Shown one piece after another: positions 1-64,000 of a stretch of 64,000 bases of DNA (position 1 is the first letter of the stretch; each line of letters opens with the position of its first letter). Origin of the DNA: Rhizopus arrhizus (taxonomy: Eukaryota > Mucoromycota > Mucoromycetes > Mucorales > Rhizopodaceae); assembly GCA_024220505.1 (NCBI GenBank), contig JAKZZE010000004.1, positions 1,116,001 through 1,180,000 on the forward strand, in the 5' to 3' direction. The translations under genes and the position numbers were made by a program. Below the pieces are notes generated by a model. It saw only the letters and a list, made by a program, of their open reading frames with translations. It made no database searches and had not been told where the DNA came from.

Positions 1-431
1 ACAGTTCAATCGGAGATATATTTACAGTCCAAATATGGAAACAAGGGTTTTTGAGTATGGAGAATACGATGCCGCAGTTTAAATACTAAAATTCCGACAA
101 TTTGCTGCTCTAATCGCAGAATTTGGCACTTTTTTCATGTTCCGTAAATGTAGTCCAATCCTGTTATCACGTAGCTTATCCATTAGGTACCAGACATTGT
201 AATTAATGCACTCAATTATAAAACTTTTGATTTTCTCTGCATCACTCCTGCTAGCTTTTTTAAAATACGTATACACGAAATTTTCTTTAAATTTGGCATA
301 AAATAGTCATTGTAAGTAATGAAAGAGATACACAGAACAATGTTCGTATTTAGTTACGGTTAAAAAACATCTTGCAACCCATGAAAAGCATAAATTAATT
401 TAACTGCAAGTGGGACACAATAATATTATTT
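1..431. other. AT-rich sequence, no gene seen
   Basis: I see no supported gene, repeat unit or RNA gene here. A 65-codon open frame on the minus strand (79-276) has no recognisable motif and looks like chance in AT-rich DNA. Confidence 0.5.
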
Positions 432-520
432 TCCTCTTCTGACAGATAGTTAAAATAGCTTGGTTGGAGAAGTGTGACCTTTCTAAGGTGCGGTTCCTGG
501 GTTCGATACCCGTAGGAGGA
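432..520 (+). tRNA. tRNA-Arg(UCU)-like sequence, probably degenerate
   Basis: The 3' half is tRNA-like: an anticodon loop TTTCTAA (anticodon TCT), a T arm with loop GGTTCGA-type sequence and stem CTGGG/CCCG, and an acceptor strand AGGAGGA at 514-520. That strand can pair with TCCTCTT at 432-438, one pair being G-T. Against a functional tRNA, the span is 89 nt without a credible long variable arm, about 13 extra bases lie between acceptor and D arm, and the 5' anticodon strand (TGACC) no longer pairs fully with GGTGC. It may be a tRNA pseudogene or the head of a tRNA-derived repeat. Confidence 0.4.
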
Positions 521-1376
521 ACAGTTTTACTTTTATGGAAAATTTTGTTCAATCATCTATTTTGGTTACAAAATCTAAATTCGATGTAAGCCACAAAGGA
601 AATGAAGTTACTTCTTAAAATCTTTTTCCTTTTTTTTTCTTTTTGTAACTGCAAATTATCAAGCGGAAGTACAACCACCTCCATTACGTCGCCGTAGACT
701 GAACAGAAGATGAGAGCAGACCTTTACCTAGTTCTGATAACAATAGTACCCTTTCGGTCGAATAAGCTACAAGTAGATTACTGGAAGTTGTGCGAAACAG
801 AGATATAGATAACCTTCAAACAGCATCAGAAGCATTGTACAATGCTATGGTCGCAGAACAAAGTACTTCAAATACAACATAATAAACGTAAAAGATATTA
901 GAAAACACGAACAATTTTTTACAAAGATATCTGTTATATACCTTTTCGATGTGATAGAGGTATTTTAATGTAAATTACTTAAACTTATATGAAGTGACAA
1001 TTTTTTTTTTATGTAATCAGTGCATCAATATATGTTAACTTTTATTTGCACACCAAAAGCACTATTATGCTCTTGCTTATAATTTTTCTTTGCCTAAAAA
1101 TTACAGACTGTTTTAGTTTCTTTTTTATACCTATTATCGAATATAAATACACATGCAATAAAAAACTAAACAGCAAAGAGAAATGTATCGAATCCAATAA
1201 AAAACTTACTTTTTTTTCTAATACGAATTATAATGAGAACAATACATTTAATCAGAACATTTTAAAATTAAATTAAAAATAAGCTTGTAATTAACGAAAT
1301 AGTCTAAAACCGATATGAATTAATATTTCTAAAGTATATTTACGAATGATATTGTGTTATTATATAAAAGTATATA
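521..1376. other. AT-rich intergenic sequence, no supported gene
   Basis: No feature I can defend. A 76-codon open frame at 1046-1276 starts with a hydrophobic stretch that would resemble a signal peptide, but composition, isolation and lack of any motif make it an unlikely gene. Confidence 0.45.
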
Positions 1377-2259
1377 TGTTATTATCATTTTAGAACATTA
1401 ACTAAATGTAGTTGACATTGGTAAATATAAGTCTTAATACAAGATTATAGCTAAATAAAATATAAGTTTATTTAAATAAGGTCATACAATCAATTCCAAT
1501 TAAATATATTCTTTTAGAATATGTTTTGTATTTATGAGAGTCTTTGATAAGAAGAAGTATTAACTAAAGTAACAAAATCCAATCAAATGTCAAATATCTC
1601 TCTAATCTTTCACATAATTGAAATAGCGTTATTCAAATCAGTGAAAAAATCCCAGAGTAAAAGATAAATATATGACAGGCATACAAACGAACAGACGAAA
1701 GCTTTTCACAACCATAATTATAAATGACATTTGCTAAAGTACCTTACAGTTAAAGAAACGCTTACAATAGAGGATATTAAGCTACTGAGAAACATTCCAA
1801 TTCATATTATTTTTTTTACAAAATAAAAAAAGAAAACAAATACTAAAAAGATATTGTTTAATATAATTAATACCATTTTCATAAATACAGTAAATTGGTT
1901 AAGAAACAACTGATGTAAAAATAATAATTATTTAAATATTAAGAGTAACTTAAAAATTATGATAAATTCTAAAATTAATAAATGTGTGTTGTATTAGTAT
2001 TAATATTGAAAAATTTACAAAGTCATATAACTTGCATAATAATATGATTTTATATTAATACTAACTTTTATCATTTCTTTTAGATTTTATCTTTTTTATA
2101 ATTGAAATATTCCTCACTCCATAAGATATAAATATCTGCCTTCAGTTAGTGTAATTTTTACTTTTAACTTAAGCCGAAGAATGATTAGATTCAAAGGTGT
2201 TCAAGTTGTTTCTCAATCTTTGTTTCCAGCTTTTCTTTTATTATTTTAACAATTACACA
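1377..2259 (+). repeat. Old, interrupted LTR of the 4347-16531 Ty3 family
   Basis: This stretch follows the order of the LTR at 4347-4914 with many substitutions: the GTAGTTGACATT block near its start, the AAGAAGAAGTAT block, and the ACTCCATAAGATATAAATA TATA region near 2120. A segment of about 320 bp (roughly 1785-2105) with no counterpart in the intact LTR interrupts it, so another small insertion sits inside. The ends are weakly preserved (TGTTATTATC... and ...ATTACACA), so both boundaries are approximate. No internal retrotransposon sequence is attached, so it is probably an old solo LTR. Confidence 0.7.
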
Positions 2260-3279
2260 ATAATTACAATTAGTTACTTTTTACAACTAATGTTGGAGCC
2301 ATAGCCAAAAAATAAACACCTTTTAAAAATCGAAGAAACAACATGATTCTTACATGATAATAATGATGCATTTAGCCAGAAGTATTAGTATTTATCTCAT
2401 ATTTTTCAAAAGATATTTGAGAATAAGCTTTTATGTGGCATGCATATCCGGACAATGGATGATACCTCTTTATAAGAAGTCCTAGTTATAGCATGTACGC
2501 TATGAATCCTAATTAGGTCAGAAAACTTTTGGCAGTCATAATGATGTTCTCTATAACAGCCATTAATTAGCGCAATTAGAGTCCAAAGAACGTACAAAGT
2601 GGTTTGGGAGCATTAATCCTTCACAAATGTAAACAAGGCCAAGCTGAGGAAACCAGATGCTTACAGTGCCGGAGTGCCCAAAACTCAATTTTTTAGATTC
2701 TGTTAAAAATTTTACCACACGCAAAACATAGCAAAATAAGTAGCTTCCCAAAGTCTCGGAGTGTGAAGTCAAATATTCGCTCCGCAATGTTAAGAAAAGT
2801 GCGAATATGCTACAAATTTAGGAGCCCTATAAACCTATCATAACTCGAAAGTTTTTTATAAAATTTTGCAGACCAAACGATATAGCCGTCACAAATAGAT
2901 GTGCAAAATTTCCGCTACAAACCCCGACATTTTTATTTTTTTTGCGTTAGTTTTTGGCATATTTCTCTACAGCAAATCGGGACAAGTTAAAACAATAAGC
3001 ACACTTATTTTTGGAACATAATGTTACACAATTATCCAAACTTTCATAAAAATCCATAAAGGTCTCATGGATATCAAGAGCGCCAAAATTTCATCAATAC
3101 CGCCTATTTTCAAATGCAAATATTGATATCAAAAAGTCGGGATTTGAATACAAAAATAGTACCAATCGATGCGCAATGACCGAAAGTATATGTTTCTGTT
3201 TTTGGATTGTGATTATAGCTCCGATTTAACCACAGACCCAAGGATTTATCCATCGTGGCCTGAACTCCCAGTTGTCCAC
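2260..3279. other. Unresolved decayed sequence
   Basis: No intact gene. Broken open frames on the minus strand (2406-2787) and the start of an open frame at 3169 on the plus strand suggest former coding sequence, but I recognise no family. The boundary at 3279/3280 is set by the first bases shared with element B2 (49.7 kb); what lies upstream is not found in B2. Confidence 0.4.
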
Positions 3280-3729
3280 ATGTCTGAAGAAGAAGACATG
3301 TACAACAATGATACAATCGACAAGGTGGAGGAAATTCTTCTGGAGCAAAATCCAGATAGAATAACTTCTTTTACTGAAAAGGAACGCATGTCTGTCTTGT
3401 GTAAGGAAACAGTTGATTATTTTGAAGTTCGCGTACCAAAGTACAGATCACCTGCAGTAAGTCTGATTAATATCTCTTTAAGCGTAATCAACTAATTATC
3501 CAATATTCAGTGTACCGAATTTTTTAAGCTGTTGGATGATCAGATAGCAAGTGACAAGGCAAAGAGGCAAAGAACTGGAAATAGCAGCATCCAATTTCTT
3601 CCTCGTATACAAAGAAAATGCTCGTTGCCTGTTCCTGACTTCATCAAAAAAGAAAATATAACTGAAGAGAGTATCGCTTGGGCTTTTGGTGGTGAAATAG
3701 AGTTGGATGAAATCAACTTGCTGCTTTAA
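3280..3729 (+). pseudogene. CACTA-B accessory gene, 3' exons only
   Basis: This is the tail of the gene seen whole at 49277-50616. The preserved parts are the end of exon 3 (3280-3456), an intron (GTAAGT...TTCAG, 3457-3510) and exon 4 (3511-3729). Shared peptide blocks include SEEEDMYNN, DYFEVRVPKYRSPA and ESIAWAFGGEIELDEINLL. Exons 1, 2 and the start of exon 3 are absent. An open frame runs in from 3169 but its first 37 residues have no counterpart in B2, so the reading frame is probably accidental. Function of the family is unknown; see the B2 gene. Confidence 0.75.
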
Positions 3730-4346
3730 AAAAAAAAAAAAAAAAAAAAACTTGTGAAATAAATAAAACAAAAAAAAAATGAAAGCGGTGTTTAGATCTT
3801 TAAATTTAATTTTTTTTTTTTTTACCTTTGTTTCATTCTAGATTTGGTTACAGATAAAATCAGTTTGCCGTTTGTATTGTGGTCTTTGAATCTTATTTTA
3901 GATTTCTGTTTGATGCTTTCCACCTTCGTCATATTTGGTCCACTTTTATTTTTTTTTAATGAAAAAATTTCTAAAGTACTTTTTTTTTAAAACCCAAATT
4001 TAAAACACTCCTTTTTTTTATTCAAGTTTAAACAATACATTGAATGGAGATTCCTTTTGTAATGTCAATGCTGGGAGTGTAATTTTTTTTTTTTTACAAT
4101 TTCAACATTGCAACTTTTTTTTTTCTTTTTTCAAAAGTACTCAGTAACAATATACTTTTTCTTTTGTTTTTTAACCTTTTCATAGAAATCTCAAGACGTG
4201 TAGCATAATAGACATTCATTCCGTTGCCACCTTTTTTTTCTTTACTCTCAAAAAATAAAAATGATTATCAAAAATACTCTGTCTTTTTTATGCCGTGATC
4301 TTACTATTTAAAACATATCTTTTTCAGCTTTAAAACAAGTTTAACT

Positions 4347-4914
4347 TGTTGTAGAACAGTAACTGATCGTAGTTGACATTCATAAATATAAGTCTTAATA
4401 CAAGATCATAATTAAATAAAATAAAATATAAGTTTATTTAAATAAGATCATACAATCAGTTCCAATTAAACATGTTCTTTTAGAATATGTTTTGTATTAA
4501 TGAGAGTTCTTTGATAAGAAGAAGTATCAACTAAAATAACAAGATCCAATCCAATATCAGGAATATTGCTAATCTTTCACATAATTGAAATAACGCGTAA
4601 AATAACCTTATTCAAATCAGTGAGGAATTCCCAGAATAAAAGATAATCTATGACAGACATACAAAAGAACAAATGAAAAGTTTTCATAATCATAATTATA
4701 GATGACACTTGTTAAAGTACCTAAATATTAGAAGAACGCTTACAATAGAAGATATCAAGCCACTCACTCAATAAGATATAAATACCTGTCTTCAATTAGA
4801 ATAATTTTTACTTTAAACTTAAACTGAAATAAAGATCAGTCTCAAAAAGTACTCAAACTGTTTCTTGATCTTTGTTTCTACCTTTTATTTTATTACATTA
4901 ACCATTATACAACA
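4347..4914 (+). repeat. 5' LTR of outer Ty3
   Basis: 568-bp direct repeat with TG...CA ends. A TATA box (TATAAATA) lies at 4777-4784, placing the RNA start about 30 bp downstream. TSD TAACT precedes it. Confidence 0.93.
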
Positions 4915-4959
4915 TTTTACTTTTTGAATTTTGCTCTTTATTTGAAATTTAAAATACGT

Positions 4960-6291
4960 ATGTCTGAAAATACTCTTGGTGAAATTGCTGATGGTACTAG
5001 CAATCCTACTGATTCTCCATCTACTGTGGATCCTTCTGTCCAACTGGGTACAATGGCTAGTAAATATGCTCACTCTGAAGTTACTCCTATGGAAGAAGAC
5101 ACTCCTATCCCTGTAATGCCTAAACCAGAAGATGTTGCTCTCAAAAGCATTGGTATGATCAAGGATATGAAAAAACAAGCTTTGGTTCTGTTTGCTGCCT
5201 ATATGAATTCAAACCAATCCAGTCCTGATAGTCCAGAAACATTGCAAGCTTTGTCGTTGTATAAAGAATTTGAACAGAAGATAGTGGCTGCACAAGAAGC
5301 CCATAAATCAATGATTTCTCTTTTTGAAGACAGACAAGACTTAAATGGCTCTGATAATCTTGGTTCGGTGCGTTTAGTAGTCCCTAATGATTTGCCTGTG
5401 TTACAATTGCGTGGTGAGGCACTGTGGAAGAAGAAGGCGGACCCCTTTGATTCTGCTTATGACTTCTGTAATACTTTTGAAACGGTACTACATGCTCATG
5501 GTTTGTCGCTTAATTCAAATTGGGAAAGATTATTACCCTTATGCATGAACCCAGAACAAGTCTCTTGGTCCCGGGAAGCCTTAATGAACAAGCGTTACAC
5601 CTGGAAAGAAGTCCGTCCTATTGTTCTTGACCACTTTGATACTCCGTATCGAAAGTTTTTGCTAATGGTTGAAGTTGGCTCTATGCGTCAAGCTCCTTAT
5701 GAAAGTAATAGGGAATATTCCAACCGGTTTCAAAAGATGAGAAGAGAAGCGGGTATGGAAGATGGAACCCAACTGGCTGTAACCTATTTTGCATCACTTA
5801 AACCTTCTGTCAAAACCGTGGCTCAAGTGGCTATCTCATCTCATTTGGGTGCTAAGCTCCCTAGTTCAATTAATCAAATAATTGACTTGGTCCTTGCTTC
5901 GGGTGAAGATTCTGCTTTCTCAATTAAAAACCCACACAAGCGCAACAGAGGATCTGAAGAAGAACAAGTCTCTCGTATCTCTTTTATAAAGGCTAATAAA
6001 GCTTCACCAGGAGCTAGTAAAGTCATGAATGGTATCAAATCGAATAATATAAGCACCAATAAGGGTACTGGTAAGCCCAAGCCGTGTATGTACTGTGGTA
6101 AAGAATGGAGTAAAGGCCATCGCTGTGAAGAGTTTAAGGAGGCAAAGAAGTCTTTAAGTAATGCAAAAGCAAATGAAGGATTTTCCCTCTCTCGTGTCAA
6201 TCGTATGGCGATCCGTTCAAATACCAATGAAGATTCTGAAAATGATGAAGATGTAACCAACGGTCATTTAAACCGTATGGCTCTTGATTGA
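4960..6291 (+). CDS. gag: Ty3 Gag (capsid/nucleocapsid)
   Basis: A 443-residue Gag polyprotein forming the virus-like particle. I chose the ATG at 4960 (MSENTLGE) over the upstream ATG at 4924, whose first residues lie in LTR-adjacent leader. The middle carries the retrotransposon Gag fold pattern (tryptophan-rich blocks such as WERLLPLC and YTWKEVRPIVLDHF, residues roughly 170-260). The C-terminal zinc knuckle is CMYCGKEWSKGHRC, the fungal chromovirus variant of CCHC (about residue 380). The frame ends at TGA (6289-6291), but the same frame stays open into protease without a further stop, so the stop may be read through or be a point mutation in an originally fused Gag-Pol; the inner element has a fused frame. 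Confidence 0.92.
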   Translation: MSENTLGEIADGTSNPTDSPSTVDPSVQLGTMASKYAHSEVTPMEEDTPIPVMPKPEDVALKSIGMIKDMKKQALVLFAAYMNSNQSSPDSPETLQALSLYKEFEQKIVAAQEAHKSMISLFEDRQDLNGSDNLGSVRLVVPNDLPVLQLRGEALWKKKADPFDSAYDFCNTFETVLHAHGLSLNSNWERLLPLCMNPEQVSWSREALMNKRYTWKEVRPIVLDHFDTPYRKFLLMVEVGSMRQAPYESNREYSNRFQKMRREAGMEDGTQLAVTYFASLKPSVKTVAQVAISSHLGAKLPSSINQIIDLVLASGEDSAFSIKNPHKRNRGSEEEQVSRISFIKANKASPGASKVMNGIKSNNISTNKGTGKPKPCMYCGKEWSKGHRCEEFKEAKKSLSNAKANEGFSLSRVNRMAIRSNTNEDSENDEDVTNGHLNRMALD

Positions 6292-8642
6292 AAATTAAAG
6301 AATAAAGACATAACTGTTACTCGTGATTTTAAATTGACTAAAGATGATTCTATAAGCTTTCCTATCCTTGTAAATAATGTAAAAGCAATGACTATCTTAG
6401 ATACAGGTGCAAATTTTTCGTCAATTAATAAAAAGTTTTGTCTAGAACATAATTTTCCTATTGTTCCATCTAAGGAAAAAGATGTAATAAAATTGGCTGA
6501 TTCTAAATCTACTATTACACGAATTGGTACAATTGAATTAAACATCAGATGTAATGAAAAAAATTATACTCATAACTTCGAAGTAATGAATTTAACAAAT
6601 GATCATGACATGAGTATAGGTACAGATTTTATGACTAAACTTGGAATCGGTCTTACTGGTTTACCATATAAATGGGATACTGATGAAGTAGACAATATTC
6701 AAGCTGTACAATCTAAATATAGTGACAATAGTGAGCTCTTAGAAGAAGTAGATAAGGAAATGTCAGAACTTGAAGACTGCCCCGCAGGAACTCCTGAACA
6801 ATTTCAATCTGCTATAAATGACATTAAACCATTGATTCAATTAAATCAAGGCATACCTAAAGGTTCTTTTTGTACAATTCCAGAATCTGTTGTCTCAATT
6901 GAAACTCCAGAAAATGTAACATCTTATCGAAGTCCTTACCCGATCGCTTTAGTGTATCATCAAGTTGTACAGGATCAGATTAATGAATGGCTGGATAATG
7001 GTGTCATAAAACGTGCTCCTGCTAATACTGAATGGAATTCGGCTTTAACAGTAGTAAAAAAGACAAATGCCAAGGGAGAAATAACTGGTTATCGTGTATG
7101 CCATGATCCTAGACATATTAATGCTCTTTTATCTTCTATTGACCGAATGCCTTTACCAAAAATATCTGAACTCTTTGAAGAATTAAAAGGAGCTTCAGTA
7201 TATTCTACTTTGGATCTTAAATCCGCATTTAACTCTTTAAGGTTGCGAGAGGATCATGCTCATAAATTAGCATTCTCATGGAATAATGTACAATACGTGC
7301 CAATTGGTACTCCATTTGGTTTAAAACACGTATCTAGTGTGATGCAAAGAACCATGAGTATAGCACTTGAGAATATGCCTTTTGCTAGATGCTTTATCGA
7401 TGATATAGTAGTCGCATCTACTTCAATTGAAGAACATAAACTACATTTAAAAGCAGTAATAAATAAGCTGACCAAAGTAAATCTCAAATTAAATCCTGAT
7501 AAATGTAAATTTTTTCAAAATAAGATTAATTTACTTGGTTTTAGAATATCACCTAAAGGTGTATCTCTTGACGTTCGTAAAGTTGCTAATGTACAAGATT
7601 TCCCTATACCTAAAACAGGAAAGGATATCATGAGATATTGTGGTCTCATAAATTACTTTCGACCTCTTATCCCTAAAGCGTCCACACTCTTGGCTCCGCT
7701 GGATGCATTGAGGAATGAAAAATCACTTGAAAAATTATGGAACAATAAACATCAAACATGCTTTGATAATCTTAAAAAGGTACTTTTGGAAGGAACCATC
7801 TTAGCCTATCCTGATTTAAATCGTCCTTTCTGTGTTGCCACTGATGCTTCTAACGTTGATGTGGGTGTTGTTCTCTATCAAGTGATTGATGGAAAAATAA
7901 AATATATTTCCATGATGGCGAAAAGTCTCTCTAAAAGTGAACGTAACTATTCAGCTACTAAGCGTGAATTATTAGCAGTAGTCTATGCATTAAAAAAGTT
8001 CCATAAATATCTCTGGGGTAATCACTTCACTCTATATACGGATCATAAAGCATTGACCTATCTTCACACGCAAAAAATAGCAAACGTAATGCTGATCAAT
8101 TGGCTGGATACTTTATTAAAGTATGATTTTAAAGTCGTTCATCTGCCAGGAATAGATAACATCTTACCTGATACACTTTCTCGTCTCTATGAAATTGAGA
8201 ATCCTGTCAATGAACTGGGAGGGGATAATGCTCGTCTGCTTAACAGAACAGCTATAAAATTACCTAGTATTAATGACGGTGAATACACAACACCAGCGGA
8301 TTCAGAAGAACGTAAAGAACTTCTTCTTAAAGAACATCTAAAAGGACACTTTGGTTCTGATGCAATTTACCATGCTTTAAAACGTAAAGGTATCTACTGG
8401 AATAATCTAAAAGAAGAAGCAGTAGAATTAGTAAAAAGTTGTGTACCCTGTCAACAATTTAACATAATCAAAAAAGGTTATAACCCTTTAAGACCTATAA
8501 CAGCCACATTACCTGGTGATAGTTGGGGCATCGACTTAGCTGGTCCCATGAAAACTTCCTTGAATGGCAACAATTACTTACTGATTATGGTTGACATTGC
8601 TACTCGTTACTGCATATTGAAACCTATCCCTGATAAACAATC
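6292..8642 (+). pseudogene. pol: Ty3 Pol, first part (protease-RT-RNase H-integrase N-terminus)
   Basis: In frame with gag after its TGA; an internal ATG exists at 6334. Visible in order: aspartic protease active site DTGANFSS (about 6400), reverse transcriptase with FIDDIVV (about 7395), RNase H start ATDASNVDVG (about 7840) with later TDHKAL, integrase zinc-binding HHCC region (CVPCQQF, about 8445) and the first integrase core block (WGIDLAGP). Coding stops at 8642, where a 5-bp duplicated CAATC marks insertion of the inner Ty3 element. The rest continues at 14864-15944 in a compatible frame, so the disruption is this insertion alone plus the gag stop. Confidence 0.93.
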
Positions 8643-9065
8643 TGTTGTATCCACACAACTAGTAAAGTGAACATTCATGGATAAACGAGAGATCTCCGCA
8701 ATAGCCAACTTTGCCCTGTTGTCTCTATCGGTGTTCCCACGACTATATCGGAACCTGATTATAACAACGGCAGTTCAATCCAACTTTATTCGATAATTAT
8801 CGTTAGATCAATAATTTATCTACTTCATTGTCCCTTGATTCGTCAAGAAGACAGCGGCTATTGATTATCTACTATCTTTCCTTTATCTTCCCATCCTTCC
8901 CACATTATTCTTTTAACCGATCAATTGAAATAGCGGTAAAGATCCAGACATCCAAAAAGTATAAATAGCCTCAAATGTTTTTATTAATAAAGCAACATAT
9001 AATCTTTAGTTTCACAACTATTGTCTTTTTAGTTTTTGTCTCTTATTTTAATACTTGGCAAAACA
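8643..9065 (+). repeat. 5' LTR of inner Ty3
   Basis: 423 bp, TG...CA. TATA box TATAAATA at 8960-8967, followed by AATAAAGC (polyadenylation-like) at about 8988. The long open frame technically begins inside this LTR at 8975. Confidence 0.95.
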
Positions 9066-9139
9066 TTTTTTTTGTGAATTCTTTATTGACTTTATTTTTA
9101 AAACAACCCTTTTTTATTATTACTACCTACCTTACCAAT

Positions 9140-12100
9140 ATGTCAAACACAAATGACTTCAACTCTGCTGCTGCTGGTTCTTCCAGTAGTCATGCCAAAA
9201 CTTATCCTGATAACGCTCGTCGTATGTCAGATGTTTCTACTTTATCTTCAGAGGCAGAGTCCTCTGGAATGACCACTTCCGCAGTTTCTTCTGGTTCTCT
9301 TGAGCCTAGAATCGCAGTTCCATCCATCCACTCTTCTATTGAGGAGTTGGATTCCACCATCATCGGTGCCACCCAAGTTATTCTTAACTTGTCTGTTCGT
9401 CTTCTTTCTACGACGCCTGAGTCAGAGGAAGATAGCATGGTGCGTGCTAAGTACGAAGCCTGCTCTAAGGATCTGGAGAGACTAGTTCATACTAGAGACC
9501 TCCTCCAGCGAGCCATGAACCATGCTGTTCCTACCGCTTGGACTGGTTCACCTAAGGTTGCTCCTGCAGCCTTGAATGTTGTACCTCCAAACCTACCCCT
9601 CATGCAGTGGAAGGGTGCGGTCTTTGACCCATCTGCCCCTGTCTCTGTGGATGTCAAGCACTGCTTGAAAAAATTTCAGGACGTAATGTTCGCACATGGT
9701 CTTGATCTTGATCAGCACTGGCTTCGTCTTCTCCCTCCTTGCTTGTCATCGAGTCAACGTACTTGGCTTGATGAGTACCAAGAAAAAGAGGATGTCCATA
9801 CGTGGAGTCAGTTCAAAAAGGCTTTTACTAGCCATTATGGTGTTGGGTCGGCTGAAGAAAAAGCCACGTCTACAACGGAGTTGTTACGCATCTCCATGAC
9901 TGCTGCTGAAACTGTTGACCAGTACGTTGAACGTTTCAACAACCTCCGTCGCTTGGCACAGATCCAAGATCGCTGCGTCTTGACTCGTTGCCTTCTGATC
10001 GGTCTTCAGGCCGATATCTACAAGAAGGTGATCGTGTCCTTAGCCAACTGTACGGACGCACAAAAAGAATCGGTCGACTACGTTGTCAAGTTGGCCAAGA
10101 CCTTGTACCATTCACTGTACAAAGTTCGTAGAGTGGCTAACGCTGCTCACACTCCTGCTGGCCCTTCAATGGTCAATGACTCTTCTTCTTCTTCTTCTTC
10201 TTCTGGTCGAAAGAAATCTTCTGCTTTTGTCTCTGGTTCTGCTGTTCGTTCTGCACCTTATCCGCAGGCTTCTAGGAAGTATTGCAGATTCCACAAGACC
10301 ACCACCCATAGCAATGATGAATGTCGTGCTATGAAGAAAGCTTCCTCTTCTTCTCCGTCTTCGGGTTCAACCCAAGATGATGTCTCCTCTGGTTCTGCTG
10401 CCTCTCAGTGGAATCCAAGAAACCAACCTTCCGGTTTGGGACGTCCGTGCCGCTCTTGTGGTGCTGACAACTGGCGTCCTGGTCACCGATGCAAAGGAAA
10501 GGGCCGTTCAACCGGTTCCTTGGCTGACGACTCTGCCGGATCTTCTCACATGTTTCGAGCAATGAGTCGATCCCCTGCTTCTTCCTTGTCTTCCGTTGCC
10601 TCTTCTGGTAACGATGTTTCTGTTTCTGTTGGCTCTTCTGCCACTGCTGCTTCGAGTAGTAGTGATGCTTCTCCCGGTCGCAAGACTGATGCTGCTGGTC
10701 CCGTTGTTCCTGTTCCCGATTCGTCGGATGATATGGACATTGATGTTGCGGAAGCCCTTACTGTGGCTGAAGCTGCTCAGGCCTGTAAGTACATTACACA
10801 TCACATCTTTTCTAAAGCGCCTTCAAACACTAATACGCTTTATGTTCCTATTATTATAGAGCACATCAAAACATGGGCCATGATTGATACCGGTTCGTCT
10901 TTTTCGTGTGTGTCTCCTTCGTTCTGTTCGGCACTTGGTTTAGTTCCAACACCTAATCCAGGATCGATCAAGTTAGGACATAATAGTTCAAGTACTGTAA
11001 GCCGGTTAGGCATAATAAATCTTACTGTTTATTATAACCAAATCCGTTTGTCATATGAATTTGAAGTGTTTGATTTTAGCAGTGATGTTCCCATTTGTTT
11101 AGGACTTGACATTTTGCCTAAACTAAGAATAGGTTTAACAGGATTAGCCACTTCTTGGTTAAATTCTAATATTCCTAAAATACCTGATCCAGTTAACCCT
11201 GATGATTATAAGCCAAATGAAACTCCTGTTGGCACTATGCAGGAAAGACAACGTTTGATGAGCACTATTCAACCTTTGTTAGATGCTAATACGAGTATCC
11301 CCATGTCTTCTCATTGTAATTTACCTGGTGCTATCATCACTCTTGATACTGAACCCAATGCCTTTGCTTATCGAAGACAACCCGATATTGCTATTGCTAA
11401 TAGAAAGATCATGGAAGACCAAATTCAAACTTGGTTGGATGATTGTGTCATTGAACCTGCTCCTTCCAATACTCGCTTCAATAACCCTATTTTTCTTGTT
11501 GGAAAAAAGGATGTCAACGGATTATACACTAAGAAAAGAGCAGTTATTGATCCACGTCTGCTTAACCAACTTGTAAAGAATGTTGATAGAATGCCTTTAC
11601 CTCTAATCAGCGATCTTCATCAACGTATGGGTTCTGCTACTATATTCACTACCTTCGACATACGAGCATGCTTTCATCGTTTTCTTATCCAAGAATCTGA
11701 TAGACCCAAAACTGCATTTACTCATCCATTTACTGGTATGCAGTATCAATTTCGTCATTGTCCTTTTGGCTTGACAAGTACCGGTAACATTGTACAGCGT
11801 GTTCTTACAAATTTGTTCGCAGATCTTCCTTACACTGCACTCTATATTGATGATCTATGTGTCTTCAGCTCTGGTGACATGAATCAACATATTGAGTATG
11901 TCCGTGAAGTGTTGAAACGTCTTACTGCTGCAAATTTAATCATTAATGTTGAAAAGACGCATTTTGCACAAAGTTGTGTAAATATTCTCGGATGGACTAT
12001 TGGTAACAATGGTTCTCTAATCCCTGATCAACGTAAACTGACAAATATACATTCTTGGCCCACACCTAAAACTGGTAGACAAGTCATGAGTTTTCTTGGG

Positions 12101-14209
12101 TTTGCAAACTATTTCCGTAATAGTTTACCAATGTTTTCTCGCTTGACTGCTCCACTTGACCGGTTGCGATCTCTTAATTCTTTAAAAGGAATTTGGAATG
12201 AAACCCATGAATGCAGTTTTCGTAACATTAAGGATGCCTTAGTGAATGCCCCAGTTATTCACATTCCTGACCTTAAGTACCCATTCTACGTTGCAACAGA
12301 TGCTAGTGCTTATGGTATCGGCGGTGTCGTTTATCAAGTCATCGACCAAGACATTAAATATAACGCCTTTGCTGCAAGATCTCTTTCCCCTACCGAACGT
12401 CGTTATCATACAAACAAACGAGAGTTGTTAGCGATTGTATTCATGTTTGAGAGATATAATAAATGGTTATACAACCGTCATTTTACCTTGACAACTGATC
12501 ATAAAGCCTTGATTTATATCAAGAAGCAAGTTGTTCCAAATGCTGCCATGCTTGTTTGGTTTGAAACAATTTTCGAATATTCATTTGATATTGTTCATTG
12601 TCCTGGCATTAAGAATATTATCCCAGACGCACTTAGTCGTTTATTCCCAGATGACAATAAACTGGAGGGGGGTAACAATGTCAACAATGTTGCCATCTAC
12701 AATATCCGTGGTAAAGAAAAAGAAAAAAGAAAACCAACTTTTAAAGAAAAATCTAAAAGTTATGAAGCACAAACATATGCAGTCACTTCTGCAACATCAT
12801 CATCATTATCAAAACCCTTATTGCATCGCGCTTTGCAATATGAAGATTATATCACACCTCCTCCTGAGGAAAGAAAAGATATAATATTGAAGGCTCACTT
12901 ATTAGGTCATTACGGAATTAAAGCCATAGAACAAACCATTCATGGTGATAATCTCCACTGGACTAATTTACGTCAAGATATTCAGGATGTCATATCCAAG
13001 TGTCATGAATGCAAAATGTTTAACATTGCCAAAACAGGTTATCATCCCCCTAGAAGTATCCTACCTGACGGACCTCTAGATCATTGGGTTATGGACCTCG
13101 GCACTTTTAATATAACATCTACGAGCGGAAATAATTTCCTTCTTGTCATGGTTGATTTATTTTCTCGCTTTACTATCTTGAAAGCCATTCCTGATAAACA
13201 AGCTCTTACTATTGCCAAACAGCTTGTTGATATCTTCTGTACATTCGGCTGGCCTAAGGTCATCGCTAGTGATAACGGAAAAGAGTTTACTGCTACCATC
13301 GTTACTGAACTTATTAATAACAGTGGTATCGATAAGAGAGTGTCTAACCCTTTTAATCCCCTTGGTAACTCAGTCAATGAAGCATTTGTAGGAATTGCTA
13401 AAAAGACTATCGTTAAACAGTTACAAGGAAGAAAAGAAGATTGGGATCTATATGTACCTGCAACCCAATATGCTATGAATCTGAAATATTCCAGACTTCA
13501 TAAGAGTAGACCATACACAGTAATCTTCAATAAAGTACCAAATGATATGAAAGATTATTCTCATATTAAACCCACTCTTAGAAGTGATGCTGTAGATTCT
13601 AAAGCAATAGAGAACAGACTTAAATATGCTACCGAAGTTGTTATCCCTGCTCTGGCTAAACGCATTAAGGAAACTCAGGATGTAGACAATGCATATTTTA
13701 TGAAAACAAACAAAATCGTTCATACACCGTTTCCACTCCATAGTGAAGTCATGATTAAAAATGTGAACAAGGAAAACAAAACTGATCCGCATTATGAAGG
13801 ACCTTTTTACATAAGTGGAATGACAACTAATGGCAGTTACATATTAGTTGATAAACAAAATAACCTCTTATCAAGAGATGTACCCACTTCACACTTAAAA
13901 CTTATTGCATTACCCAGTAATAAAAGTGCAGAATCAATCGATGGCCAACATTATGAAATTCAAGCAATTATACAACACAAAGGAACTCCAGGTAATTACC
14001 AGTATCTTGTTCATTGGAAAGGATACGATGATCCTACAGATTACACTTGGGAACCTACTTCTAGCTTCGATGATCGATCTTCAATTGAAACATATTGGGC
14101 TCGTCGTCAAGCAGGTAACAATACTGCTGTCTCAAAGAAAGCAAGACTACCTAAACGTACCGTTCTTACTCGTGAACATCACAGTAGAAGCAAGAGATCA
14201 AGACGTTAA
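9140..14209 (+). CDS. gag-pol: Ty3 Gag-Pol polyprotein with chromodomain
   Basis: A single frame of about 1689 residues from the ATG at 9140 (MSNTND); the upstream in-frame ATG at 8975 lies within the LTR and is less likely. Domains in order: Gag with Ser-rich linkers; zinc knuckle CRSCGADNWRPGHRC (about 10450); protease IDTGSSFSCVS (about 10882); reverse transcriptase with YIDDLCV (about 11845); RNase H TDASAYGIGG (about 12300) and TTDHKAL; integrase HHCC (CHECKMF) and DDE core (MDLGTF, SDNGKEF); C-terminal chromodomain with YLVHWKGYDD and TWEP (about 14005-14100). The chromodomain is expected to read histone marks and guide insertion into heterochromatin. Gag and Pol are fused in one frame, unlike the outer element. 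No stop or frameshift, so probably functional. Confidence 0.95.
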   Translation: MSNTNDFNSAAAGSSSSHAKTYPDNARRMSDVSTLSSEAESSGMTTSAVSSGSLEPRIAVPSIHSSIEELDSTIIGATQVILNLSVRLLSTTPESEEDSMVRAKYEACSKDLERLVHTRDLLQRAMNHAVPTAWTGSPKVAPAALNVVPPNLPLMQWKGAVFDPSAPVSVDVKHCLKKFQDVMFAHGLDLDQHWLRLLPPCLSSSQRTWLDEYQEKEDVHTWSQFKKAFTSHYGVGSAEEKATSTTELLRISMTAAETVDQYVERFNNLRRLAQIQDRCVLTRCLLIGLQADIYKKVIVSLANCTDAQKESVDYVVKLAKTLYHSLYKVRRVANAAHTPAGPSMVNDSSSSSSSSGRKKSSAFVSGSAVRSAPYPQASRKYCRFHKTTTHSNDECRAMKKASSSSPSSGSTQDDVSSGSAASQWNPRNQPSGLGRPCRSCGADNWRPGHRCKGKGRSTGSLADDSAGSSHMFRAMSRSPASSLSSVASSGNDVSVSVGSSATAASSSSDASPGRKTDAAGPVVPVPDSSDDMDIDVAEALTVAEAAQACKYITHHIFSKAPSNTNTLYVPIIIEHIKTWAMIDTGSSFSCVSPSFCSALGLVPTPNPGSIKLGHNSSSTVSRLGIINLTVYYNQIRLSYEFEVFDFSSDVPICLGLDILPKLRIGLTGLATSWLNSNIPKIPDPVNPDDYKPNETPVGTMQERQRLMSTIQPLLDANTSIPMSSHCNLPGAIITLDTEPNAFAYRRQPDIAIANRKIMEDQIQTWLDDCVIEPAPSNTRFNNPIFLVGKKDVNGLYTKKRAVIDPRLLNQLVKNVDRMPLPLISDLHQRMGSATIFTTFDIRACFHRFLIQESDRPKTAFTHPFTGMQYQFRHCPFGLTSTGNIVQRVLTNLFADLPYTALYIDDLCVFSSGDMNQHIEYVREVLKRLTAANLIINVEKTHFAQSCVNILGWTIGNNGSLIPDQRKLTNIHSWPTPKTGRQVMSFLGFANYFRNSLPMFSRLTAPLDRLRSLNSLKGIWNETHECSFRNIKDALVNAPVIHIPDLKYPFYVATDASAYGIGGVVYQVIDQDIKYNAFAARSLSPTERRYHTNKRELLAIVFMFERYNKWLYNRHFTLTTDHKALIYIKKQVVPNAAMLVWFETIFEYSFDIVHCPGIKNIIPDALSRLFPDDNKLEGGNNVNNVAIYNIRGKEKEKRKPTFKEKSKSYEAQTYAVTSATSSSLSKPLLHRALQYEDYITPPPEERKDIILKAHLLGHYGIKAIEQTIHGDNLHWTNLRQDIQDVISKCHECKMFNIAKTGYHPPRSILPDGPLDHWVMDLGTFNITSTSGNNFLLVMVDLFSRFTILKAIPDKQALTIAKQLVDIFCTFGWPKVIASDNGKEFTATIVTELINNSGIDKRVSNPFNPLGNSVNEAFVGIAKKTIVKQLQGRKEDWDLYVPATQYAMNLKYSRLHKSRPYTVIFNKVPNDMKDYSHIKPTLRSDAVDSKAIENRLKYATEVVIPALAKRIKETQDVDNAYFMKTNKIVHTPFPLHSEVMIKNVNKENKTDPHYEGPFYISGMTTNGSYILVDKQNNLLSRDVPTSHLKLIALPSNKSAESIDGQHYEIQAIIQHKGTPGNYQYLVHWKGYDDPTDYTWEPTSSFDDRSSIETYWARRQAGNNTAVSKKARLPKRTVLTREHHSRSKRSRR

Positions 14210-14435
14210 ATTGTCTAAGTAGTTGACCGTCTTTTTCCCTAAGACAATTTTTCCTAAAGAAGGTTTTTTTACTATCAGGTTTTTATGACAACTTACTACT
14301 ACGATCTATCCTCAATTATACTATGTCTATTTATCTACTCTATGATCATTACCGCACTTATTGTGTATGACCTTTGCTCATTTCTGAATCTTCACTTTTC
14401 CTTTTTACCGTTTGCTTCAAACTAGAAGGGGGCAA

Positions 14436-14858
14436 TGTTGTATCCACACAACTAGTAAAGTGAACATTCATGGATAAACGAGAGATCTCCGCAATAGCCA
14501 ACTTTGCCCTGTTGTCTCTATCGGTGTTCCCACGACTATATCGGAACCTGATTATAACAACGGCAGTTCAATCCAACTTTATTCGATAATTATCGTTAGA
14601 TCAATAATTTATCTACTTCATTGTCCCTTGATTCGTCAAGAAGACAGCGGCTATTGATTATCTACTATCTTTCCTTTATCTTCCCATCCTTCCCACATTA
14701 TTCTTTTAACCGATCAATTGAAATAGCGGTAAAGATCCAGACATCCAAAAAGTATAAATAGCCTCAAATGTTTTTATTAATAAAGCAACATATAATCTTT
14801 AGTTTCACAACTATTGTCTTTTTAGTTTTTGTCTCTTATTTTAATACTTGGCAAAACA
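14436..14858 (+). repeat. 3' LTR of inner Ty3
   Basis: 423 bp and, as read, identical to 8643-9065. Followed directly by the TSD CAATC and by resumption of the outer integrase frame. Confidence 0.95.
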
Positions 14859-14863
14859 CAATC

Positions 14864-15944
14864 TATGACAATTGTAAAAACATTAATCGATGTATTCTCT
14901 AATTATGGTTTTCCTCGTATACTCCAATCTGATAATGGTGGTGAATTTGTAAATGAACTTATGCAATTACTTGCTGAAAATGCTGGTTATGATCATAGAC
15001 TCATATCTAGTTACCATCCCAGAGCTAATGGTGTAAGTGAACGTTGGGTACAAAGTGCTGTAAAAGCCATAAAGAAACAAGTCGAAGGTGCTAAAGCAGA
15101 CTGGGATTTATATGTTCCTTCTACACAACTCTACCTAAATAGCAAATATAATGAACGTACTAAGACGCCACCCTTCACTTTAATGTTCGGTCGTAATCCA
15201 AATGACTTTGAAGATTTCAGTCAGGAAAAAAATGAAGCAACTAAGGAAGAATTAAATACAGAACTTTTAAAAAATATAAAAAAGATGACTGAAATTGTAT
15301 TTCCTGCTATATATGAAAGAACAAAAATAATAACAAACAAACAAAAGGAAAAATTTGATGCGTCACATAAACTTGTATCAATCCCCGAAAATAGTTATGT
15401 AATGGTAACAGTAAATTATAAAACAAATAAGCTTGATGCTCCATATGAGGGACCTTATAAAGTTAAAAGGATCACCCAAGGTGGATCATATGTGCTTGAA
15501 GATGAAAAGGGAGATTTATTACCTAAAAACTACCCACCATCTGCACTCAAGATGATATCACAGGATGAAGTAATATCCTCAAATAAATTCTATCAAGTTG
15601 AAGCCATCTTAACACATAAAAAAGTTAAAGGAAAATATATTTATAAGTGTAGATGGAAAGGTTATGATGAGAGTGAAGATACCTGGGAACCTGCATCTCA
15701 CTTTGCAGATCTTAAATTCATAACTGAATATTGGCAAAGAATTGGTATTGTCCCTGAAGACATTAAAACAAAATATAAAATTCTTGATAAAAAAGAAAAG
15801 TCAAATAATACAAATAAGGAATCTAATCCTCAGTCAAGTAAACGTAAAATACCAACAGACTTAAAAGAAACCAGCTACTCTTCCACAACAATTAATGAGA
15901 AGAATAAGAGCCAAGGTAGACCTAAAAGATCTAAACGGTATTGA
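14864..15944 (+). pseudogene. pol: Outer Ty3 Pol, second part (integrase core and chromodomain)
   Basis: Continuation of 6292-8642 after removal of the inner element and one CAATC copy; the frame is preserved across the junction. It encodes the second integrase Asp (QSDNGGEFVN, about 14925), the Glu region (ANGVSERWVQ, about 15025) and a C-terminal chromodomain (YKCRWKGYDE, DTWEP, about 15640-15700), followed by a basic tail ending at 15944. It has no start of its own beyond internal ATGs, so it is a disrupted gene half. Confidence 0.92.
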
Positions 15945-15964
15945 TCATACCTGGGAGGGGATTA

Positions 15965-16531
15965 TGTTGTAGAACAGTAACTGATCGTAGTTGACATTCA
16001 TAAATATAAGTCTTAATACAAGATCATAATTAAATAAAATAAAATATAAGTTTATTTAAATAAGATCATACAATCAGTTCCAATTAAACATGTTCTTTTA
16101 GAATATGTTTTGTATTAATGAGAGTTCTTTGATAAGAAGAAGTATCAACTAAAATAACAAGATCCAATCCAATATCAGGAATATTGCTAATCTTTCACAT
16201 AATTGAAATAACGCGTAAAATAACCTTATTCAAATCAGTGAGGAATTCCCAGAATAAAAGATAATCTATGACAGACATACAAAAGAACAAATGAAAAGTT
16301 TTCATAATCATAATTATAGATGACACTTGTTAAAGTACCTAAATATTAGAAGAACGCTTACAATAGAAGATATCAAGCCACTCACTCAATAAGATATAAA
16401 TACCTGCCTTCAATTAGAATAATTTTTACTTTAACTTAAACTGAAATAAAGATCAGTCTCAAAAAGTACTCAAACTGTTTCTTGATCTTTGTTTCTACCT
16501 TTTATTTTATTACATTAACCATTATACAACA
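15965..16531 (+). repeat. 3' LTR of outer Ty3
   Basis: 567 bp, near-identical to 4347-4914. TSD TAACT follows at 16532-16536, then element B1 resumes. Confidence 0.93.
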
Positions 16532-17220
16532 TAACTTCTTTAGAGCCAAAAGAATCCTTCTTTTTTTATATATTTTATTCAATCTTTTAAATTTTCTACT
16601 ATATTCACATTCTTTTTTTTTGTTCTAATTTATAAACACATACTTTTATACTTATTATTATAGCGATATTATGCACTTATATAAGAGTTTCATCCCTCTT
16701 ATTCATATGTACCTCTTTACTCTTTCTTTTTTTTTTTTTCTTTTGTTCATTAGTAACCAAAATAAATCTCCTTTTGTATTAAACAAAGTTTTTTTTTTTT
16801 GTAAAATACGACATGAGAGCCGAAGAATGCTTGAAAAGAAAACGCCACGACTCAATCACTTGGATTTCCGAGTTTGTAGGCCAATAGAACTGTGTTTTCG
16901 ATCTTTGTTGAAGTTAAAAAATATTGCACTGAAGTTGAAAAAACATAGTCTTCCCAATTTGTAATCTTGTATGGCATCATGTAGCACAGCAGAAAATTAT
17001 TTATTTTTTTAAAAAATACAATGTCTTTTTATTCAACAAACATATTATATACTTTTGATTATTTTTATAGATTTACAATCTATTTTTTTCAAGCTTTTTT
17101 CTGATATAAAAATCAGCTTTCTAACATTTAAATCCGAGTTCTCACTCATTTAATAGAATTACCACTATCAAAAAAGATCAACTTTATCAACTTGGATAAC
17201 GGTGATTGGGTGCAGTGAAT

Positions 17221-19889
17221 CACTGCAAATAATAGTGTAAATTGGGTAACAAATCGTTTACCAATCTTGCGAAATAATTTACAATCGTGTACAATCAGGT
17301 AAGAGATTTATCCACGCACAGCCTCCTGTCTCTGCCACAAATCGTGTAAGTTATTGTTCGCCCTTTGGTTATGTGATGGTGCAAGATTTGTGGCCAACAC
17401 AGGAGACTGTTGGGAGACTTTTTCGTTAACTGATCTTGCAAGGTGGACCTTTCATCAGTTACGTTGTGGCTCTTGTTTATTATCAATTTGACATCTAATG
17501 GTGCTTGGCAACCAATCACGCTTTGTAAAACACTACTTTAGTTGTCTTTTTGCTCTTTTATAAACCACTCATATTGCTTTATATACTTCTTTATGAACCA
17601 CTTATATTGCTTTATATACTTCTTTATCGACCATTCATACTGCAATAAATATTGCTTTATATACACAAAAAAATAGGGATTTTGTTTATAAAAAATAGCT
17701 TTATTTTTATTTGAATAAAATAATAATAACAAAATATGATATTTCTTTGCTCGTAGCGTTTTAACTGTGTACTTGACTTACCTAATGTCACCAGAATAGC
17801 AGCATCTAATCTAAAAATACATCAATTAATCTCGTGGAACTCAAAAAGTTCTCAAAAGAAAAAAAAAAAGCAAGCTCAAGGATTCTAGGATTCAAAGACA
17901 CAAGGACCAGGGCACTTAAAGCAAAAGATGGAAGTACATCAGTACTTAAGAACCAAAGTAAAAACCAGGAAGGAAACAGAAAGAGGCCAAAGCAGAGCAG
18001 CATTTATCTATAATAATTATTAGCTATCGTATATATATCGTAAAAGCAATAGTACCTTTCTTTAGATAGACAAGGGGAAGAAAACTTGCTAAGCTTTTAC
18101 CAATAAGTAAAAAAAAGGAAGCAGCAGGCATCTATAATAATTATTAGCTATTGAGTATATGTAGCAAAAGTAATAGTACCTTGCTTTGGATGGACCATGA
18201 AAAAAAAAAGAAAAAAAAAGATACCAGTCAAGCTTATACCAACAAATAAAAGAAGAAGCAACTACAATTCTGGGAAAGAGACTTTATAAAGACTATTTAA
18301 ACCATAAAAAAAGCAATCGATACATCTTTACTAAAGTACAAGTACCATTAGAATAGGAATAGAATACATATGTAATATTAAGAACTTACCTTTTATAAAA
18401 AAGAGAAGAAAAAAAAAAGAAAAAAAAAAGAGAAGTGCTTTTTTGTAGCCTTATTTTACCAATGTTACACTTATTCACTGTCTATCTATATTAGAAAACA
18501 AAAACAATTGCTTTTCATGTAGTTTACATTTAATGGTATCCCAAAAGATAACTTATACATTGCTTGAACAAGTTTTATTACTTGAATGCAATATGTTTAG
18601 GAGGAAGGTTATTATTTTATTTTATTTTATTTTTTTTTACTTGAAATAAAAAAAAAGTCGGTATCTTAACAAATTATAGCAGTAAAACAACATCTTTTTT
18701 TTTCTCCCTAGTTTTGTTTCATGGAATACACTAGATGCCAAAGGCATAAAACAAAAAAAAAGGAAAGCTCAAGCACTGGTCAAATGTAAGCTTATAAAAA
18801 AGTAATAACAACCAAGTCTAATGTCGGTTTCTTTTTTTTTTTTTTTTTTTTTTTTACATTAGGAATTCCTAATGGGACACATTCGGATGACGAACATGAA
18901 CCTCATGAGCAAAGTTTTTCGCTTTAACACGATAAAACTATAAGAATATCAAACTTATATTACTGCTTGTTGTTAAAAAGCCCTTTTTGATAAAGAAAGT
19001 TGACAATGTTAACATCTCTAATGGCTGATGGCTAATGGCTAATTGCAAATTACACCCATCTGCAAATACAAAGTAAGTAATGAACTAATATAAGCTTAAA
19101 AACATATATTCTTTTGTATTATTTGTCATAAAAAATAATAAAGTAATCTCTTTACTTGAAACCAAAAAAATTGTGCTTGTATTTGTTAATTATAACTGCC
19201 TTGCAACAAAATGTGAGCAGAGCTTCTTTACTTTTTATTCTTTTGAGAATATACACGTATTCTTTTGTTATAATGTAAAAGCATTTGTATTTTTATAAAA
19301 CATATTTGTTCTTAGATTATTGTTTTCATTTGAATAAGGAATCTTTTATTGCTATGCTCTTTTTTTTTTTTTCACTAGGTCTTTTTTTTAACTTTGTCTT
19401 TTTTTTTTACTTTTAATCTTTCAGCTTCTTTTTTTTTTTTTTTACTAAACGCAACTATTTTGTTACGCCCTGTTACACATTGCTAATGAGCTACGCTAAA
19501 GATCACAGATTGCCTTCCTAATATGTATTCTTCTGTACAAAATAATCGCACGGTGCTTTTGATTTCCGCATTTTGCCCTCAAAAATAAAAAAAAGAAAAT
19601 ATCGGTCTTTAAACAATGGAGAGAAATACGCTTTCCAAAAAAAGATCGTTTGTAAAAAAAAACATTTCTTTAAAAATGTGAATAACTCCATGAATATTTA
19701 CCCTACAAATAAAATAATAACATCGTTAAATTTCTTTATTTTTTTCGTATCTAAATCTTTTTTCAAAATTCGAAAATGATCAATACAGCAAGATTTAATT
19801 TTTTTCACGAAAAAAAGTAGCAATTTGTTACCCAAACGAAGAGCAATCTTGCGCAATCCGGTACCTAATTGGAACGATTATTTGCAGTG
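17221..19889 (+). mobile_element. CACTA-like element A1 (non-autonomous, 2.67 kb)
   Basis: The ends are CACTGCAAATAAT and the exact complement ATTATTTGCAGTG, with TSD AAT on both sides (17218-17220, 19890-19892). CACTG ends plus a 3-bp TSD fit the CACTA/EnSpm superfamily. A2 (45364-48013) is a closely similar copy in the same orientation. There is no accessory or transposase gene; it holds subterminal repeats, the splice-site-rich segment (minus strand, about 17780-18420), AT-rich filler and the conserved right end ending CCGGTACCTAATTGGAACG before the TIR. An internal-deletion derivative. Confidence 0.85.
17561..17664 (+). repeat. Subterminal repeat array of A1
   Basis: About three imperfect units of about 33 bp of the type CATATTGCTTTATATACTTC, separated by TTTATGAACCACT-like spacers. 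Corresponding arrays occur in A2, A3 and A4. In plant EnSpm, TNPA binds arrays of short subterminal repeats; a similar role here is inference. Confidence 0.7.
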
Positions 19890-19953
19890 AATCCCCATTT
19901 TAGGCATTTAGCTGTAATAACCCGTAAAATATAATTGTATTATGCATGTTATT

Positions 19954-20006
19954 GTCCAGATTGGTTAGGGCGTCAGTTTCCTAAGCAAGAGGTCACTAGT
20001 TCGACC
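19954..20006 (+). other. tRNA-like sequence inside left Merlin TIR
   Basis: The order of elements is that of a tRNA: an A-box-like CAGATTGGTTAGGGCG, an anticodon-loop-like TTCCTAA followed by GCAAG, and a B-box-like AGTTCGACC. The 5' anticodon strand and this copy's T stem are degraded. It could be a pol III promoter relic or a captured tRNA-Arg(CCU)-like piece. The right TIR has the inverted counterpart. Confidence 0.5.
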
Positions 20007-20167
20007 CTTACATATACCTTTTTTTGAAATTTTGGTAGCAATTTTTTAAGTCTGAGTTTTTTCTTTTTGTGACTTAAATTTTTTGAAATAAATTTTTTTC
20101 CATTTCGCGTTTTTCCTCTTTTTTTTTTCTTCCCTTTTTACATTTTTCAAATTAAAGTTAGTATATT

Positions 20168-21560
20168 ATGTCTTTTATCAACATTTCAACTGCAAACTAC
20201 ACCAATCCTGCTGGTATTCGTCGTCAAAGACCTGTTACTTCACCAAGCAACCCTATTATTGTTGTTGATTCTGATGAAGAAGTAGAAGAAATGCGTTTAG
20301 AAACTGAACAAACTTCAGATTTGGATGAAGCATTTATTTCTATCAATAACGACGATAATGAGGAATTATTGGAAATAGAAGATTTTGAAGTTGATGAAGA
20401 GTTACATGACAGTAATATTTTGCCAGACAATTGGAGCATAGAGCAAAATGTTCCTATTATGTCCACCAGAACGTTTTTTTTAACTTTTGGAACAGAAGAA
20501 GCGTGTATGCAGTAAGTATAAAAGTATAACGAAATATTCTTTTATGCAATATTAGTAACTCTATTTTTTTTTTATAAATTAGATTTTTTATTAATAATGG
20601 AATTTATTATGGAAGCAATACTGTTTATCGTTGCAATGGTGCTGAAGGAAGTATTATGTACTTGGAACAAACAGGAAGTATTCCACGTTGGAGATGTAAT
20701 GGCATAATAATAAACCAAGAAACCGGTGAAAAGTGCTGTAATGGACGTCAAATAGCCGTACGAACTGCTTCCTTTTTTAGTCATCGCAACTTACCAACCT
20801 ATGACACACTTTCGATTCTTTACTTTTGGAGTTTAAAAATACGCCGCATGACAATTTCTACCATGGTTGGATGCTCTCCTAATACAGTACGTAAAACATT
20901 AACAGATTGGTACCAAGTCTTACAAGAAGATTTGCAGCAAAACGACTGTAAAATTGGAGGCTATGATGTGGATGGAAATCCAATCGTGGTAGAAATTGAT
21001 GAATCAAAGTTTGGAAAACGAAAGTATCATCGTGGACACCGTGTGGAGGGTGTTTGGGTGGTTGGTGGTGTGGAAAAGACACCTGAACGAAAGTGTTTTC
21101 TAGTTGTAGTTAATAACAGAAACACGGAAACGATGGATACAATTATCCAAAACTATGTTGCAGATGGATCGATAGTACATACAGACTGTTGGCGAGCCTA
21201 CGAAAATATGGTAAACCTTGGAATGAATTTAATACATCGAACTGTCAACCATAGTGTAACATTTCGCGATGGCGATGTTCACACTAACACTATTGAGGGT
21301 AAGAATAAGATTACTATATACAAAGGTTTATAGTTCAAAATTATTCTAAAATTTCTTTAGGAACATGGAATGGAATAAAAATGAATGTAACTCCTGCTCT
21401 CAGAACGAAGAAAATGATGCCTTGGTTGCTTATTGAATTTATTTGGCGAAGAAAGCATCATAACGACATATTTAACGGTATAATAAATTGCCTTAAGAAT
21501 GTTAGCTTTGATCGAGCTCAACGTAATCCAGCCTGGCTAACAGAACTTGCTGCAGAATAA
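20168..21560 (+). CDS. Merlin transposase (ISXO2-like DDE), three exons
   Basis: Exons 20168-20511, 20583-21298 and 21361-21560 join to 1260 nt (419 residues). Introns are GTAAGT...TTAG and GTAAGA...TTTAG. The N-terminal 115 residues are acidic and disordered (DSDEEVEEMR). A Cys-containing block (RCNG...CCNGRQ) resembles a zinc ribbon, then a helix-turn-helix-like stretch (MTISTMVGCSPNTVRKTLTDW). The DDE triad is visible as EIDESKF, VHTDCWRAY and NTIEGTWNG, the last built across intron 2. The VEKTPERKCFLVVV block is typical of ISXO2-like enzymes. It would cut and paste the flanking TIRs in the nucleus. No stop or frameshift, so it may be active. Confidence 0.88.
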
Positions 21561-21835
21561 TAATTATAATAGAAAATAAAAGTAAAAATCTTTGTTAAAA
21601 TGTTAATATTATTTGAAGCAAGTATTATTAATACTTTATGTAAAAAAATAGCCAAAGTGTTAAGATAATCAATTTAAAAAAAAAATTGTAATGGTATTCG
21701 TTTTTGTGTGTCTACAATATAAATACAAAATAAAACGATACATAAAAGCGTTAATTTAAAAAAACGAATCACAGCTATAAAACTGCAATTGCAACTTCCT
21801 AAAAAAAAAAAAAAAAAAAGGATGCACCGCACGTT

Positions 21836-21898
21836 TCGAACCGGTGACCTCTTGCTTAGGAAACTGACGCCCTAACCAATCTGGACAATAACATGCAT
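21836..21898 (-). other. tRNA-like sequence inside right Merlin TIR
   Basis: Inverted counterpart of 19954-20006. On the minus strand it reads CAGATTGGTTAGGGCG, then TTTCCTAAGCAAGAGG, then the B-box-like GGTTCGAAAC. This copy keeps a better B box than the left one. Confidence 0.5.
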
Positions 21899-21951
21899 AA
21901 TACAATTATATTTTACGGGTTATTACAGCTAAATGCCTAAAAATGGGGATT

Positions 21952-22574
21952 TCCTAATAAGGAAATTGAAAATTTTAAAGTCCGACGGCAGCAAAGTTAC
22001 AATTAACCGATTTTCCAATATGACAATCATCCTAAACATACGTCCAAATTAGTCAAAGAATACCTTGAACAGCAATCCTACAACATCCTAGAGTGGCCAG
22101 CACAGTCCCCTGACTTAAACCCTATCGGAAATATGTGGTCATTGTTGAAAAGAAGACTTAATGACTATGAAACAGCACCAAAAGGCATGAATGAAATATA
22201 CGAACGAGTAACAAAAGTTTGGTACGACTTAATGAAGCCGGAAGAGTGCCAAAAGGTCATAAAAACAATGCCTAAGCGTATAAAGCAATGTATCAAGAAT
22301 AAAGGACGCTGGACTGACTATTAATATTAAATAAATAAACCATTTTATATTTTTTCAAAAGTGCCGCAAAACTGTCCCAATGCACCGCTTGTTTTCTATC
22401 CCCTCTATCTCCGTCTGCGCTGTTTTAATTTATTTTTGCTTTACATTTTTTGGTATTACAAGATTTTGGCTATCGAATGATATACAATAAGGTGTACATT
22501 AGCTTAACAACTATGGTGTTACAAGCCCTAGAAGAGAAAATTACGAAACATTGGGACAGTTTTGCGGGTCACTG
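21952..22574 (+). mobile_element. Tc1/mariner fragment (3' end)
   Basis: Contains the last third of a Tc1 transposase and an intact 3' end GGGACAGTTTTGCGGGTCACTG next to TA (22575-22576). A shorter inverted match (CCGCAAAACTGTCCC) lies at about 22365-22380, so the end carries nested inverted repeats. The 5' part is missing, replaced by the Merlin element. Insertion was into the A5 transposase gene, which resumes at 22577. Confidence 0.8.
22013..22324 (+). pseudogene. Tc1 transposase, C-terminal fragment
   Basis: The open stretch begins at the second catalytic Asp block FQYDNHPKHTSK and continues through PAQSPDLNPIGNMW to GRWTDY and stop. In Tc1 enzymes the third catalytic residue is the Glu of NPIEN; here it reads NPIGN, so the active site is lost. 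The N-terminal DNA-binding domain and first Asp are absent. Relative of the element at 34496-36141. Confidence 0.85.
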
Positions 22575-24737
22575 TATATGTCGAACATAACATCTTCATC
22601 AACTGATCTTCTTCTCCATTGCTCAATTTGTTGTTCAAAACTGGGTCGCATAAAGAACTTTTTTAAAGTCTCAGTAATTGAGTTGTAGGGATACTCAAGC
22701 ACTGGCTTTAAACTGCTGCCTGCAAAAAGAGCATTTCCACATGGTTGTGCTTGTCGATAAGGGTTGTGAGGGAAGCGTACATAGCCACAGGAGCGAGAAT
22801 GCATGCTTCCAGAAGTGTAAACGCTTCGACAAGCAGAGCAAACAAGAAAACGGGACAAACCATTGCTGGCAGTGGAATAATTGACCATAGTACGGGCAGT
22901 AGAGATCTTTGTAGGAATCTCCATACCATGGCCAAGAGAACGGACAAAGAAGGAAAGAAAGGCCAACAAGTCTTCACCGGCTTTCACCGAGAGGTGCTTT
23001 GCTTGAAAAAGCACAATGAACAACAGCAAGAGGTGACGAAGCTGTTCTTCATTGCTCATTCCTTCCTCTTCGTCAACATTCATTCCGTCTAACAAGTTGC
23101 AAAATACATTTCAATAAATAAAACCTTTCTTATATTAAACACTTTGTTGATTAAAAATATACCTTCAGTTGCTGATTCAGGAATGGCTGATGAGTATTCG
23201 ACAGTTTCCTCCCCGTTGTCGTTAGCTTCAGATACTCTTCTCGATTCTATTTTGTTTTTTTTTTTTTTTTAATTAGCACGTTTGGATTTCTATTGAAAAA
23301 TAAAATAAAAAAAAAACCTCTATTTCTAACTCTGTCGATAAGTTCATGGCCTCTTACAGTTCTCTTTGCAAGCATTCTAAATCCATTGGGATGGTTGCTG
23401 CATTCAGAACAGGTGCAAATAATTTTGGTGGCGTTGAAGTTGTTCATGTTTATATTTTTTAAATTTGGAAATAGCAAAGAAAATTGGTAGAAAGAGAAAA
23501 TATGCCTGGTAAAAAAAAACATGTTAAATTTAAAAAACAAAGTCGGTGCTTAAAGTAACCTTTTTTTTTTCCCTCGTTTTGTTTCATGGAATACTCTAGA
23601 TGCCAAAGGCATAAGAAAAAAGGAAAGCTCAAGCACTGGTCAAATGTAAGTTTATTAAAAAAAAAAAATAACAACCAAGTCTAATGTCGATTTCTTTTTT
23701 TTTTTTTTTTTTTTTTTTTACAGTAGGAATTCCTAATGGGACACATTCGGATGATGAACATTAACCTCATGAGAGAAGCTGTTCTTTCCAACATGACAAA
23801 GCTATAAGAATATCAAACTTTTATTACTGCTTGCTGCTGAAAATTCCTCTTTGGTAACGGAAGTTGGCAATGTTAACATCTCTAATGGCTAATGGCCTAA
23901 TGGCAAATTACACCCATGTGTAAACATGATGTAAGTAATGAACCAGTGTAAGCTTAAAAACATATATTCTCTTGTATTATTTGTCATAAAAAATAATAAA
24001 GCCATCTATTTACTTGAAAAACAAAAACGCTGTACTTGTATGTGTTAATTATAACAAAATGTGAGCAAAGCTTCTTTATTTTTTTATTCTTTTTAGAATA
24101 TACAAGTATTCTTTTGTTATAACATAAAAGCATTTGCATTTCTATAAAGTATATTTGCTCTAGATTATTGTTTTCATTTGAATAAGGAACCTTTTATTGC
24201 TATATTCTTTTTTTTTTCGCTGTCTTTTTTTTTTAACTTTGTCTTTTTTTTTTTACTTTTAATCTTTCAGCTTCTTTTTTTTTTTTTTTTACTAAACGCA
24301 ACTATTTTGTTACGTTCTGTTACACATTTCCAATGAGCTTAGCTAAAGATCACAGATTGCCTTCCTAATATGTATTCTTCTGTACAAAATAATCGCACGG
24401 TGCTTTTGATTTCCGCATTTTGCCCTCAAAAATAAAAAAAAGAAAATATCGGTCTTTAAACAATGGAGAGAAATACGCTTTCCAAAAAAAGATCGTTTGT
24501 AAAAAAAGACATTTCTTTAAAAAGGTGAATAACTCCATGAATATTTACCCTACAAATAAAATAATAACATCGTTAAATTTCTTTATTTTTTTCGCATCTA
24601 AATCTTTTTTCAAAATTCGAAAATGATCAATACAGCAAGATTTAATTTTTTTTCACGAAAAAAAGTAACAATTTGTTACCCAAACGAAGAGCAATCTTGC
24701 GCAATCCGGTACCTAATTAGAACGATTATTTGCAGTG
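22575..24737 (-). mobile_element. CACTA-like element A5 (right part only)
   Basis: The right terminus ATTATTTGCAGTG ends at 24737, preceded by the same CCGGTACCTAATTAGAACG block as A1 and A2. The left side is cut by the Tc1 fragment. It carries the start of the transposase gene reading inwards on the minus strand, which the other A copies have lost or keep only as a stub. The base triplet after the end is TCA; no partner TSD can be seen because the left end is missing. Confidence 0.8.
22577..23447 (-). pseudogene. CACTA/Plavaka-type transposase, N-terminal exons, truncated
   Basis: Proposed exons on the minus strand: 23318-23447, 23163-23246 and 22577-23088, with phase-1 junctions that keep one frame (introns end AAATAG and TTGTTAG). 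Exon 1 has a Cys/His motif ICTCSECSNHPNGFRMLAKR...H typical of the N-terminus of fungal Plavaka/CACTA transposases. Exon 3 has CSACRSVY...SRSCGYVRFP...QPCGNALF, then YPYNSI...LKKFF and a FEQQIEQWR block. The frame ends where Tc1 inserted, so the tnp2-type catalytic core is missing. The gene reads towards the accessory gene position, giving a convergent pair in the ancestral element. Confidence 0.75.
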
Positions 24738-25438
24738 TCAAAAAGGTATCAAAGGCGATTATCAACCAAAATCCAACTTGTCAATATGTCGTGTCGAAGG
24801 TTAGAAGATTCAAACCTACCGTGTCAACTGGGTCTCGAAAACATTGTAGAGGTTCAAGACCAGATATTAGACTTAGACTCAATAACATTCATGCAAATAG
24901 TGACTGTCATTGATTATATTATTATGACTTTATCAATATTAATAAAAGTACCTTTCTTTCGCAATAACTACTTTTTAGTTGTTTCCTAAAAAAGGCACAC
25001 ATAATTGTTGGCTGACAAATAATGATATGTGTGTTTTCCCCAACTATGTTTACCTTGAATAATATAACTTTCAATTACTAGTATGGGAACTTCTTTAAGC
25101 AGTAAGACTTTAAAGGCGTAAAGTAAGTATATAAAAAATGGGAAGAAGACTGTATATCGTTTATTATTGTGTCAACAACACTATTTATAATAAAGCTCTT
25201 TTAACATTCCGTTATTTCTCGTTCTTCTAAATCAACTGAGTTTTTGACATTGTATTCCTTTAGGCACAATAGGATCTTCATAAGTAATTAGCTTTGCAGG
25301 AACTCTAGTATTTCTCGCGTCTGTGCTAAACAGCCCATCTGTGTAACTCCACACTATTTTCCAATACAGCCATAAAAGCACCAAACAATAAGAAAATACT
25401 GCCCGATCCGAACAACATCCATCCGGTCAGCAAAACCA
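24738..25438. other. Unresolved sequence between A5 and A4
   Basis: No intact gene. The first 90 bp (GGTATCAAAGGCG..., later GATTCAAACC) faintly resemble A and B boxes of a class II tRNA or SINE head, but pairing is poor. Around 25140-25260 there is LTR-like sequence (TATAAT, AATAAAGC). I cannot assign either. Confidence 0.35.
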
Positions 25439-25697
25439 CTGCAAATAATTGGAGATATTAAACGTTGTTTTTTAGCATAAATGAGCGCAAATACGCGAAA
25501 GTTAACGCAAATCAACGGAATTTTATTGCTGTTTTAAACGTTTTTCGCGGCAGTTCATTAAGCGTTTAATATCTTTTAAGCAAGCAAGAGGAGGTTGTTT
25601 AGCATTCTCTTACCAAAACATTTTTTACGCTTTAATCAACACTAGTCAACGGTTGAGCAACGAATGATACGTTTTAAAACATTACTTTATATGTCTT

Positions 25698-25908
25698 TTT
25701 GTTCTTTTATCGACCGCTCATATTGCCTAATATACTTCTTCATCGAACACTCATATTGCCTTATATACTTCTTTGTTGACCACTTATATTGCCTTATATA
25801 TTTCTTTATTGACCACTCATATAGCTTATATACTTCTTTATGAACCACTTATATAGCTTTATATACTTCTTTATTGGCTATTCATATTGCAATAAATATT
25901 GCTTTATA
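25698..25908 (+). repeat. Subterminal repeat array of A4
   Basis: About seven imperfect 33-bp units with core CATATTGCCTTATATACTTC, the longest such array in the window. The units differ by one or two bases each. Confidence 0.75.
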
Positions 25909-27024
25909 TACACAAAAAATAGGTATTTGGTTTATAAAAAACAGCTTTTTTTTATTTAAATAAAATAACAATAACAATACATGGTATTTCTTTGCTAGTA
26001 GCGTTTTAAAAGTGTAATTGACTTACCTAATGTCATCAGGATAGCAGCATCTAATCTAAAAATACATCAATTAATCTCGTGGAACTCAAAAAAAAATTTT
26101 TAAAAAAAAAAGCCAAGCTCAAGGATTCAGAGACACAAGGATTCGAGGACTTGGGCACTCAAAGCAAAAGAAAAAACATCAGTACTTAAGAACCAAAGCA
26201 AAGACAGAAAAGAGATAGACGAGGCCAAAGCAAAGCAGCATTCATCTATAATAGTTATTAGCTATCGTGTATATATAATGAAAGTAATAGTACCTTTATT
26301 TAGATGGGCTAAGAGAAAAACCTTGCTAAGCTTTACCAACAAGTATAAAAAAAAGGAAGCAGAACGCATCTATAGTAAATATTAGCTATCGAGTATATAG
26401 TAAAAGTAATAGTACCTTGCTTTAGATAGACCATGAGATAAAAAAAAAGAAAAAAAAGACACCAGCCAAGCTTATAGCAACAAGTAAAAAAAGAAGCAAT
26501 GATAATCCTGGAAGAGACTTTATAAAGACCATTTAAACTATAAAGAAAGCAACCAACACAAATTTACTAAAGAACAAATACCATAAGAATAGAAATAGAA
26601 TATATATAATGTTAAGAACTTACCTTTTAGAAAGAATTGTTTTTTTTAAAAAAAAAAAAAAAGAAGAAAAAAAAAAAGAAGAAAAAAAAAAGGAAAAAAA
26701 AAAGGAAAAAAAAAAGGAAAAAAAGTACATTTTTTATAACTCATTTTACATGGGTTACAATTACCCATTAACGGTTAACAATAAGTTTTCTTTAACACTG
26801 TTTAACTATTGAAACATTCAGAGAGGCTATTCATAAACAGTTTAAATTCTTTTTTTTTTATTTAAATGTAATATCTTTAACACCAAAGACTTTTTTCTTT
26901 GCTTCTTTTGTAAAATAAATGTAAGTATCACCTTGTTTTGTACTCATCTTCAATTTATTTTGTACCCCTGTTTTTTCTTTTTTTTTTCCTTTTTTTTTTT
27001 TCCTTATATAATTTGTTTTAAAAA

Positions 27025-28272
27025 ATGTCTCGTCGTGCTGCCACCCCCATCAACGTTCCCAGTAATGCCCCTAAAAGGGCAAGAATATCTTCAAGCATTA
27101 CTGGATCATCATCCACTGTTGTCCCGTCCTCTTCTCCTGCTCCCACTGCTGTTGCGTCTTTTGACAGCTTTGAGCCTTCTCGCCTGCAAGGCGCAGTTGG
27201 CTCTTCTGCAAATGGCCAAACCCTTGAGGCCATCTTTGCTCAGATGCAGCAGCAGGAGCAGATTCAACGCCGACAGGAGGAGAATCAACGTCGGCAGGAG
27301 CTGAAGATTGAGCAGTTAACGCAATTGCTGCAACAACAGCAACAAGGGCAGCAACAGCAGCAGCAGCCTCCACAGCAGCCTCCACAGCAGCAACCTTCTG
27401 AGGTCAAAGAGAATAAGGCCTCGACAAGTGTAATTTGAATTTAAAAGCTAAATTAGCATGTGCAAAATAATAACTAAATTTTTGTTTTACCCTTTTTGAA
27501 ATATAGGCTTTCATATTGAAGTACTACAAAGAGCATCTGGTCCCTCGGGGTATCACCTTTGACCTGAAGGAGGTCTTGCGCTACAAGCAAAACGCAAAGG
27601 TCAGAGATTTGCTTGTAGCAGCTGCCAAGAAGGAGCCATTTTCTGCTGGCATTACTGTTTCTGACTTGCGCAGCATGGTCAGAAACAAATTCAACTACAT
27701 GGTGAGAGAAAGTAAGGGGCTAACGGCTACGTCAGAAGAATCAACGCGTCGTAGTCGTGTGCATGCAGTAAGTAATTAATATTTAAAAATTGAAATATAT
27801 AGTGTTTCAAGTACTTACATTACTTCTTTACATTAGAAGCTCGCCATGAGGCGAAATGCTTACAATGCAGCCCCAGAGGAATTTGAAGCTCGTTTTCCTT
27901 TTGGAAAAAAGCTTCTGATAGCCGATTGGACCTCAGAGGAAGAAGATGGTCCTGAGGATGAACATGGTCCTGTGTTTGTGGTAAAAAGACCACTCTTTCG
28001 AAGTAAAGCAGTAAGTAGTATTTTTGTTATAGTATTCATTTTCTAATATACCTTTAACTAATCTACAGGTGGACGAATTCCATGCTTCTCTTCAAAAAGC
28101 ATGGAGAGATTCCTTGTCGAAAAAAGGCACTATCAATAGAACAAGAAGGGTGGTGGACTACTTCGACAAGGAGTTCCCCACAAACCTTGACCATGAGGAT
28201 TATCCCTCTTGGGCCTTTTCTTCTCCTGGCCTTGGCTTTTCCTCTTCTGCTGCTGCTAATCCTATGCAGTAA
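27025..28272 (+). CDS. CACTA-A accessory protein, four exons
   Basis: Exons 27025-27429, 27507-27767, 27837-28010 and 28069-28272, all multiples of three (phase-0 introns, GTAAG or GTAAT donors). Product 347 residues; I do not recognise the family. Exon 1 is disordered: a basic start (MSRRAATPINVPSNAPKRAR), Ser/Pro-rich, then Gln-rich with a likely coiled coil (IFAQMQQQEQIQRRQEENQR). Exon 2 has a conserved Lys/Arg-rich block (VSDLRSMVRNKFNYMV), exon 3 an acidic stretch then FVVKRPLFRSKA, exon 4 FHASLQKAW and YPSWAFSS. The same plan recurs in A3 and more distantly in B2. By position it could be the TNPA-like DNA-binding partner of the transposase (inference). Confidence 0.8.
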
Positions 28273-28302
28273 GCGTTTACTTTCTCTTTTCTCTTTCCCC
28301 CT

Positions 28303-28340
<38 letters not shown>

Positions 28341-29994
28341 CCTCTTTTGTTGTCTGTACAAATTGAATAAAAATTTCAAAAAAAAATAACAATAATAGTC
28401 TATTGAATGATTCTTTAGTAAAATAAATAATAATAATAATAAAAGAATGTTTGAATAATTTAGCATAGTTGTTACATATAAATTCTTCTTGGCAGAGCGA
28501 GAGTAAGAAGGTGATTATCAACATATGGACATATAGCAACAGGGTTGAAAATCATGTAAATTGTAAGTATATTGTTGCTTGTAACTGGATCAAATTGATT
28601 CTTCCACACTTGGATGCCAGTAGTAGCGTTCATTTCAAAAAAAAAAAATATTCAGGATTTAGTAGAGGAATAAGATAGAAAAAAATGCATGATCAAAAAA
28701 AACTAAAGCAAATATACTAAATTTGGATGTCGGTTCTTAAACAGTAACAGTTTTACGTGTTCTAAAGAAATTTTTTTTTCCCTTGTTTTGTTTCAGAGAA
28801 CATATTTAACATTGAAGATACGAAAGATAAAAAAGAAAGCTCAAGTATTGGTCATATGTAAGTTTATAAAAAAAAGGTAATAACCAAGTCTAATGTCAGT
28901 TTCTTTTTTTTTTCCATTAGGAATTCCTAATGGGTCACATTCGGATGACGAACATGAACCTCATGAGCAAAGTTGTTCTTTTTAACACGATAAAGCTATA
29001 AGAATATCAAACTTTTATTGTTGCTTGTTGTTAAAAAGCTGTTTTTGATAAAGTTGGTAATGTTGACATCTCTAATGGCTAATGGCTAATGGCTAATGGC
29101 AAATTACACCAATGTGCAAACATAAAGTAAGTAATGAACCAGTATAAGCTTAAAAACATATATTCTTTTATATTATTTGTCATAAAAAATAATAAAGCAA
29201 TCTATTTACTTAAAAAACAAAAACGCTGTGCTTGTATCTGTCAATTATAACTGCCTTGTAATAAGATGTTATCAAAGCTTCTTTTTTTTTATTCTTTTTA
29301 GAATATACACGTATTCTTTTGTTATAATGTAAAAGCATTTGTATTTTTATAAAACATGTTTACTGTTAGATTATTATTTTCATTTGAATAAGGAACTTTT
29401 TATTGCTATGCTCTCTTTTTTTTTTTTTTTCACTAGGTCTTTTTTTTAACTTTGTCTTTTTTTTTATTTTCTTTTTTTTTACTAAACGCAACTATTTTGT
29501 TACGTTCTGTTACATGTTTCTAATGAACTAAGCTAAAAATCACAGACTGTCTTCCTATTATGTATTTTTCTGATCAAAATAATCGCAGAGTGCTTTTGAT
29601 ATCCGCATTTTGCCCTCAAAAAGAAAAAAAAGAAAATATCGGTCTTTCAACGATAGAGGAGAACAGGCTTTCCAAAAAAAGACTATTTGAAAAAAAAAAG
29701 ACACTTTTTTAAAACATGAATAACTCTATGAATATTTACCCTACAAAAAAATTAATAAGATTGTTAAATTTCTTTATTTTTTTCGCATCTAAATCTTCTT
29801 TCAAAATTCAAAAAGGTGCAATACAGAGTATTTTAATTTTTTTCGTTTACTCAAAGGTATTCAAATCGTTGATTTTTTGATGTTAGCAATGATTGTCAAT
29901 GACTGAGAACGCTGAAAATCACCAATTATTTGCAGTGAACACGTGATTAAATGGAGGACGAAGAGACGAATTTAGCCACATATCAATAACAAGT

Positions 29995-30077
29995 GGTGAT
30001 TTGGCCGAGTTGGTCTAAGGCGCCGCACTCAAGTTGCGGTCTCGAAAGAGGCGTGAGTTCGAATCTCACAGTCACCA
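29995..30077 (+). tRNA. tRNA-Leu(CAA)
   Basis: A class II tRNA with all arms: acceptor GGTGATT/AGTCACC with discriminator A, D arm GGCCGAGTTGGTCTAAGGC, anticodon stem CCGCA/TGCGG around loop CTCAAGT (anticodon CAA), long variable arm TCTCGAAAGAGG, and T arm GTGAG/CTCAC with TTCGAAT. No intron is needed. A4 inserted 57 bp upstream of it. Confidence 0.95.
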
Positions 30078-30484
30078 TTTTAAATTTTTTGCGGTTGTCA
30101 TATTTTTGTCGTGTTGTCGTGCTTGTTCACGAACAGATATTTTATAAGATAATTAATAAAGGTACCAGATGATAAATTAAGTAGTAAAAAGCTGCCTTCT
30201 TTATTTAATAACTATAAGGTCTATTTATATTATTTATGTTTGCTGCGGTGGAGATGTTTGATAATTGTAGCTATGATGTTATTATTGAAGATACTGCGGT
30301 TCTACTGCGGTTGATATTTTACAATTGAAAGGCCAAAGGAATAATCGTGTTACATACCAAAAGTGGAGCAAAAGGTATGACAGTGTTGTAACGAAAATGG
30401 CAATAAGGATACACAGAGATTAGCCGAGTCAAGTCAGAAAGATAAAAAAAATTAAAAATATTGTAACCAAGAAGAAAGTAACAA
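30078..30484. other. AT-rich, LTR-derived sequence
   Basis: Minus-strand LTR-like features (complement of TATAAATA-type box near 30215, GTTACA near 30350) and a block shared with about 31740-31880 (TGCTGCGG...TACTGCGGTTGATAT). These look like two diverged copies of one old LTR. No gene. Confidence 0.4.
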
Positions 30485-30850
30485 TGTAACACCCGATCAA
30501 GCCGAAAATTTTCAAAATAGCGACTTTAGTCGCTAGATCGAAAATTGTCGGTCAAATGAAAACTTTCATTTTTGTGAAAAAGGTCAAAAGCACAAACAAA
30601 GAAACAATATAAATACCTTCTCTTGTTGAAGTCAATTCAATTCAGTTTTTTCAATAAATAACTCAAGTTCAATTCTTTTTATCTTTTCATTTACACAAAC
30701 AGGCAATCTTTAGTTATAAAAGTCCCTGTTCCCTTTATTTTTATCTTTATCTTTTATCTTATATTTGATCTTACTTAAAAGATCTGGTGGTCACATCAAG
30801 CAACTAAACTTGTAAAAACTCAAGAAAACTCTCTTTATTAATAACAACCT
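30485..30850 (+). repeat. LTR-like segment with core AGATCTGGTGGTCAC
   Basis: Begins TGTAACACCC, has a TATA-like box (AATATAAATACC at about 30607) and contains the conserved core ending in TGGTGGTCAC (30785-30794). The right end is not clear. Member of the TGTAAC...TTACA LTR group described below. Confidence 0.55.
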
Positions 30851-31185
30851 TTACTACTCCAAGATAAATAACAATATAAAAAAGGTTAAAAAGATAAAAA
30901 AAGTTGAAAATATAAAAAAAGTCAAAAAAATAAGAAAAGCTAAAAAGAAAACAAAAAAAATATTATTCAAATATATATATCCCATCTTTTTGTGAAGAAA
31001 TTGTTAGTCAGTTTAAATAAATCATATATTTTTACTCAATAATTAACAAACTTTAACAAGAAAGTCCCTGTTCACTTAAACGTTTTACTCTATTTTAACT
31101 TTTATCAAGAAACATCGTATTGATCTTACAAATAAGATCTGGTGGTCACTACTTAACAAGCATCTGCTTAAATTCTATATAAAAC

Positions 31186-31526
31186 TGTCATGTTTTGACA
31201 TGTCAATAAGATACAGTCTTATCATTCTGGACTAAATCTTTACAAATGAGTTTGAATAAGAATAGAACCTGATAATTATCACTGCCCTAAACAGCCAAGT
31301 TTCACTTTCATCTCAACAGTTGATTATTAACATCAGTCTATAAAATTTTTCTTATACATGTCAAATCATATCGGTCGTAACTATTTTTGTCATCTAATCT
31401 CAGGTCTTGCTCAACTAATATAAATAGCCTTGAAATCTTTCTTTAATAAAAGTATTCGACTTTAGAACTATTGTTCGGTCTCGTTAATTGTTCTTTATCT
31501 TATTTTTGAATACTTAAAACACTTCA
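31186..31526 (+). repeat. Solo LTR with 5-bp TSD AAAAC
   Basis: 341 bp, TGTCATGTTT...ACACTTCA, flanked by AAAAC at 31181-31185 and 31527-31531. It contains a TATA-like box (AATATAAATAGCC near 31420) and AATAAAAG. Inserted in an older LTR whose core (TGGTGGTCACT) is at 31140-31150. Confidence 0.7.
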
Positions 31527-31935
31527 AAAACAACAACTTACAAGGCTATCTTAACCTTACAATCAAGCTTCACAAGCAAACTTTACTCTATTATAACACA
31601 AACCTACAAGCCAACAATATAAAATAACAGTGTTTGATCACGTGTCGTGGTTGATCACCAATAGTCTTTTTATATTAATTAACAAAAGTATAGATAACTT
31701 ATTAAAATAGTGAATGAGTCTTTATTTAATTAAAATAGAGGAATATTTATATTATTTCTATATGCTGCGGTTGTGTATCTATTATTTTAGTATTGAATGT
31801 ATAGTGCTGCGGTTTCTACTGCGGTTGATATATTGTTTTTGAATAGCCAAAAGAAGTACAATGTAGCATACCAAATTTAGAATGAAAAGTATGACACACG
31901 AATAGTCTTTTTATTGTATGAAGTGTTTTAAGTAT

Positions 31936-32492
31936 TGTAATAAATTTTTACTAGTTCGCTTGAGTGTGTTGAGTTGAGGTTTAAATAAACAGATTTAAGT
32001 TGTAATTGGTATAATAATTGCTTTTATATGAGTTGGATTGGCTTGATTCGCTTGTTATAGTGACCACCAGATCTTATAAAGTAGATCAAACTGTTTTAGT
32101 TAAGGTAGAATAAAAATAAAAAGATAAAGTAAAATAAAAAAGGGGATTTACAATGAAGTATAATAGCTTCAAGGGACTTCTTGTTCTTGATGTTAAATAA
32201 AATAAGAGATAGTTTGCCTCTTTAAAAGAATATTTATTTGATAAAAAGAAAAAGTAAAAATAAAATAAGAGAGAAGTTAGGAAGTCAGAAGTGAAGTATT
32301 TTTTGAGATTATTATTTGGGGTTATTTATATGTTTTTGGATTTTATGTTTTGTTCTGTTTTTGGTATTTTGAATGGTTGTTATAACATAAGAGGCGGTTG
32401 TTGTATAGTGTAAGGTGGTTGTTGTAAACTGCAAGGCGTTCGTTATAAACTGCAACGATTTAAATTCCGCCGTTTTATTCTTGTGTGTTACA
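31936..32492 (-). repeat. Solo LTR, TGTAAC...TTACA group, TSD GTAT
   Basis: 557 bp on the minus strand (TGTAACACACAAG...ATTACA), with GTAT at 31932-31935 and 32493-32496. The core AGTGACCACCAGATC (complement of the TGGTGGTCACT motif) is near 32060. No coding content. Confidence 0.75.
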
Positions 32493-32496
32493 GTAT

Positions 32497-33263
32497 TGTG
32501 ACGCAGTTGGTGTAACTTTGCGGAAGAAGGGACTCAGTTCTAGGAGGGACTCAGTCGTAGGAGGTGTAGCTATGATTATGAAGATTTGAACTCAGAAACT
32601 TCTTTCAAGCTTTAATTTTTGACGTTTTGTAAATCACTTTACAAATTGTCATTATTTTTCCTATTTGACAAATTTTTAACCTTTTGATATACTTTTTACT
32701 TTTTGATATTTTTTTAACCTTTTGATATTTTTTTTACCTTTTGATATTTTTTTTAACCTTTTGATATTTTTTAACCTTTTGATAAAAAAAAACATTTTGT
32801 AAAAATTGAATTTTATATTTTTGCCTATAAAAAGCTCAGCTTTTTATTCTTTTGATTTCTCTTCACTTTTCTTGACTTACCTCAACTTGCCCTTTTTTAA
32901 CAATATAAACATATTTTATCCAATAAATCAAGTATCTTTATCCCTGAATCTTTTGGTATAACACTCTTAAAACACAAGCAAGACAAGTCCCTTGAAGCCA
33001 ATTATCTTCATTGTAAAACCTTTTAATATTCTTATCAAGTTACTTTATTACAAACAAGTTTGATCTACTTAACAAGATCTGGTGGTCACTTACAAGCAAA
33101 CCTAATATCAATACTCTACCCAACTCTTATTTTTTTATCTATTTTTATCAACTTTACTCTATTTCAAAACCGTTAACTCTTACAAGTCATTGAAGCAACA
33201 AAAATTACACTGTGACGCACACAATATGAAAATATTGTGACGAAAACGACAATCGGGTCGTAC
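32497..33263 (+). repeat. Older LTR sequence with tandem TTTTGATATTTTTT units
   Basis: About 32690-32790 carries a run of near-identical AT-rich units (CTTTTTGATATTTTTTTAAC type). The core AGATCTGGTGGTCACT lies near 33078, and the end ...AAAAATTACA at about 33219 matches the end of the solo LTR at 41105-41654. The start is not located precisely. Confidence 0.55.
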
Positions 33264-34192
33264 TGTAACACGAACAATTATTTAGTCCCCGATACAAATA
33301 TGTACTGATGTATCCATCATTCATAACTCGATATGAAAACAGTATTAATAAGCTACATGTAAACTATATCCAATAGATAGGCTATAGGTTAATTCGGATA
33401 AATCTTCATTAAGAATAAGATGCTGCGTAATTGCACGGTTAAATTATATTAAATCCAGGGACTAAATCACAGTCAATCGCAGTCAATCATATACGAGTAT
33501 TCCATGGATAAATGCTTACGATGACAAAGATAACAATGGAGGAACACGTAACCATTATCTATTTGTCATCAGTTATATCATGCTCATTAATTATTAATCC
33601 ATGACATGAAATATTATCCGTGTATGAAAAGTATAAATAGAGTATCATTTTCTTATTAAATAAAGCAATCTCTTTATCGAGTCTCGTCCTCTCTTGTTCT
33701 TTTCTATTCTTGGATAAATCATGTACAATTACATTTTGGATGAAGAACATGAACTTTAATTTACAGTTCAGGACAAGAGACAAAAGGCACCCAATATTTT
33801 TTATATAAATAAGATGAATATTTTGAACAAAATAACAGACATTCAATAAACAAAATCTTCTTGCGCTTAAAAAGCAATTGTTTCTTATTGGGTCACAAAT
33901 ACCTTTTCTTTTCTTTTTATTTTTACTTATTCTTTCTGATCTGATACCTGAATTATCACTAATCAAGAAAGATCCCTTTTATTTTTATCTTTTATTAAAC
34001 AATCTTACTCCTAACCTTATTGATCTATAAAGATCTGGTGGTCACTACTTAAAACCAAATTACTTTATCAAAGGAACTGTTAAACGTTCAGTCAAGTTAA
34101 TCAAATTCAAGTCATTCAAGGCTTCTAACCTCAAATCAAACAAATCTACAACACTTTAATACAATCCAAATCCCAAGTACTAACAAGTTACA
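33264..34192 (+). repeat. Solo LTR L1 (plus copy), TSD GTAC
   Basis: Starts TGTAACACGAACAAT and ends ACTAACAAGTTACA, with GTAC at 33260-33263 and 34193-34196. The core AGATCTGGTGGTCACT lies at about 34021-34036. A second LTR (33306-33721) is nested inside. Other copies of L1 are at 38008-44583 (minus, heavily interrupted) and 40742-43462 (plus). Confidence 0.8.
33306..33721 (+). repeat. Nested solo LTR, TSD TGTAC
   Basis: 416 bp, TGATGTATCC...GATAAATCA, flanked by TGTAC at 33301-33305 and 33722-33726. It has a TATA box (GTATAAATAG near 33631) and AATAAAGC. The uninterrupted site is seen in the L1 copy at 40742. Confidence 0.8.
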
Positions 34193-34196
34193 GTAC

Positions 34197-34495
34197 AAAT
34201 CCCTTCCGATGCAAGTCGTTTTGGCGACTTGAGTGAACAAAATGACTTGAGTCGTTAAACTGAAAACTTTCGGTTAAAGGAAAAGTTAACCTAATGTAAC
34301 AAAGAAGCTAAAAAAATGAAAAAAGTCAAAAAATGAGAAAGGTCATAAAAATGAAAAAGTCAAAAAAATAAAAAAAGTCGAAAAAATGAAAAAAGTCAAG
34401 AAAATGAAAAAAGTCAAAAAGAAAAAAAAAATATTACATATAAATATCCCAACCATTTAGTCAATTAAAAAGGACAGTACAGTTCTACTCATATA
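34197..34495 (+). repeat. LTR fragment with AAAAAAGTC tandem units
   Basis: Resembles 30520-30960: a CGACTT-rich start (GTCGTTTTGGCGACTTGAG is an imperfect palindrome), then a run of AAAAAGTCAAAAAATG units (about 34310-34425) and a TATA-like ATATAAATATCCC. Cut off at 34495 by the Tc1 element. Confidence 0.5.
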
Positions 34496-36141
34496 CAGTT
34501 GCCGTCAAAACTGGTCGCATGTTTTCATATTTTGCCTATACACGTTGCGGTCTACTTCATTTCTTAGTTTATAGCAATGTAGTATACACCATTCGAAAGA
34601 GCAAACTCTGGGTAACTCAGTGGTAGTACAAGTATTGCAGTAGATCCAGTGTATCGGTAATAACTGGCCCTCAAAGTCCGACGGTACATGCGACCAGTTT
34701 TGACGGCGTTTATAAGTAAACGTTTTGATATACTTTATTTAAAAAAACCAATACTTAGTCCAACGACCTTTTGCTTTAATAACTGCAGCACACCTTTTCG
34801 GCATACTTTCGATGTATTTTTGGCATTCCTCTTTAGAAATGGCATACCAGGTCTGACCTATACGCTCCCATAGCTCATGCGTACTACTTGGTGGTGCCTC
34901 ATAGCTATGAAATAGTTCTCTCTTTAAATGTGCCCACATATGCTCTATAGGATTTAGGTCTGGGGACTGAGGAGGTCATTCCAATACTTCGAGTGGCTGC
35001 TGGTCAATCCATTCTTTCACTACCTTCGATGTATGCTTCGGATCATTATCCTGCTGAAACACTATTTAGGAAGAATCCAAGCCATAACTTTCCATTGTCT
35101 TCAGTAAGTCATCTTTTAAGACCTCAAGATAGGCCTCGCTATTCATACGATGACCTACATCAACTATCCACCCAACGCCTTCCCATGTAATGCAGCTCCA
35201 GACCATAATATTGCCACCCCCATGCTTGACGGTTTGCTGTACATGTCGCGAGTTCAACTCCTCATGGGGTAGTTTCCATGTATAAGCCTTTCCGTCGGAT
35301 GCAAAACGATTTATTTTGGTCTCATCTGAGAATATGACCCGTTTCCAGTCGTCCATAGTCCAATGTTGGTGCGATTTAGCCCATTGAAGGCGTTTAATGA
35401 TGTTTTGCGTTCGCAGCAATGGTTTTTGAGGCTTGACAAATGCTATAAAGCCAGCTTTTTTAAGGACGCGGCGTACGGTACTGTCACTTACAGACATTCC
35501 AAATTCTTCTTTTAGAGCTTTTTGGATCTCTACAGCATTATTTTTTCTTCCCAAGGTGACTAATCTCCGGATGTAGCTTACCATGCGTTGACTAATTAGA
35601 GATGGACGACCACCTTCATCAACATTTCCACTCATCTTCAGAGATGAGCGGTACTTCTGAACAGTAGTACGACTAACACCAACTTGTTTTGCTATTTTGC
35701 TGTTTGACTTCTTGGATCTTAGCAATGAGGAAATGCTGTTTACTTTGTCGGTTGAAATTGCGCGCATGTCGAATCTGCAATGGTGCAATTTCTTAATGGG
35801 GTGTCGCAATGTAGCAAAAAAACACTTACATGTAAACAATATTATTATAATAGAAGAAAGAGAAGAAAAAAATATAAAAAATTTACAATTAAGTCACATT
35901 TTTGTGACTATATTATGTCACTTATAAACGCCGTCAAAACTGGTCGCATGTACCGTCGGACTTTGAGGGCCAGTTATTACCGATACACTGGATCTACTGC
36001 AATACTTGTACTACCACTGAGTTACCCAGAGTTTGCTCTTTCGAATGGTGTATACTACATTGCTATAAACTAAGAAATGAAGTAGACCGCAACGTGTATA
36101 GGCAAAATATGAAAACATGCGACCAGTTTTGACGGCAACTG
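34496..36141 (-). mobile_element. Tc1-like element with long nested inverted repeats
   Basis: Ends CAGTTGCCGTCAAAACTGG and its complement, flanked by TA (34494-34495, 36142-36143). The two ends match over about 215 bp (34496-34712 and 35925-36141). Each carries the GTCAAAACTGGTCGCATG motif twice, once at the outer tip and once inverted at the inner edge, an IR/DR-like plan. It encodes one broken transposase on the minus strand. Inserted at the junction between an LTR fragment and a gag gene. Confidence 0.9.
34739..35767 (-). pseudogene. Tc1 transposase (two nonsense codons)
   Basis: A plausible start is MRAISTDK at 35767. It contains an N-terminal paired HTH (SKIAKQVGVSRTTVQKYR; GRPSLIS; VSDSTVRRVLKKAGF), then the DD34E catalytic residues: Asp in VIFSDETKI, Asp in FQQDNDPKHTS and Glu in SPDLNPIEHMW. 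Two in-frame stops break it, TAA at about 35066-35068 between the first two catalytic blocks and TGA at about 34976 just before the PPQSPDLN block. The frame otherwise continues to GRWTKYWFF. All catalytic residues survive, so decay is recent. Confidence 0.88.
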
Positions 36142-36143
36142 TA

Positions 36144-37240
36144 TATCCATTGTTGTTATATCCATTGTTGTTATATCCATTGTTTCCCTTGTTGAATCTG
36201 TGTCCATTTTCATTATTATTTCGGTACCTAAAATATTCGTCGTTGCGTTGATGTCCGCGATGATTTTCATTAAAGTTATGGTAATTTCCGCGAGTGTTGG
36301 GGTTGTATACCCTGTTGGGTTGATAGAAGCTACTTAGCTCACTACGGACAACTTGTTGTACCATGTTAAGAATGCCATGTTGTTTATCTCGTGGTAATGA
36401 CTCATTATGATAATGTCTTGGGTGATGATGAACTTGATATTGAGTGTCGTTGGTATGACCAATTATATCCATGGTCGTTAATTGGGCTGGACCATTGGCA
36501 ATATTAGGATACATTATTCTGGTTGGGTTACTTACTCCATTTACTGAGATTATTTGTGTAGGTCTTTCATCTGTATCTATAAGTTCAACATTGTGGTTGT
36601 TTATAGCATAGTGGCTTTGGCAAGTATTATCATCATGATAGATTAAAGCATTATTGATATTACGAGGTATGAATGGGTTGTCGACCATTGCGATCTTACG
36701 TGGCCTGTTTGCATTCCACCATCCCTCAGCATGAACAATCCAATCTTGAAATGATTTTGAACTACTTTGAATACAAAATTGTTTGATTTCTTTTAAGAGG
36801 CCAGCACGAAATCTACTTTGGATCACCTCTTCGCTAGTAATATTCGCCAGATCAGCTGCTTCTCGTAATCTAGCCAAAAAAATCTGGGGGTGTTCTTGAT
36901 CACCTTGATACATCTCATTGAATTCTAATTCGTAACTTTGTATTAATTCCGGTGTTATATAGTGATCCTTTAGTTTTTCGATAGCCATTTCATATGTGAG
37001 CTCTGTATTTTCCTTGAGTATAACATTTTCGTAGTATATTTTTGCTGCACGTCGTAATTGGGATTTGAGGATAACAAGTTTGCGCGAATCATTATGTGTA
37101 TTACTGATAGCGAGGAAAGATTCTAGTATCTCCAAGAAATGTCGGAAATCTTCTCCTTCATAACCATGGAATTCAATTAGTCTGGGACGATATCCTTGGT
37201 TGCTGACTGAGGCCAACGCGTTTTGTCCTGCTGTATTCAT
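36144..37240 (-). pseudogene. gag: LTR-retrotransposon Gag, 3' end lost
   Basis: Starts at 37240 (MNTAGQNALAS) and stays open until the Tc1 element. It has a retrotransposon-Gag-like region (LVILKSQLRRAAKIYY, about residue 60; YITPELIQSYELEFNEMYQG, about residue 95; IFLARLREAADLANITSEEV, about residue 120), then a His/Asn-rich linker and repeated NNNGY units. No zinc knuckle, protease or RT remains; the Tc1 element and an unrelated LTR fragment follow. It reads away from the LTR at 37363-37992, with leader and primer-binding site between, so it is the 5' third of one element. Confidence 0.75.
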
Positions 37241-37342
37241 TGTTGCTAATAAGTGTTCTGAGATTGTAGAATCGATTTTGAATAATTTTTTTTTTGAAAG
37301 TTTCTGTAGTTTGTTGATTTGTTTGCTGTTTTTAATTGATTT

Positions 37343-37360
37343 TCCCTCGTAGTGACCACC
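37343..37360 (-). promoter_or_regulatory. Primer-binding site of the gag element
   Basis: On the minus strand TGGTGGTCACTACGAGGG starts two bases after the LTR end. It would pair with 18 nt of a tRNA 3' end, CCCTCGTAGTGACC-A-CCA. The tRNA itself is not in the window; tRNA-Leu at 29995 ends AGTCACCA, one base different in the acceptor. Confidence 0.7.
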
Positions 37361-37362
37361 AA

Positions 37363-37992
37363 ATGTGAGATTGGAGTTTGTAAGGTTTATATAGTGTTAA
37401 ATAGGTTTGATTTAAGAGAGTCTTGATATAAGATCAAAAGTTTAGGTAGGATTTGATTCCAAAAAGAGTAATGATTTGAATATAAGTTGCTTGAGTAAAG
37501 TGACCACCAGATCTTATAAGTAGATCAAACTGTTTTGAGTAAATTAAAAATAAAAAGGTAAAATAAAGGTAAAATAAAATAAAAAGGATTTACAATGAAG
37601 TGTATATACTTCAAGGGACTTCTTGTTCTTGATGTTAAGTAAAATAAAGGAAAAACAAAAGAGATTTACTTTATATGATATTTATTAAAATAATCAAAAA
37701 GTAAAGTAAAACAAAAGTTAAGAGTAGGTTAAGAGTGAAGTAAGTAAGTCTTGATTGCTGTTAATATGTCGAGGTATTTATATGTTTTTGAGTTTTCTGA
37801 TTATCTGTTGTTTTTGGTTTTTAGTGTGGAAAATTTTTGTATGAATCTACATAGCCATCTGAATTCAGACACTGTCTGTATTCATACAGTTGTCTGTATT
37901 CATTCAATTCTTGTGGTACAATTTTTTAATATTTTCCCATTGTGTGTGTTACAGCAACAAAGCTACAATATTTTCCCATTGTGTGTGTTACA
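37363..37992 (-). repeat. 5' LTR of the gag element
   Basis: 630 bp, minus strand TGTAACACACAC...CCAATCTCACA. Its interior contains the core AGATCTGGTGGTCACT (complement at 37499-37514). The first part is partly duplicated: CAATATTTTCCCATTGTGTG occurs twice, 37919-37990. Confidence 0.7.
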
Positions 37993-38364
37993 ACATACCA
38001 AAAGTAGTGTAACTTGTTAGTACTTGGGATTTGGATTGTATTAAAGTGTTGTAGATTTGTTTGATTTGAGGTTAGAAGCCTTGAATGACTTGAATTTGAT
38101 TAACTTGACTGAACGTTTAACAGTTCCTTTGATAAAGTAATTTGGTTTTAAGTAGTGACCACCAGATCTTTATAGATCAATAAGGTTAGGAGTAAGATTG
38201 TTTAATAAAAGATAAAAATAAAAGGGATCTTTCTTGATTAGTGATAACTCAGGTATCAGATCAGAAAGAATAAGTAAAAATAAGAAGAAAAGAAAAGGTA
38301 GTTGTGACCCAGTAAGAAAAGATTGCTTTTTAAGCGCGAGAAGATTTTATTTATTTTCTGTCTG

Positions 38365-38955
38365 TTGTGAGATTGGAGTTTGTAAGGTTTTTATAGTGTT
38401 AAATAGGTTTGATTTAAGAGAGTCTTGATATAAGATCAAAAGTTTAGGTAGGATTTGATTCCAAAAAGAGTAATGATTTGAATATAAGTTCGCTTGTAAG
38501 AAGTGACCACCAGATCTTGTTAAGTAGATCAAACTTTTGTGAATAAAATAAAGTAAAAAGATAAAAAAAAAGGGATTACAATGAAGTGTATTTGCTTCAA
38601 GGGACTTCTTGTTCTTGATATTAGATAAAATAAAAGAAAAACAAAAGAGATTTACTTTGTATGATATTTATTAAAATAATCAAAAAGTAAAGTAAATAAG
38701 TGAAGTAAAACAAAAGTTAAAAGTGAAGTAAGTCAGTCAAGAGTATAAGAAATATTGATGTTATTTATATGTTTTTGGCTTTTCTGATTATATGCTGTTT
38801 TTGATGATTTTGTGAATATTCTGTATTTTTTTGTATTTTTCTGGATTTATCTGTATTCCTACGTATTCATACGTATTTGTTTGTATTTTCCTGGATTTGA
38901 ATTAGTTGGAGAGAGAAAAGTCAAATGCTGCAAAAGTTTGCTGCATTGTGTTACA
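38365..38955 (-). repeat. Solo LTR (LTR2), TSD CTGT
   Basis: 591 bp, minus strand TGTAACACAATGC...CCAATCTCACA, flanked by CTGT at 38361-38364 and 38956-38959. Same family as the gag element LTR at 37363-37992. The core complement AGTGACCACCAGATC is at 38502-38516. Confidence 0.8.
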
Positions 38956-38988
38956 CTGTTATTTGGTTAAAAATATTCATCTTATTTA

Positions 38989-40618
38989 CAGTAGCGGACA
39001 AAACTGGTGCACAAAACTTTTTTTTAGCTTTTAACTACCATTACCTGCTCATGGTAATTGCAATAGTCATGAAACTGTACTAGAAGGAGGATATACTAGT
39101 CATTGTAATCTATGTATGTTCTAAGCATGACATTGTTAAAACTGAGCGATAAGCGTGCTTTGAATTTATAAAATCTTATATTTTCTAAAAACCGCAAAAG
39201 TGGCTAAAATCTTAGACTTTATATAATCATCTCATCTCTTGATATTATCGGATATTCTTCTTTGCATATGCTAATAATATGCGTGTATATCATTTTCAGT
39301 AAAAGAACCCGGCTCTTTAACTATTCTTTTCCAAAGATCATCGACCCTTTTTGATCTAGTGTCGTATCATCATACCTTTGCCATCAATTGCCACCTGGCA
39401 TGCTTAAGCGGACTTCGGCCGGGATTAGTGACGGCTAAACTTGTAGCACAGAAGCGCTGTTATCAAATATTGAGTTTGTGACATGCGTTGACTTGTGCCT
39501 TGTGTCATTGTCATACTGAAACGAGAGATTACGACGTTTTAGACTACTATACGCTAGGCTTTTGTGGTATGAAGTAAGCGAAATATATGTGTATATTTAT
39601 GAGTTCATTATACCATCGTATACCTGACACACATATTCTGGTCCTCAATATCTAATACAGCCTTAAAACATAACAGAGCAGCCAGCATGCTTCATTGTTT
39701 GATCACCGTGAAAAAATCGCTCAGGTTGCTCGACTTGCTTTCAATATTAGTGTATACTATCTGCATCCATAATGTTCATATTTGTTTCATTGCTAAAGAT
39801 AGCAGACTTCCAGCCCTCTATAGTATACAATGGCTTGTTGTGATACCACATTCATCGCTTTTTCCGACTTATACAGCTGATGAAATTCTTCGATTCCTTA
39901 CTTCCAGACTCAAAATCTAGCTTCCTACTGTGCCTTTAGACTGACAGTCTGCTAACACTGTATCTTAAGGTCCTCAAAATGTGCTGAGCATCAGGAACTG
40001 TGTGTAGCGGACCTTGTCCAAGCTCTAGGTTGATGACTGAACTAATAACTTTTCAGGCTAATAGCGGAATACCTTCATGATCACAAGACATTAAGTTTCT
40101 TTCTTCCCTCTTTCTCCTGTTGATTGTCCATTTAGAGATCCTTGTTACTCTAGAAATATCTGCTGTCGTACGAACTAGGCGTGTTCGAGATCTCAGAGTT
40201 TCGTTTTTACAGTTGCTTATTTTCTTAAACATATAAGGCTAGTACTTTGTTATAGTGAATAGGGTAAAAACAAAAGGGGGGACTCAATGGGAAATACAAA
40301 ATAAGTACAGTTTTATATATTTTTTAAGAGCTACTAAAATTTACTAATATGCTGTGAAATCTGAAAGCAAACGGGAGAGATATGGGGAAAATTGAAAGAA
40401 GGCTAGACAAGCACTACATTTTTGGCGAAAATTGAAATATGCAAAAAATCACTAAAAATGACCTTATGCCTGAAGGATGTCCGGCACAGTTCCGGTTTAC
40501 ATAACATAATGTATATTTTGGACTGTCTTTCAGATGGTATATACCACAAAAGTCGCAGACATATGGCGGAGATACAATGTTGATTTTAATTTTTGTGCAC
40601 CAGTTTTGTCCGCTACTG
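38989..40618 (-). mobile_element. Decayed mariner/Tc1-like element, copy 1
   Basis: 1630 bp, ends CAGTAGCGGACAAAACTGG and complement, flanked by TA. Transposase-sense strand is minus. Copy 2 (60865-62494) has exactly the same length, the opposite orientation and only scattered differences. The coding region is broken by many stops; fragments such as YDNDTRHKSTHV mark the second Asp block. Neither copy can be autonomous. Confidence 0.88.
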
Positions 40619-41104
40619 TATATAAAAAAAGGCGTGGCTTATTGTTGGTTACAATCTATGTCGAACTACATCAATGTCGCTGGACATCAAAATTTGTTCT
40701 TGTGATCATCATTGTTCTGAACTGTAAATTACAGTTCATGTTGTAACACGAACAATGATTTAGTCCCCGATACAAACATGTACAATTACAGTTTGGATGA
40801 AGAACATGAACTTTAATTTACAGTTCAGGACAAGAGACAAAAGACACCCCATATTTTTTATATAAATAAAATGAATATTTTGAACAAAATAACAGACATT
40901 CAATAAACAAAATCTTCTGGCGCTTAAAAGCAATTGTTTCTTATTGGGTCACAAATACCTTTTCTTTTCTTTTTATTTTTACTTATTCTTTCTGATCTGA
41001 TACCTGAATTATCACGAATCAAGAAAGATCCCTTTTATTTTTATCTTTTATTAAACAATCTTACTCCTAACCTTATTGATCTATAAAGATCTGGTGGTCA
41101 CTAC

Positions 41105-41654
41105 TGTAATTTTTGTGTTGCTTCAATGGCTTGTAAGAGTTAACGGTTTTGAAATAAAGTAAAGTTGATGAAAATGGATAAAAAAATAAGAGTTGGGTAG
41201 AGTATTGATATTAGGTTTGCTTGTAAGTGACCACCAGATCTTGTTAAGTAGATCAAACTTGTTTGTAATAAAGTAACTTGATAAGAATATTAAAAGGTTT
41301 TACAATGAAGATAATTGGCTTCAAGGGACTTGTCTTGCTTGTGTTTTAAGAGTGTTATACCAAAAGATTCAGGGATAAAGATACTTGATTTATTGGATAA
41401 AATATATTTAAGATAAGTAAAGTTAAAATATATAAGTCAAGAGAAGAAAGTCAAGATAAGTGAAGATAAGTCAAGAGTAAGTAAAAACTTGTCTATTTTA
41501 TAGACAAGGAAAAATAAAGTTTCATTTTGATATAAGGTTTGATTTCGATATAAGGTTTGATTTCGATATAAAGTTCAAAAAAAGGATAAGGTTCAAAATT
41601 AAAAAATCACAAGCCGCAGCCATTGCTGGTGTTAATGTTGTAATCTTTGTTACA
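41105..41654 (-). repeat. Solo LTR (LTR3), TSD CTAC
   Basis: 550 bp, minus strand TGTAACAAAGATTAC...AAAAATTACA, flanked by CTAC at 41101-41104 and 41655-41658. Contains three near-identical GGTTTGATTTCGATATAA units (about 41525-41580) and the core complement at 41226-41240. It inserted only two bases beyond the core motif of L1b. Confidence 0.8.
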
Positions 41655-41800
41655 CTACTTAAAACCAAATTACTATATCAAAAGAACTGTTAAACGTTCA
41701 ATCAAGTTAATCAAACTCAAGTCATTCAAGGCTTCAAACTTCAAATTAAACAAATCTACAACACTTTAACACAATCCAAATCCCAAGTACTAACAAGTTA

Positions 41801-43458
41801 CACTCTTTTCAGAAATTATTCGCCAAACTTTTGAAAAAATTAGCTAAATTTAAAAAAGACAATTAGCCATTTTCCTGAGGCAATCTTAGCCGAAAAATAA
41901 AATCCTTTTAGCTAAATTATGCTAATTAAGTGTAATTCTTTCTTTATTAAATATGTTTTCTATTTAAGCAATCTTCATACCTTGTCATGGAATATCTACA
42001 AAACCCTTTAAGATCACTCAAAAGAATACTATTGCATGCATCACGTATTCTTGAGGATAATGTTTCTTCTTGCAAGAGCTCTTCTCTTTTCATTTTGCTC
42101 TTACAAACAGACCAAAACTGCTCAATAGGATTTAGCTCAGGGGAATATGGAGGAAGATATACATAACCATATCCCCGTCTGTTAATCTCTTTTTCAATTT
42201 CAGCGTTCTTATGAATAGGCGCATTATCCATTACTATGTAGCAATCTTTGAACTCCTTGTGCTTGTCTAAAACATTCATTGTGTCGCATATGAAATTGAA
42301 ATAGTGACCTGTAACAGTACCATCTCTATTTTGAGTGTTGATTACAGCTTTACCGCCTCCTGATTTTCTCTTCTTATTTTGATTAACCGCTCTTGGCTTT
42401 CTCGCTTTCATATTGATAACTCCATATGGAGGAATTGCCCCAAGTATGGTCGTAGTCTTTGTTCTTGTCTTGGGTATAACTACTTCGGCACGACTAACTA
42501 TCTTAGACCAAGCTACAGTTCTTTTCATATCGATATGAAAAGCAGCTTCATCGATAAATATACAGTTACTGAGATAGTCCATATCAGTCTCCATCCAAAT
42601 TTTAATCCATTTGTATCTTCTTTCGATGTTCTCGAATGAGTTTCTTTCCACTGAATGGAAGTGTGCCTTCTTCAAGCTGATTCTACATTTTTCTTTTATG
42701 AAATTGTATACAGCAGTTTTAGAGATGCTCAGATCCATAAATTAAGCTGATAAACCGTCCATTATTTCATCTAATGTTAACGATGGCTTCTTATCAATGT
42801 AATCAACTAAAAATATCCTGTGTTCCTCGCCTAAAGAGGTGGTCTTCCAACAGGATTCTTAGCAGTTTTTCGCTGAATAATGTCTTGTGGATCTTTTTGG
42901 TTTCTATCGTACCAGCCCTGGGCAGTCCACGTAGGCATACCCAGCTTCTTTGCGGCTTGGGCTACTTTCAGACCCTTTTCATAAACTAGCTCAAAAAAAT
43001 ACTCTTTATCCTCGTCCGAGTACTTTCTGTAAGCACGTCTTCCTTTCCCTCTTGAATGAGTCTCGACTAGTAACTCACTAGCGCGCTCAACCTTTTCTTT
43101 TTTTATAACTTGCTTCTCAGGAGGCTTCAAGTCGATGTACTGATCATAATTCGTAACGCTGTCTAGTGGATAAGTTTCATCGTCAACCTCCATTGCAGTA
43201 ATAACTGCTTCTTCTTCATTCTCTCCCACAAAATTTCCAAGGCCGTCTTCATATACAAAAGTACTCATAACTAGGGACTAATCAAAGTAAAAAGAAACAG
43301 TAAAGAAAGTGTACTACGAAATGGTTAATTTGTATGCTGAATTTGGCTAAAAGGGCTTTTATTTTTCGGCTAAGATTGCCTCAGGAAAATGGCTAATTGT
43401 CTTTTTTAAATTTAGCTAATTTTTTCAAAAGTTTGGCGAATAATTTCTGAAAAGAGTG
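41801..43458 (-). mobile_element. Tc1/mariner-IS630 type transposon with ~100-bp TIRs
   Basis: Ends CACTCTTTTCAGAAATTATT and complement, TIRs extending about 110 bp (to TTAGCCGAAAAATAAAA), flanked by TA (41799-41800, 43459-43460). Encodes one broken transposase on the minus strand. Inserted into the last four bases of L1b. Confidence 0.9.
41947..43268 (-). pseudogene. IS630-type DDE transposase (frameshift and nonsense)
   Basis: The N-terminal part (43268 to about 42831) has an acidic head, then a basic linker and an HTH (AQAAKKLGMPTWTAQGWYDR) ending GRPP. Reading then shifts frame by one near 42835 and meets a TAA just before MDLSISKTAVYNF (about 42740). The catalytic part (42738-41947) shows Asp in CIFIDEAAFHID, Asp in YIVMDNAPIHK and Glu in PPYSPELNPIEQFW. 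All three catalytic residues are kept, so only two lesions separate it from an open gene. Confidence 0.85.
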
Positions 43459-43472
43459 TACAATGTTCTTCA

Positions 43473-44528
43473 GCTCTTTTTCCGCTTTCCATCACTTTCC
43501 ATAGATTCTTGCCTTATTTGGAAAGCTATCCACAACAACAGACTTGATCCATGCCAACTGTAAAGCAGCTACAAGCAGAACTCGCTGCAGCTAAGGCTGA
43601 AATCACCCGACTCAAGCAACAAAACGCTTCCCTCCTTGAGCGATTAGCTCATGCATCCAACGCCGTTGCTTCTAAGAAACCCGCTTCCACTTTGGTCTCC
43701 TCTCCACCGGTACCTCCTCCACTTACGTCTCCCTCACTGGCATCCGAAACCTCATCGCAACCCAAGTCTCCTCAGAAACGTCCTCCGCCTTCCGATTTGG
43801 GTTCTTCTCTTCCTCAGAAAGCTGCCAAGCTTAAAGCTTCCACGCCCCTTCCTAGTCAAATGGCTGCTGCTGGCACCTTCAGTGTTCGCTCGACCAACCA
43901 TGGCTACAAATTCCTATACCTGCCTATACGCCGCCGCCTTCCTATAGGTCAAATACGCTCTCGTCTACGACAACTGAATATTAATACCAGGCGTATCCTC
44001 AACATTCATTACCCCGACCGCGACCTTGTTGCCCTCCTAATTCATAATGATTACGAAACTGAACTCCGTTCGCTATTAAAGAACTTTGAGATCCCCGTTC
44101 AAGATGATTATGATCCTTTAGACCCCTCGAACCTTCGTGATCCTAAATACGACGACTATGACGAAGCGGACAGGACGTGCGCCGCACGTGGCCTGTTTCT
44201 GTGTCGTATCCTTCGTGCTCTCGATCACCTTAGAGGCCCTATCAAGCGGGCTGTAGCCAGTTTCTTCGCTAACAAAGGATATATAGATCGTGGCGACTTT
44301 CCTGAGCTCTTTCCCGTCAAAAACACATGAGCTCTACTTACTGTTTTCTCAATAGCCTCTCTTTCTGGGATCCATTTCTCTGTCCCCTTTCTTCAAACTA
44401 TAACTTTTTTACCCTCAATCCCAGAGGGGTTTTTAGATACTTCTTTCACTCTTTGAACTGACCCGGGCAAAATTAGTATAAAAATACTGCGTGCCCACTT
44501 GGGTTTAATAAATAAAACTTGTTTAATC
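43473..44528 (+). mobile_element. ORF1-only non-LTR retroposon (half-LINE-like)
   Basis: 1056 bp bounded by a perfect 15-bp duplication GTACAATGTTCTTCA (43458-43472 and 44529-44543). There are no terminal repeats and no RT. It has a short 5' leader, one ORF and a 3' tail ending TTTAATAAATAAAACTTGTTTAATC without a long poly(A). A G/C-rich potential hairpin lies at about 44461-44508 (CCCGGGCA...TGCCCACTTGGG). The left TSD includes the last base of the 41801-43458 transposon, so this insertion is younger than that one. It resembles mammalian HAL1 in concept: ORF1 kept, ORF2 absent. Confidence 0.78.
43551..44330 (+). CDS. LINE ORF1-like nucleic-acid-binding protein
   Basis: 259 residues, ATG at 43551. 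An N-terminal coiled coil (residues about 3-45, LQAELAAAKAEITRLKQQNA) suggests self-association, followed by a Ser/Pro-rich linker (50-115). Then comes a folded region, YKFLYLPIRRRLPIGQIRSR to LVALLIHNDYETELRSLL (about 130-190), with an RRM-like alternation of strands and helices, and an acidic/basic tail with a DEADRTCAARGLFLCR helix. No zinc knuckles. By plan it should be the RNA-binding ORF1 protein of a non-LTR element; the LINE2 ORF1 at 60388 has the same order with different sequence. Intact reading frame. Confidence 0.75.
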   Translation: MPTVKQLQAELAAAKAEITRLKQQNASLLERLAHASNAVASKKPASTLVSSPPVPPPLTSPSLASETSSQPKSPQKRPPPSDLGSSLPQKAAKLKASTPLPSQMAAAGTFSVRSTNHGYKFLYLPIRRRLPIGQIRSRLRQLNINTRRILNIHYPDRDLVALLIHNDYETELRSLLKNFEIPVQDDYDPLDPSNLRDPKYDDYDEADRTCAARGLFLCRILRALDHLRGPIKRAVASFFANKGYIDRGDFPELFPVKNT

Positions 44529-44587
44529 GTACAATGTTCTTCATCCAAACTGTATCGGGGACTAAACCATTGTTCGTGTTACAGTAG

Positions 44588-44679
44588 AATCAAAAGATGT
44601 GACAGAGGTAATCTTTGTTACATTAGAAACTAAAAAACATGACAACGTAACTCAAATTATGTGCTTCGATTCAACGAAA
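44588..44679. other. Short spacer before tRNA-Gly
   Basis: Sequence GATGTGACAGAGGTAATCTTTGTTACAT resembles LTR ends of the neighbouring group (compare 41634-41654). No gene. It is the 3' flank of tRNA-Gly and lacks a clear long T run on the tRNA strand. Confidence 0.4.
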
Positions 44680-44750
44680 TGCGTCCTCGGGGAATCGAAC
44701 CCCGGCCTTCACCTTGGAAGGGTGAAATTCTACCATTAAACTAAGAACGC
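44680..44750 (-). tRNA. tRNA-Gly(UCC)
   Basis: 71 nt on the minus strand. Acceptor GCGTTCT pairs with AGGACGC (one G-T), discriminator A; D arm AGTTTAATGGTAGAAT; anticodon stem TCACC/GGTGA with loop CTTCCAA (anticodon TCC); T arm CCGGG/CCCGA with TTCGATT. Its first 14 bases (complement TAAACTAAGAACGC) recur at every junction of the SINE/LINE array that starts at its 5' end. Confidence 0.96.
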
Positions 44751-45293
44751 AGGTGTGGGTGTTTGTCGTAGTGGTTAAGGCGCTACCGTATGGGTTGAGT
44801 GTCCTTTGGACATGCAGGTTCGAATCCTGCCTTCCTCGCACCGTCTCTTCCACGCACGGTCACATGACTTCCTTAACGTGCGTCGTCTCTGGCTTTCGGT
44901 GTGTCCCGCCTGTGTGTTGCGTTGCGTGCCAGCTGGGTATCTGGTCCACCTTCCCTCCCTTTCGGTGTCCCCGTTGGCATTCCTTTCTGTTCTCTCTTTC
45001 CTCCCTGGGTTTTGACGCCGCTGCTGTTCTGGTCGGTCTGCGTTGTGTGCTGTTTGGTGAGCAGCATTATCAGCGTTGCAAGGATGCCCACCTCGGGCTT
45101 AATGAAGCATGTCTCTCTCTCTCTGTCCCAAGTCTTCGTCTGTCGCTTCAGCTAAAATAATTGCCCTGCTTACCCTCCCTTCCCTTCCCCCTTAACAGTT
45201 TGTATGCTTTCCCAGTTCGTTCTGTGGTCAAGCAATTAATGACACATATGTCGCCTGCACATATGACCAATAAAAAATAAAAAAAGTTTCGTC
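44751..45293 (+). mobile_element. SINE1 (tRNA-derived, 543 bp, full length)
   Basis: The head is a class II tRNA-like sequence: GGTGTGG pairs with TCGCACC, an A-box-like GTAGTGGTTAAGGCG, a variable-arm hairpin TGTCC-TTT-GGACA (44800-44812) and the B box GGTTCGAATCC (44817-44827). The body is GC-richer than the surroundings (TTCCCTCCCTTT..., CTCTCTCTC), and the tail AATAAAAAATAAAAAAAGTTTCGTC ends at the 14-bp TAAACTAAGAACGC (45294-45307). The same 14 bp precede it (44737-44750, inside tRNA-Gly). Open frames in the body are not conserved as proteins in any sense I can defend. The hairpin loop is unoccupied here, giving the empty site for the insertions in SINE2 and SINE3. Confidence 0.88.
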
Positions 45294-45307
45294 TAAACTA
45301 AGAACGC

Positions 45308-45363
45308 GGTGTGGGTGTTTGTCGTAGTGGTTAAGGCACTACCGTATGGGTTGAGTGTCCTTT
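45308..45363 (+). mobile_element. SINE2, head fragment (split by A2 and B2)
   Basis: The first 56 bp of a SINE directly after the SINE1 junction. It is interrupted in the TTT loop of the variable-arm hairpin by A2, then B2; it resumes at 51877. Confidence 0.85.
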
Positions 45364-48013
45364 CACTGCAAATAATAGTGCAAATTCGTTACCTGATTGA
45401 CTAGCAACCTTGCGAAATAATTTACATTCGTGTACAATCAGGTAAGAGATTTATCCACGCACAGCCTTCTGTCTCTGCCACAAATCGTGTAAGTTATTGT
45501 TCGCCCTTTGGTTATGTGATGGTACAAGATTTGTGGCCAACACAGGAGACTGTTGGGAGACTTTTTCGTTAACTGATCTTGCAAGATGGATCTTTCATCA
45601 GTTACGTTGTGGCTCTTGTTTATTATCAATTTGATATCTAATGGTGCTTGGCAACCAATCACGCTTTGTAAAACACTACTTTATTTGTCTTTTTGCTCTT
45701 TTATAAACCACTCATATTGCCTTATATACTTCTTTATGAACCACTTATATTGCTTTATATACTTCTTTATCGACCATTCATATTGCAATAAATATTGCTT
45801 TATATACACAAAAAAATAGGGATTTTGTTTATAAAAAATAGCTTTTTTTTTATTTGAATAAAATAATAATAACAAAATATGATATTTCTTTGCTTGTAGC
45901 GTTTTAAAAGTGTACTTGACTTACCTAATGTCACCAGAACAGCAGCATTTAATCTAAAAATACATCAATTAGTCTCGTGGAACTCAAAAAGTTCTCAAAA
46001 GAAAAAAGAAAAAAAAAAGCCAAGCTCAAGGATTCAAAGACACAAGGATTCAAGGATTCAAGGACTTGAGCACTCAAAGCAAAAGAAAAGACATCAGTAC
46101 TTAAGAACCAAAGTAAAAACAAGGAAAGAAACAGAAAGAGGCCAAAGCAAAGCAGCATTCATCTATAACATTTATTAGCTATCGTGTATATGTAGTAAAA
46201 GCAATAGTACCTTTCTTTAGATAGACCATGGGAAGTAAACTAGCTAAGCGTATACTCACAAGTAAAAAAAGCAGCACACATCTATAATAATTATTAGCTA
46301 TTGAGTGTATGTAGTAAAAGTAATAGTACCTTGCTTTAGATGGACCATGAAAAAAAAAAGAAAAGAAAAAAAGAAACTACTCAAGCTTATATCAACAAGG
46401 AAAAGAAGAAGCAATGATAATCCTGGGAAAAAGACTTTATAAAGACCATTCAAACCATAAAGAAAGCAGCCGATACATCTTTACTACAGTAAAAGCACCA
46501 TTAGAGCTGGAATAGAATATATATAATATTAAGAACTTACCTTTTATAAAAAAAGAGAAGAAAAAAAAAGAAAAAAAAAAAACAGAAGTGCGTTTTTTGT
46601 AGCCTTATTTTACCAATGTTACACTTATTCAATGTCTATCCATATTAGAAATCAAAAACTGTTGCTTTTCATATAGTTTACATTTAATGGTATCCCAAAA
46701 GGTAACTGATACATTACTTGAACAAGGTTTATTACTTGAATGCAATATGTTTAGCATGAAGGGTATTATTTTATTTTATTTTTTACTTGAAATAAAAAAA
46801 AAGTCGGTATCTTAACAAATTATAGCAGTAAAACAATATCTTTTTTTTTTTTCTCCCTTGTTTTGTTTCATGGAATACACTAGATGACAAAGGTACAAAA
46901 GATAAAAAAGAATGCTCAAGTATTGATCATATGTAAGTTTATAAAAAAAAATAATAGCAACCAAGTCTAATGTCGGTCTTTTTTTTTTAAATTAGGAATT
47001 CCTAATGGGACACATTCGGATGATGAACATGAGCCTCATGAGCAAAGTTATTCTTTCCAACACGATAAAAATATAAGAATATCAAACTTATATTGTTGCT
47101 TGTTGTTGAAAAGCCCTTTTTGATAAAGGAAGTTGGCAATGTTAACATCTCTAATGGCTAATGGCTAATTGCAAATTACACCCATGTGCAAACATAAAGT
47201 AAGTAATGAACCAATATAGCTTAAAAATATATATTCTCTTGTATTATTTGTCATAAAAAATAATAAAGCAATCTATTTACTTGAAACACAAAAACTTTTG
47301 CTTGTATTTGTTAATTATAACTGCCTTGTAATAAAATTTGAGCAGAGCTTCTTTATTTTTTTATTCTTTTTAGAATATACATGTATCCTTTTGTTATAAT
47401 GCAAGAACATTTGCATTTCTATAAAGTATATTTGCTGTTAAATTATTGTTTTCATTTGAATAAGGAATCTTTTATTGCTATATTCTTTTTTTTTTTTACT
47501 CAGTCTTTTTCTTTAACTTTGTCTTTTTTTTTTTACTTTTAATTTTTCAGCTTCTTTTTTTTTTTTTTTCCCAAACGCAACTATTTTGTTACGTTCTGTT
47601 ACACGCTTCAAATGAACTAAGCTAAAGATCACAGACTGCCTTCCAAATATGTATTCTTTTGATCAAAATAATCACATTGTGCTTTTGTTTTCCGCATTTT
47701 ATCCTCAAAAACAAAAAAAGAAAATATCGGCCTTTAAACAATGGAGAGAAATACGCTTTCCAAAAAAAGATCATTTGTAAAAAAAGACATTTTTTAAAAA
47801 TGTGAATAACTCCATGAATATTTACCCTACAAATAAAATAATAACATCGTTAAATTTCTTTATTTTTTTCGTATCTAAATCTTTTTTCAAAATTCGAAAA
47901 TGATCAATACAGCAAGATTTAATTTTTTTCAGGAAAAAAAATAACAATCCGTTACCCAAAAGAAGAGCAATCTTGCGCAATCCGGTACCTAATTGGAACG
48001 ATTATTTGCAGTG
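45364..48013 (+). mobile_element. CACTA-like element A2 (non-autonomous, 2.65 kb)
   Basis: TIRs CACTGCAAATAAT / ATTATTTGCAGTG, TSD TTT (45361-45363, 48014-48016). Near-copy of A1 in the same orientation, with the same subterminal repeats (45703-45807), splice-rich segment (minus, about 45910-46555) and right end. No protein gene. Confidence 0.87.
45703..45807 (+). repeat. Subterminal repeat array of A2
   Basis: Three units equivalent to those at 17561-17664, with one or two base differences. Confidence 0.7.
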
Positions 48014-48019
48014 TTTGGC

Positions 48020-49276
48020 ACTGCACCCAATCACCGTTATCCAAGTTGATAAAGTTGATCTTTTTTGATAGTGGTAATTCTATTAAATGAGTGAGAACTC
48101 GGATTTAAATGTTAGAAAGCTGATTTTTATATCAGAAGAAAGCTTGAAAAAAATAGATTGTAAATCTATAAAAATAATCAAAAGTATATAATATGTTTGT
48201 TGAATAAAAAGACATTGTATTTTTTAAAAAAATAAATAATTTTCTGTTGTGCTACATGATGCCATACAAGATTACAAATTGGGAAGACTATGCTTTTTCA
48301 ACTTCAGTGCAATATTTTTTAACTTCAACAAAGATCGAAAACACAGTTCTATTGGCCTACAAGCTCGGAAATCCAAGTGATTGAGTCGTGGCGTTTTCTT
48401 TTCAAGCATTCTTCGGCTCTCATGTCGTATTTTACAAAAAAAAAACTTTGTTTAATACAAAAGGAGATTTATTTTGGTTACTAATGAACAAAAGAAAAAA
48501 AAAAAAAAAGAAGAAAGAGTGAAGAGGCACATATGAATAAGAGGGATGAAACTCTTATATAAGTGCATAATATCGCTATAATAATAAGTATAAAAGTATG
48601 TGTTTATAAATTGGAACAAAAAAAAAAAGAATGTGAATATGGTAGAAAATTTAAAAGATTGAATAAAATATATAAAAAAAAGAAGGATTCTTTTGGCTCT
48701 AAAGAAGTTAAACTTGTTTTAAAGCTGAAAAAGATATGTTTTAAATAGTAAGATCACGGCATAAAAAAGACAGAGTATTTTTGATAATCATTTTTATTTT
48801 TTGAGAGTAAAGAAAAAAAAGGCGGCAACGGAATGAATGTCTATTATGCTACACGTCTTGAGATTTCTATGAAAAGGTTAAAAAACAAAAGAAAAAGTAT
48901 ATTGTTACTAAGTACTTTTGAAAAAAAAAAAAAAAAATACATTCCCAGCATTGACATTACAAAAGGAATCTCCATTCAATGTATTGTTTAAACTTGAATA
49001 AAAAAAACGAGTGTTTTAAATTTGGGCTTTAAAAAAAAAGTACTTTAGAAATTTTTTCATTAAAAAAAATAAAAGTGGACCAAATATGACGAAGGTGGAA
49101 AGCATCAAACAGAAATCTAAAATAAGATTCAAAGACCACAATACAAACGGCAAACTGATTTTATCTGTAACCAAATCTAGAATGAAACAAAGGTAAAAAA
49201 AAAAATTTAAATTTAAAGATCTAAACACCGCTTTCATTTTTTTTTTTGTTTTATTTATTTCACAAGTTTTTTTTTT
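48020..49276. other. Gene-free AT-rich part of B2
   Basis: Mononucleotide runs and no supported coding. It matches B1 (3730-4346 and 16537-17217 inverted) and shows the uninterrupted site of the outer Ty3 insertion around 48708-48718 (complement of CAAGTTTAACTTCTTTAG). By analogy with A5 this is where the transposase would lie, so a deletion is likely. Confidence 0.6.
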
Positions 49277-50616
49277 TTAAAACAGCAAGTTGATTTCATC
49301 CAACTCTATTTCACCACCAAAAGCCCAAGCGATACTCTCTTCAGTTATATTTTCTTTTTTGATGAAGTCAGGAACAGGCAACGAGCATTTTCTTTGTATA
49401 CGAGGAAGAAATTGGATGCTGTTATTTCCAGTTCTTTGCCTCTTTGCCTTGTCACTTGCTATCTGATCATCCAACAGCTTAAAAAATTCGGTACACTGAA
49501 TATTGGATAATTAGTTGATTGCGCTTAAAAAGATATTAATTAAACTTACAGCAGGTGATCTGTACTTTGGTACGCGAACTTCAAAATAATCAACTGTTTT
49601 CTTGCACAAGACAGACATACGTTCCTTTTCAGTAAAAGGAGCCATTCTATCTGGATTTTGCTCCAGAAGAATTTCCTCCACCTTATCGATTGTTTCATTG
49701 TTGTACATGTCTTCTTCTTCAGACATGTATTGCTGTTGAAGCAAATACTCACAGTTTGGATAGCTTTCGTAAACGCCTTGATCCTTGTACTGCTCGTATA
49801 TAGCCTTACGAGCTCTTGTTTTCTAAAAAACAAAGTTAGTTATGCGATTACAATATTTTATGTGGCACTTACAGCGCTTCTACGGGTGACTTTTGCTGCT
49901 TTTCGTTTTCTTATAAATTCTTCAACTGGATCTTCCTCTTCACCTGTGGATATTCCCGCCTTCTTTGTATAATATTGGCGCTCGAGGTACTTGCGCAAAT
50001 CGCGGTTGTTGGTATTTTTAAATGAATAATGGCTATTCACATAATCCTGCAGCAATTTAAATACTCTTTGATTTTCAGCAGACTTCAGAGGCTTTTCAAG
50101 AACATATTGAGATGATGGCGGCAGGTTGTTGTAGTGATTTCTCACAGCATCCTATATTTCAGAGAAAAGCGATTAGTATATTTGTTTAAAATTGAATTTT
50201 AATGTTCTTACTTTGACAGCAGTAGCAATCGGCTTTGCGCCTTTGCCTGATTCTGCTTCAAGCTCATCGTATGCTTCTTTGAGCTTGCTGTATGCTACTT
50301 GCAAGGCCTGCTTTTCCTCTTGCTCTTTTCGAAGCATCTCCTTCAAACCATCATTTTCTTTTCTTAGCTCCATATAAATGGAAAAAGAAAGAGATACTTC
50401 ATCAGTCTCCATGTCTTCGGCTTGGCGCATTCGCTTCTGAACATGGGTCATGGGAGGAAAACCAGGCCTAGGATAGGCAAAGCTATCTGGAATGGCATCG
50501 CTTGAAGCAAGCTCAGGAACAACAGCACGAGAAGGAACAGCGATTGGTTGCCCAACAGAGTTAGAGCCACGAGCATTGGCAGGAGCAGGGTTGAATTGAA
50601 TACCACGATCAGACAT
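49277..50616 (-). CDS. CACTA-B accessory protein, four exons
   Basis: Exons on the minus strand 50212-50616, 49873-50151, 49550-49822 and 49277-49495 (405, 279, 273 and 219 nt, all phase 0; donors GTAAG, acceptors TAG or CAG). Product 391 residues starting MSDRGIQFN. Exon 1 is Pro/Ala-rich then coiled coil (LRKENDGLKEMLRKEQEEKQ). Exon 2 has NNRDLRKYLERQYYTKKAG and RKRKAAKVTRRSA, matching in place the exon 2 block of the A-family protein. Exon 3 ends FEVRVPKYRSPA (compare FVVKRPLFRSKA) and exon 4 begins with EFFKLLDDQ (compare EFHASLQK). So A and B proteins are distant homologues with a shared gene structure. The family is not known to me; a DNA-binding transposition factor is a reasonable guess. 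Confidence 0.8.
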
Positions 50617-50819
50617 ATTGTTATAAGAGTAATTTGAAATAAAGACAAGTGAGCTTGGCATCAAAATTGAATCTTTCTTAAATATCATCGAGTTTACAAT
50701 GAAACTCAGTCTTAGTATAGCAAAAGAAAAAAATATAAAAAGATTTCCTTTTCGAAATTTTGTTCCTTTTTTTTCTTTCTGTTCAGCAATTTCCTTTTTC
50801 AACATCGCTCCGGTTATCG

Positions 50820-50825
50820 CAAGGT

Positions 50826-50867
<42 letters not shown>

Positions 50868-51290
50868 AAAAGAAAAAGAAAAAAAGAAAACTTTAGTTCT
50901 AACATGCTGTAGTAGACATTCATACATGTATTCATGGCTGCTGTAGTTACTTTGGTTCTTTGCATATCTGCTCAAAAGGTAAATACATTCATATCTTTCA
51001 GTAATCTTTATTAAAAGTAAAATTAGCTTCCTTTAGTTCGTGGCTGAAGCTTTATGGATGTCTTGGCATCCTGTTTTGTTAGTAAAAGAGCTTTAAGGTA
51101 AATAAATCAAGTACATCATGGTTTACTTTTATTAATATTTTATTTTACACAACTTTAGATGCTTTGGCTTCTGTTGCTCCCTGTTGTCTATAACCTGTTA
51201 TAGCTTTGGATTTTTTTTTACTACTGGCGCGCTTTTCTTTATGGGCTTTATTTACTACGCTCTTTTGTTTGCTGCTTCTATGGTCAAGGT
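50820..51290 (+). other. Splice-site-bounded short segments divergent from the B2 gene
   Basis: On the plus strand a series of GT...AG spacers separates short blocks: GGTAAGTAAA...CTTTAG (50822-50895), block to CTCAAAAG, GTAAATAC...CCTTTAG, block to GCTTTAAG, GTAAATAA...CTTTAG, block ATGCTTTGG...GTCAAG, then GTAAGCG. Blocks are T-rich and would encode short hydrophobic peptides with stops, so coding is doubtful. The A elements have an equivalent arrangement at the same place. May be a spliced non-coding leader or promoter-derived transcript. Confidence 0.4.
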
Positions 51291-51294
51291 AAGC

Positions 51295-51876
51295 GTATTT
51301 TCCTTTTTTTTTTGCATCTACCGTTTGAATTTTTTTATTTGATCGTTTCCATGGATCCCCTGCTCGCTTTCCCTCCTTCCCCTACCCTTTTGTAATACTG
51401 TAATGAACCAATAATATATAATCAATATGGCAATAAAGCCCAAAAATAAATGAATAAAACTACATTTTTGACCAATAATACCGTGTTTTAAGCCTATTTT
51501 ATTTCCCAATATAAATCATCCAAAGCTAAATATAGCCATAATAAGCCAATAAGGAAGCATTGCTAAAGAGCAACAGACGAATAAGGAAGCATTAGGAAAA
51601 GGTAACAAGCCAATAAAGAAGTGGTATTAAAGAGAAACGCAAGCATGTAAGGTCCAATAGAAAGGCATCATACTTGTGTTTCGTCGTTAAAAGAATAATG
51701 AAGCGGCGCGTTGCCAAACAGTGATACTTGGTTACCGCACTGAAATAGTTAACATTCAACGTAAACAGGTTCAACTTGGCATACTGCAATAACGCTGCAT
51801 TAAATATGATAAATCCCGATTAACTGAGGTATATCTGAGGACTATCATACTTTGTAAATAACAATTATGTGCAGTG
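51295..51876. other. Left-end region of B2, no gene
   Basis: Short imperfect repeats of AATAAGGAAGCATT and CCAATAA... (51538-51615) may be subterminal repeats of the B family. No coding. Confidence 0.45.
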
Positions 51877-52359
51877 TGGACATGCAGGTTCGAATCCTGC
51901 CTTCCTCACACCGTCTCTTCCACGCACGGTCACATGACTTCCTTAACGTGCGTCGTCTCTGGCTTTCGGTGTGTCCCCCTGTGTGTTGCGTTGCGTGCCA
52001 GCTGGGTATCTGGTCCACCTTCCCTCCCTTTCGGTGTCCCCGTTGGCATTCCTTTCTGTTCTCTCTTTCCTCCCTGGGTTTTGACGCCGCTGCTGTTCTG
52101 GTCGGTCTGCGTTGTGTGCTGTTTGGTGAGCAGCATTATCAGCGTTGCAAGGATGCCCACCTCGGGCTTAATGAAGCATGTCTCTCTCTCTCTGTTCCAA
52201 GTCTTCGTCTGTCGCTTCAGCCAAATAATTGCCCTGCTTACCCTCCCTTCCCTTCCCCCTTAACAGTTTGTATGCTTTCCCAGTTCGTTCTGTGGTCAAG
52301 CAATTAATGACACATATGTCGCCTGCATATTTGACCAATAAAAATAAAAAACTTTCGTC
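51877..52359 (+). mobile_element. SINE2, remainder
   Basis: Continues the SINE after the TGG duplication, from GGACATGCAGG through the B box to the tail TTTCGTC; the 14-bp junction TAAACTAAGAACGC is 52360-52373. Confidence 0.87.
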
Positions 52360-52373
52360 TAAACTAAGAACGC

Positions 52374-52430
52374 AGGTGTGGGTGTTTGTCGTAGTGGTTA
52401 AGGCGCTACCGTATGGGTTGAGTGTCCTCT
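52374..52430 (+). mobile_element. SINE3, head fragment (split by A3)
   Basis: The first 57 bp, ending in TCCTCT. A3 inserted at TCT, the equivalent of the TTT loop in SINE1. Confidence 0.85.
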
Positions 52431-53706
52431 CACTGCAAATAATGTTGAGAATTTGACGCAGAATTCTGACATCGGTGACAGTTATCGGTCCGCAGGTTTT
52501 AAAGTTTTTTTTTTAGAAAAACATTATATCTTGCTGCATTGGTCATTTTCGAATTATGAAAAAAGATTTAGGTGCGAAAAAAATAAAGAAATTTAACAAT
52601 ATTATTTTTTTCATTGTAGGGTAAATATTCATAAAGTTATTCATGTTTTAAAAAGAATGTCTTTTTTTTTCAAATTGTCTCTTTTTGGAAAGCCTGTTCT
52701 CCTCTATAATTGAAAGACCGATATCTTCTTTTTTTTTGTTTTTGAGGGCAAAATGCGGAAATCAAAAGCATTCTGCGATTATTTTGATCAAAAGAATACA
52801 TATTAGGAAGGCAGTCTGTGATCTTTAGCTTAGTTCATTTGAAGCGTGTAACAGAACGTAACAAAATAGTTGCGTTTGGGAAAAAAAAAAGAAGCTGGAA
52901 AATTAAAAGTAAAAAAAAGACAAAGTTAAAAAAAAAGACCTAGTGAAAAAAAAAAAAAAAAAAAAAAAAAAGAGCATAGCAATAAAAGGTTCCTTATTCA
53001 AATGAAAACAATAACCTAACAGTAAACATGTTTTATAAAAATACAAATGCTTTTACATTATGACAAAAAAATACGTGTATATTCTAAAAAGAATAAAAAA
53101 AAAAGAAGCTTTGTTAACATCTTGTTACAAGGCAATTATAATTAATAGATACAAGCACAATTTTTTTGTTTTTCAAGTAAATAGATTGCTTTATTATTTT
53201 TTTATGACAAATAATATAAAAGAATATATGTTTTTAAGCTTATATTATTTCATTCTTACTTTATGTTTACACATGGGTGTAATTTGCCATTAGCCATTAG
53301 CCATTAGCCATTAGAGATGTTAACATTGCCAACTTCCTTTACCAAAAAGGGATTTTCAACAACAAACAGTAATATAAGCTTGATATTCTTATAGTTATAT
53401 CATGTTAAAAAGAACACCTTTGCTCATGAGGTTCATGTTCGTCATCCGAATGTGACCCATTAGGAATTCCTAATGTAAAAAAAAAAAAAAAAAAAAGAAA
53501 CTGACATTAGACTTGGTTATTACATTTTTTTTTATAAACTTACATTTGACCAGTGCTTGAGCTTTCCTTTTTATCTTTTGTACCTTTGACATCTGGTGTA
53601 TTCCATGAAACAAAACAAGAGAGAGAAAAAAATTGTTTTACTGCCTTATTTCATTGTTTAAGCACCGACTGTTTTTGCAAATTTACTACTCATTTTTTAT
53701 CGGGCG

Positions 53707-53754
<48 letters not shown>

Positions 53755-53792
53755 CCTTCTTTATTTCTTTACAAAATACTAAATTCTTCAAA

Positions 53793-53945
53793 ATGAACAA
53801 CATCAACAACATTAAAATCGCTTGCACTTGTACCGAATGCAGCATGCATCCTGGTGGATTTAGAAGACTTGCAAAGAGAACTGTTCTTACCCATAAGCGT
53901 CTGGACAGATGCAGAGGAAGAGGTTATATTTTTTTTTTCGTATAA
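53793..53945 (+). pseudogene. CACTA-A transposase, exon 1 remnant
   Basis: ATG at 53793; encodes IACTCTECSMHPGGFRRLAKR...H, equivalent to exon 1 of A5 (CTCSECSNHPNGFRMLAKR). The frame runs into AT-rich sequence and stops at 53945; the rest of the gene is deleted. It faces the accessory gene, whose stop is 90 bp away. Confidence 0.75.
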
Positions 53946-54035
53946 ACGTAGCTTTTTTTTTAACAAATGTTTATTCAATTTGAAAAGCGACGGCAAAACA
54001 AGGAACAAAAAGGAAAGAAAAAAAAAAGTGGATGC

Positions 54036-55330
54036 CTATGGCATTGGGTTGACGGCGGCAAAGGAGGAAGAACCAGAAACAGAAGTTGGGAAGCCAAGAG
54101 CAGGGGAAGAAAAAGCCCAGGAAGGGTAATACTCATGGTCGAGTTTATCGGGGAACTCCACCTCAACGGTTTCTATTCTTCTTCTAATAGTTGGTGGAGC
54201 CCCCTTTTTCTTTAACAAGTCTTTGTGCCCTTTCTGCAGCTCTTTGTGGAATTCCACCACCTATAGGCAATTACGGTATATTAGAAAATGAGGTTTATTG
54301 ATATGTTATACTTACTCTTTCGCTTCTGAATGATGGCCGCTTGACAATAAATGTACGGCCATCTTCATCTTCTGGGCTATCCTCCTCATCAGAGGTCCAA
54401 GCAACCGTCAAGATCTTTTCGGCAAATGGGAACCGGGCGTGGTATGCTGCTGCGTTGGCGTTGTAAGTAATCCTCCTGTTAAGGAGTTTCTATCATAAAG
54501 TATTGATGTAAGTATTATAGGCATTTTATATTATGATTTTTTGAATATCAAGTACTTACTGCATTTACGCGGCTGCGGCAGGCTGACGTTGGTGTCGCCA
54601 CAGCTTTCCCATTTGCCTTATCCACCATGTAATAGAACTTACTTCTAATCATGGTGAATAGCTGCGAATCAGTCAGGCAATTGAAGCGTTTGTGCTTCCT
54701 GACTTCATCGCGCAACAGATTTTTTACTTTTCTGTTGGCCTTGTCGGTGATGGACTTGAGCGTATCAAACTTGATGCCACGGCCAACCAAGTATCCACGG
54801 TAGTGATCAGCTATGTGATCCTATAATGTAAGTGAAAAAATTAAGAAATAAAGTTATTAAATTGAATTTGCTAATTGATACTTTAATTTTAAACTTACAC
54901 TACACTGCTTTTTGATCTTGTTGACCTCAGCCACAGAAACATGCTGCTCCCCTTGCTGTGGCTGTTGAACTGGATGCTGCTGCTGTTGCTGTTGCCACAT
55001 TTGAGCAAAAAACTGCATTTGGGCAGTCATCATCTCTGGTGTGAAACTAGAGGCTGCTCCAATGGCCTCTGCACCAGTATGACTGCCAAATGTTGCAACA
55101 GGAGCGGCCACAGGAACAGAAAAAGGAACAGAAGCAGAAGCGGGAACAGGAGCAGAAACGGGAACAGGAGCAGGAGTGGGAACAGGAGCAGGAGCGGAAA
55201 CAGGAGCAGAGAAAAGAGAAGAGGAAGAAGGAACAACAGTGGATGATGATCCAGCGATATTTGAAGAAATTCTTGCCCTTTTAGGGGCATTACTGGGAAC
55301 GTTGATGGGGGTGGCAGCACGACGAGACAT
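54036..55330 (-). CDS. CACTA-A accessory protein, four exons
   Basis: Exons on the minus strand 54899-55330, 54560-54820, 54316-54489 and 54036-54260 (432, 261, 174, 225 nt; phase 0). Product 363 residues. Exons 2 and 3 have exactly the same lengths as in A4. The first 20 residues equal those of A4 (MSRRAATPINVPSNAPKRAR), then an Ala/Pro/Val repeat tract (APVPTPAPVPVSAPVP) and a Gln-rich stretch replace the A4 linker. Exon 2 has DSQLFTMIRSKFYYMVDKA and SACRSRVNA; exon 4 has EFHKELQKGHKD and YPSWAFSSPALGF. Sequence has diverged from A4 through much of exons 2-4 while all frames stayed open, which argues for selection on the protein. Function unknown. Confidence 0.82.
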
Positions 55331-55679
55331 TTTTTAAAACAAATTATATAAGGAAAAAAAAAAGAAAAAAAAAAAGAAAAAACAGGGGTACAAAATAAAT
55401 TGAAGACGAGTACAAAACAAGGTGATACTTTCATTTATTTTACAAAAAAAGCAAAGAAAAAAAGTCTTTGGTGTTAAAAGATATTACATTTAAATAAAAA
55501 AAAAAAGAATTTAAACTGTTTATGAATAGCCTCTCTGAATGTTTCAATAGTTAAACAGTGTTAAAGAAAACTTATTGTTAACCGTTAATGGGTAATTGTA
55601 ACCCATGTAAAATGAGGCTATAAAAAATGTACTTTTTTTCCTTTTTTTTTTCTTTTCTTCTTTTTTTTTTAAAAAAACA

Positions 55680-56285
55680 TTCTTTCTAAAAGGTAAGTTC
55701 TTAACATTATATATATTCTATTTCTATTCTTATGGTATTTTTTTTTTTAGTAAAGTTGTGTTTGTTCCTTTCTTGATGTTTTAAATGGTCTTTATAAAGT
55801 CTCTCCCATGATTATCATTGCTTCTTTTACTTGTTAGTATAAGCTTGGCTGATGCTTTTTTTTCTTTTTTTTTATCTCATGATCCATCTAAAGCAAGGTA
55901 CTATTACTTTTACTATATACTCGATAGCTAATAATTATTATAGATGCGTACTGCTTCCTTTTTTACTTGTTGGTAAAGCTTAGCAAGGTTTTTCTCAGCC
56001 CATGTAAAGAAAGGTACTATTACTTTTATTACATATACACGATAGCTAATAACTATTATAGATGAATGCTGCTCTGCTTTGGCCTTTTCTATCTCTTTTT
56101 TGCCTTTGCTTTGGTTCTTAAGTACTGATGTCTTTTCTTTTGCTTTAAGTGCCCAAGTCCTTGAATCCTTGTGTCTCTGAATCCTTGAGCTTGGCTTTTT
56201 TTTTAAAATTTTTTTTTGAGTTCCACGAGATTAATTGATGTATTTTTAGATTAGATGCTGCTATCCTGATGACATTAGGTAAGTC
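55680..56285 (+). other. Splice-site-rich segment divergent from the A3 gene
   Basis: Two near-identical 46-48 bp intron-like units GTACTATTACTTTTA...TTATTATAG at 55898-55943 and 56014-56061, an upstream donor GTAAGTTCTTAAC after AAAAG, a TTTTTAG acceptor near 56250, and a final donor GTAAGTCAAG after GACATTAG (56279). Equivalent segments lie on the minus strand of A1 (17780-18420), A2 (45910-46555) and A4 (26020-26640). Intervening blocks are mostly hydrophobic-coding but frames are not conserved between copies. Possibly a multiply spliced non-coding transcript that starts near the accessory gene promoter and runs outwards. Confidence 0.45.
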
Positions 56286-56397
56286 AAGTACACTTTTAAA
56301 ACGTTACTAGCAAAGAAATACTATATATTATTATCATTTTATTTAAATAAAAAAAAAGCTATTTTTTATAAACCAAATCCCTATTTTTTTTGTATAT

Positions 56398-56540
56398 ATA
56401 AAGCAATATTTATTGCAATATGAATGGTCAATAAAGAAGTATATAAAGCAATATAAGTGGTTCATAAAGAAGTATATAAGGCAATATGAGTGGTCAATAA
56501 AGAAGTATATAAGGCAATATGAGTGGTTTATAAAGAGCAA
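56398..56540 (-). repeat. Subterminal repeat array of A3
   Basis: Four units on the minus strand of the same 33-bp repeat (GCAATATAAGTGGTTCATAA in the plus reading). Confidence 0.72.
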
Positions 56541-56878
56541 AAAGACAAATAAAGTAATGATTTAAAAAGTATCATTGGTTGCCAAATTATTTCTAACGTA
56601 GAATAGACTACGAAAAGCAGCTAACAAGAGAGACGCCTTCGCAGAAGGACAATTGGGTCTGTGTAAATCTACTTAGAGCTATGGATTATCTTTTTCGTTA
56701 ATATCGGCACCAAACAGGGACGCAGAATATATTGACAGACTTTTTGGTATGTAAAGGGTGCCGATATTGACGTCGGCATAAATACCGATTCAATCACAGC
56801 GTTTGGCATCGTTAAACAGAAAAGCATATTGTTAAAAATTAACAGTGTGCAGAGTTTGCACGATTATTTGCAGTGTCT

Positions 56879-57364
56879 GGACATGCAGGTTCGAATCCTG
56901 CCTTCCTCGCACCGTCTCTTCCACGCACGGTCACATGACTTCCTTAACGTGCGTCGTCTCTGGCTTTCGGTGTGTCCCGCCTGTGTGTTGCGTTGCGTGC
57001 CAGCTGGGTATCTGGTCCACCTTCCCTCCCTTTCGGTGTCCCCGTTGGCATTCCTTTCTGTTCTCTCTTTCCTCCCTGGGTTTTGACGCCGCTGCTGTTC
57101 TGGTCGGTCTGTGTTGTGTGCTGTTTGGTGAGCAGCATTATCAGCGTTGCAAGGATGCCCACCTCGGGCTTAATGAAGCATGTCTCTCTCTCTCTGTTCT
57201 AAGTCTTCGTCTGTCGCTTCAGCTAAAATAATTGCCCTGCTTACCCTCCCTTCCCTTCCCCCTTAAACAGTTTGTATGCTTTCCCAGTTCGTTCTGTGGT
57301 CAAGCAATTAATGACACATATGTCGCCTGCATATTTGACCAATAAAAAAATAAAAAGTTTCGTC
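56879..57364 (+). mobile_element. SINE3, remainder
   Basis: From GGACATGCAGG to the tail TTTCGTC; followed by the junction TAAACTAAGAACGC at 57365-57378. Removing A3 and one TCT gives 543 bp, the same length as SINE1. Confidence 0.87.
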
Positions 57365-57378
57365 TAAACTAAGAACGC

Positions 57379-59915
57379 CCAGTGGTCGTATACCCCTTCT
57401 CTCTGGCGTCAAGCACAGGTGGTCCCCATCCACAAAAAGGGTAATCCTACCTCGCCAGGGAACTATCGTCCAATCTCCTTGACCTCCATTGTCCGCAAGC
57501 TCTTTGAGATGTGTCTCTTTCCCTCTGTTGAAGATGTCTCTCCTCCGCTCGATGTAGTTCAAGGTGGTTTCCGTCACCAGCGTAGTGCATTGGATCAAGC
57601 TCTCTGTCTCCATGATCTGATGCACTCTTACCGACGCCGACACAATCATTATCCTGTGGTCGCTTTCCTGGACATCAAGTCAGCCTATGATACAGTCGAT
57701 CGTCGTATCATATGGCAATCGATGCTCGCCTCTTCTGCTCCTCTGTCCTTGGTGTCCTTGTTGGCCAACATGTTTGATGATGTCTCGGTGTCTGTGTTGT
57801 TGCAGAACAATGTCTCTGATCCGTTTGTGCCGAGTACAGGTGTCCTTCAGGGCTCTGTCTTGAGTCCTCACCTGTACTCGATCTATGTCAACACATTGCC
57901 AGCTCTGCTTCGTTCTGCTGCCTCTGCAACAACCACCTCGGTGCTATCGGTGTCTCCTTCTGGTCCTCTTGGTCCTGGTGCTCTGGTCGCTGATGGTCTT
58001 CCCTTTGGTCCTTTGGTTGGTACTGCTGCTTTGTCTTCCTCGTCTCTGTCGCCCACACCCATCAACAGTCTGTTGTATGCGGATGATGTGGCGCTGGTTG
58101 GGTCTGCTAGCGAAGTTCGGCATATGCTGGACCTAGCGCAGATCCACTCCTTGACTCTTGGTTACAAGTGGAGTCCACCAAAGTGTGCCGTCCTTAATGC
58201 ACCTACTGCCACCTCAAGTCGGTATGTTCGAATGTCATTATATGATCAAGACCTTCCCTCTGTTGAGGAGTTTACTTATCTTGGTGTGCCCTTTGATGGT
58301 AAGGGTATTTCTGTCTCTGCTCTGATAAAGCATCGCGCTTCTGGTACTTTTGCTGCCATGGCTCAGCTCCATTCGATGGGACTCAACCGTCAAGGCTTTA
58401 CTCTGCTGCTCTCTTCTCGTCTGTTCGCTGCGTTCATACGTCCTAAGCTTGAGTATGGCCTAGCCATTGCTCAACTTACAAGAAAGGACTATGACGAACT
58501 CAATCGCGCGCAAGACCGATGTCTAAGGATGCTTGTCGGTGGTCATCGAACTGCTTCAACTGTGGTGCTTCGGCACATAACGAACCTACCATCGATGACA
58601 TTTCGAGCTGATACCTTGGTTCTCAAGTTTTGTCTTCGCTTCAATGGCCTTCCTGACGACTGCCTCTTGTCTCTGCTGTCTTCTTCTGTTTCGTCGTCAT
58701 TGCTGACACAGCTCCGTAAGCGGCAAATTGTTCTTGATTACCCTTCGGATGCTCCTCTCTCTTCTTCTCGTCTTGCTTCTTGGTTGCGAAGGTATCGTCA
58801 AGACCAGTTTCAAAGCTTCTTACAGTCCACCCCCCAGGTTCTCATCCGCGCTTGTCGTCCTGTTCTTCGGGTGGATCCCATCCTGTACTTGCCTGCCTCC
58901 CGTGCTGACCGGTCTCGTCTTGTTAGATGGCGCATGGGTTGGATCCCAGGCAAGCCTGCTCCCTGTTCCTGTGGTCTTGGCGATACTTCTCGCTCGCATC
59001 TCATGGTCTGTACCTTGGTTCCTTCTGCTCTTTGGTGCTGCTTGCCTGTTCCGCCGCCTGACTATGTGGGTCACCACATAGACTATGTCTTGAACTTGCT
59101 TCCTGTCTCTGCTTCTGCTCGGTGTCCGCCTTTCTGGTCCGCTCTTTGTCAGATCCTCTGTCACTTTGACAAGATCTGTCATCCTTGTTTAGAATAGGGG
59201 AGTTTTAGGTAAATATAATATAGCAATCAAAGATAAAGAAATACTGTTAGAACTTGGTATCTCTTTATTAAGTTAAGATAACTATGATTCGATAAAAAAA
59301 AAATTCTACATGTAAAAAGTGAGAGTATTTATAGACATGATACGGATAAAGAATTAGGACAGATTTATAATCAACATGACAGAATAGATGATTACTATTT
59401 CTAATTATTAGTTTAGCCTGTTCCTAGCTTGTATTGTCAATTATGCTATTGGGATGGTTTCAGATATAACTATTTAAGGAGACGGTACGGATGGATATAA
59501 AGATCCTTAGTTCCGTGATTGGATATCATTGTTAACAATAATATCTCAGTCAGGATAAATGTTTTCATGACTAATGATGATCCGGTAAGTAATCGTCATT
59601 CCTTATTCAACATGCTCATACTATCACTAAACTATATTACAACCATGTCATCTTATTTGACTATGTGAAGCTAATATGAATAAAGCTTAATATAAAAATC
59701 TAATCAAAGTATTTTATTGATCTGTGTTGGGAAGAATGTTATAAATGATTCCAAGTTATGTCAATATATTATTCAGGATCATATCTGATTCCTTTTACTA
59801 AAATAAAGTGACTATAATCTTATGTATCCTTAACAATCCTGACATCGAGTACAACTCGTCTTCTCTGCCAGGTCAAGTCTGGATTGACAAGTCCTCTGCT
59901 GCTGCTGTTCCATAA
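57379..59915 (+). pseudogene. LINE reverse transcriptase (5' truncated, LTR-interrupted)
   Basis: Open from 57379 to 59185 and, after removing the LTR and one ATCCT copy, to a stop at 59913-59915. RT blocks visible: VVPIHKKG and NYRPISLTSIVRKLFE (fingers), VAFLDIKSAYDTVDR (first Asp), GVLQGSVLSPHLYSIYVN, and the catalytic YADD in LLYADDVALVG. About 55 Ser/Gly/Pro-rich residues lie between the last two, longer than usual. C-terminal to RT are YLGVPFD, the thumb region and a CCHC-like motif CSCGLGDTSRSHLMVC near the end, as in several LINE clades. It would prime on its nicked target and copy its own or SINE RNA. Endonuclease type unknown because the N-terminus is lost. Confidence 0.88.
59186..59835 (-). 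repeat. Solo LTR in LINE1, TSD ATCCT
   Basis: 650 bp with TGTTTAGAAT...CCTTAACA ends and a perfect 5-bp duplication ATCCT (59181-59185, 59836-59840). The minus strand carries the better TATA box (CTATAAATACTC near 59325) and AATAAAGAG, so I place it on minus. It splits the RT frame, which resumes in register afterwards. Confidence 0.82.
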
Positions 59916-60387
59916 TGACAAGCGCTCGGATCCACCCTCTGGCTTCTACCTCCCACTGCCAAACCATTTTAGTGCACGATGCGGAGGAGACCATGGTGTT
60001 GACGAGTTGCTCAGTAGTTAGCGTATCCATTGGCCTTTTCTCTTTCCTTTTTTTCGCTCTTGTGTGCTCTGCGAGTGTTTTTTGATTCTTGTCTTTTCTC
60101 TTTTGTTTCTTGAGTATGACTATCATGATATTTATCGCTTGTCAATATACTCCTTCTATATTAATAAAAATCTTCGTCTAAACTAAGAACGCACTTTTCT
60201 TTCGCTTTTGGTTAAAAAGGTAAACTTGACTTTTTTTTGGAAAGCCGATATCTCTGTCAAATCTATCCATCCATCAACAATTTTTACATCAATCGACTCC
60301 TTTTGATCTATACTTTTATTTGGTACAACTCATATCTCGATATCTTTCATACTTGTTGCTTAATCGTTGCTGAAAGTTTGCATCCAA

Positions 60388-60864
60388 ATGTCAACAACAA
60401 GAAATACTAGAGGATCAAAAATCCTGAATGCCGCCGCCGGACCCAATTCGTCCGACCACGAAGTCACAGTTCAGAACCTAAGTCACGCACTTCAAGAGGT
60501 AACGACTAGACTCTCAGCCTTAGAACAGTTCAAGCTGGAATTGGAGACTTTGAGAGGTGAGAATGCTCGCCTCGTACAAGTTACTGAATCTCAAGCCAAT
60601 GAGATTGCTTCTCTGCGTGCTCAGTTAGCCGCACACACTCCCGGGGTCCCTACAAGCACCCCAAGTTCAAATGCCGCCGTTTCTTCTCCTGTTGCTCCTG
60701 CTGCTGCTAACGCGCCCGTTTCTTCGCCCTCCTTGGGTACTGCTGCCTCGTCTTGGGCTACTGTTGTTTCTCGTTCTACAAAGAATAAACTCCGTCGCCG
60801 TGCCGCTGCTGCTCGTGGTTTTCAACCTGTAACAGGTGAGCAAGGATTTGACTACGTCTACATA
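60388..60864 (+). pseudogene. LINE2 ORF1 protein, truncated by mariner
   Basis: Start MSTTRNTRG at 60388 (an ATG seven codons upstream is also in frame). Coiled coil at residues about 35-80 (LEQFKLELETLRGENARLVQ), Ala/Ser/Pro-rich linker, then a basic stretch (SRSTKNKLRRRAAAARGF) and FDYVYI, the start of the folded domain equivalent to YKFLYLP in the ORF at 43551. The reading continues after the mariner for eight codons before the next transposon. Same plan as 43551-44330 but different sequence, so two LINE lineages are present. Confidence 0.75.
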
Positions 60865-62494
60865 CAGTAGCGGACAAAACTGGTGCACAAAAATTAAAAT
60901 CAACATTGTATCTCCGCCATATGTCTGCGACTTTTGTGGCATATACCATCTGAAAGACAGTCCAAAATATACATTATGTTATGTAAACCGGAACTGTGCC
61001 GGACATCCCCCAGGCATAAGGTCATTTTTAGTGATTTTTTGCATATTTCAATTTTCGCCAAAAATGTAGTGCTTGTCTAGCCTTCTTTCAATTTTCCCCA
61101 TATCTCTCCCGTTTGCTTTCAGATTTCACAGCATATTAGTAAATTTTAGTAGCTCTTAAAAAATATATAAAACTGTACTTATTTTGTATTTCCCATTGAG
61201 TCCCCCCTTTTGTTTTTACCCTATTCACTATAACAAAGTACTAGCCTTATATGTTTAAGAAAATAAGCAACTGTAAAAACGAAACTCTGAGATCTCGAAC
61301 ACGCCTAGTTCGTACGACAGCAGATATTTCTAGAGTAACAAGGATCTCTAAATGGACAATCAACAGGAGAAAGAGGGAAGAAAGAAACTTAATGTCTTGT
61401 GATCATGAAGGTATTCCGCTATTAGCCTGAAAAGTTATTAGTTCAGTCATCAACCTAGAGCTTGGACAAGGTCCGCTACACACAGTTCCTGATGCTCAGC
61501 ACATTGTGAGGACCTTAAGATACAGTGTTAGCAGACTGTCAGTCTAAAGGCACAGTAGGAAGCTAGATTTTGAGTCCGGAAGTAAGGAATCGAAGAATTT
61601 CATCAGCTGTATTAGCCGGAAAAAGCGATGAATGTGGTATCACGACAAGCCATTGTATACAATAGAGGGCTGGAAGTCTGCTATCTTTAGCAATGAAACA
61701 AATATGAACATTATGGATGCAGATAGTATACACTAATATTGAAAGCAAGTCGAGCAACCTGAGCGATTTTTTCACGGTGATCAAACAATGAAGCATGCTG
61801 GCTGCTCTGTTATGTTTTAAGGCTGTATTAGATATTGAGGACCAGAATATGTGTGTCAGGTATACGATGGTATAATGAACTCATAAATATACACATATAT
61901 TTCGCTTACTTCATACCACAAAAGCCTAGCGTATAGTAGTCTAAAACGTCGTAATCTCTCGTTTCAGTATGACAATGACACAAGGCACAAGTCAACGCAT
62001 GTCATAAACTCAATATTTGATAACAGCGCTTCTGTGCTACAAGTTTAGCCGCCACTAATCCCGGCCTAAGTCCGCTTAAGCATGCCAGGTGGCAATTGAT
62101 GGCAAAGGTATGATGATACGACACTAGATCAAAAAGGGTCGATGATCTTTGGAAAAGAATAGTTAAAGAGCCGGGTTCTTTTACTGAAAATGATATACAC
62201 GCATATTATTAGCATATGCAAAGAAGAATATCCGATAATATCAAGAGATGAGATGATTATATAAAGTCTAAGATTTTAGCCACTTTTGCGGTTTTTAGAA
62301 AATATAAGATTTTATAAATTCAAAGCACGCTTATCGCTCAGTTTTAACAATGTCATGCTTAGAACATACATAGATTACAATGACTAGTATATCCTCCTTC
62401 TAGTACAGTTTCATGACTATTGCAATTACCATGAGCAGGTAATGGTAGTTAAAAGCTAAAAAAAAGTTTTGTGCACCAGTTTTGTCCGCTACTG
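60865..62494 (+). mobile_element. Decayed mariner/Tc1-like element, copy 2
   Basis: 1630 bp, ends CAGTAGCGGACAAAACTGG and complement, flanked by TA (60863-60864, 62495-62496). Transposase remnants on plus: an HTH-like RTTADISRVTRISKWTINRR near 61310-61365 and YDNDTRHKSTHV near 61970. Many stops. Nearly identical to copy 1 at 38989-40618, including most disabling changes. Confidence 0.88.
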
Positions 62495-62519
62495 TACCTC
62501 GATCCCGTAAAATGACATA

Positions 62520-64000
62520 CAGTGGGTCAAAAAACTGCACCAACCTAACCTAATTTTTCGGAAATAAGAGCATAGGTCTGTCAGTTTTATAGTAAACATT
62601 ATGAAACTTGAACCAAACAAAGTTAATACTATTATGATTTATTGACAAAACTTTCAAAGTCAGAAGCTGAGTATACACTTAAAGCGCGCCCAGAAAAAAG
62701 CGGAGGTCGGTTGGTGCAGTTTTTTGACTTTTAAAATAAAAGTGGGTTTGACACTATATGCCCGGACTGAGGCCATTCCGGCAGATTTAAATTAGTCTGT
62801 GGAGTATGTAGTCACACTGGGGATCTTAAAATAAACTTTTTTGCAATTATTTTCCTTTTTTTTTCTTTCCTACTTTACCCAAACGCATCATACATCGCCA
62901 GTGTCTATCCATCATTAGAAATGCCCAAAACGGTTCCATTCGATGTTCAAAACAGTATCAAACCACTATTGGAAGATAGCGTTGACCCCACAGTCATTGG
63001 GAAACGAGTTTGAGTGCATAGAAATACCGTTAATAGGTATGCAAATAACTGGATGCATAATAGAATACGTAAAAGCGGAGATAAATCGAGCATTGTGGCA
63101 AAAACAACGCGTCGATACATCAAGAGACAAGTACTCACAGGTTGTTTGAAGACTGCCAAGGATGTTCAAATGAAGTTGGAGGAGCTTGGACACCCTATGT
63201 CGTATCAATCGGCCATTAATGTTTTACATTCAGTTGAAATTTATGCTGAGATCAAAAAGAAGAAGCCATTATTGACTGAAAAGCATAAGAAGGCTCGATT
63301 GACATGGGCAAAAAAGCATCAATACTGGACAGTACATGATTGGCGACGTGTGATATTTTCTGGTGAGACCAAAATTAACATTTGGGGCTCGGATGGTTGC
63401 AAATATTATTGGAAGAAAAAATGCGATCGTTTACAGCCCCACCATATCGACGTTACTGTGAAGCATGGAGGCGGCGGTCTCATGTTATGGGGTTGTATAA
63501 CCAGCGCAGGACCTGGATACGCATGTCAGGTCTATGATGGTACCATGAATTCAGAGCTATACCAAGAAATTCTTGCTACAAGTCTGAAGGACACCATGAA
63601 GTACTATGGTCTGAATTAGAAACCATCGGTATTTCAGCACGTCAATGATCGTAAACATCGGTCAAATTTCACAACGCAATGAATGAAAGATAGGGGCATG
63701 GTTTACATGGACGATTGACCATCACAAAGTCCAGATCTTAATCCTGTTGAACATGTATGGCATCATTTGAAGTTAAAGCTGAGCATGTATGATAATAGGG
63801 CGACCAGCATCCATGAACTGTGGGAAAGAGTCGAAAATGAATGGAATTCGTTTACTAAGAAACAATGCATCAAATATATAGACAATTTGCCCGACAGAAT
63901 ACAAGCAGTATTAGCAGAAAAGGGTGGATCCACTCGATTTCAAGAAAGTCAAAAAACTGCACCAACCGACCTCCGCTTTTTTCTGGGCGCGCTTTAAGTG
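62520..64000 (+). mobile_element. Tc1-like element, right end beyond window
   Basis: The left end CAGTGGGTCAAAAAACTGC follows TA (62518-62519). An inverted internal copy of the same motif (GGTGCAGTTTTTTGAC) lies near 62720-62735 and matches the start of the right inverted repeat at about 63947-64000. The long TIR is therefore at least 55 bp, probably about 215 bp, with the motif at both edges as in the element at 34496-36141. One broken transposase. Confidence 0.85.
62921..63940 (+). pseudogene. Tc1 transposase, inactivated
   Basis: Start MPKTVPFD at 62921. In-frame TGA at about 63011-63013 inside the HTH (V-stop-VHRNTVNRY); a TAG after MKYYGLN (63617-63619) precedes the second catalytic block. 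The first catalytic Asp is changed: VIFSGETKI instead of SDETKI. The second block reads FQHVNDRKHRS, where Tc1 has D before N. The Glu block SPDLNPVEHVW is kept (about 63732), and the frame then runs to GGSTRF. Several independent lesions show it is dead. Confidence 0.87.

Follow-up and report, generated by a model that had tools for sequence, protein, structure and literature searches.

The retroelements described here are very probably tRNA-targeted non-LTR retrotransposons (LINEs) and a SINE with a common target, which insert by target-primed reverse transcription (TPRT), duplicate 14 bp and leave the tRNA gene intact. The core of the initial annotation, i.e. repeated insertion at the 5' end of a tRNA gene with a 14-bp duplication and an undamaged tRNA, is supported: the 14 bp is not fixed in the element, as it varies with the tRNA, and the other duplications that do exist correspond to nt 1-14 of different tRNAs. 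This points to an AP-endonuclease LINE that enters an essential gene family and yet keeps each gene intact, by which the problem of damage would be solved.

The array at the tRNA-Gly(UCC) gene

The window is the whole analysed stretch of 64,000 nucleotides from Rhizopus arrhizus. The borders of its elements were set by aligning the window with SINE1 and with a full LINE; the 14-bp copies were located by 14-mer search. The features are as follows.

44680..44750, minus strand: tRNA-Gly(UCC), intact, the target gene (ARAGORN, 44679-44751; Rfam RF00005, 44680-44750)
44737..44750, plus strand: target site duplication, 5' copy, complementary to tRNA nt 1-14
44751..45293, plus strand: SINE1, full length, putative tRNA-like head, TTTCGTC end
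45294..45307, plus strand: 14-bp duplication copy between SINE1 and SINE2
45308..45363, plus strand: SINE2, 5' part
45364..51876, no strand assigned: DNA transposon with CACTG terminal inverted repeats, within SINE2
51877..52359, plus strand: SINE2, 3' part
52360..52373, plus strand: 14-bp duplication copy between SINE2 and SINE3
52374..52430, plus strand: SINE3, 5' part (inner border from the transposon end)
52431..56875, no strand assigned: second CACTG DNA transposon, within SINE3
56876..57364, plus strand: SINE3, 3' part (inner border from the transposon end)
57365..57378, plus strand: 14-bp duplication copy between SINE3 and LINE1
57379..60178, plus strand: LINE1, 5'-truncated, TTCGTC end
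59186..59835, no strand assigned: 650-bp TG..CA insert within LINE1, 5-bp ATCCT duplication, solo-LTR-like (sequence reading)
60179..60192, plus strand: 14-bp duplication copy between LINE1 and LINE2
60193..60865, plus strand: LINE2, 5' end intact, with the start of ORF1 (ATG 60388)

As the initial annotation had stated, the exact 14-mer TAAACTAAGAACGC is found at all five junctions (44737, 45294, 52360, 57365 and 60179). When up to two mismatches are allowed, the window holds 5 matches; 100 dinucleotide shuffles averaged 0.76, and none had as many as 5. Its reading as the complement of the first 14 nt of tRNA-Gly(UCC) agrees with the gene placed on the minus strand by ARAGORN and Rfam. Alignment also confirms that SINE1, SINE2, SINE3, LINE1 and LINE2 stand head to tail, all on the plus strand, and the terminal TTCGTC common to LINE1 and the SINEs is real. 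The initial annotation had each insertion regenerate an intact tRNA gene; in fact there is one complete gene, the tRNA-proximal one, and the distal junctions contain the 14 bp only.

LINE1 begins at the equivalent of L056 position 2874, inside ORF2, and its reverse transcriptase frame spans 57368-59197. The similarity of LINE2 to the full LINE breaks off at 60865; LINE2 appears to be interrupted and to continue beyond the window to C34:1184470, directly followed by the next 14-mer. The CACTG transposons of SINE2 and SINE3 lie at a nearly identical spot, and the one in SINE2 is outside the LINE/SINE system.

Distribution of element ends across tRNA genes

LINE and SINE 3' ends were collected genome-wide with a search pattern free of target letters, which saw 104 of 106 places; 14 of the census places have no LINE/SINE tail (tail class assigned by text pattern), and the remaining 90 form the denominator. 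In 88 of these 90 ends of the window family, the complement of the first 14 nt of a tRNA follows: directly in 86 (85 exact, one with 1 mismatch), past a duplicated TTTCGTC in one, and the last is a Val-UAC case. One counted end, C14:1035730 (Asp), is SINE-like only over its last ~15 bases, and the census without it gives 87/89. Across these ends, eight tRNA species serve as targets: Pro, Asp, Gly-UCC, Gly-GCC, Ala, His, Val-AAC and Val-UAC. The 14 bp is therefore target sequence and not part of the element, because in copies elsewhere these 14 positions hold the starts of other tRNAs. The same tRNA 14-mer is present at both ends of 18 of the 19 full SINEs, and at junctions adjoining a tRNA the gene is intact by ARAGORN in 22/22 (the tRNAs of L168 and L171 were missed in the joint run and both found in single runs).

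The initial annotation had named one tRNA-Gly gene as the target; Gly(UCC) is indeed targeted, but given eight species, plus Cys and Thr for related LINEs, this was too narrow. The Gly 14-mer is present at 14 element junctions, and nearly all ends carry some tRNA start. The 19 occurrences of TAAACTAAGAACGC in the genome consist of these 14 element junctions and the starts of five tRNA-Gly(UCC) genes, three of which have a family element exactly at nt 1 and two of which have none. For tRNA-His, 4/5 genes are occupied. GGTCGCTTAGCTCA and GCGGGTATAGCTCA are putative tRNA heads.

Two of the 90 ends lie away from any known tRNA head. One of the two is the off-target copy at C18, which lies beside no tRNA but is flanked by an exact duplication of 14 bp, TACATTAGTTATCA; its insertion point is TGTA^GTAC. 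A few copies keep bases of the previous host tRNA, which are traces of moves between tRNA genes: a copy at a Pro site has the 5' extra AAGAACGC (Gly-UCC suffix), and a copy at an Ala site has GAAGCC (Pro suffix). Such donor bases are a direct record of element movement.

The LINE and its target recognition

The search for a full-length LINE and its endonuclease class, suggested in the initial annotation, yielded a LINE of ~5 kb with an AP-type endonuclease and a reverse transcriptase. It has two ORFs, of which ORF2 matches PF14529 and PF00078, with PF03372 narrowly below the cut-off. Stop-free ORF2 frames of at least 1187 aa with 94-98% identity make up 34 of the 72 scored matches (1088 candidates). 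When LTRs were sought in L056, the only direct repeat of at least 30 nt was a 31-nt internal pair (74%). No match to an RNase H domain was found in the LINE, and the only NCBIfam match was to a group II intron reverse transcriptase, below the cut-off. Among the four matches of the endonuclease to PDB sequences, TRAS1 is the sole retrotransposon, and a weak one (E 0.0042). An AlphaFold single-sequence model of the window reverse transcriptase fragment (mean pLDDT 33) was set aside. With endonuclease and reverse transcriptase in ORF2 and no LTRs, the element is a non-LTR retrotransposon; its N-terminal AP-type endonuclease probably places it outside the R2/NeSL restriction-like-endonuclease group. 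Traits typical of TPRT are the 14-bp duplications and the 5' truncation of LINE1 and of the C18 copy.

In the proposed mechanism, the AP-type endonuclease would nick the sense strand of the tRNA gene within the D-arm/A box, at the bond that follows A14. The freed 3' end would prime reverse transcription of a LINE or SINE RNA ending in UUCGUC, and the opposite strand would be cut 14 bp off, at tRNA nt 1, so that the first 14 nt would be duplicated. The element would thereby come to lie directly 5' of an intact tRNA gene that could be hit again, and head-to-tail arrays would arise.

Related LINEs behave alike at tRNA-Cys and tRNA-Thr, with 2/27 ends away from a known tRNA head. There is a difference in nt 13 of the target tRNA, in which the 12 heads, rather than the ends, count as independent observations: it is T or A for the window family, family A (88/88 ends, 8 species), and C for the related families (25/25 ends, 4 heads). 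One family accepts many tRNA sequences and related families favour others, which makes D-arm recognition testable with families A and B.

Alternatively, RNA polymerase III factors could tether the elements, as has been proposed for TRE5-A and Ty3, so that targeting would not depend on the D-arm DNA sequence. The main targets all belong to the Pol III genes, the A box is a TFIIIC site, and tethering could operate jointly with sequence recognition. We nevertheless consider it unlikely, since the insertion position is base-exact within the gene, nt 13 differs between families over the 12 heads, and the insertion at TGTA^GTAC made its 14-bp duplication without a tRNA. Returning to D-arm recognition, it is reasonably likely that a guild of at least three LINE families (an AP-endonuclease being found in two of them) and several SINE families shares out the tRNAs of one fungus according to D-arm type; all would join at A14 and leave their target genes whole, with tRNA genes as renewable landing pads and arrays as records of moves.

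Growth of the arrays

It is improbable that the arrays arose mainly from duplication or unequal crossing-over of a single first insertion. Array segments of C26 and C40 do have a common unit order and a long A-tract, and the SINE at C34:19147 has the Ala 14-mer at one end and that of Asp at the other; because of this mismatch and this agreement in order, arrays are also shaped by recombination or duplication. However, neighbouring units are not of one kind and differ in truncation, in the transposons nested in them and in their 5' extras, and the same elements occur on many contigs, beside eight tRNA species, which argues for repeated insertion. SINEs farther from the tRNA are no more diverged from the majority consensus (proximal vs distal, p 0.87, with the distal C34:19147 counted as proximal); therefore no insertion order is claimed, and the newest unit in an array is something that we infer.

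The flank past the window array (L012) resembles that beside an unoccupied tRNA-Gly (L019), and 0/1000 shuffles were as good. This likeness was dropped as proof of an empty site, as both flanks run on into similar transposons; it is also weakened by other repeats that adjoin tRNA 14-mers (L005 vs L014, 97% over 591 bp).

The SINE and its link to the LINE

The SINE head is called tRNA-Leu(gag)-like by ARAGORN in L036 only and not in other copies; its putative A and B boxes were read by eye. The SINE, a compact element, has the address used by the LINE, and it fits these sequences that the LINE may be its mover. Little credence is given to a SINE that uses an enzyme source of its own and converged on the target. 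Outside the duplication, LINE and SINE share just ~17-20 A-rich bases ending in TTCGTC, which would suit such an origin; but the two have an equal 14-bp stagger, the TTCGTC end and the same tRNA species, a chi-square test with rare types pooled found no detectable difference in which tRNAs they use (p 0.28), and no other coding element with a TTCGTC end was recognised among the ends examined.

The probability that the element carries the 14 bp as a fixed 3' portion with a chance resemblance to tRNA-Gly is negligible: the 5/5 window copies and 14/14 Gly-site junctions are identical by exact search, but this reading is already refuted by one element family that bears different tRNA starts (Pro, Asp, Ala, His, Val, Gly-GCC), matching at both ends in 18 of 19 full SINEs.

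Comparison with known systems

No fungal case of a LINE or SINE directed to the tRNA start was found in open-access text. The comparison with the TRE elements made in the initial annotation is apt for the strategy, to which the likeness is limited. TRE5, TRE3 and NLTR-A are described as dictyostelid non-LTR elements that use tRNA genes as safe sites: TRE5 is found upstream of the tRNA at a distance of ~50 bp, TRE3 downstream at ~100 bp, and NLTR-A of D. purpureum, which contains an RNase H domain, 2-6 bp ahead of where the tRNA coding sequence begins (PMC5006619, PMC5911963). The main text of the NLTR-A paper contains neither 'target site duplication' nor 'TSD'. In contrast to these elements, the junction here falls within the gene, following A14; 14 bp are duplicated, and a SINE uses the same site. 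Also, the element abuts tRNA nt 1, unlike TRE5, and its LINE, unlike NLTR-A, has no RNase H match.

Concerning the NeSL-related elements, the source names NeSL-1_TV (tRNA-Pro), LIN15_SM (tRNA-Arg) and LIN25_SM (tRNA-Glu) and groups them with restriction-like-endonuclease lineages, the position of NeSL-1_TV being poorly supported (PMC4640811). They are likewise tRNA-gene-specific non-LTR retrotransposons, each with one tRNA species named there, whereas the LINE described here has an AP-type endonuclease and a single family hits eight species. Dada elements, whose strategy is comparable, are DNA transposons with a putative duplication of nt 8-13 in some families (PMC8869645). They differ in using a transposase and no reverse transcriptase, and in the 6-bp duplication of those families.

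Like the R1/TRAS LINEs, the present LINE has an AP-type endonuclease and a strict target, and its endonuclease weakly matches that of TRAS1. R1Bm makes a 14-bp duplication. The targets of R1/TRAS elements are 28S rDNA or telomeric repeats, whereas those of the elements described here are tRNA genes.

Insertion array and its target gene

A LINE/SINE system specific for A14 of tRNAs (nt 14, in the D-arm and A box) is strongly supported. Within the window, the 14-mer which the initial annotation placed at five unit junctions is present at all five, above chance, and is complementary to the first 14 nt of a tRNA-Gly(UCC) gene.

Features of the window (positions in nt)
4828-15944: gag and pol frames resembling those of LTR retrotransposons; one has a chromodomain
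41947-42741: frame with a DDE_3 endonuclease domain
44680-44750: tRNA-Gly(UCC) gene
44737, 45294, 52360, 57365, 60179: the 14-mer
45364-51876, 52431-56875: CACTG-ended DNA transposons, at nearly one spot in the SINE2 and SINE3 heads
59186-59835: LTR-like insert (650 bp, TG..CA) within LINE1, with a 5-bp duplication (ATCCT)
60193: start of LINE2, by alignment to a full LINE
63014-63619: Tc1/mariner-like transposase frame (PF01498), where LINE2 is interrupted

Unit borders were set by alignment to SINE1 and one full LINE. Based on this alignment, SINE2 and SINE3 are each interrupted by a CACTG transposon and LINE1 is 5'-truncated; the 650-bp insert in LINE1 is probably a solo LTR.

Genome-wide distribution of element ends

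The window corresponds to C34:1116001-1180000 in the genome surveyed (50.26 Mb, 41 contigs). With each exon counted, 34 CotH domain matches in this genome indicate a Mucorales-like fungus. The 14-mer occurs 19 times genome-wide: at five tRNA-Gly(UCC) starts and 14 element junctions. For an unbiased search, the element end alone (AAAAABYTTCGTC) was used, without target letters. It is found at 106 places; the reversed pattern, used as a control, has 52, and some matches by chance are therefore to be expected. Flanks were inspected for 104, and removal of 14 without a LINE or SINE tail leaves 90 family ends. A tRNA 14-mer follows directly in 86 of these, one with a single mismatch (Pro-AGG 36, Asp 17, Gly-UCC 14, Ala-UGC 11, His 4, Val-AAC 3, Gly-GCC 1). 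With one end where TTTCGTC is doubled before the Pro 14-mer, and one at Val-UAC (gene confirmed by ARAGORN), 88 of 90 ends lie at tRNA heads (first 14 nt). The Gly-UCC 14-mer itself stands at 14 junctions, and most other ends carry other tRNA heads; the alternative that the 14 bp are a fixed part of the element fails, since they differ by tRNA species across the 86 ends.

Concerning the two exceptions, one is a decayed copy on contig C6 (78-82% to the LINE), for which no clear duplication was found. The other, a short LINE on C18, is flanked by an exact 14-bp duplication, TACATTAGTTATCA, and no tRNA was found in the surrounding DNA. Judging from this single copy, the 14-bp stagger would be a property of the element, and a site such as TGTA^GTAC would be usable without a tRNA.

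Intact tRNA genes and occupied sites

ARAGORN finds an intact tRNA gene at all 22 junctions where an element adjoins the tRNA body (Gly-UCC 3, Pro 5, Ala 2, Asp 2, His 4, Gly-GCC 1, Val-AAC 1, Val-UAC 1, Cys 2, Thr-UGU 1). A check of all tRNA-Gly(UCC) loci shows three of five genes occupied; for tRNA-His it is four of five. Identical 14-mers stand at both ends of 18 of 19 full SINEs; the exception (C34:19147), with an Ala 14-mer at one end and Asp at the other, is best read as recombination.

Extra bases at the 5' end offer a record of movement. Exactly one A precedes the pyrimidine-rich start in 35 of 69 LINE-like starts, and AGGTGTGG opens 28 of 33 SINE starts. Longer additions which match or nearly match tRNA starts occur on five LINEs: AAGAACGC at a Pro site (Gly-UCC, 8/8), GAAGCC at an Ala site (Pro, 6/6), GCAAGCC at a Gly site (last five bases, Pro), and two Ala-like stretches at Ala sites. 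These are read as RNA begun within the previous neighbour tRNA. Other extras (runs of T, additions of 1-3 bases, extra Cs on one SINE, element-start variants) are uninformative either way.

The family A LINE and its relatives

A full-length LINE of family A (elements ending TTCGTC) is found at locus L056. ORF1 (328 aa) is followed by ORF2 (1183 aa), which begins in the ORF1 stop codon and contains an AP-type endonuclease and an RT; RNase H gave no match at E values up to 0.1, and no long terminal repeats were found in this copy. TRAS1 is the sole retrotransposon among the PDB matches of the endonuclease (E 0.0042). Of 1088 candidate ORF2 matches 72 were scored, and 34 of these are 94-98% identical with a frame that runs without stops for 1187 aa or more, so the family is probably young.

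Elements with a related ORF2 (66-73% and 80% identity) terminate in TTTTCGAC. All 28 places in a census of CATAAATTTTCGAC were inspected, and 27 bear the family tail, followed by nt 14..1 of tRNA-Cys (15) or tRNA-Thr(UGU) (6), two putative tRNA-like heads (4) or other DNA (2). Upstream of the family B copy L110, an endonuclease with PF14529 is encoded, which shares 73% identity with the family A enzyme. Further tails (..TTTTATC, ..TTTAACA; SINEs ..TTTAACC, ..TTTCACC) occupy the same position at the few places examined. Nt 13 is T or A at 88/88 family A ends (eight species) vs C at 25/25 ends of other families (four heads); the Fisher test counts ends, and its p overstates the independent evidence. 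The confirmed Thr gene, the 22 intact genes and the endonuclease in a second family make the case slightly stronger.

SINE-like units at L032, L034, L084, L104 and L023 have other tRNA-like heads (GGGGATGTGGATGTAGCTCAG.., AAGGTATGTGGAG..) at tRNA-Pro 14-mers, and some end TTTAACC. Repeats L005 and L014 (97% alike over 591 bp) lie directly beyond tRNA-Gly 14-mers; further families may use this same spot.

Targeting of tRNA genes is a strategy already known in other lineages (comparison literature: PMC5006619, PMC5911963, PMC4640811, PMC8869645, PMC7175516). No fungal or Mucoromycota LINE/SINE of such kind was found among the open-access papers listed. What looks new is the combination of an AP endonuclease, a base-exact A-box site, many tRNA species, a SINE partner, renewable arrays and several families in one fungus.

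Possible array exchange and other elements

Array segments at C26:609216-609795 and C40:180345-180924 agree in unit order and in a long A-tract, which points to duplication or to exchange between arrays. The CACTG transposon has a hot spot in retroelements. Many genomic SINE matches start only at query 49-58, and insertions resembling this transposon recur in the LINE 5' UTR near AAAGCC^GATATC; the pattern was noted at loci L062, L093, L096, L114, L115 and L124.
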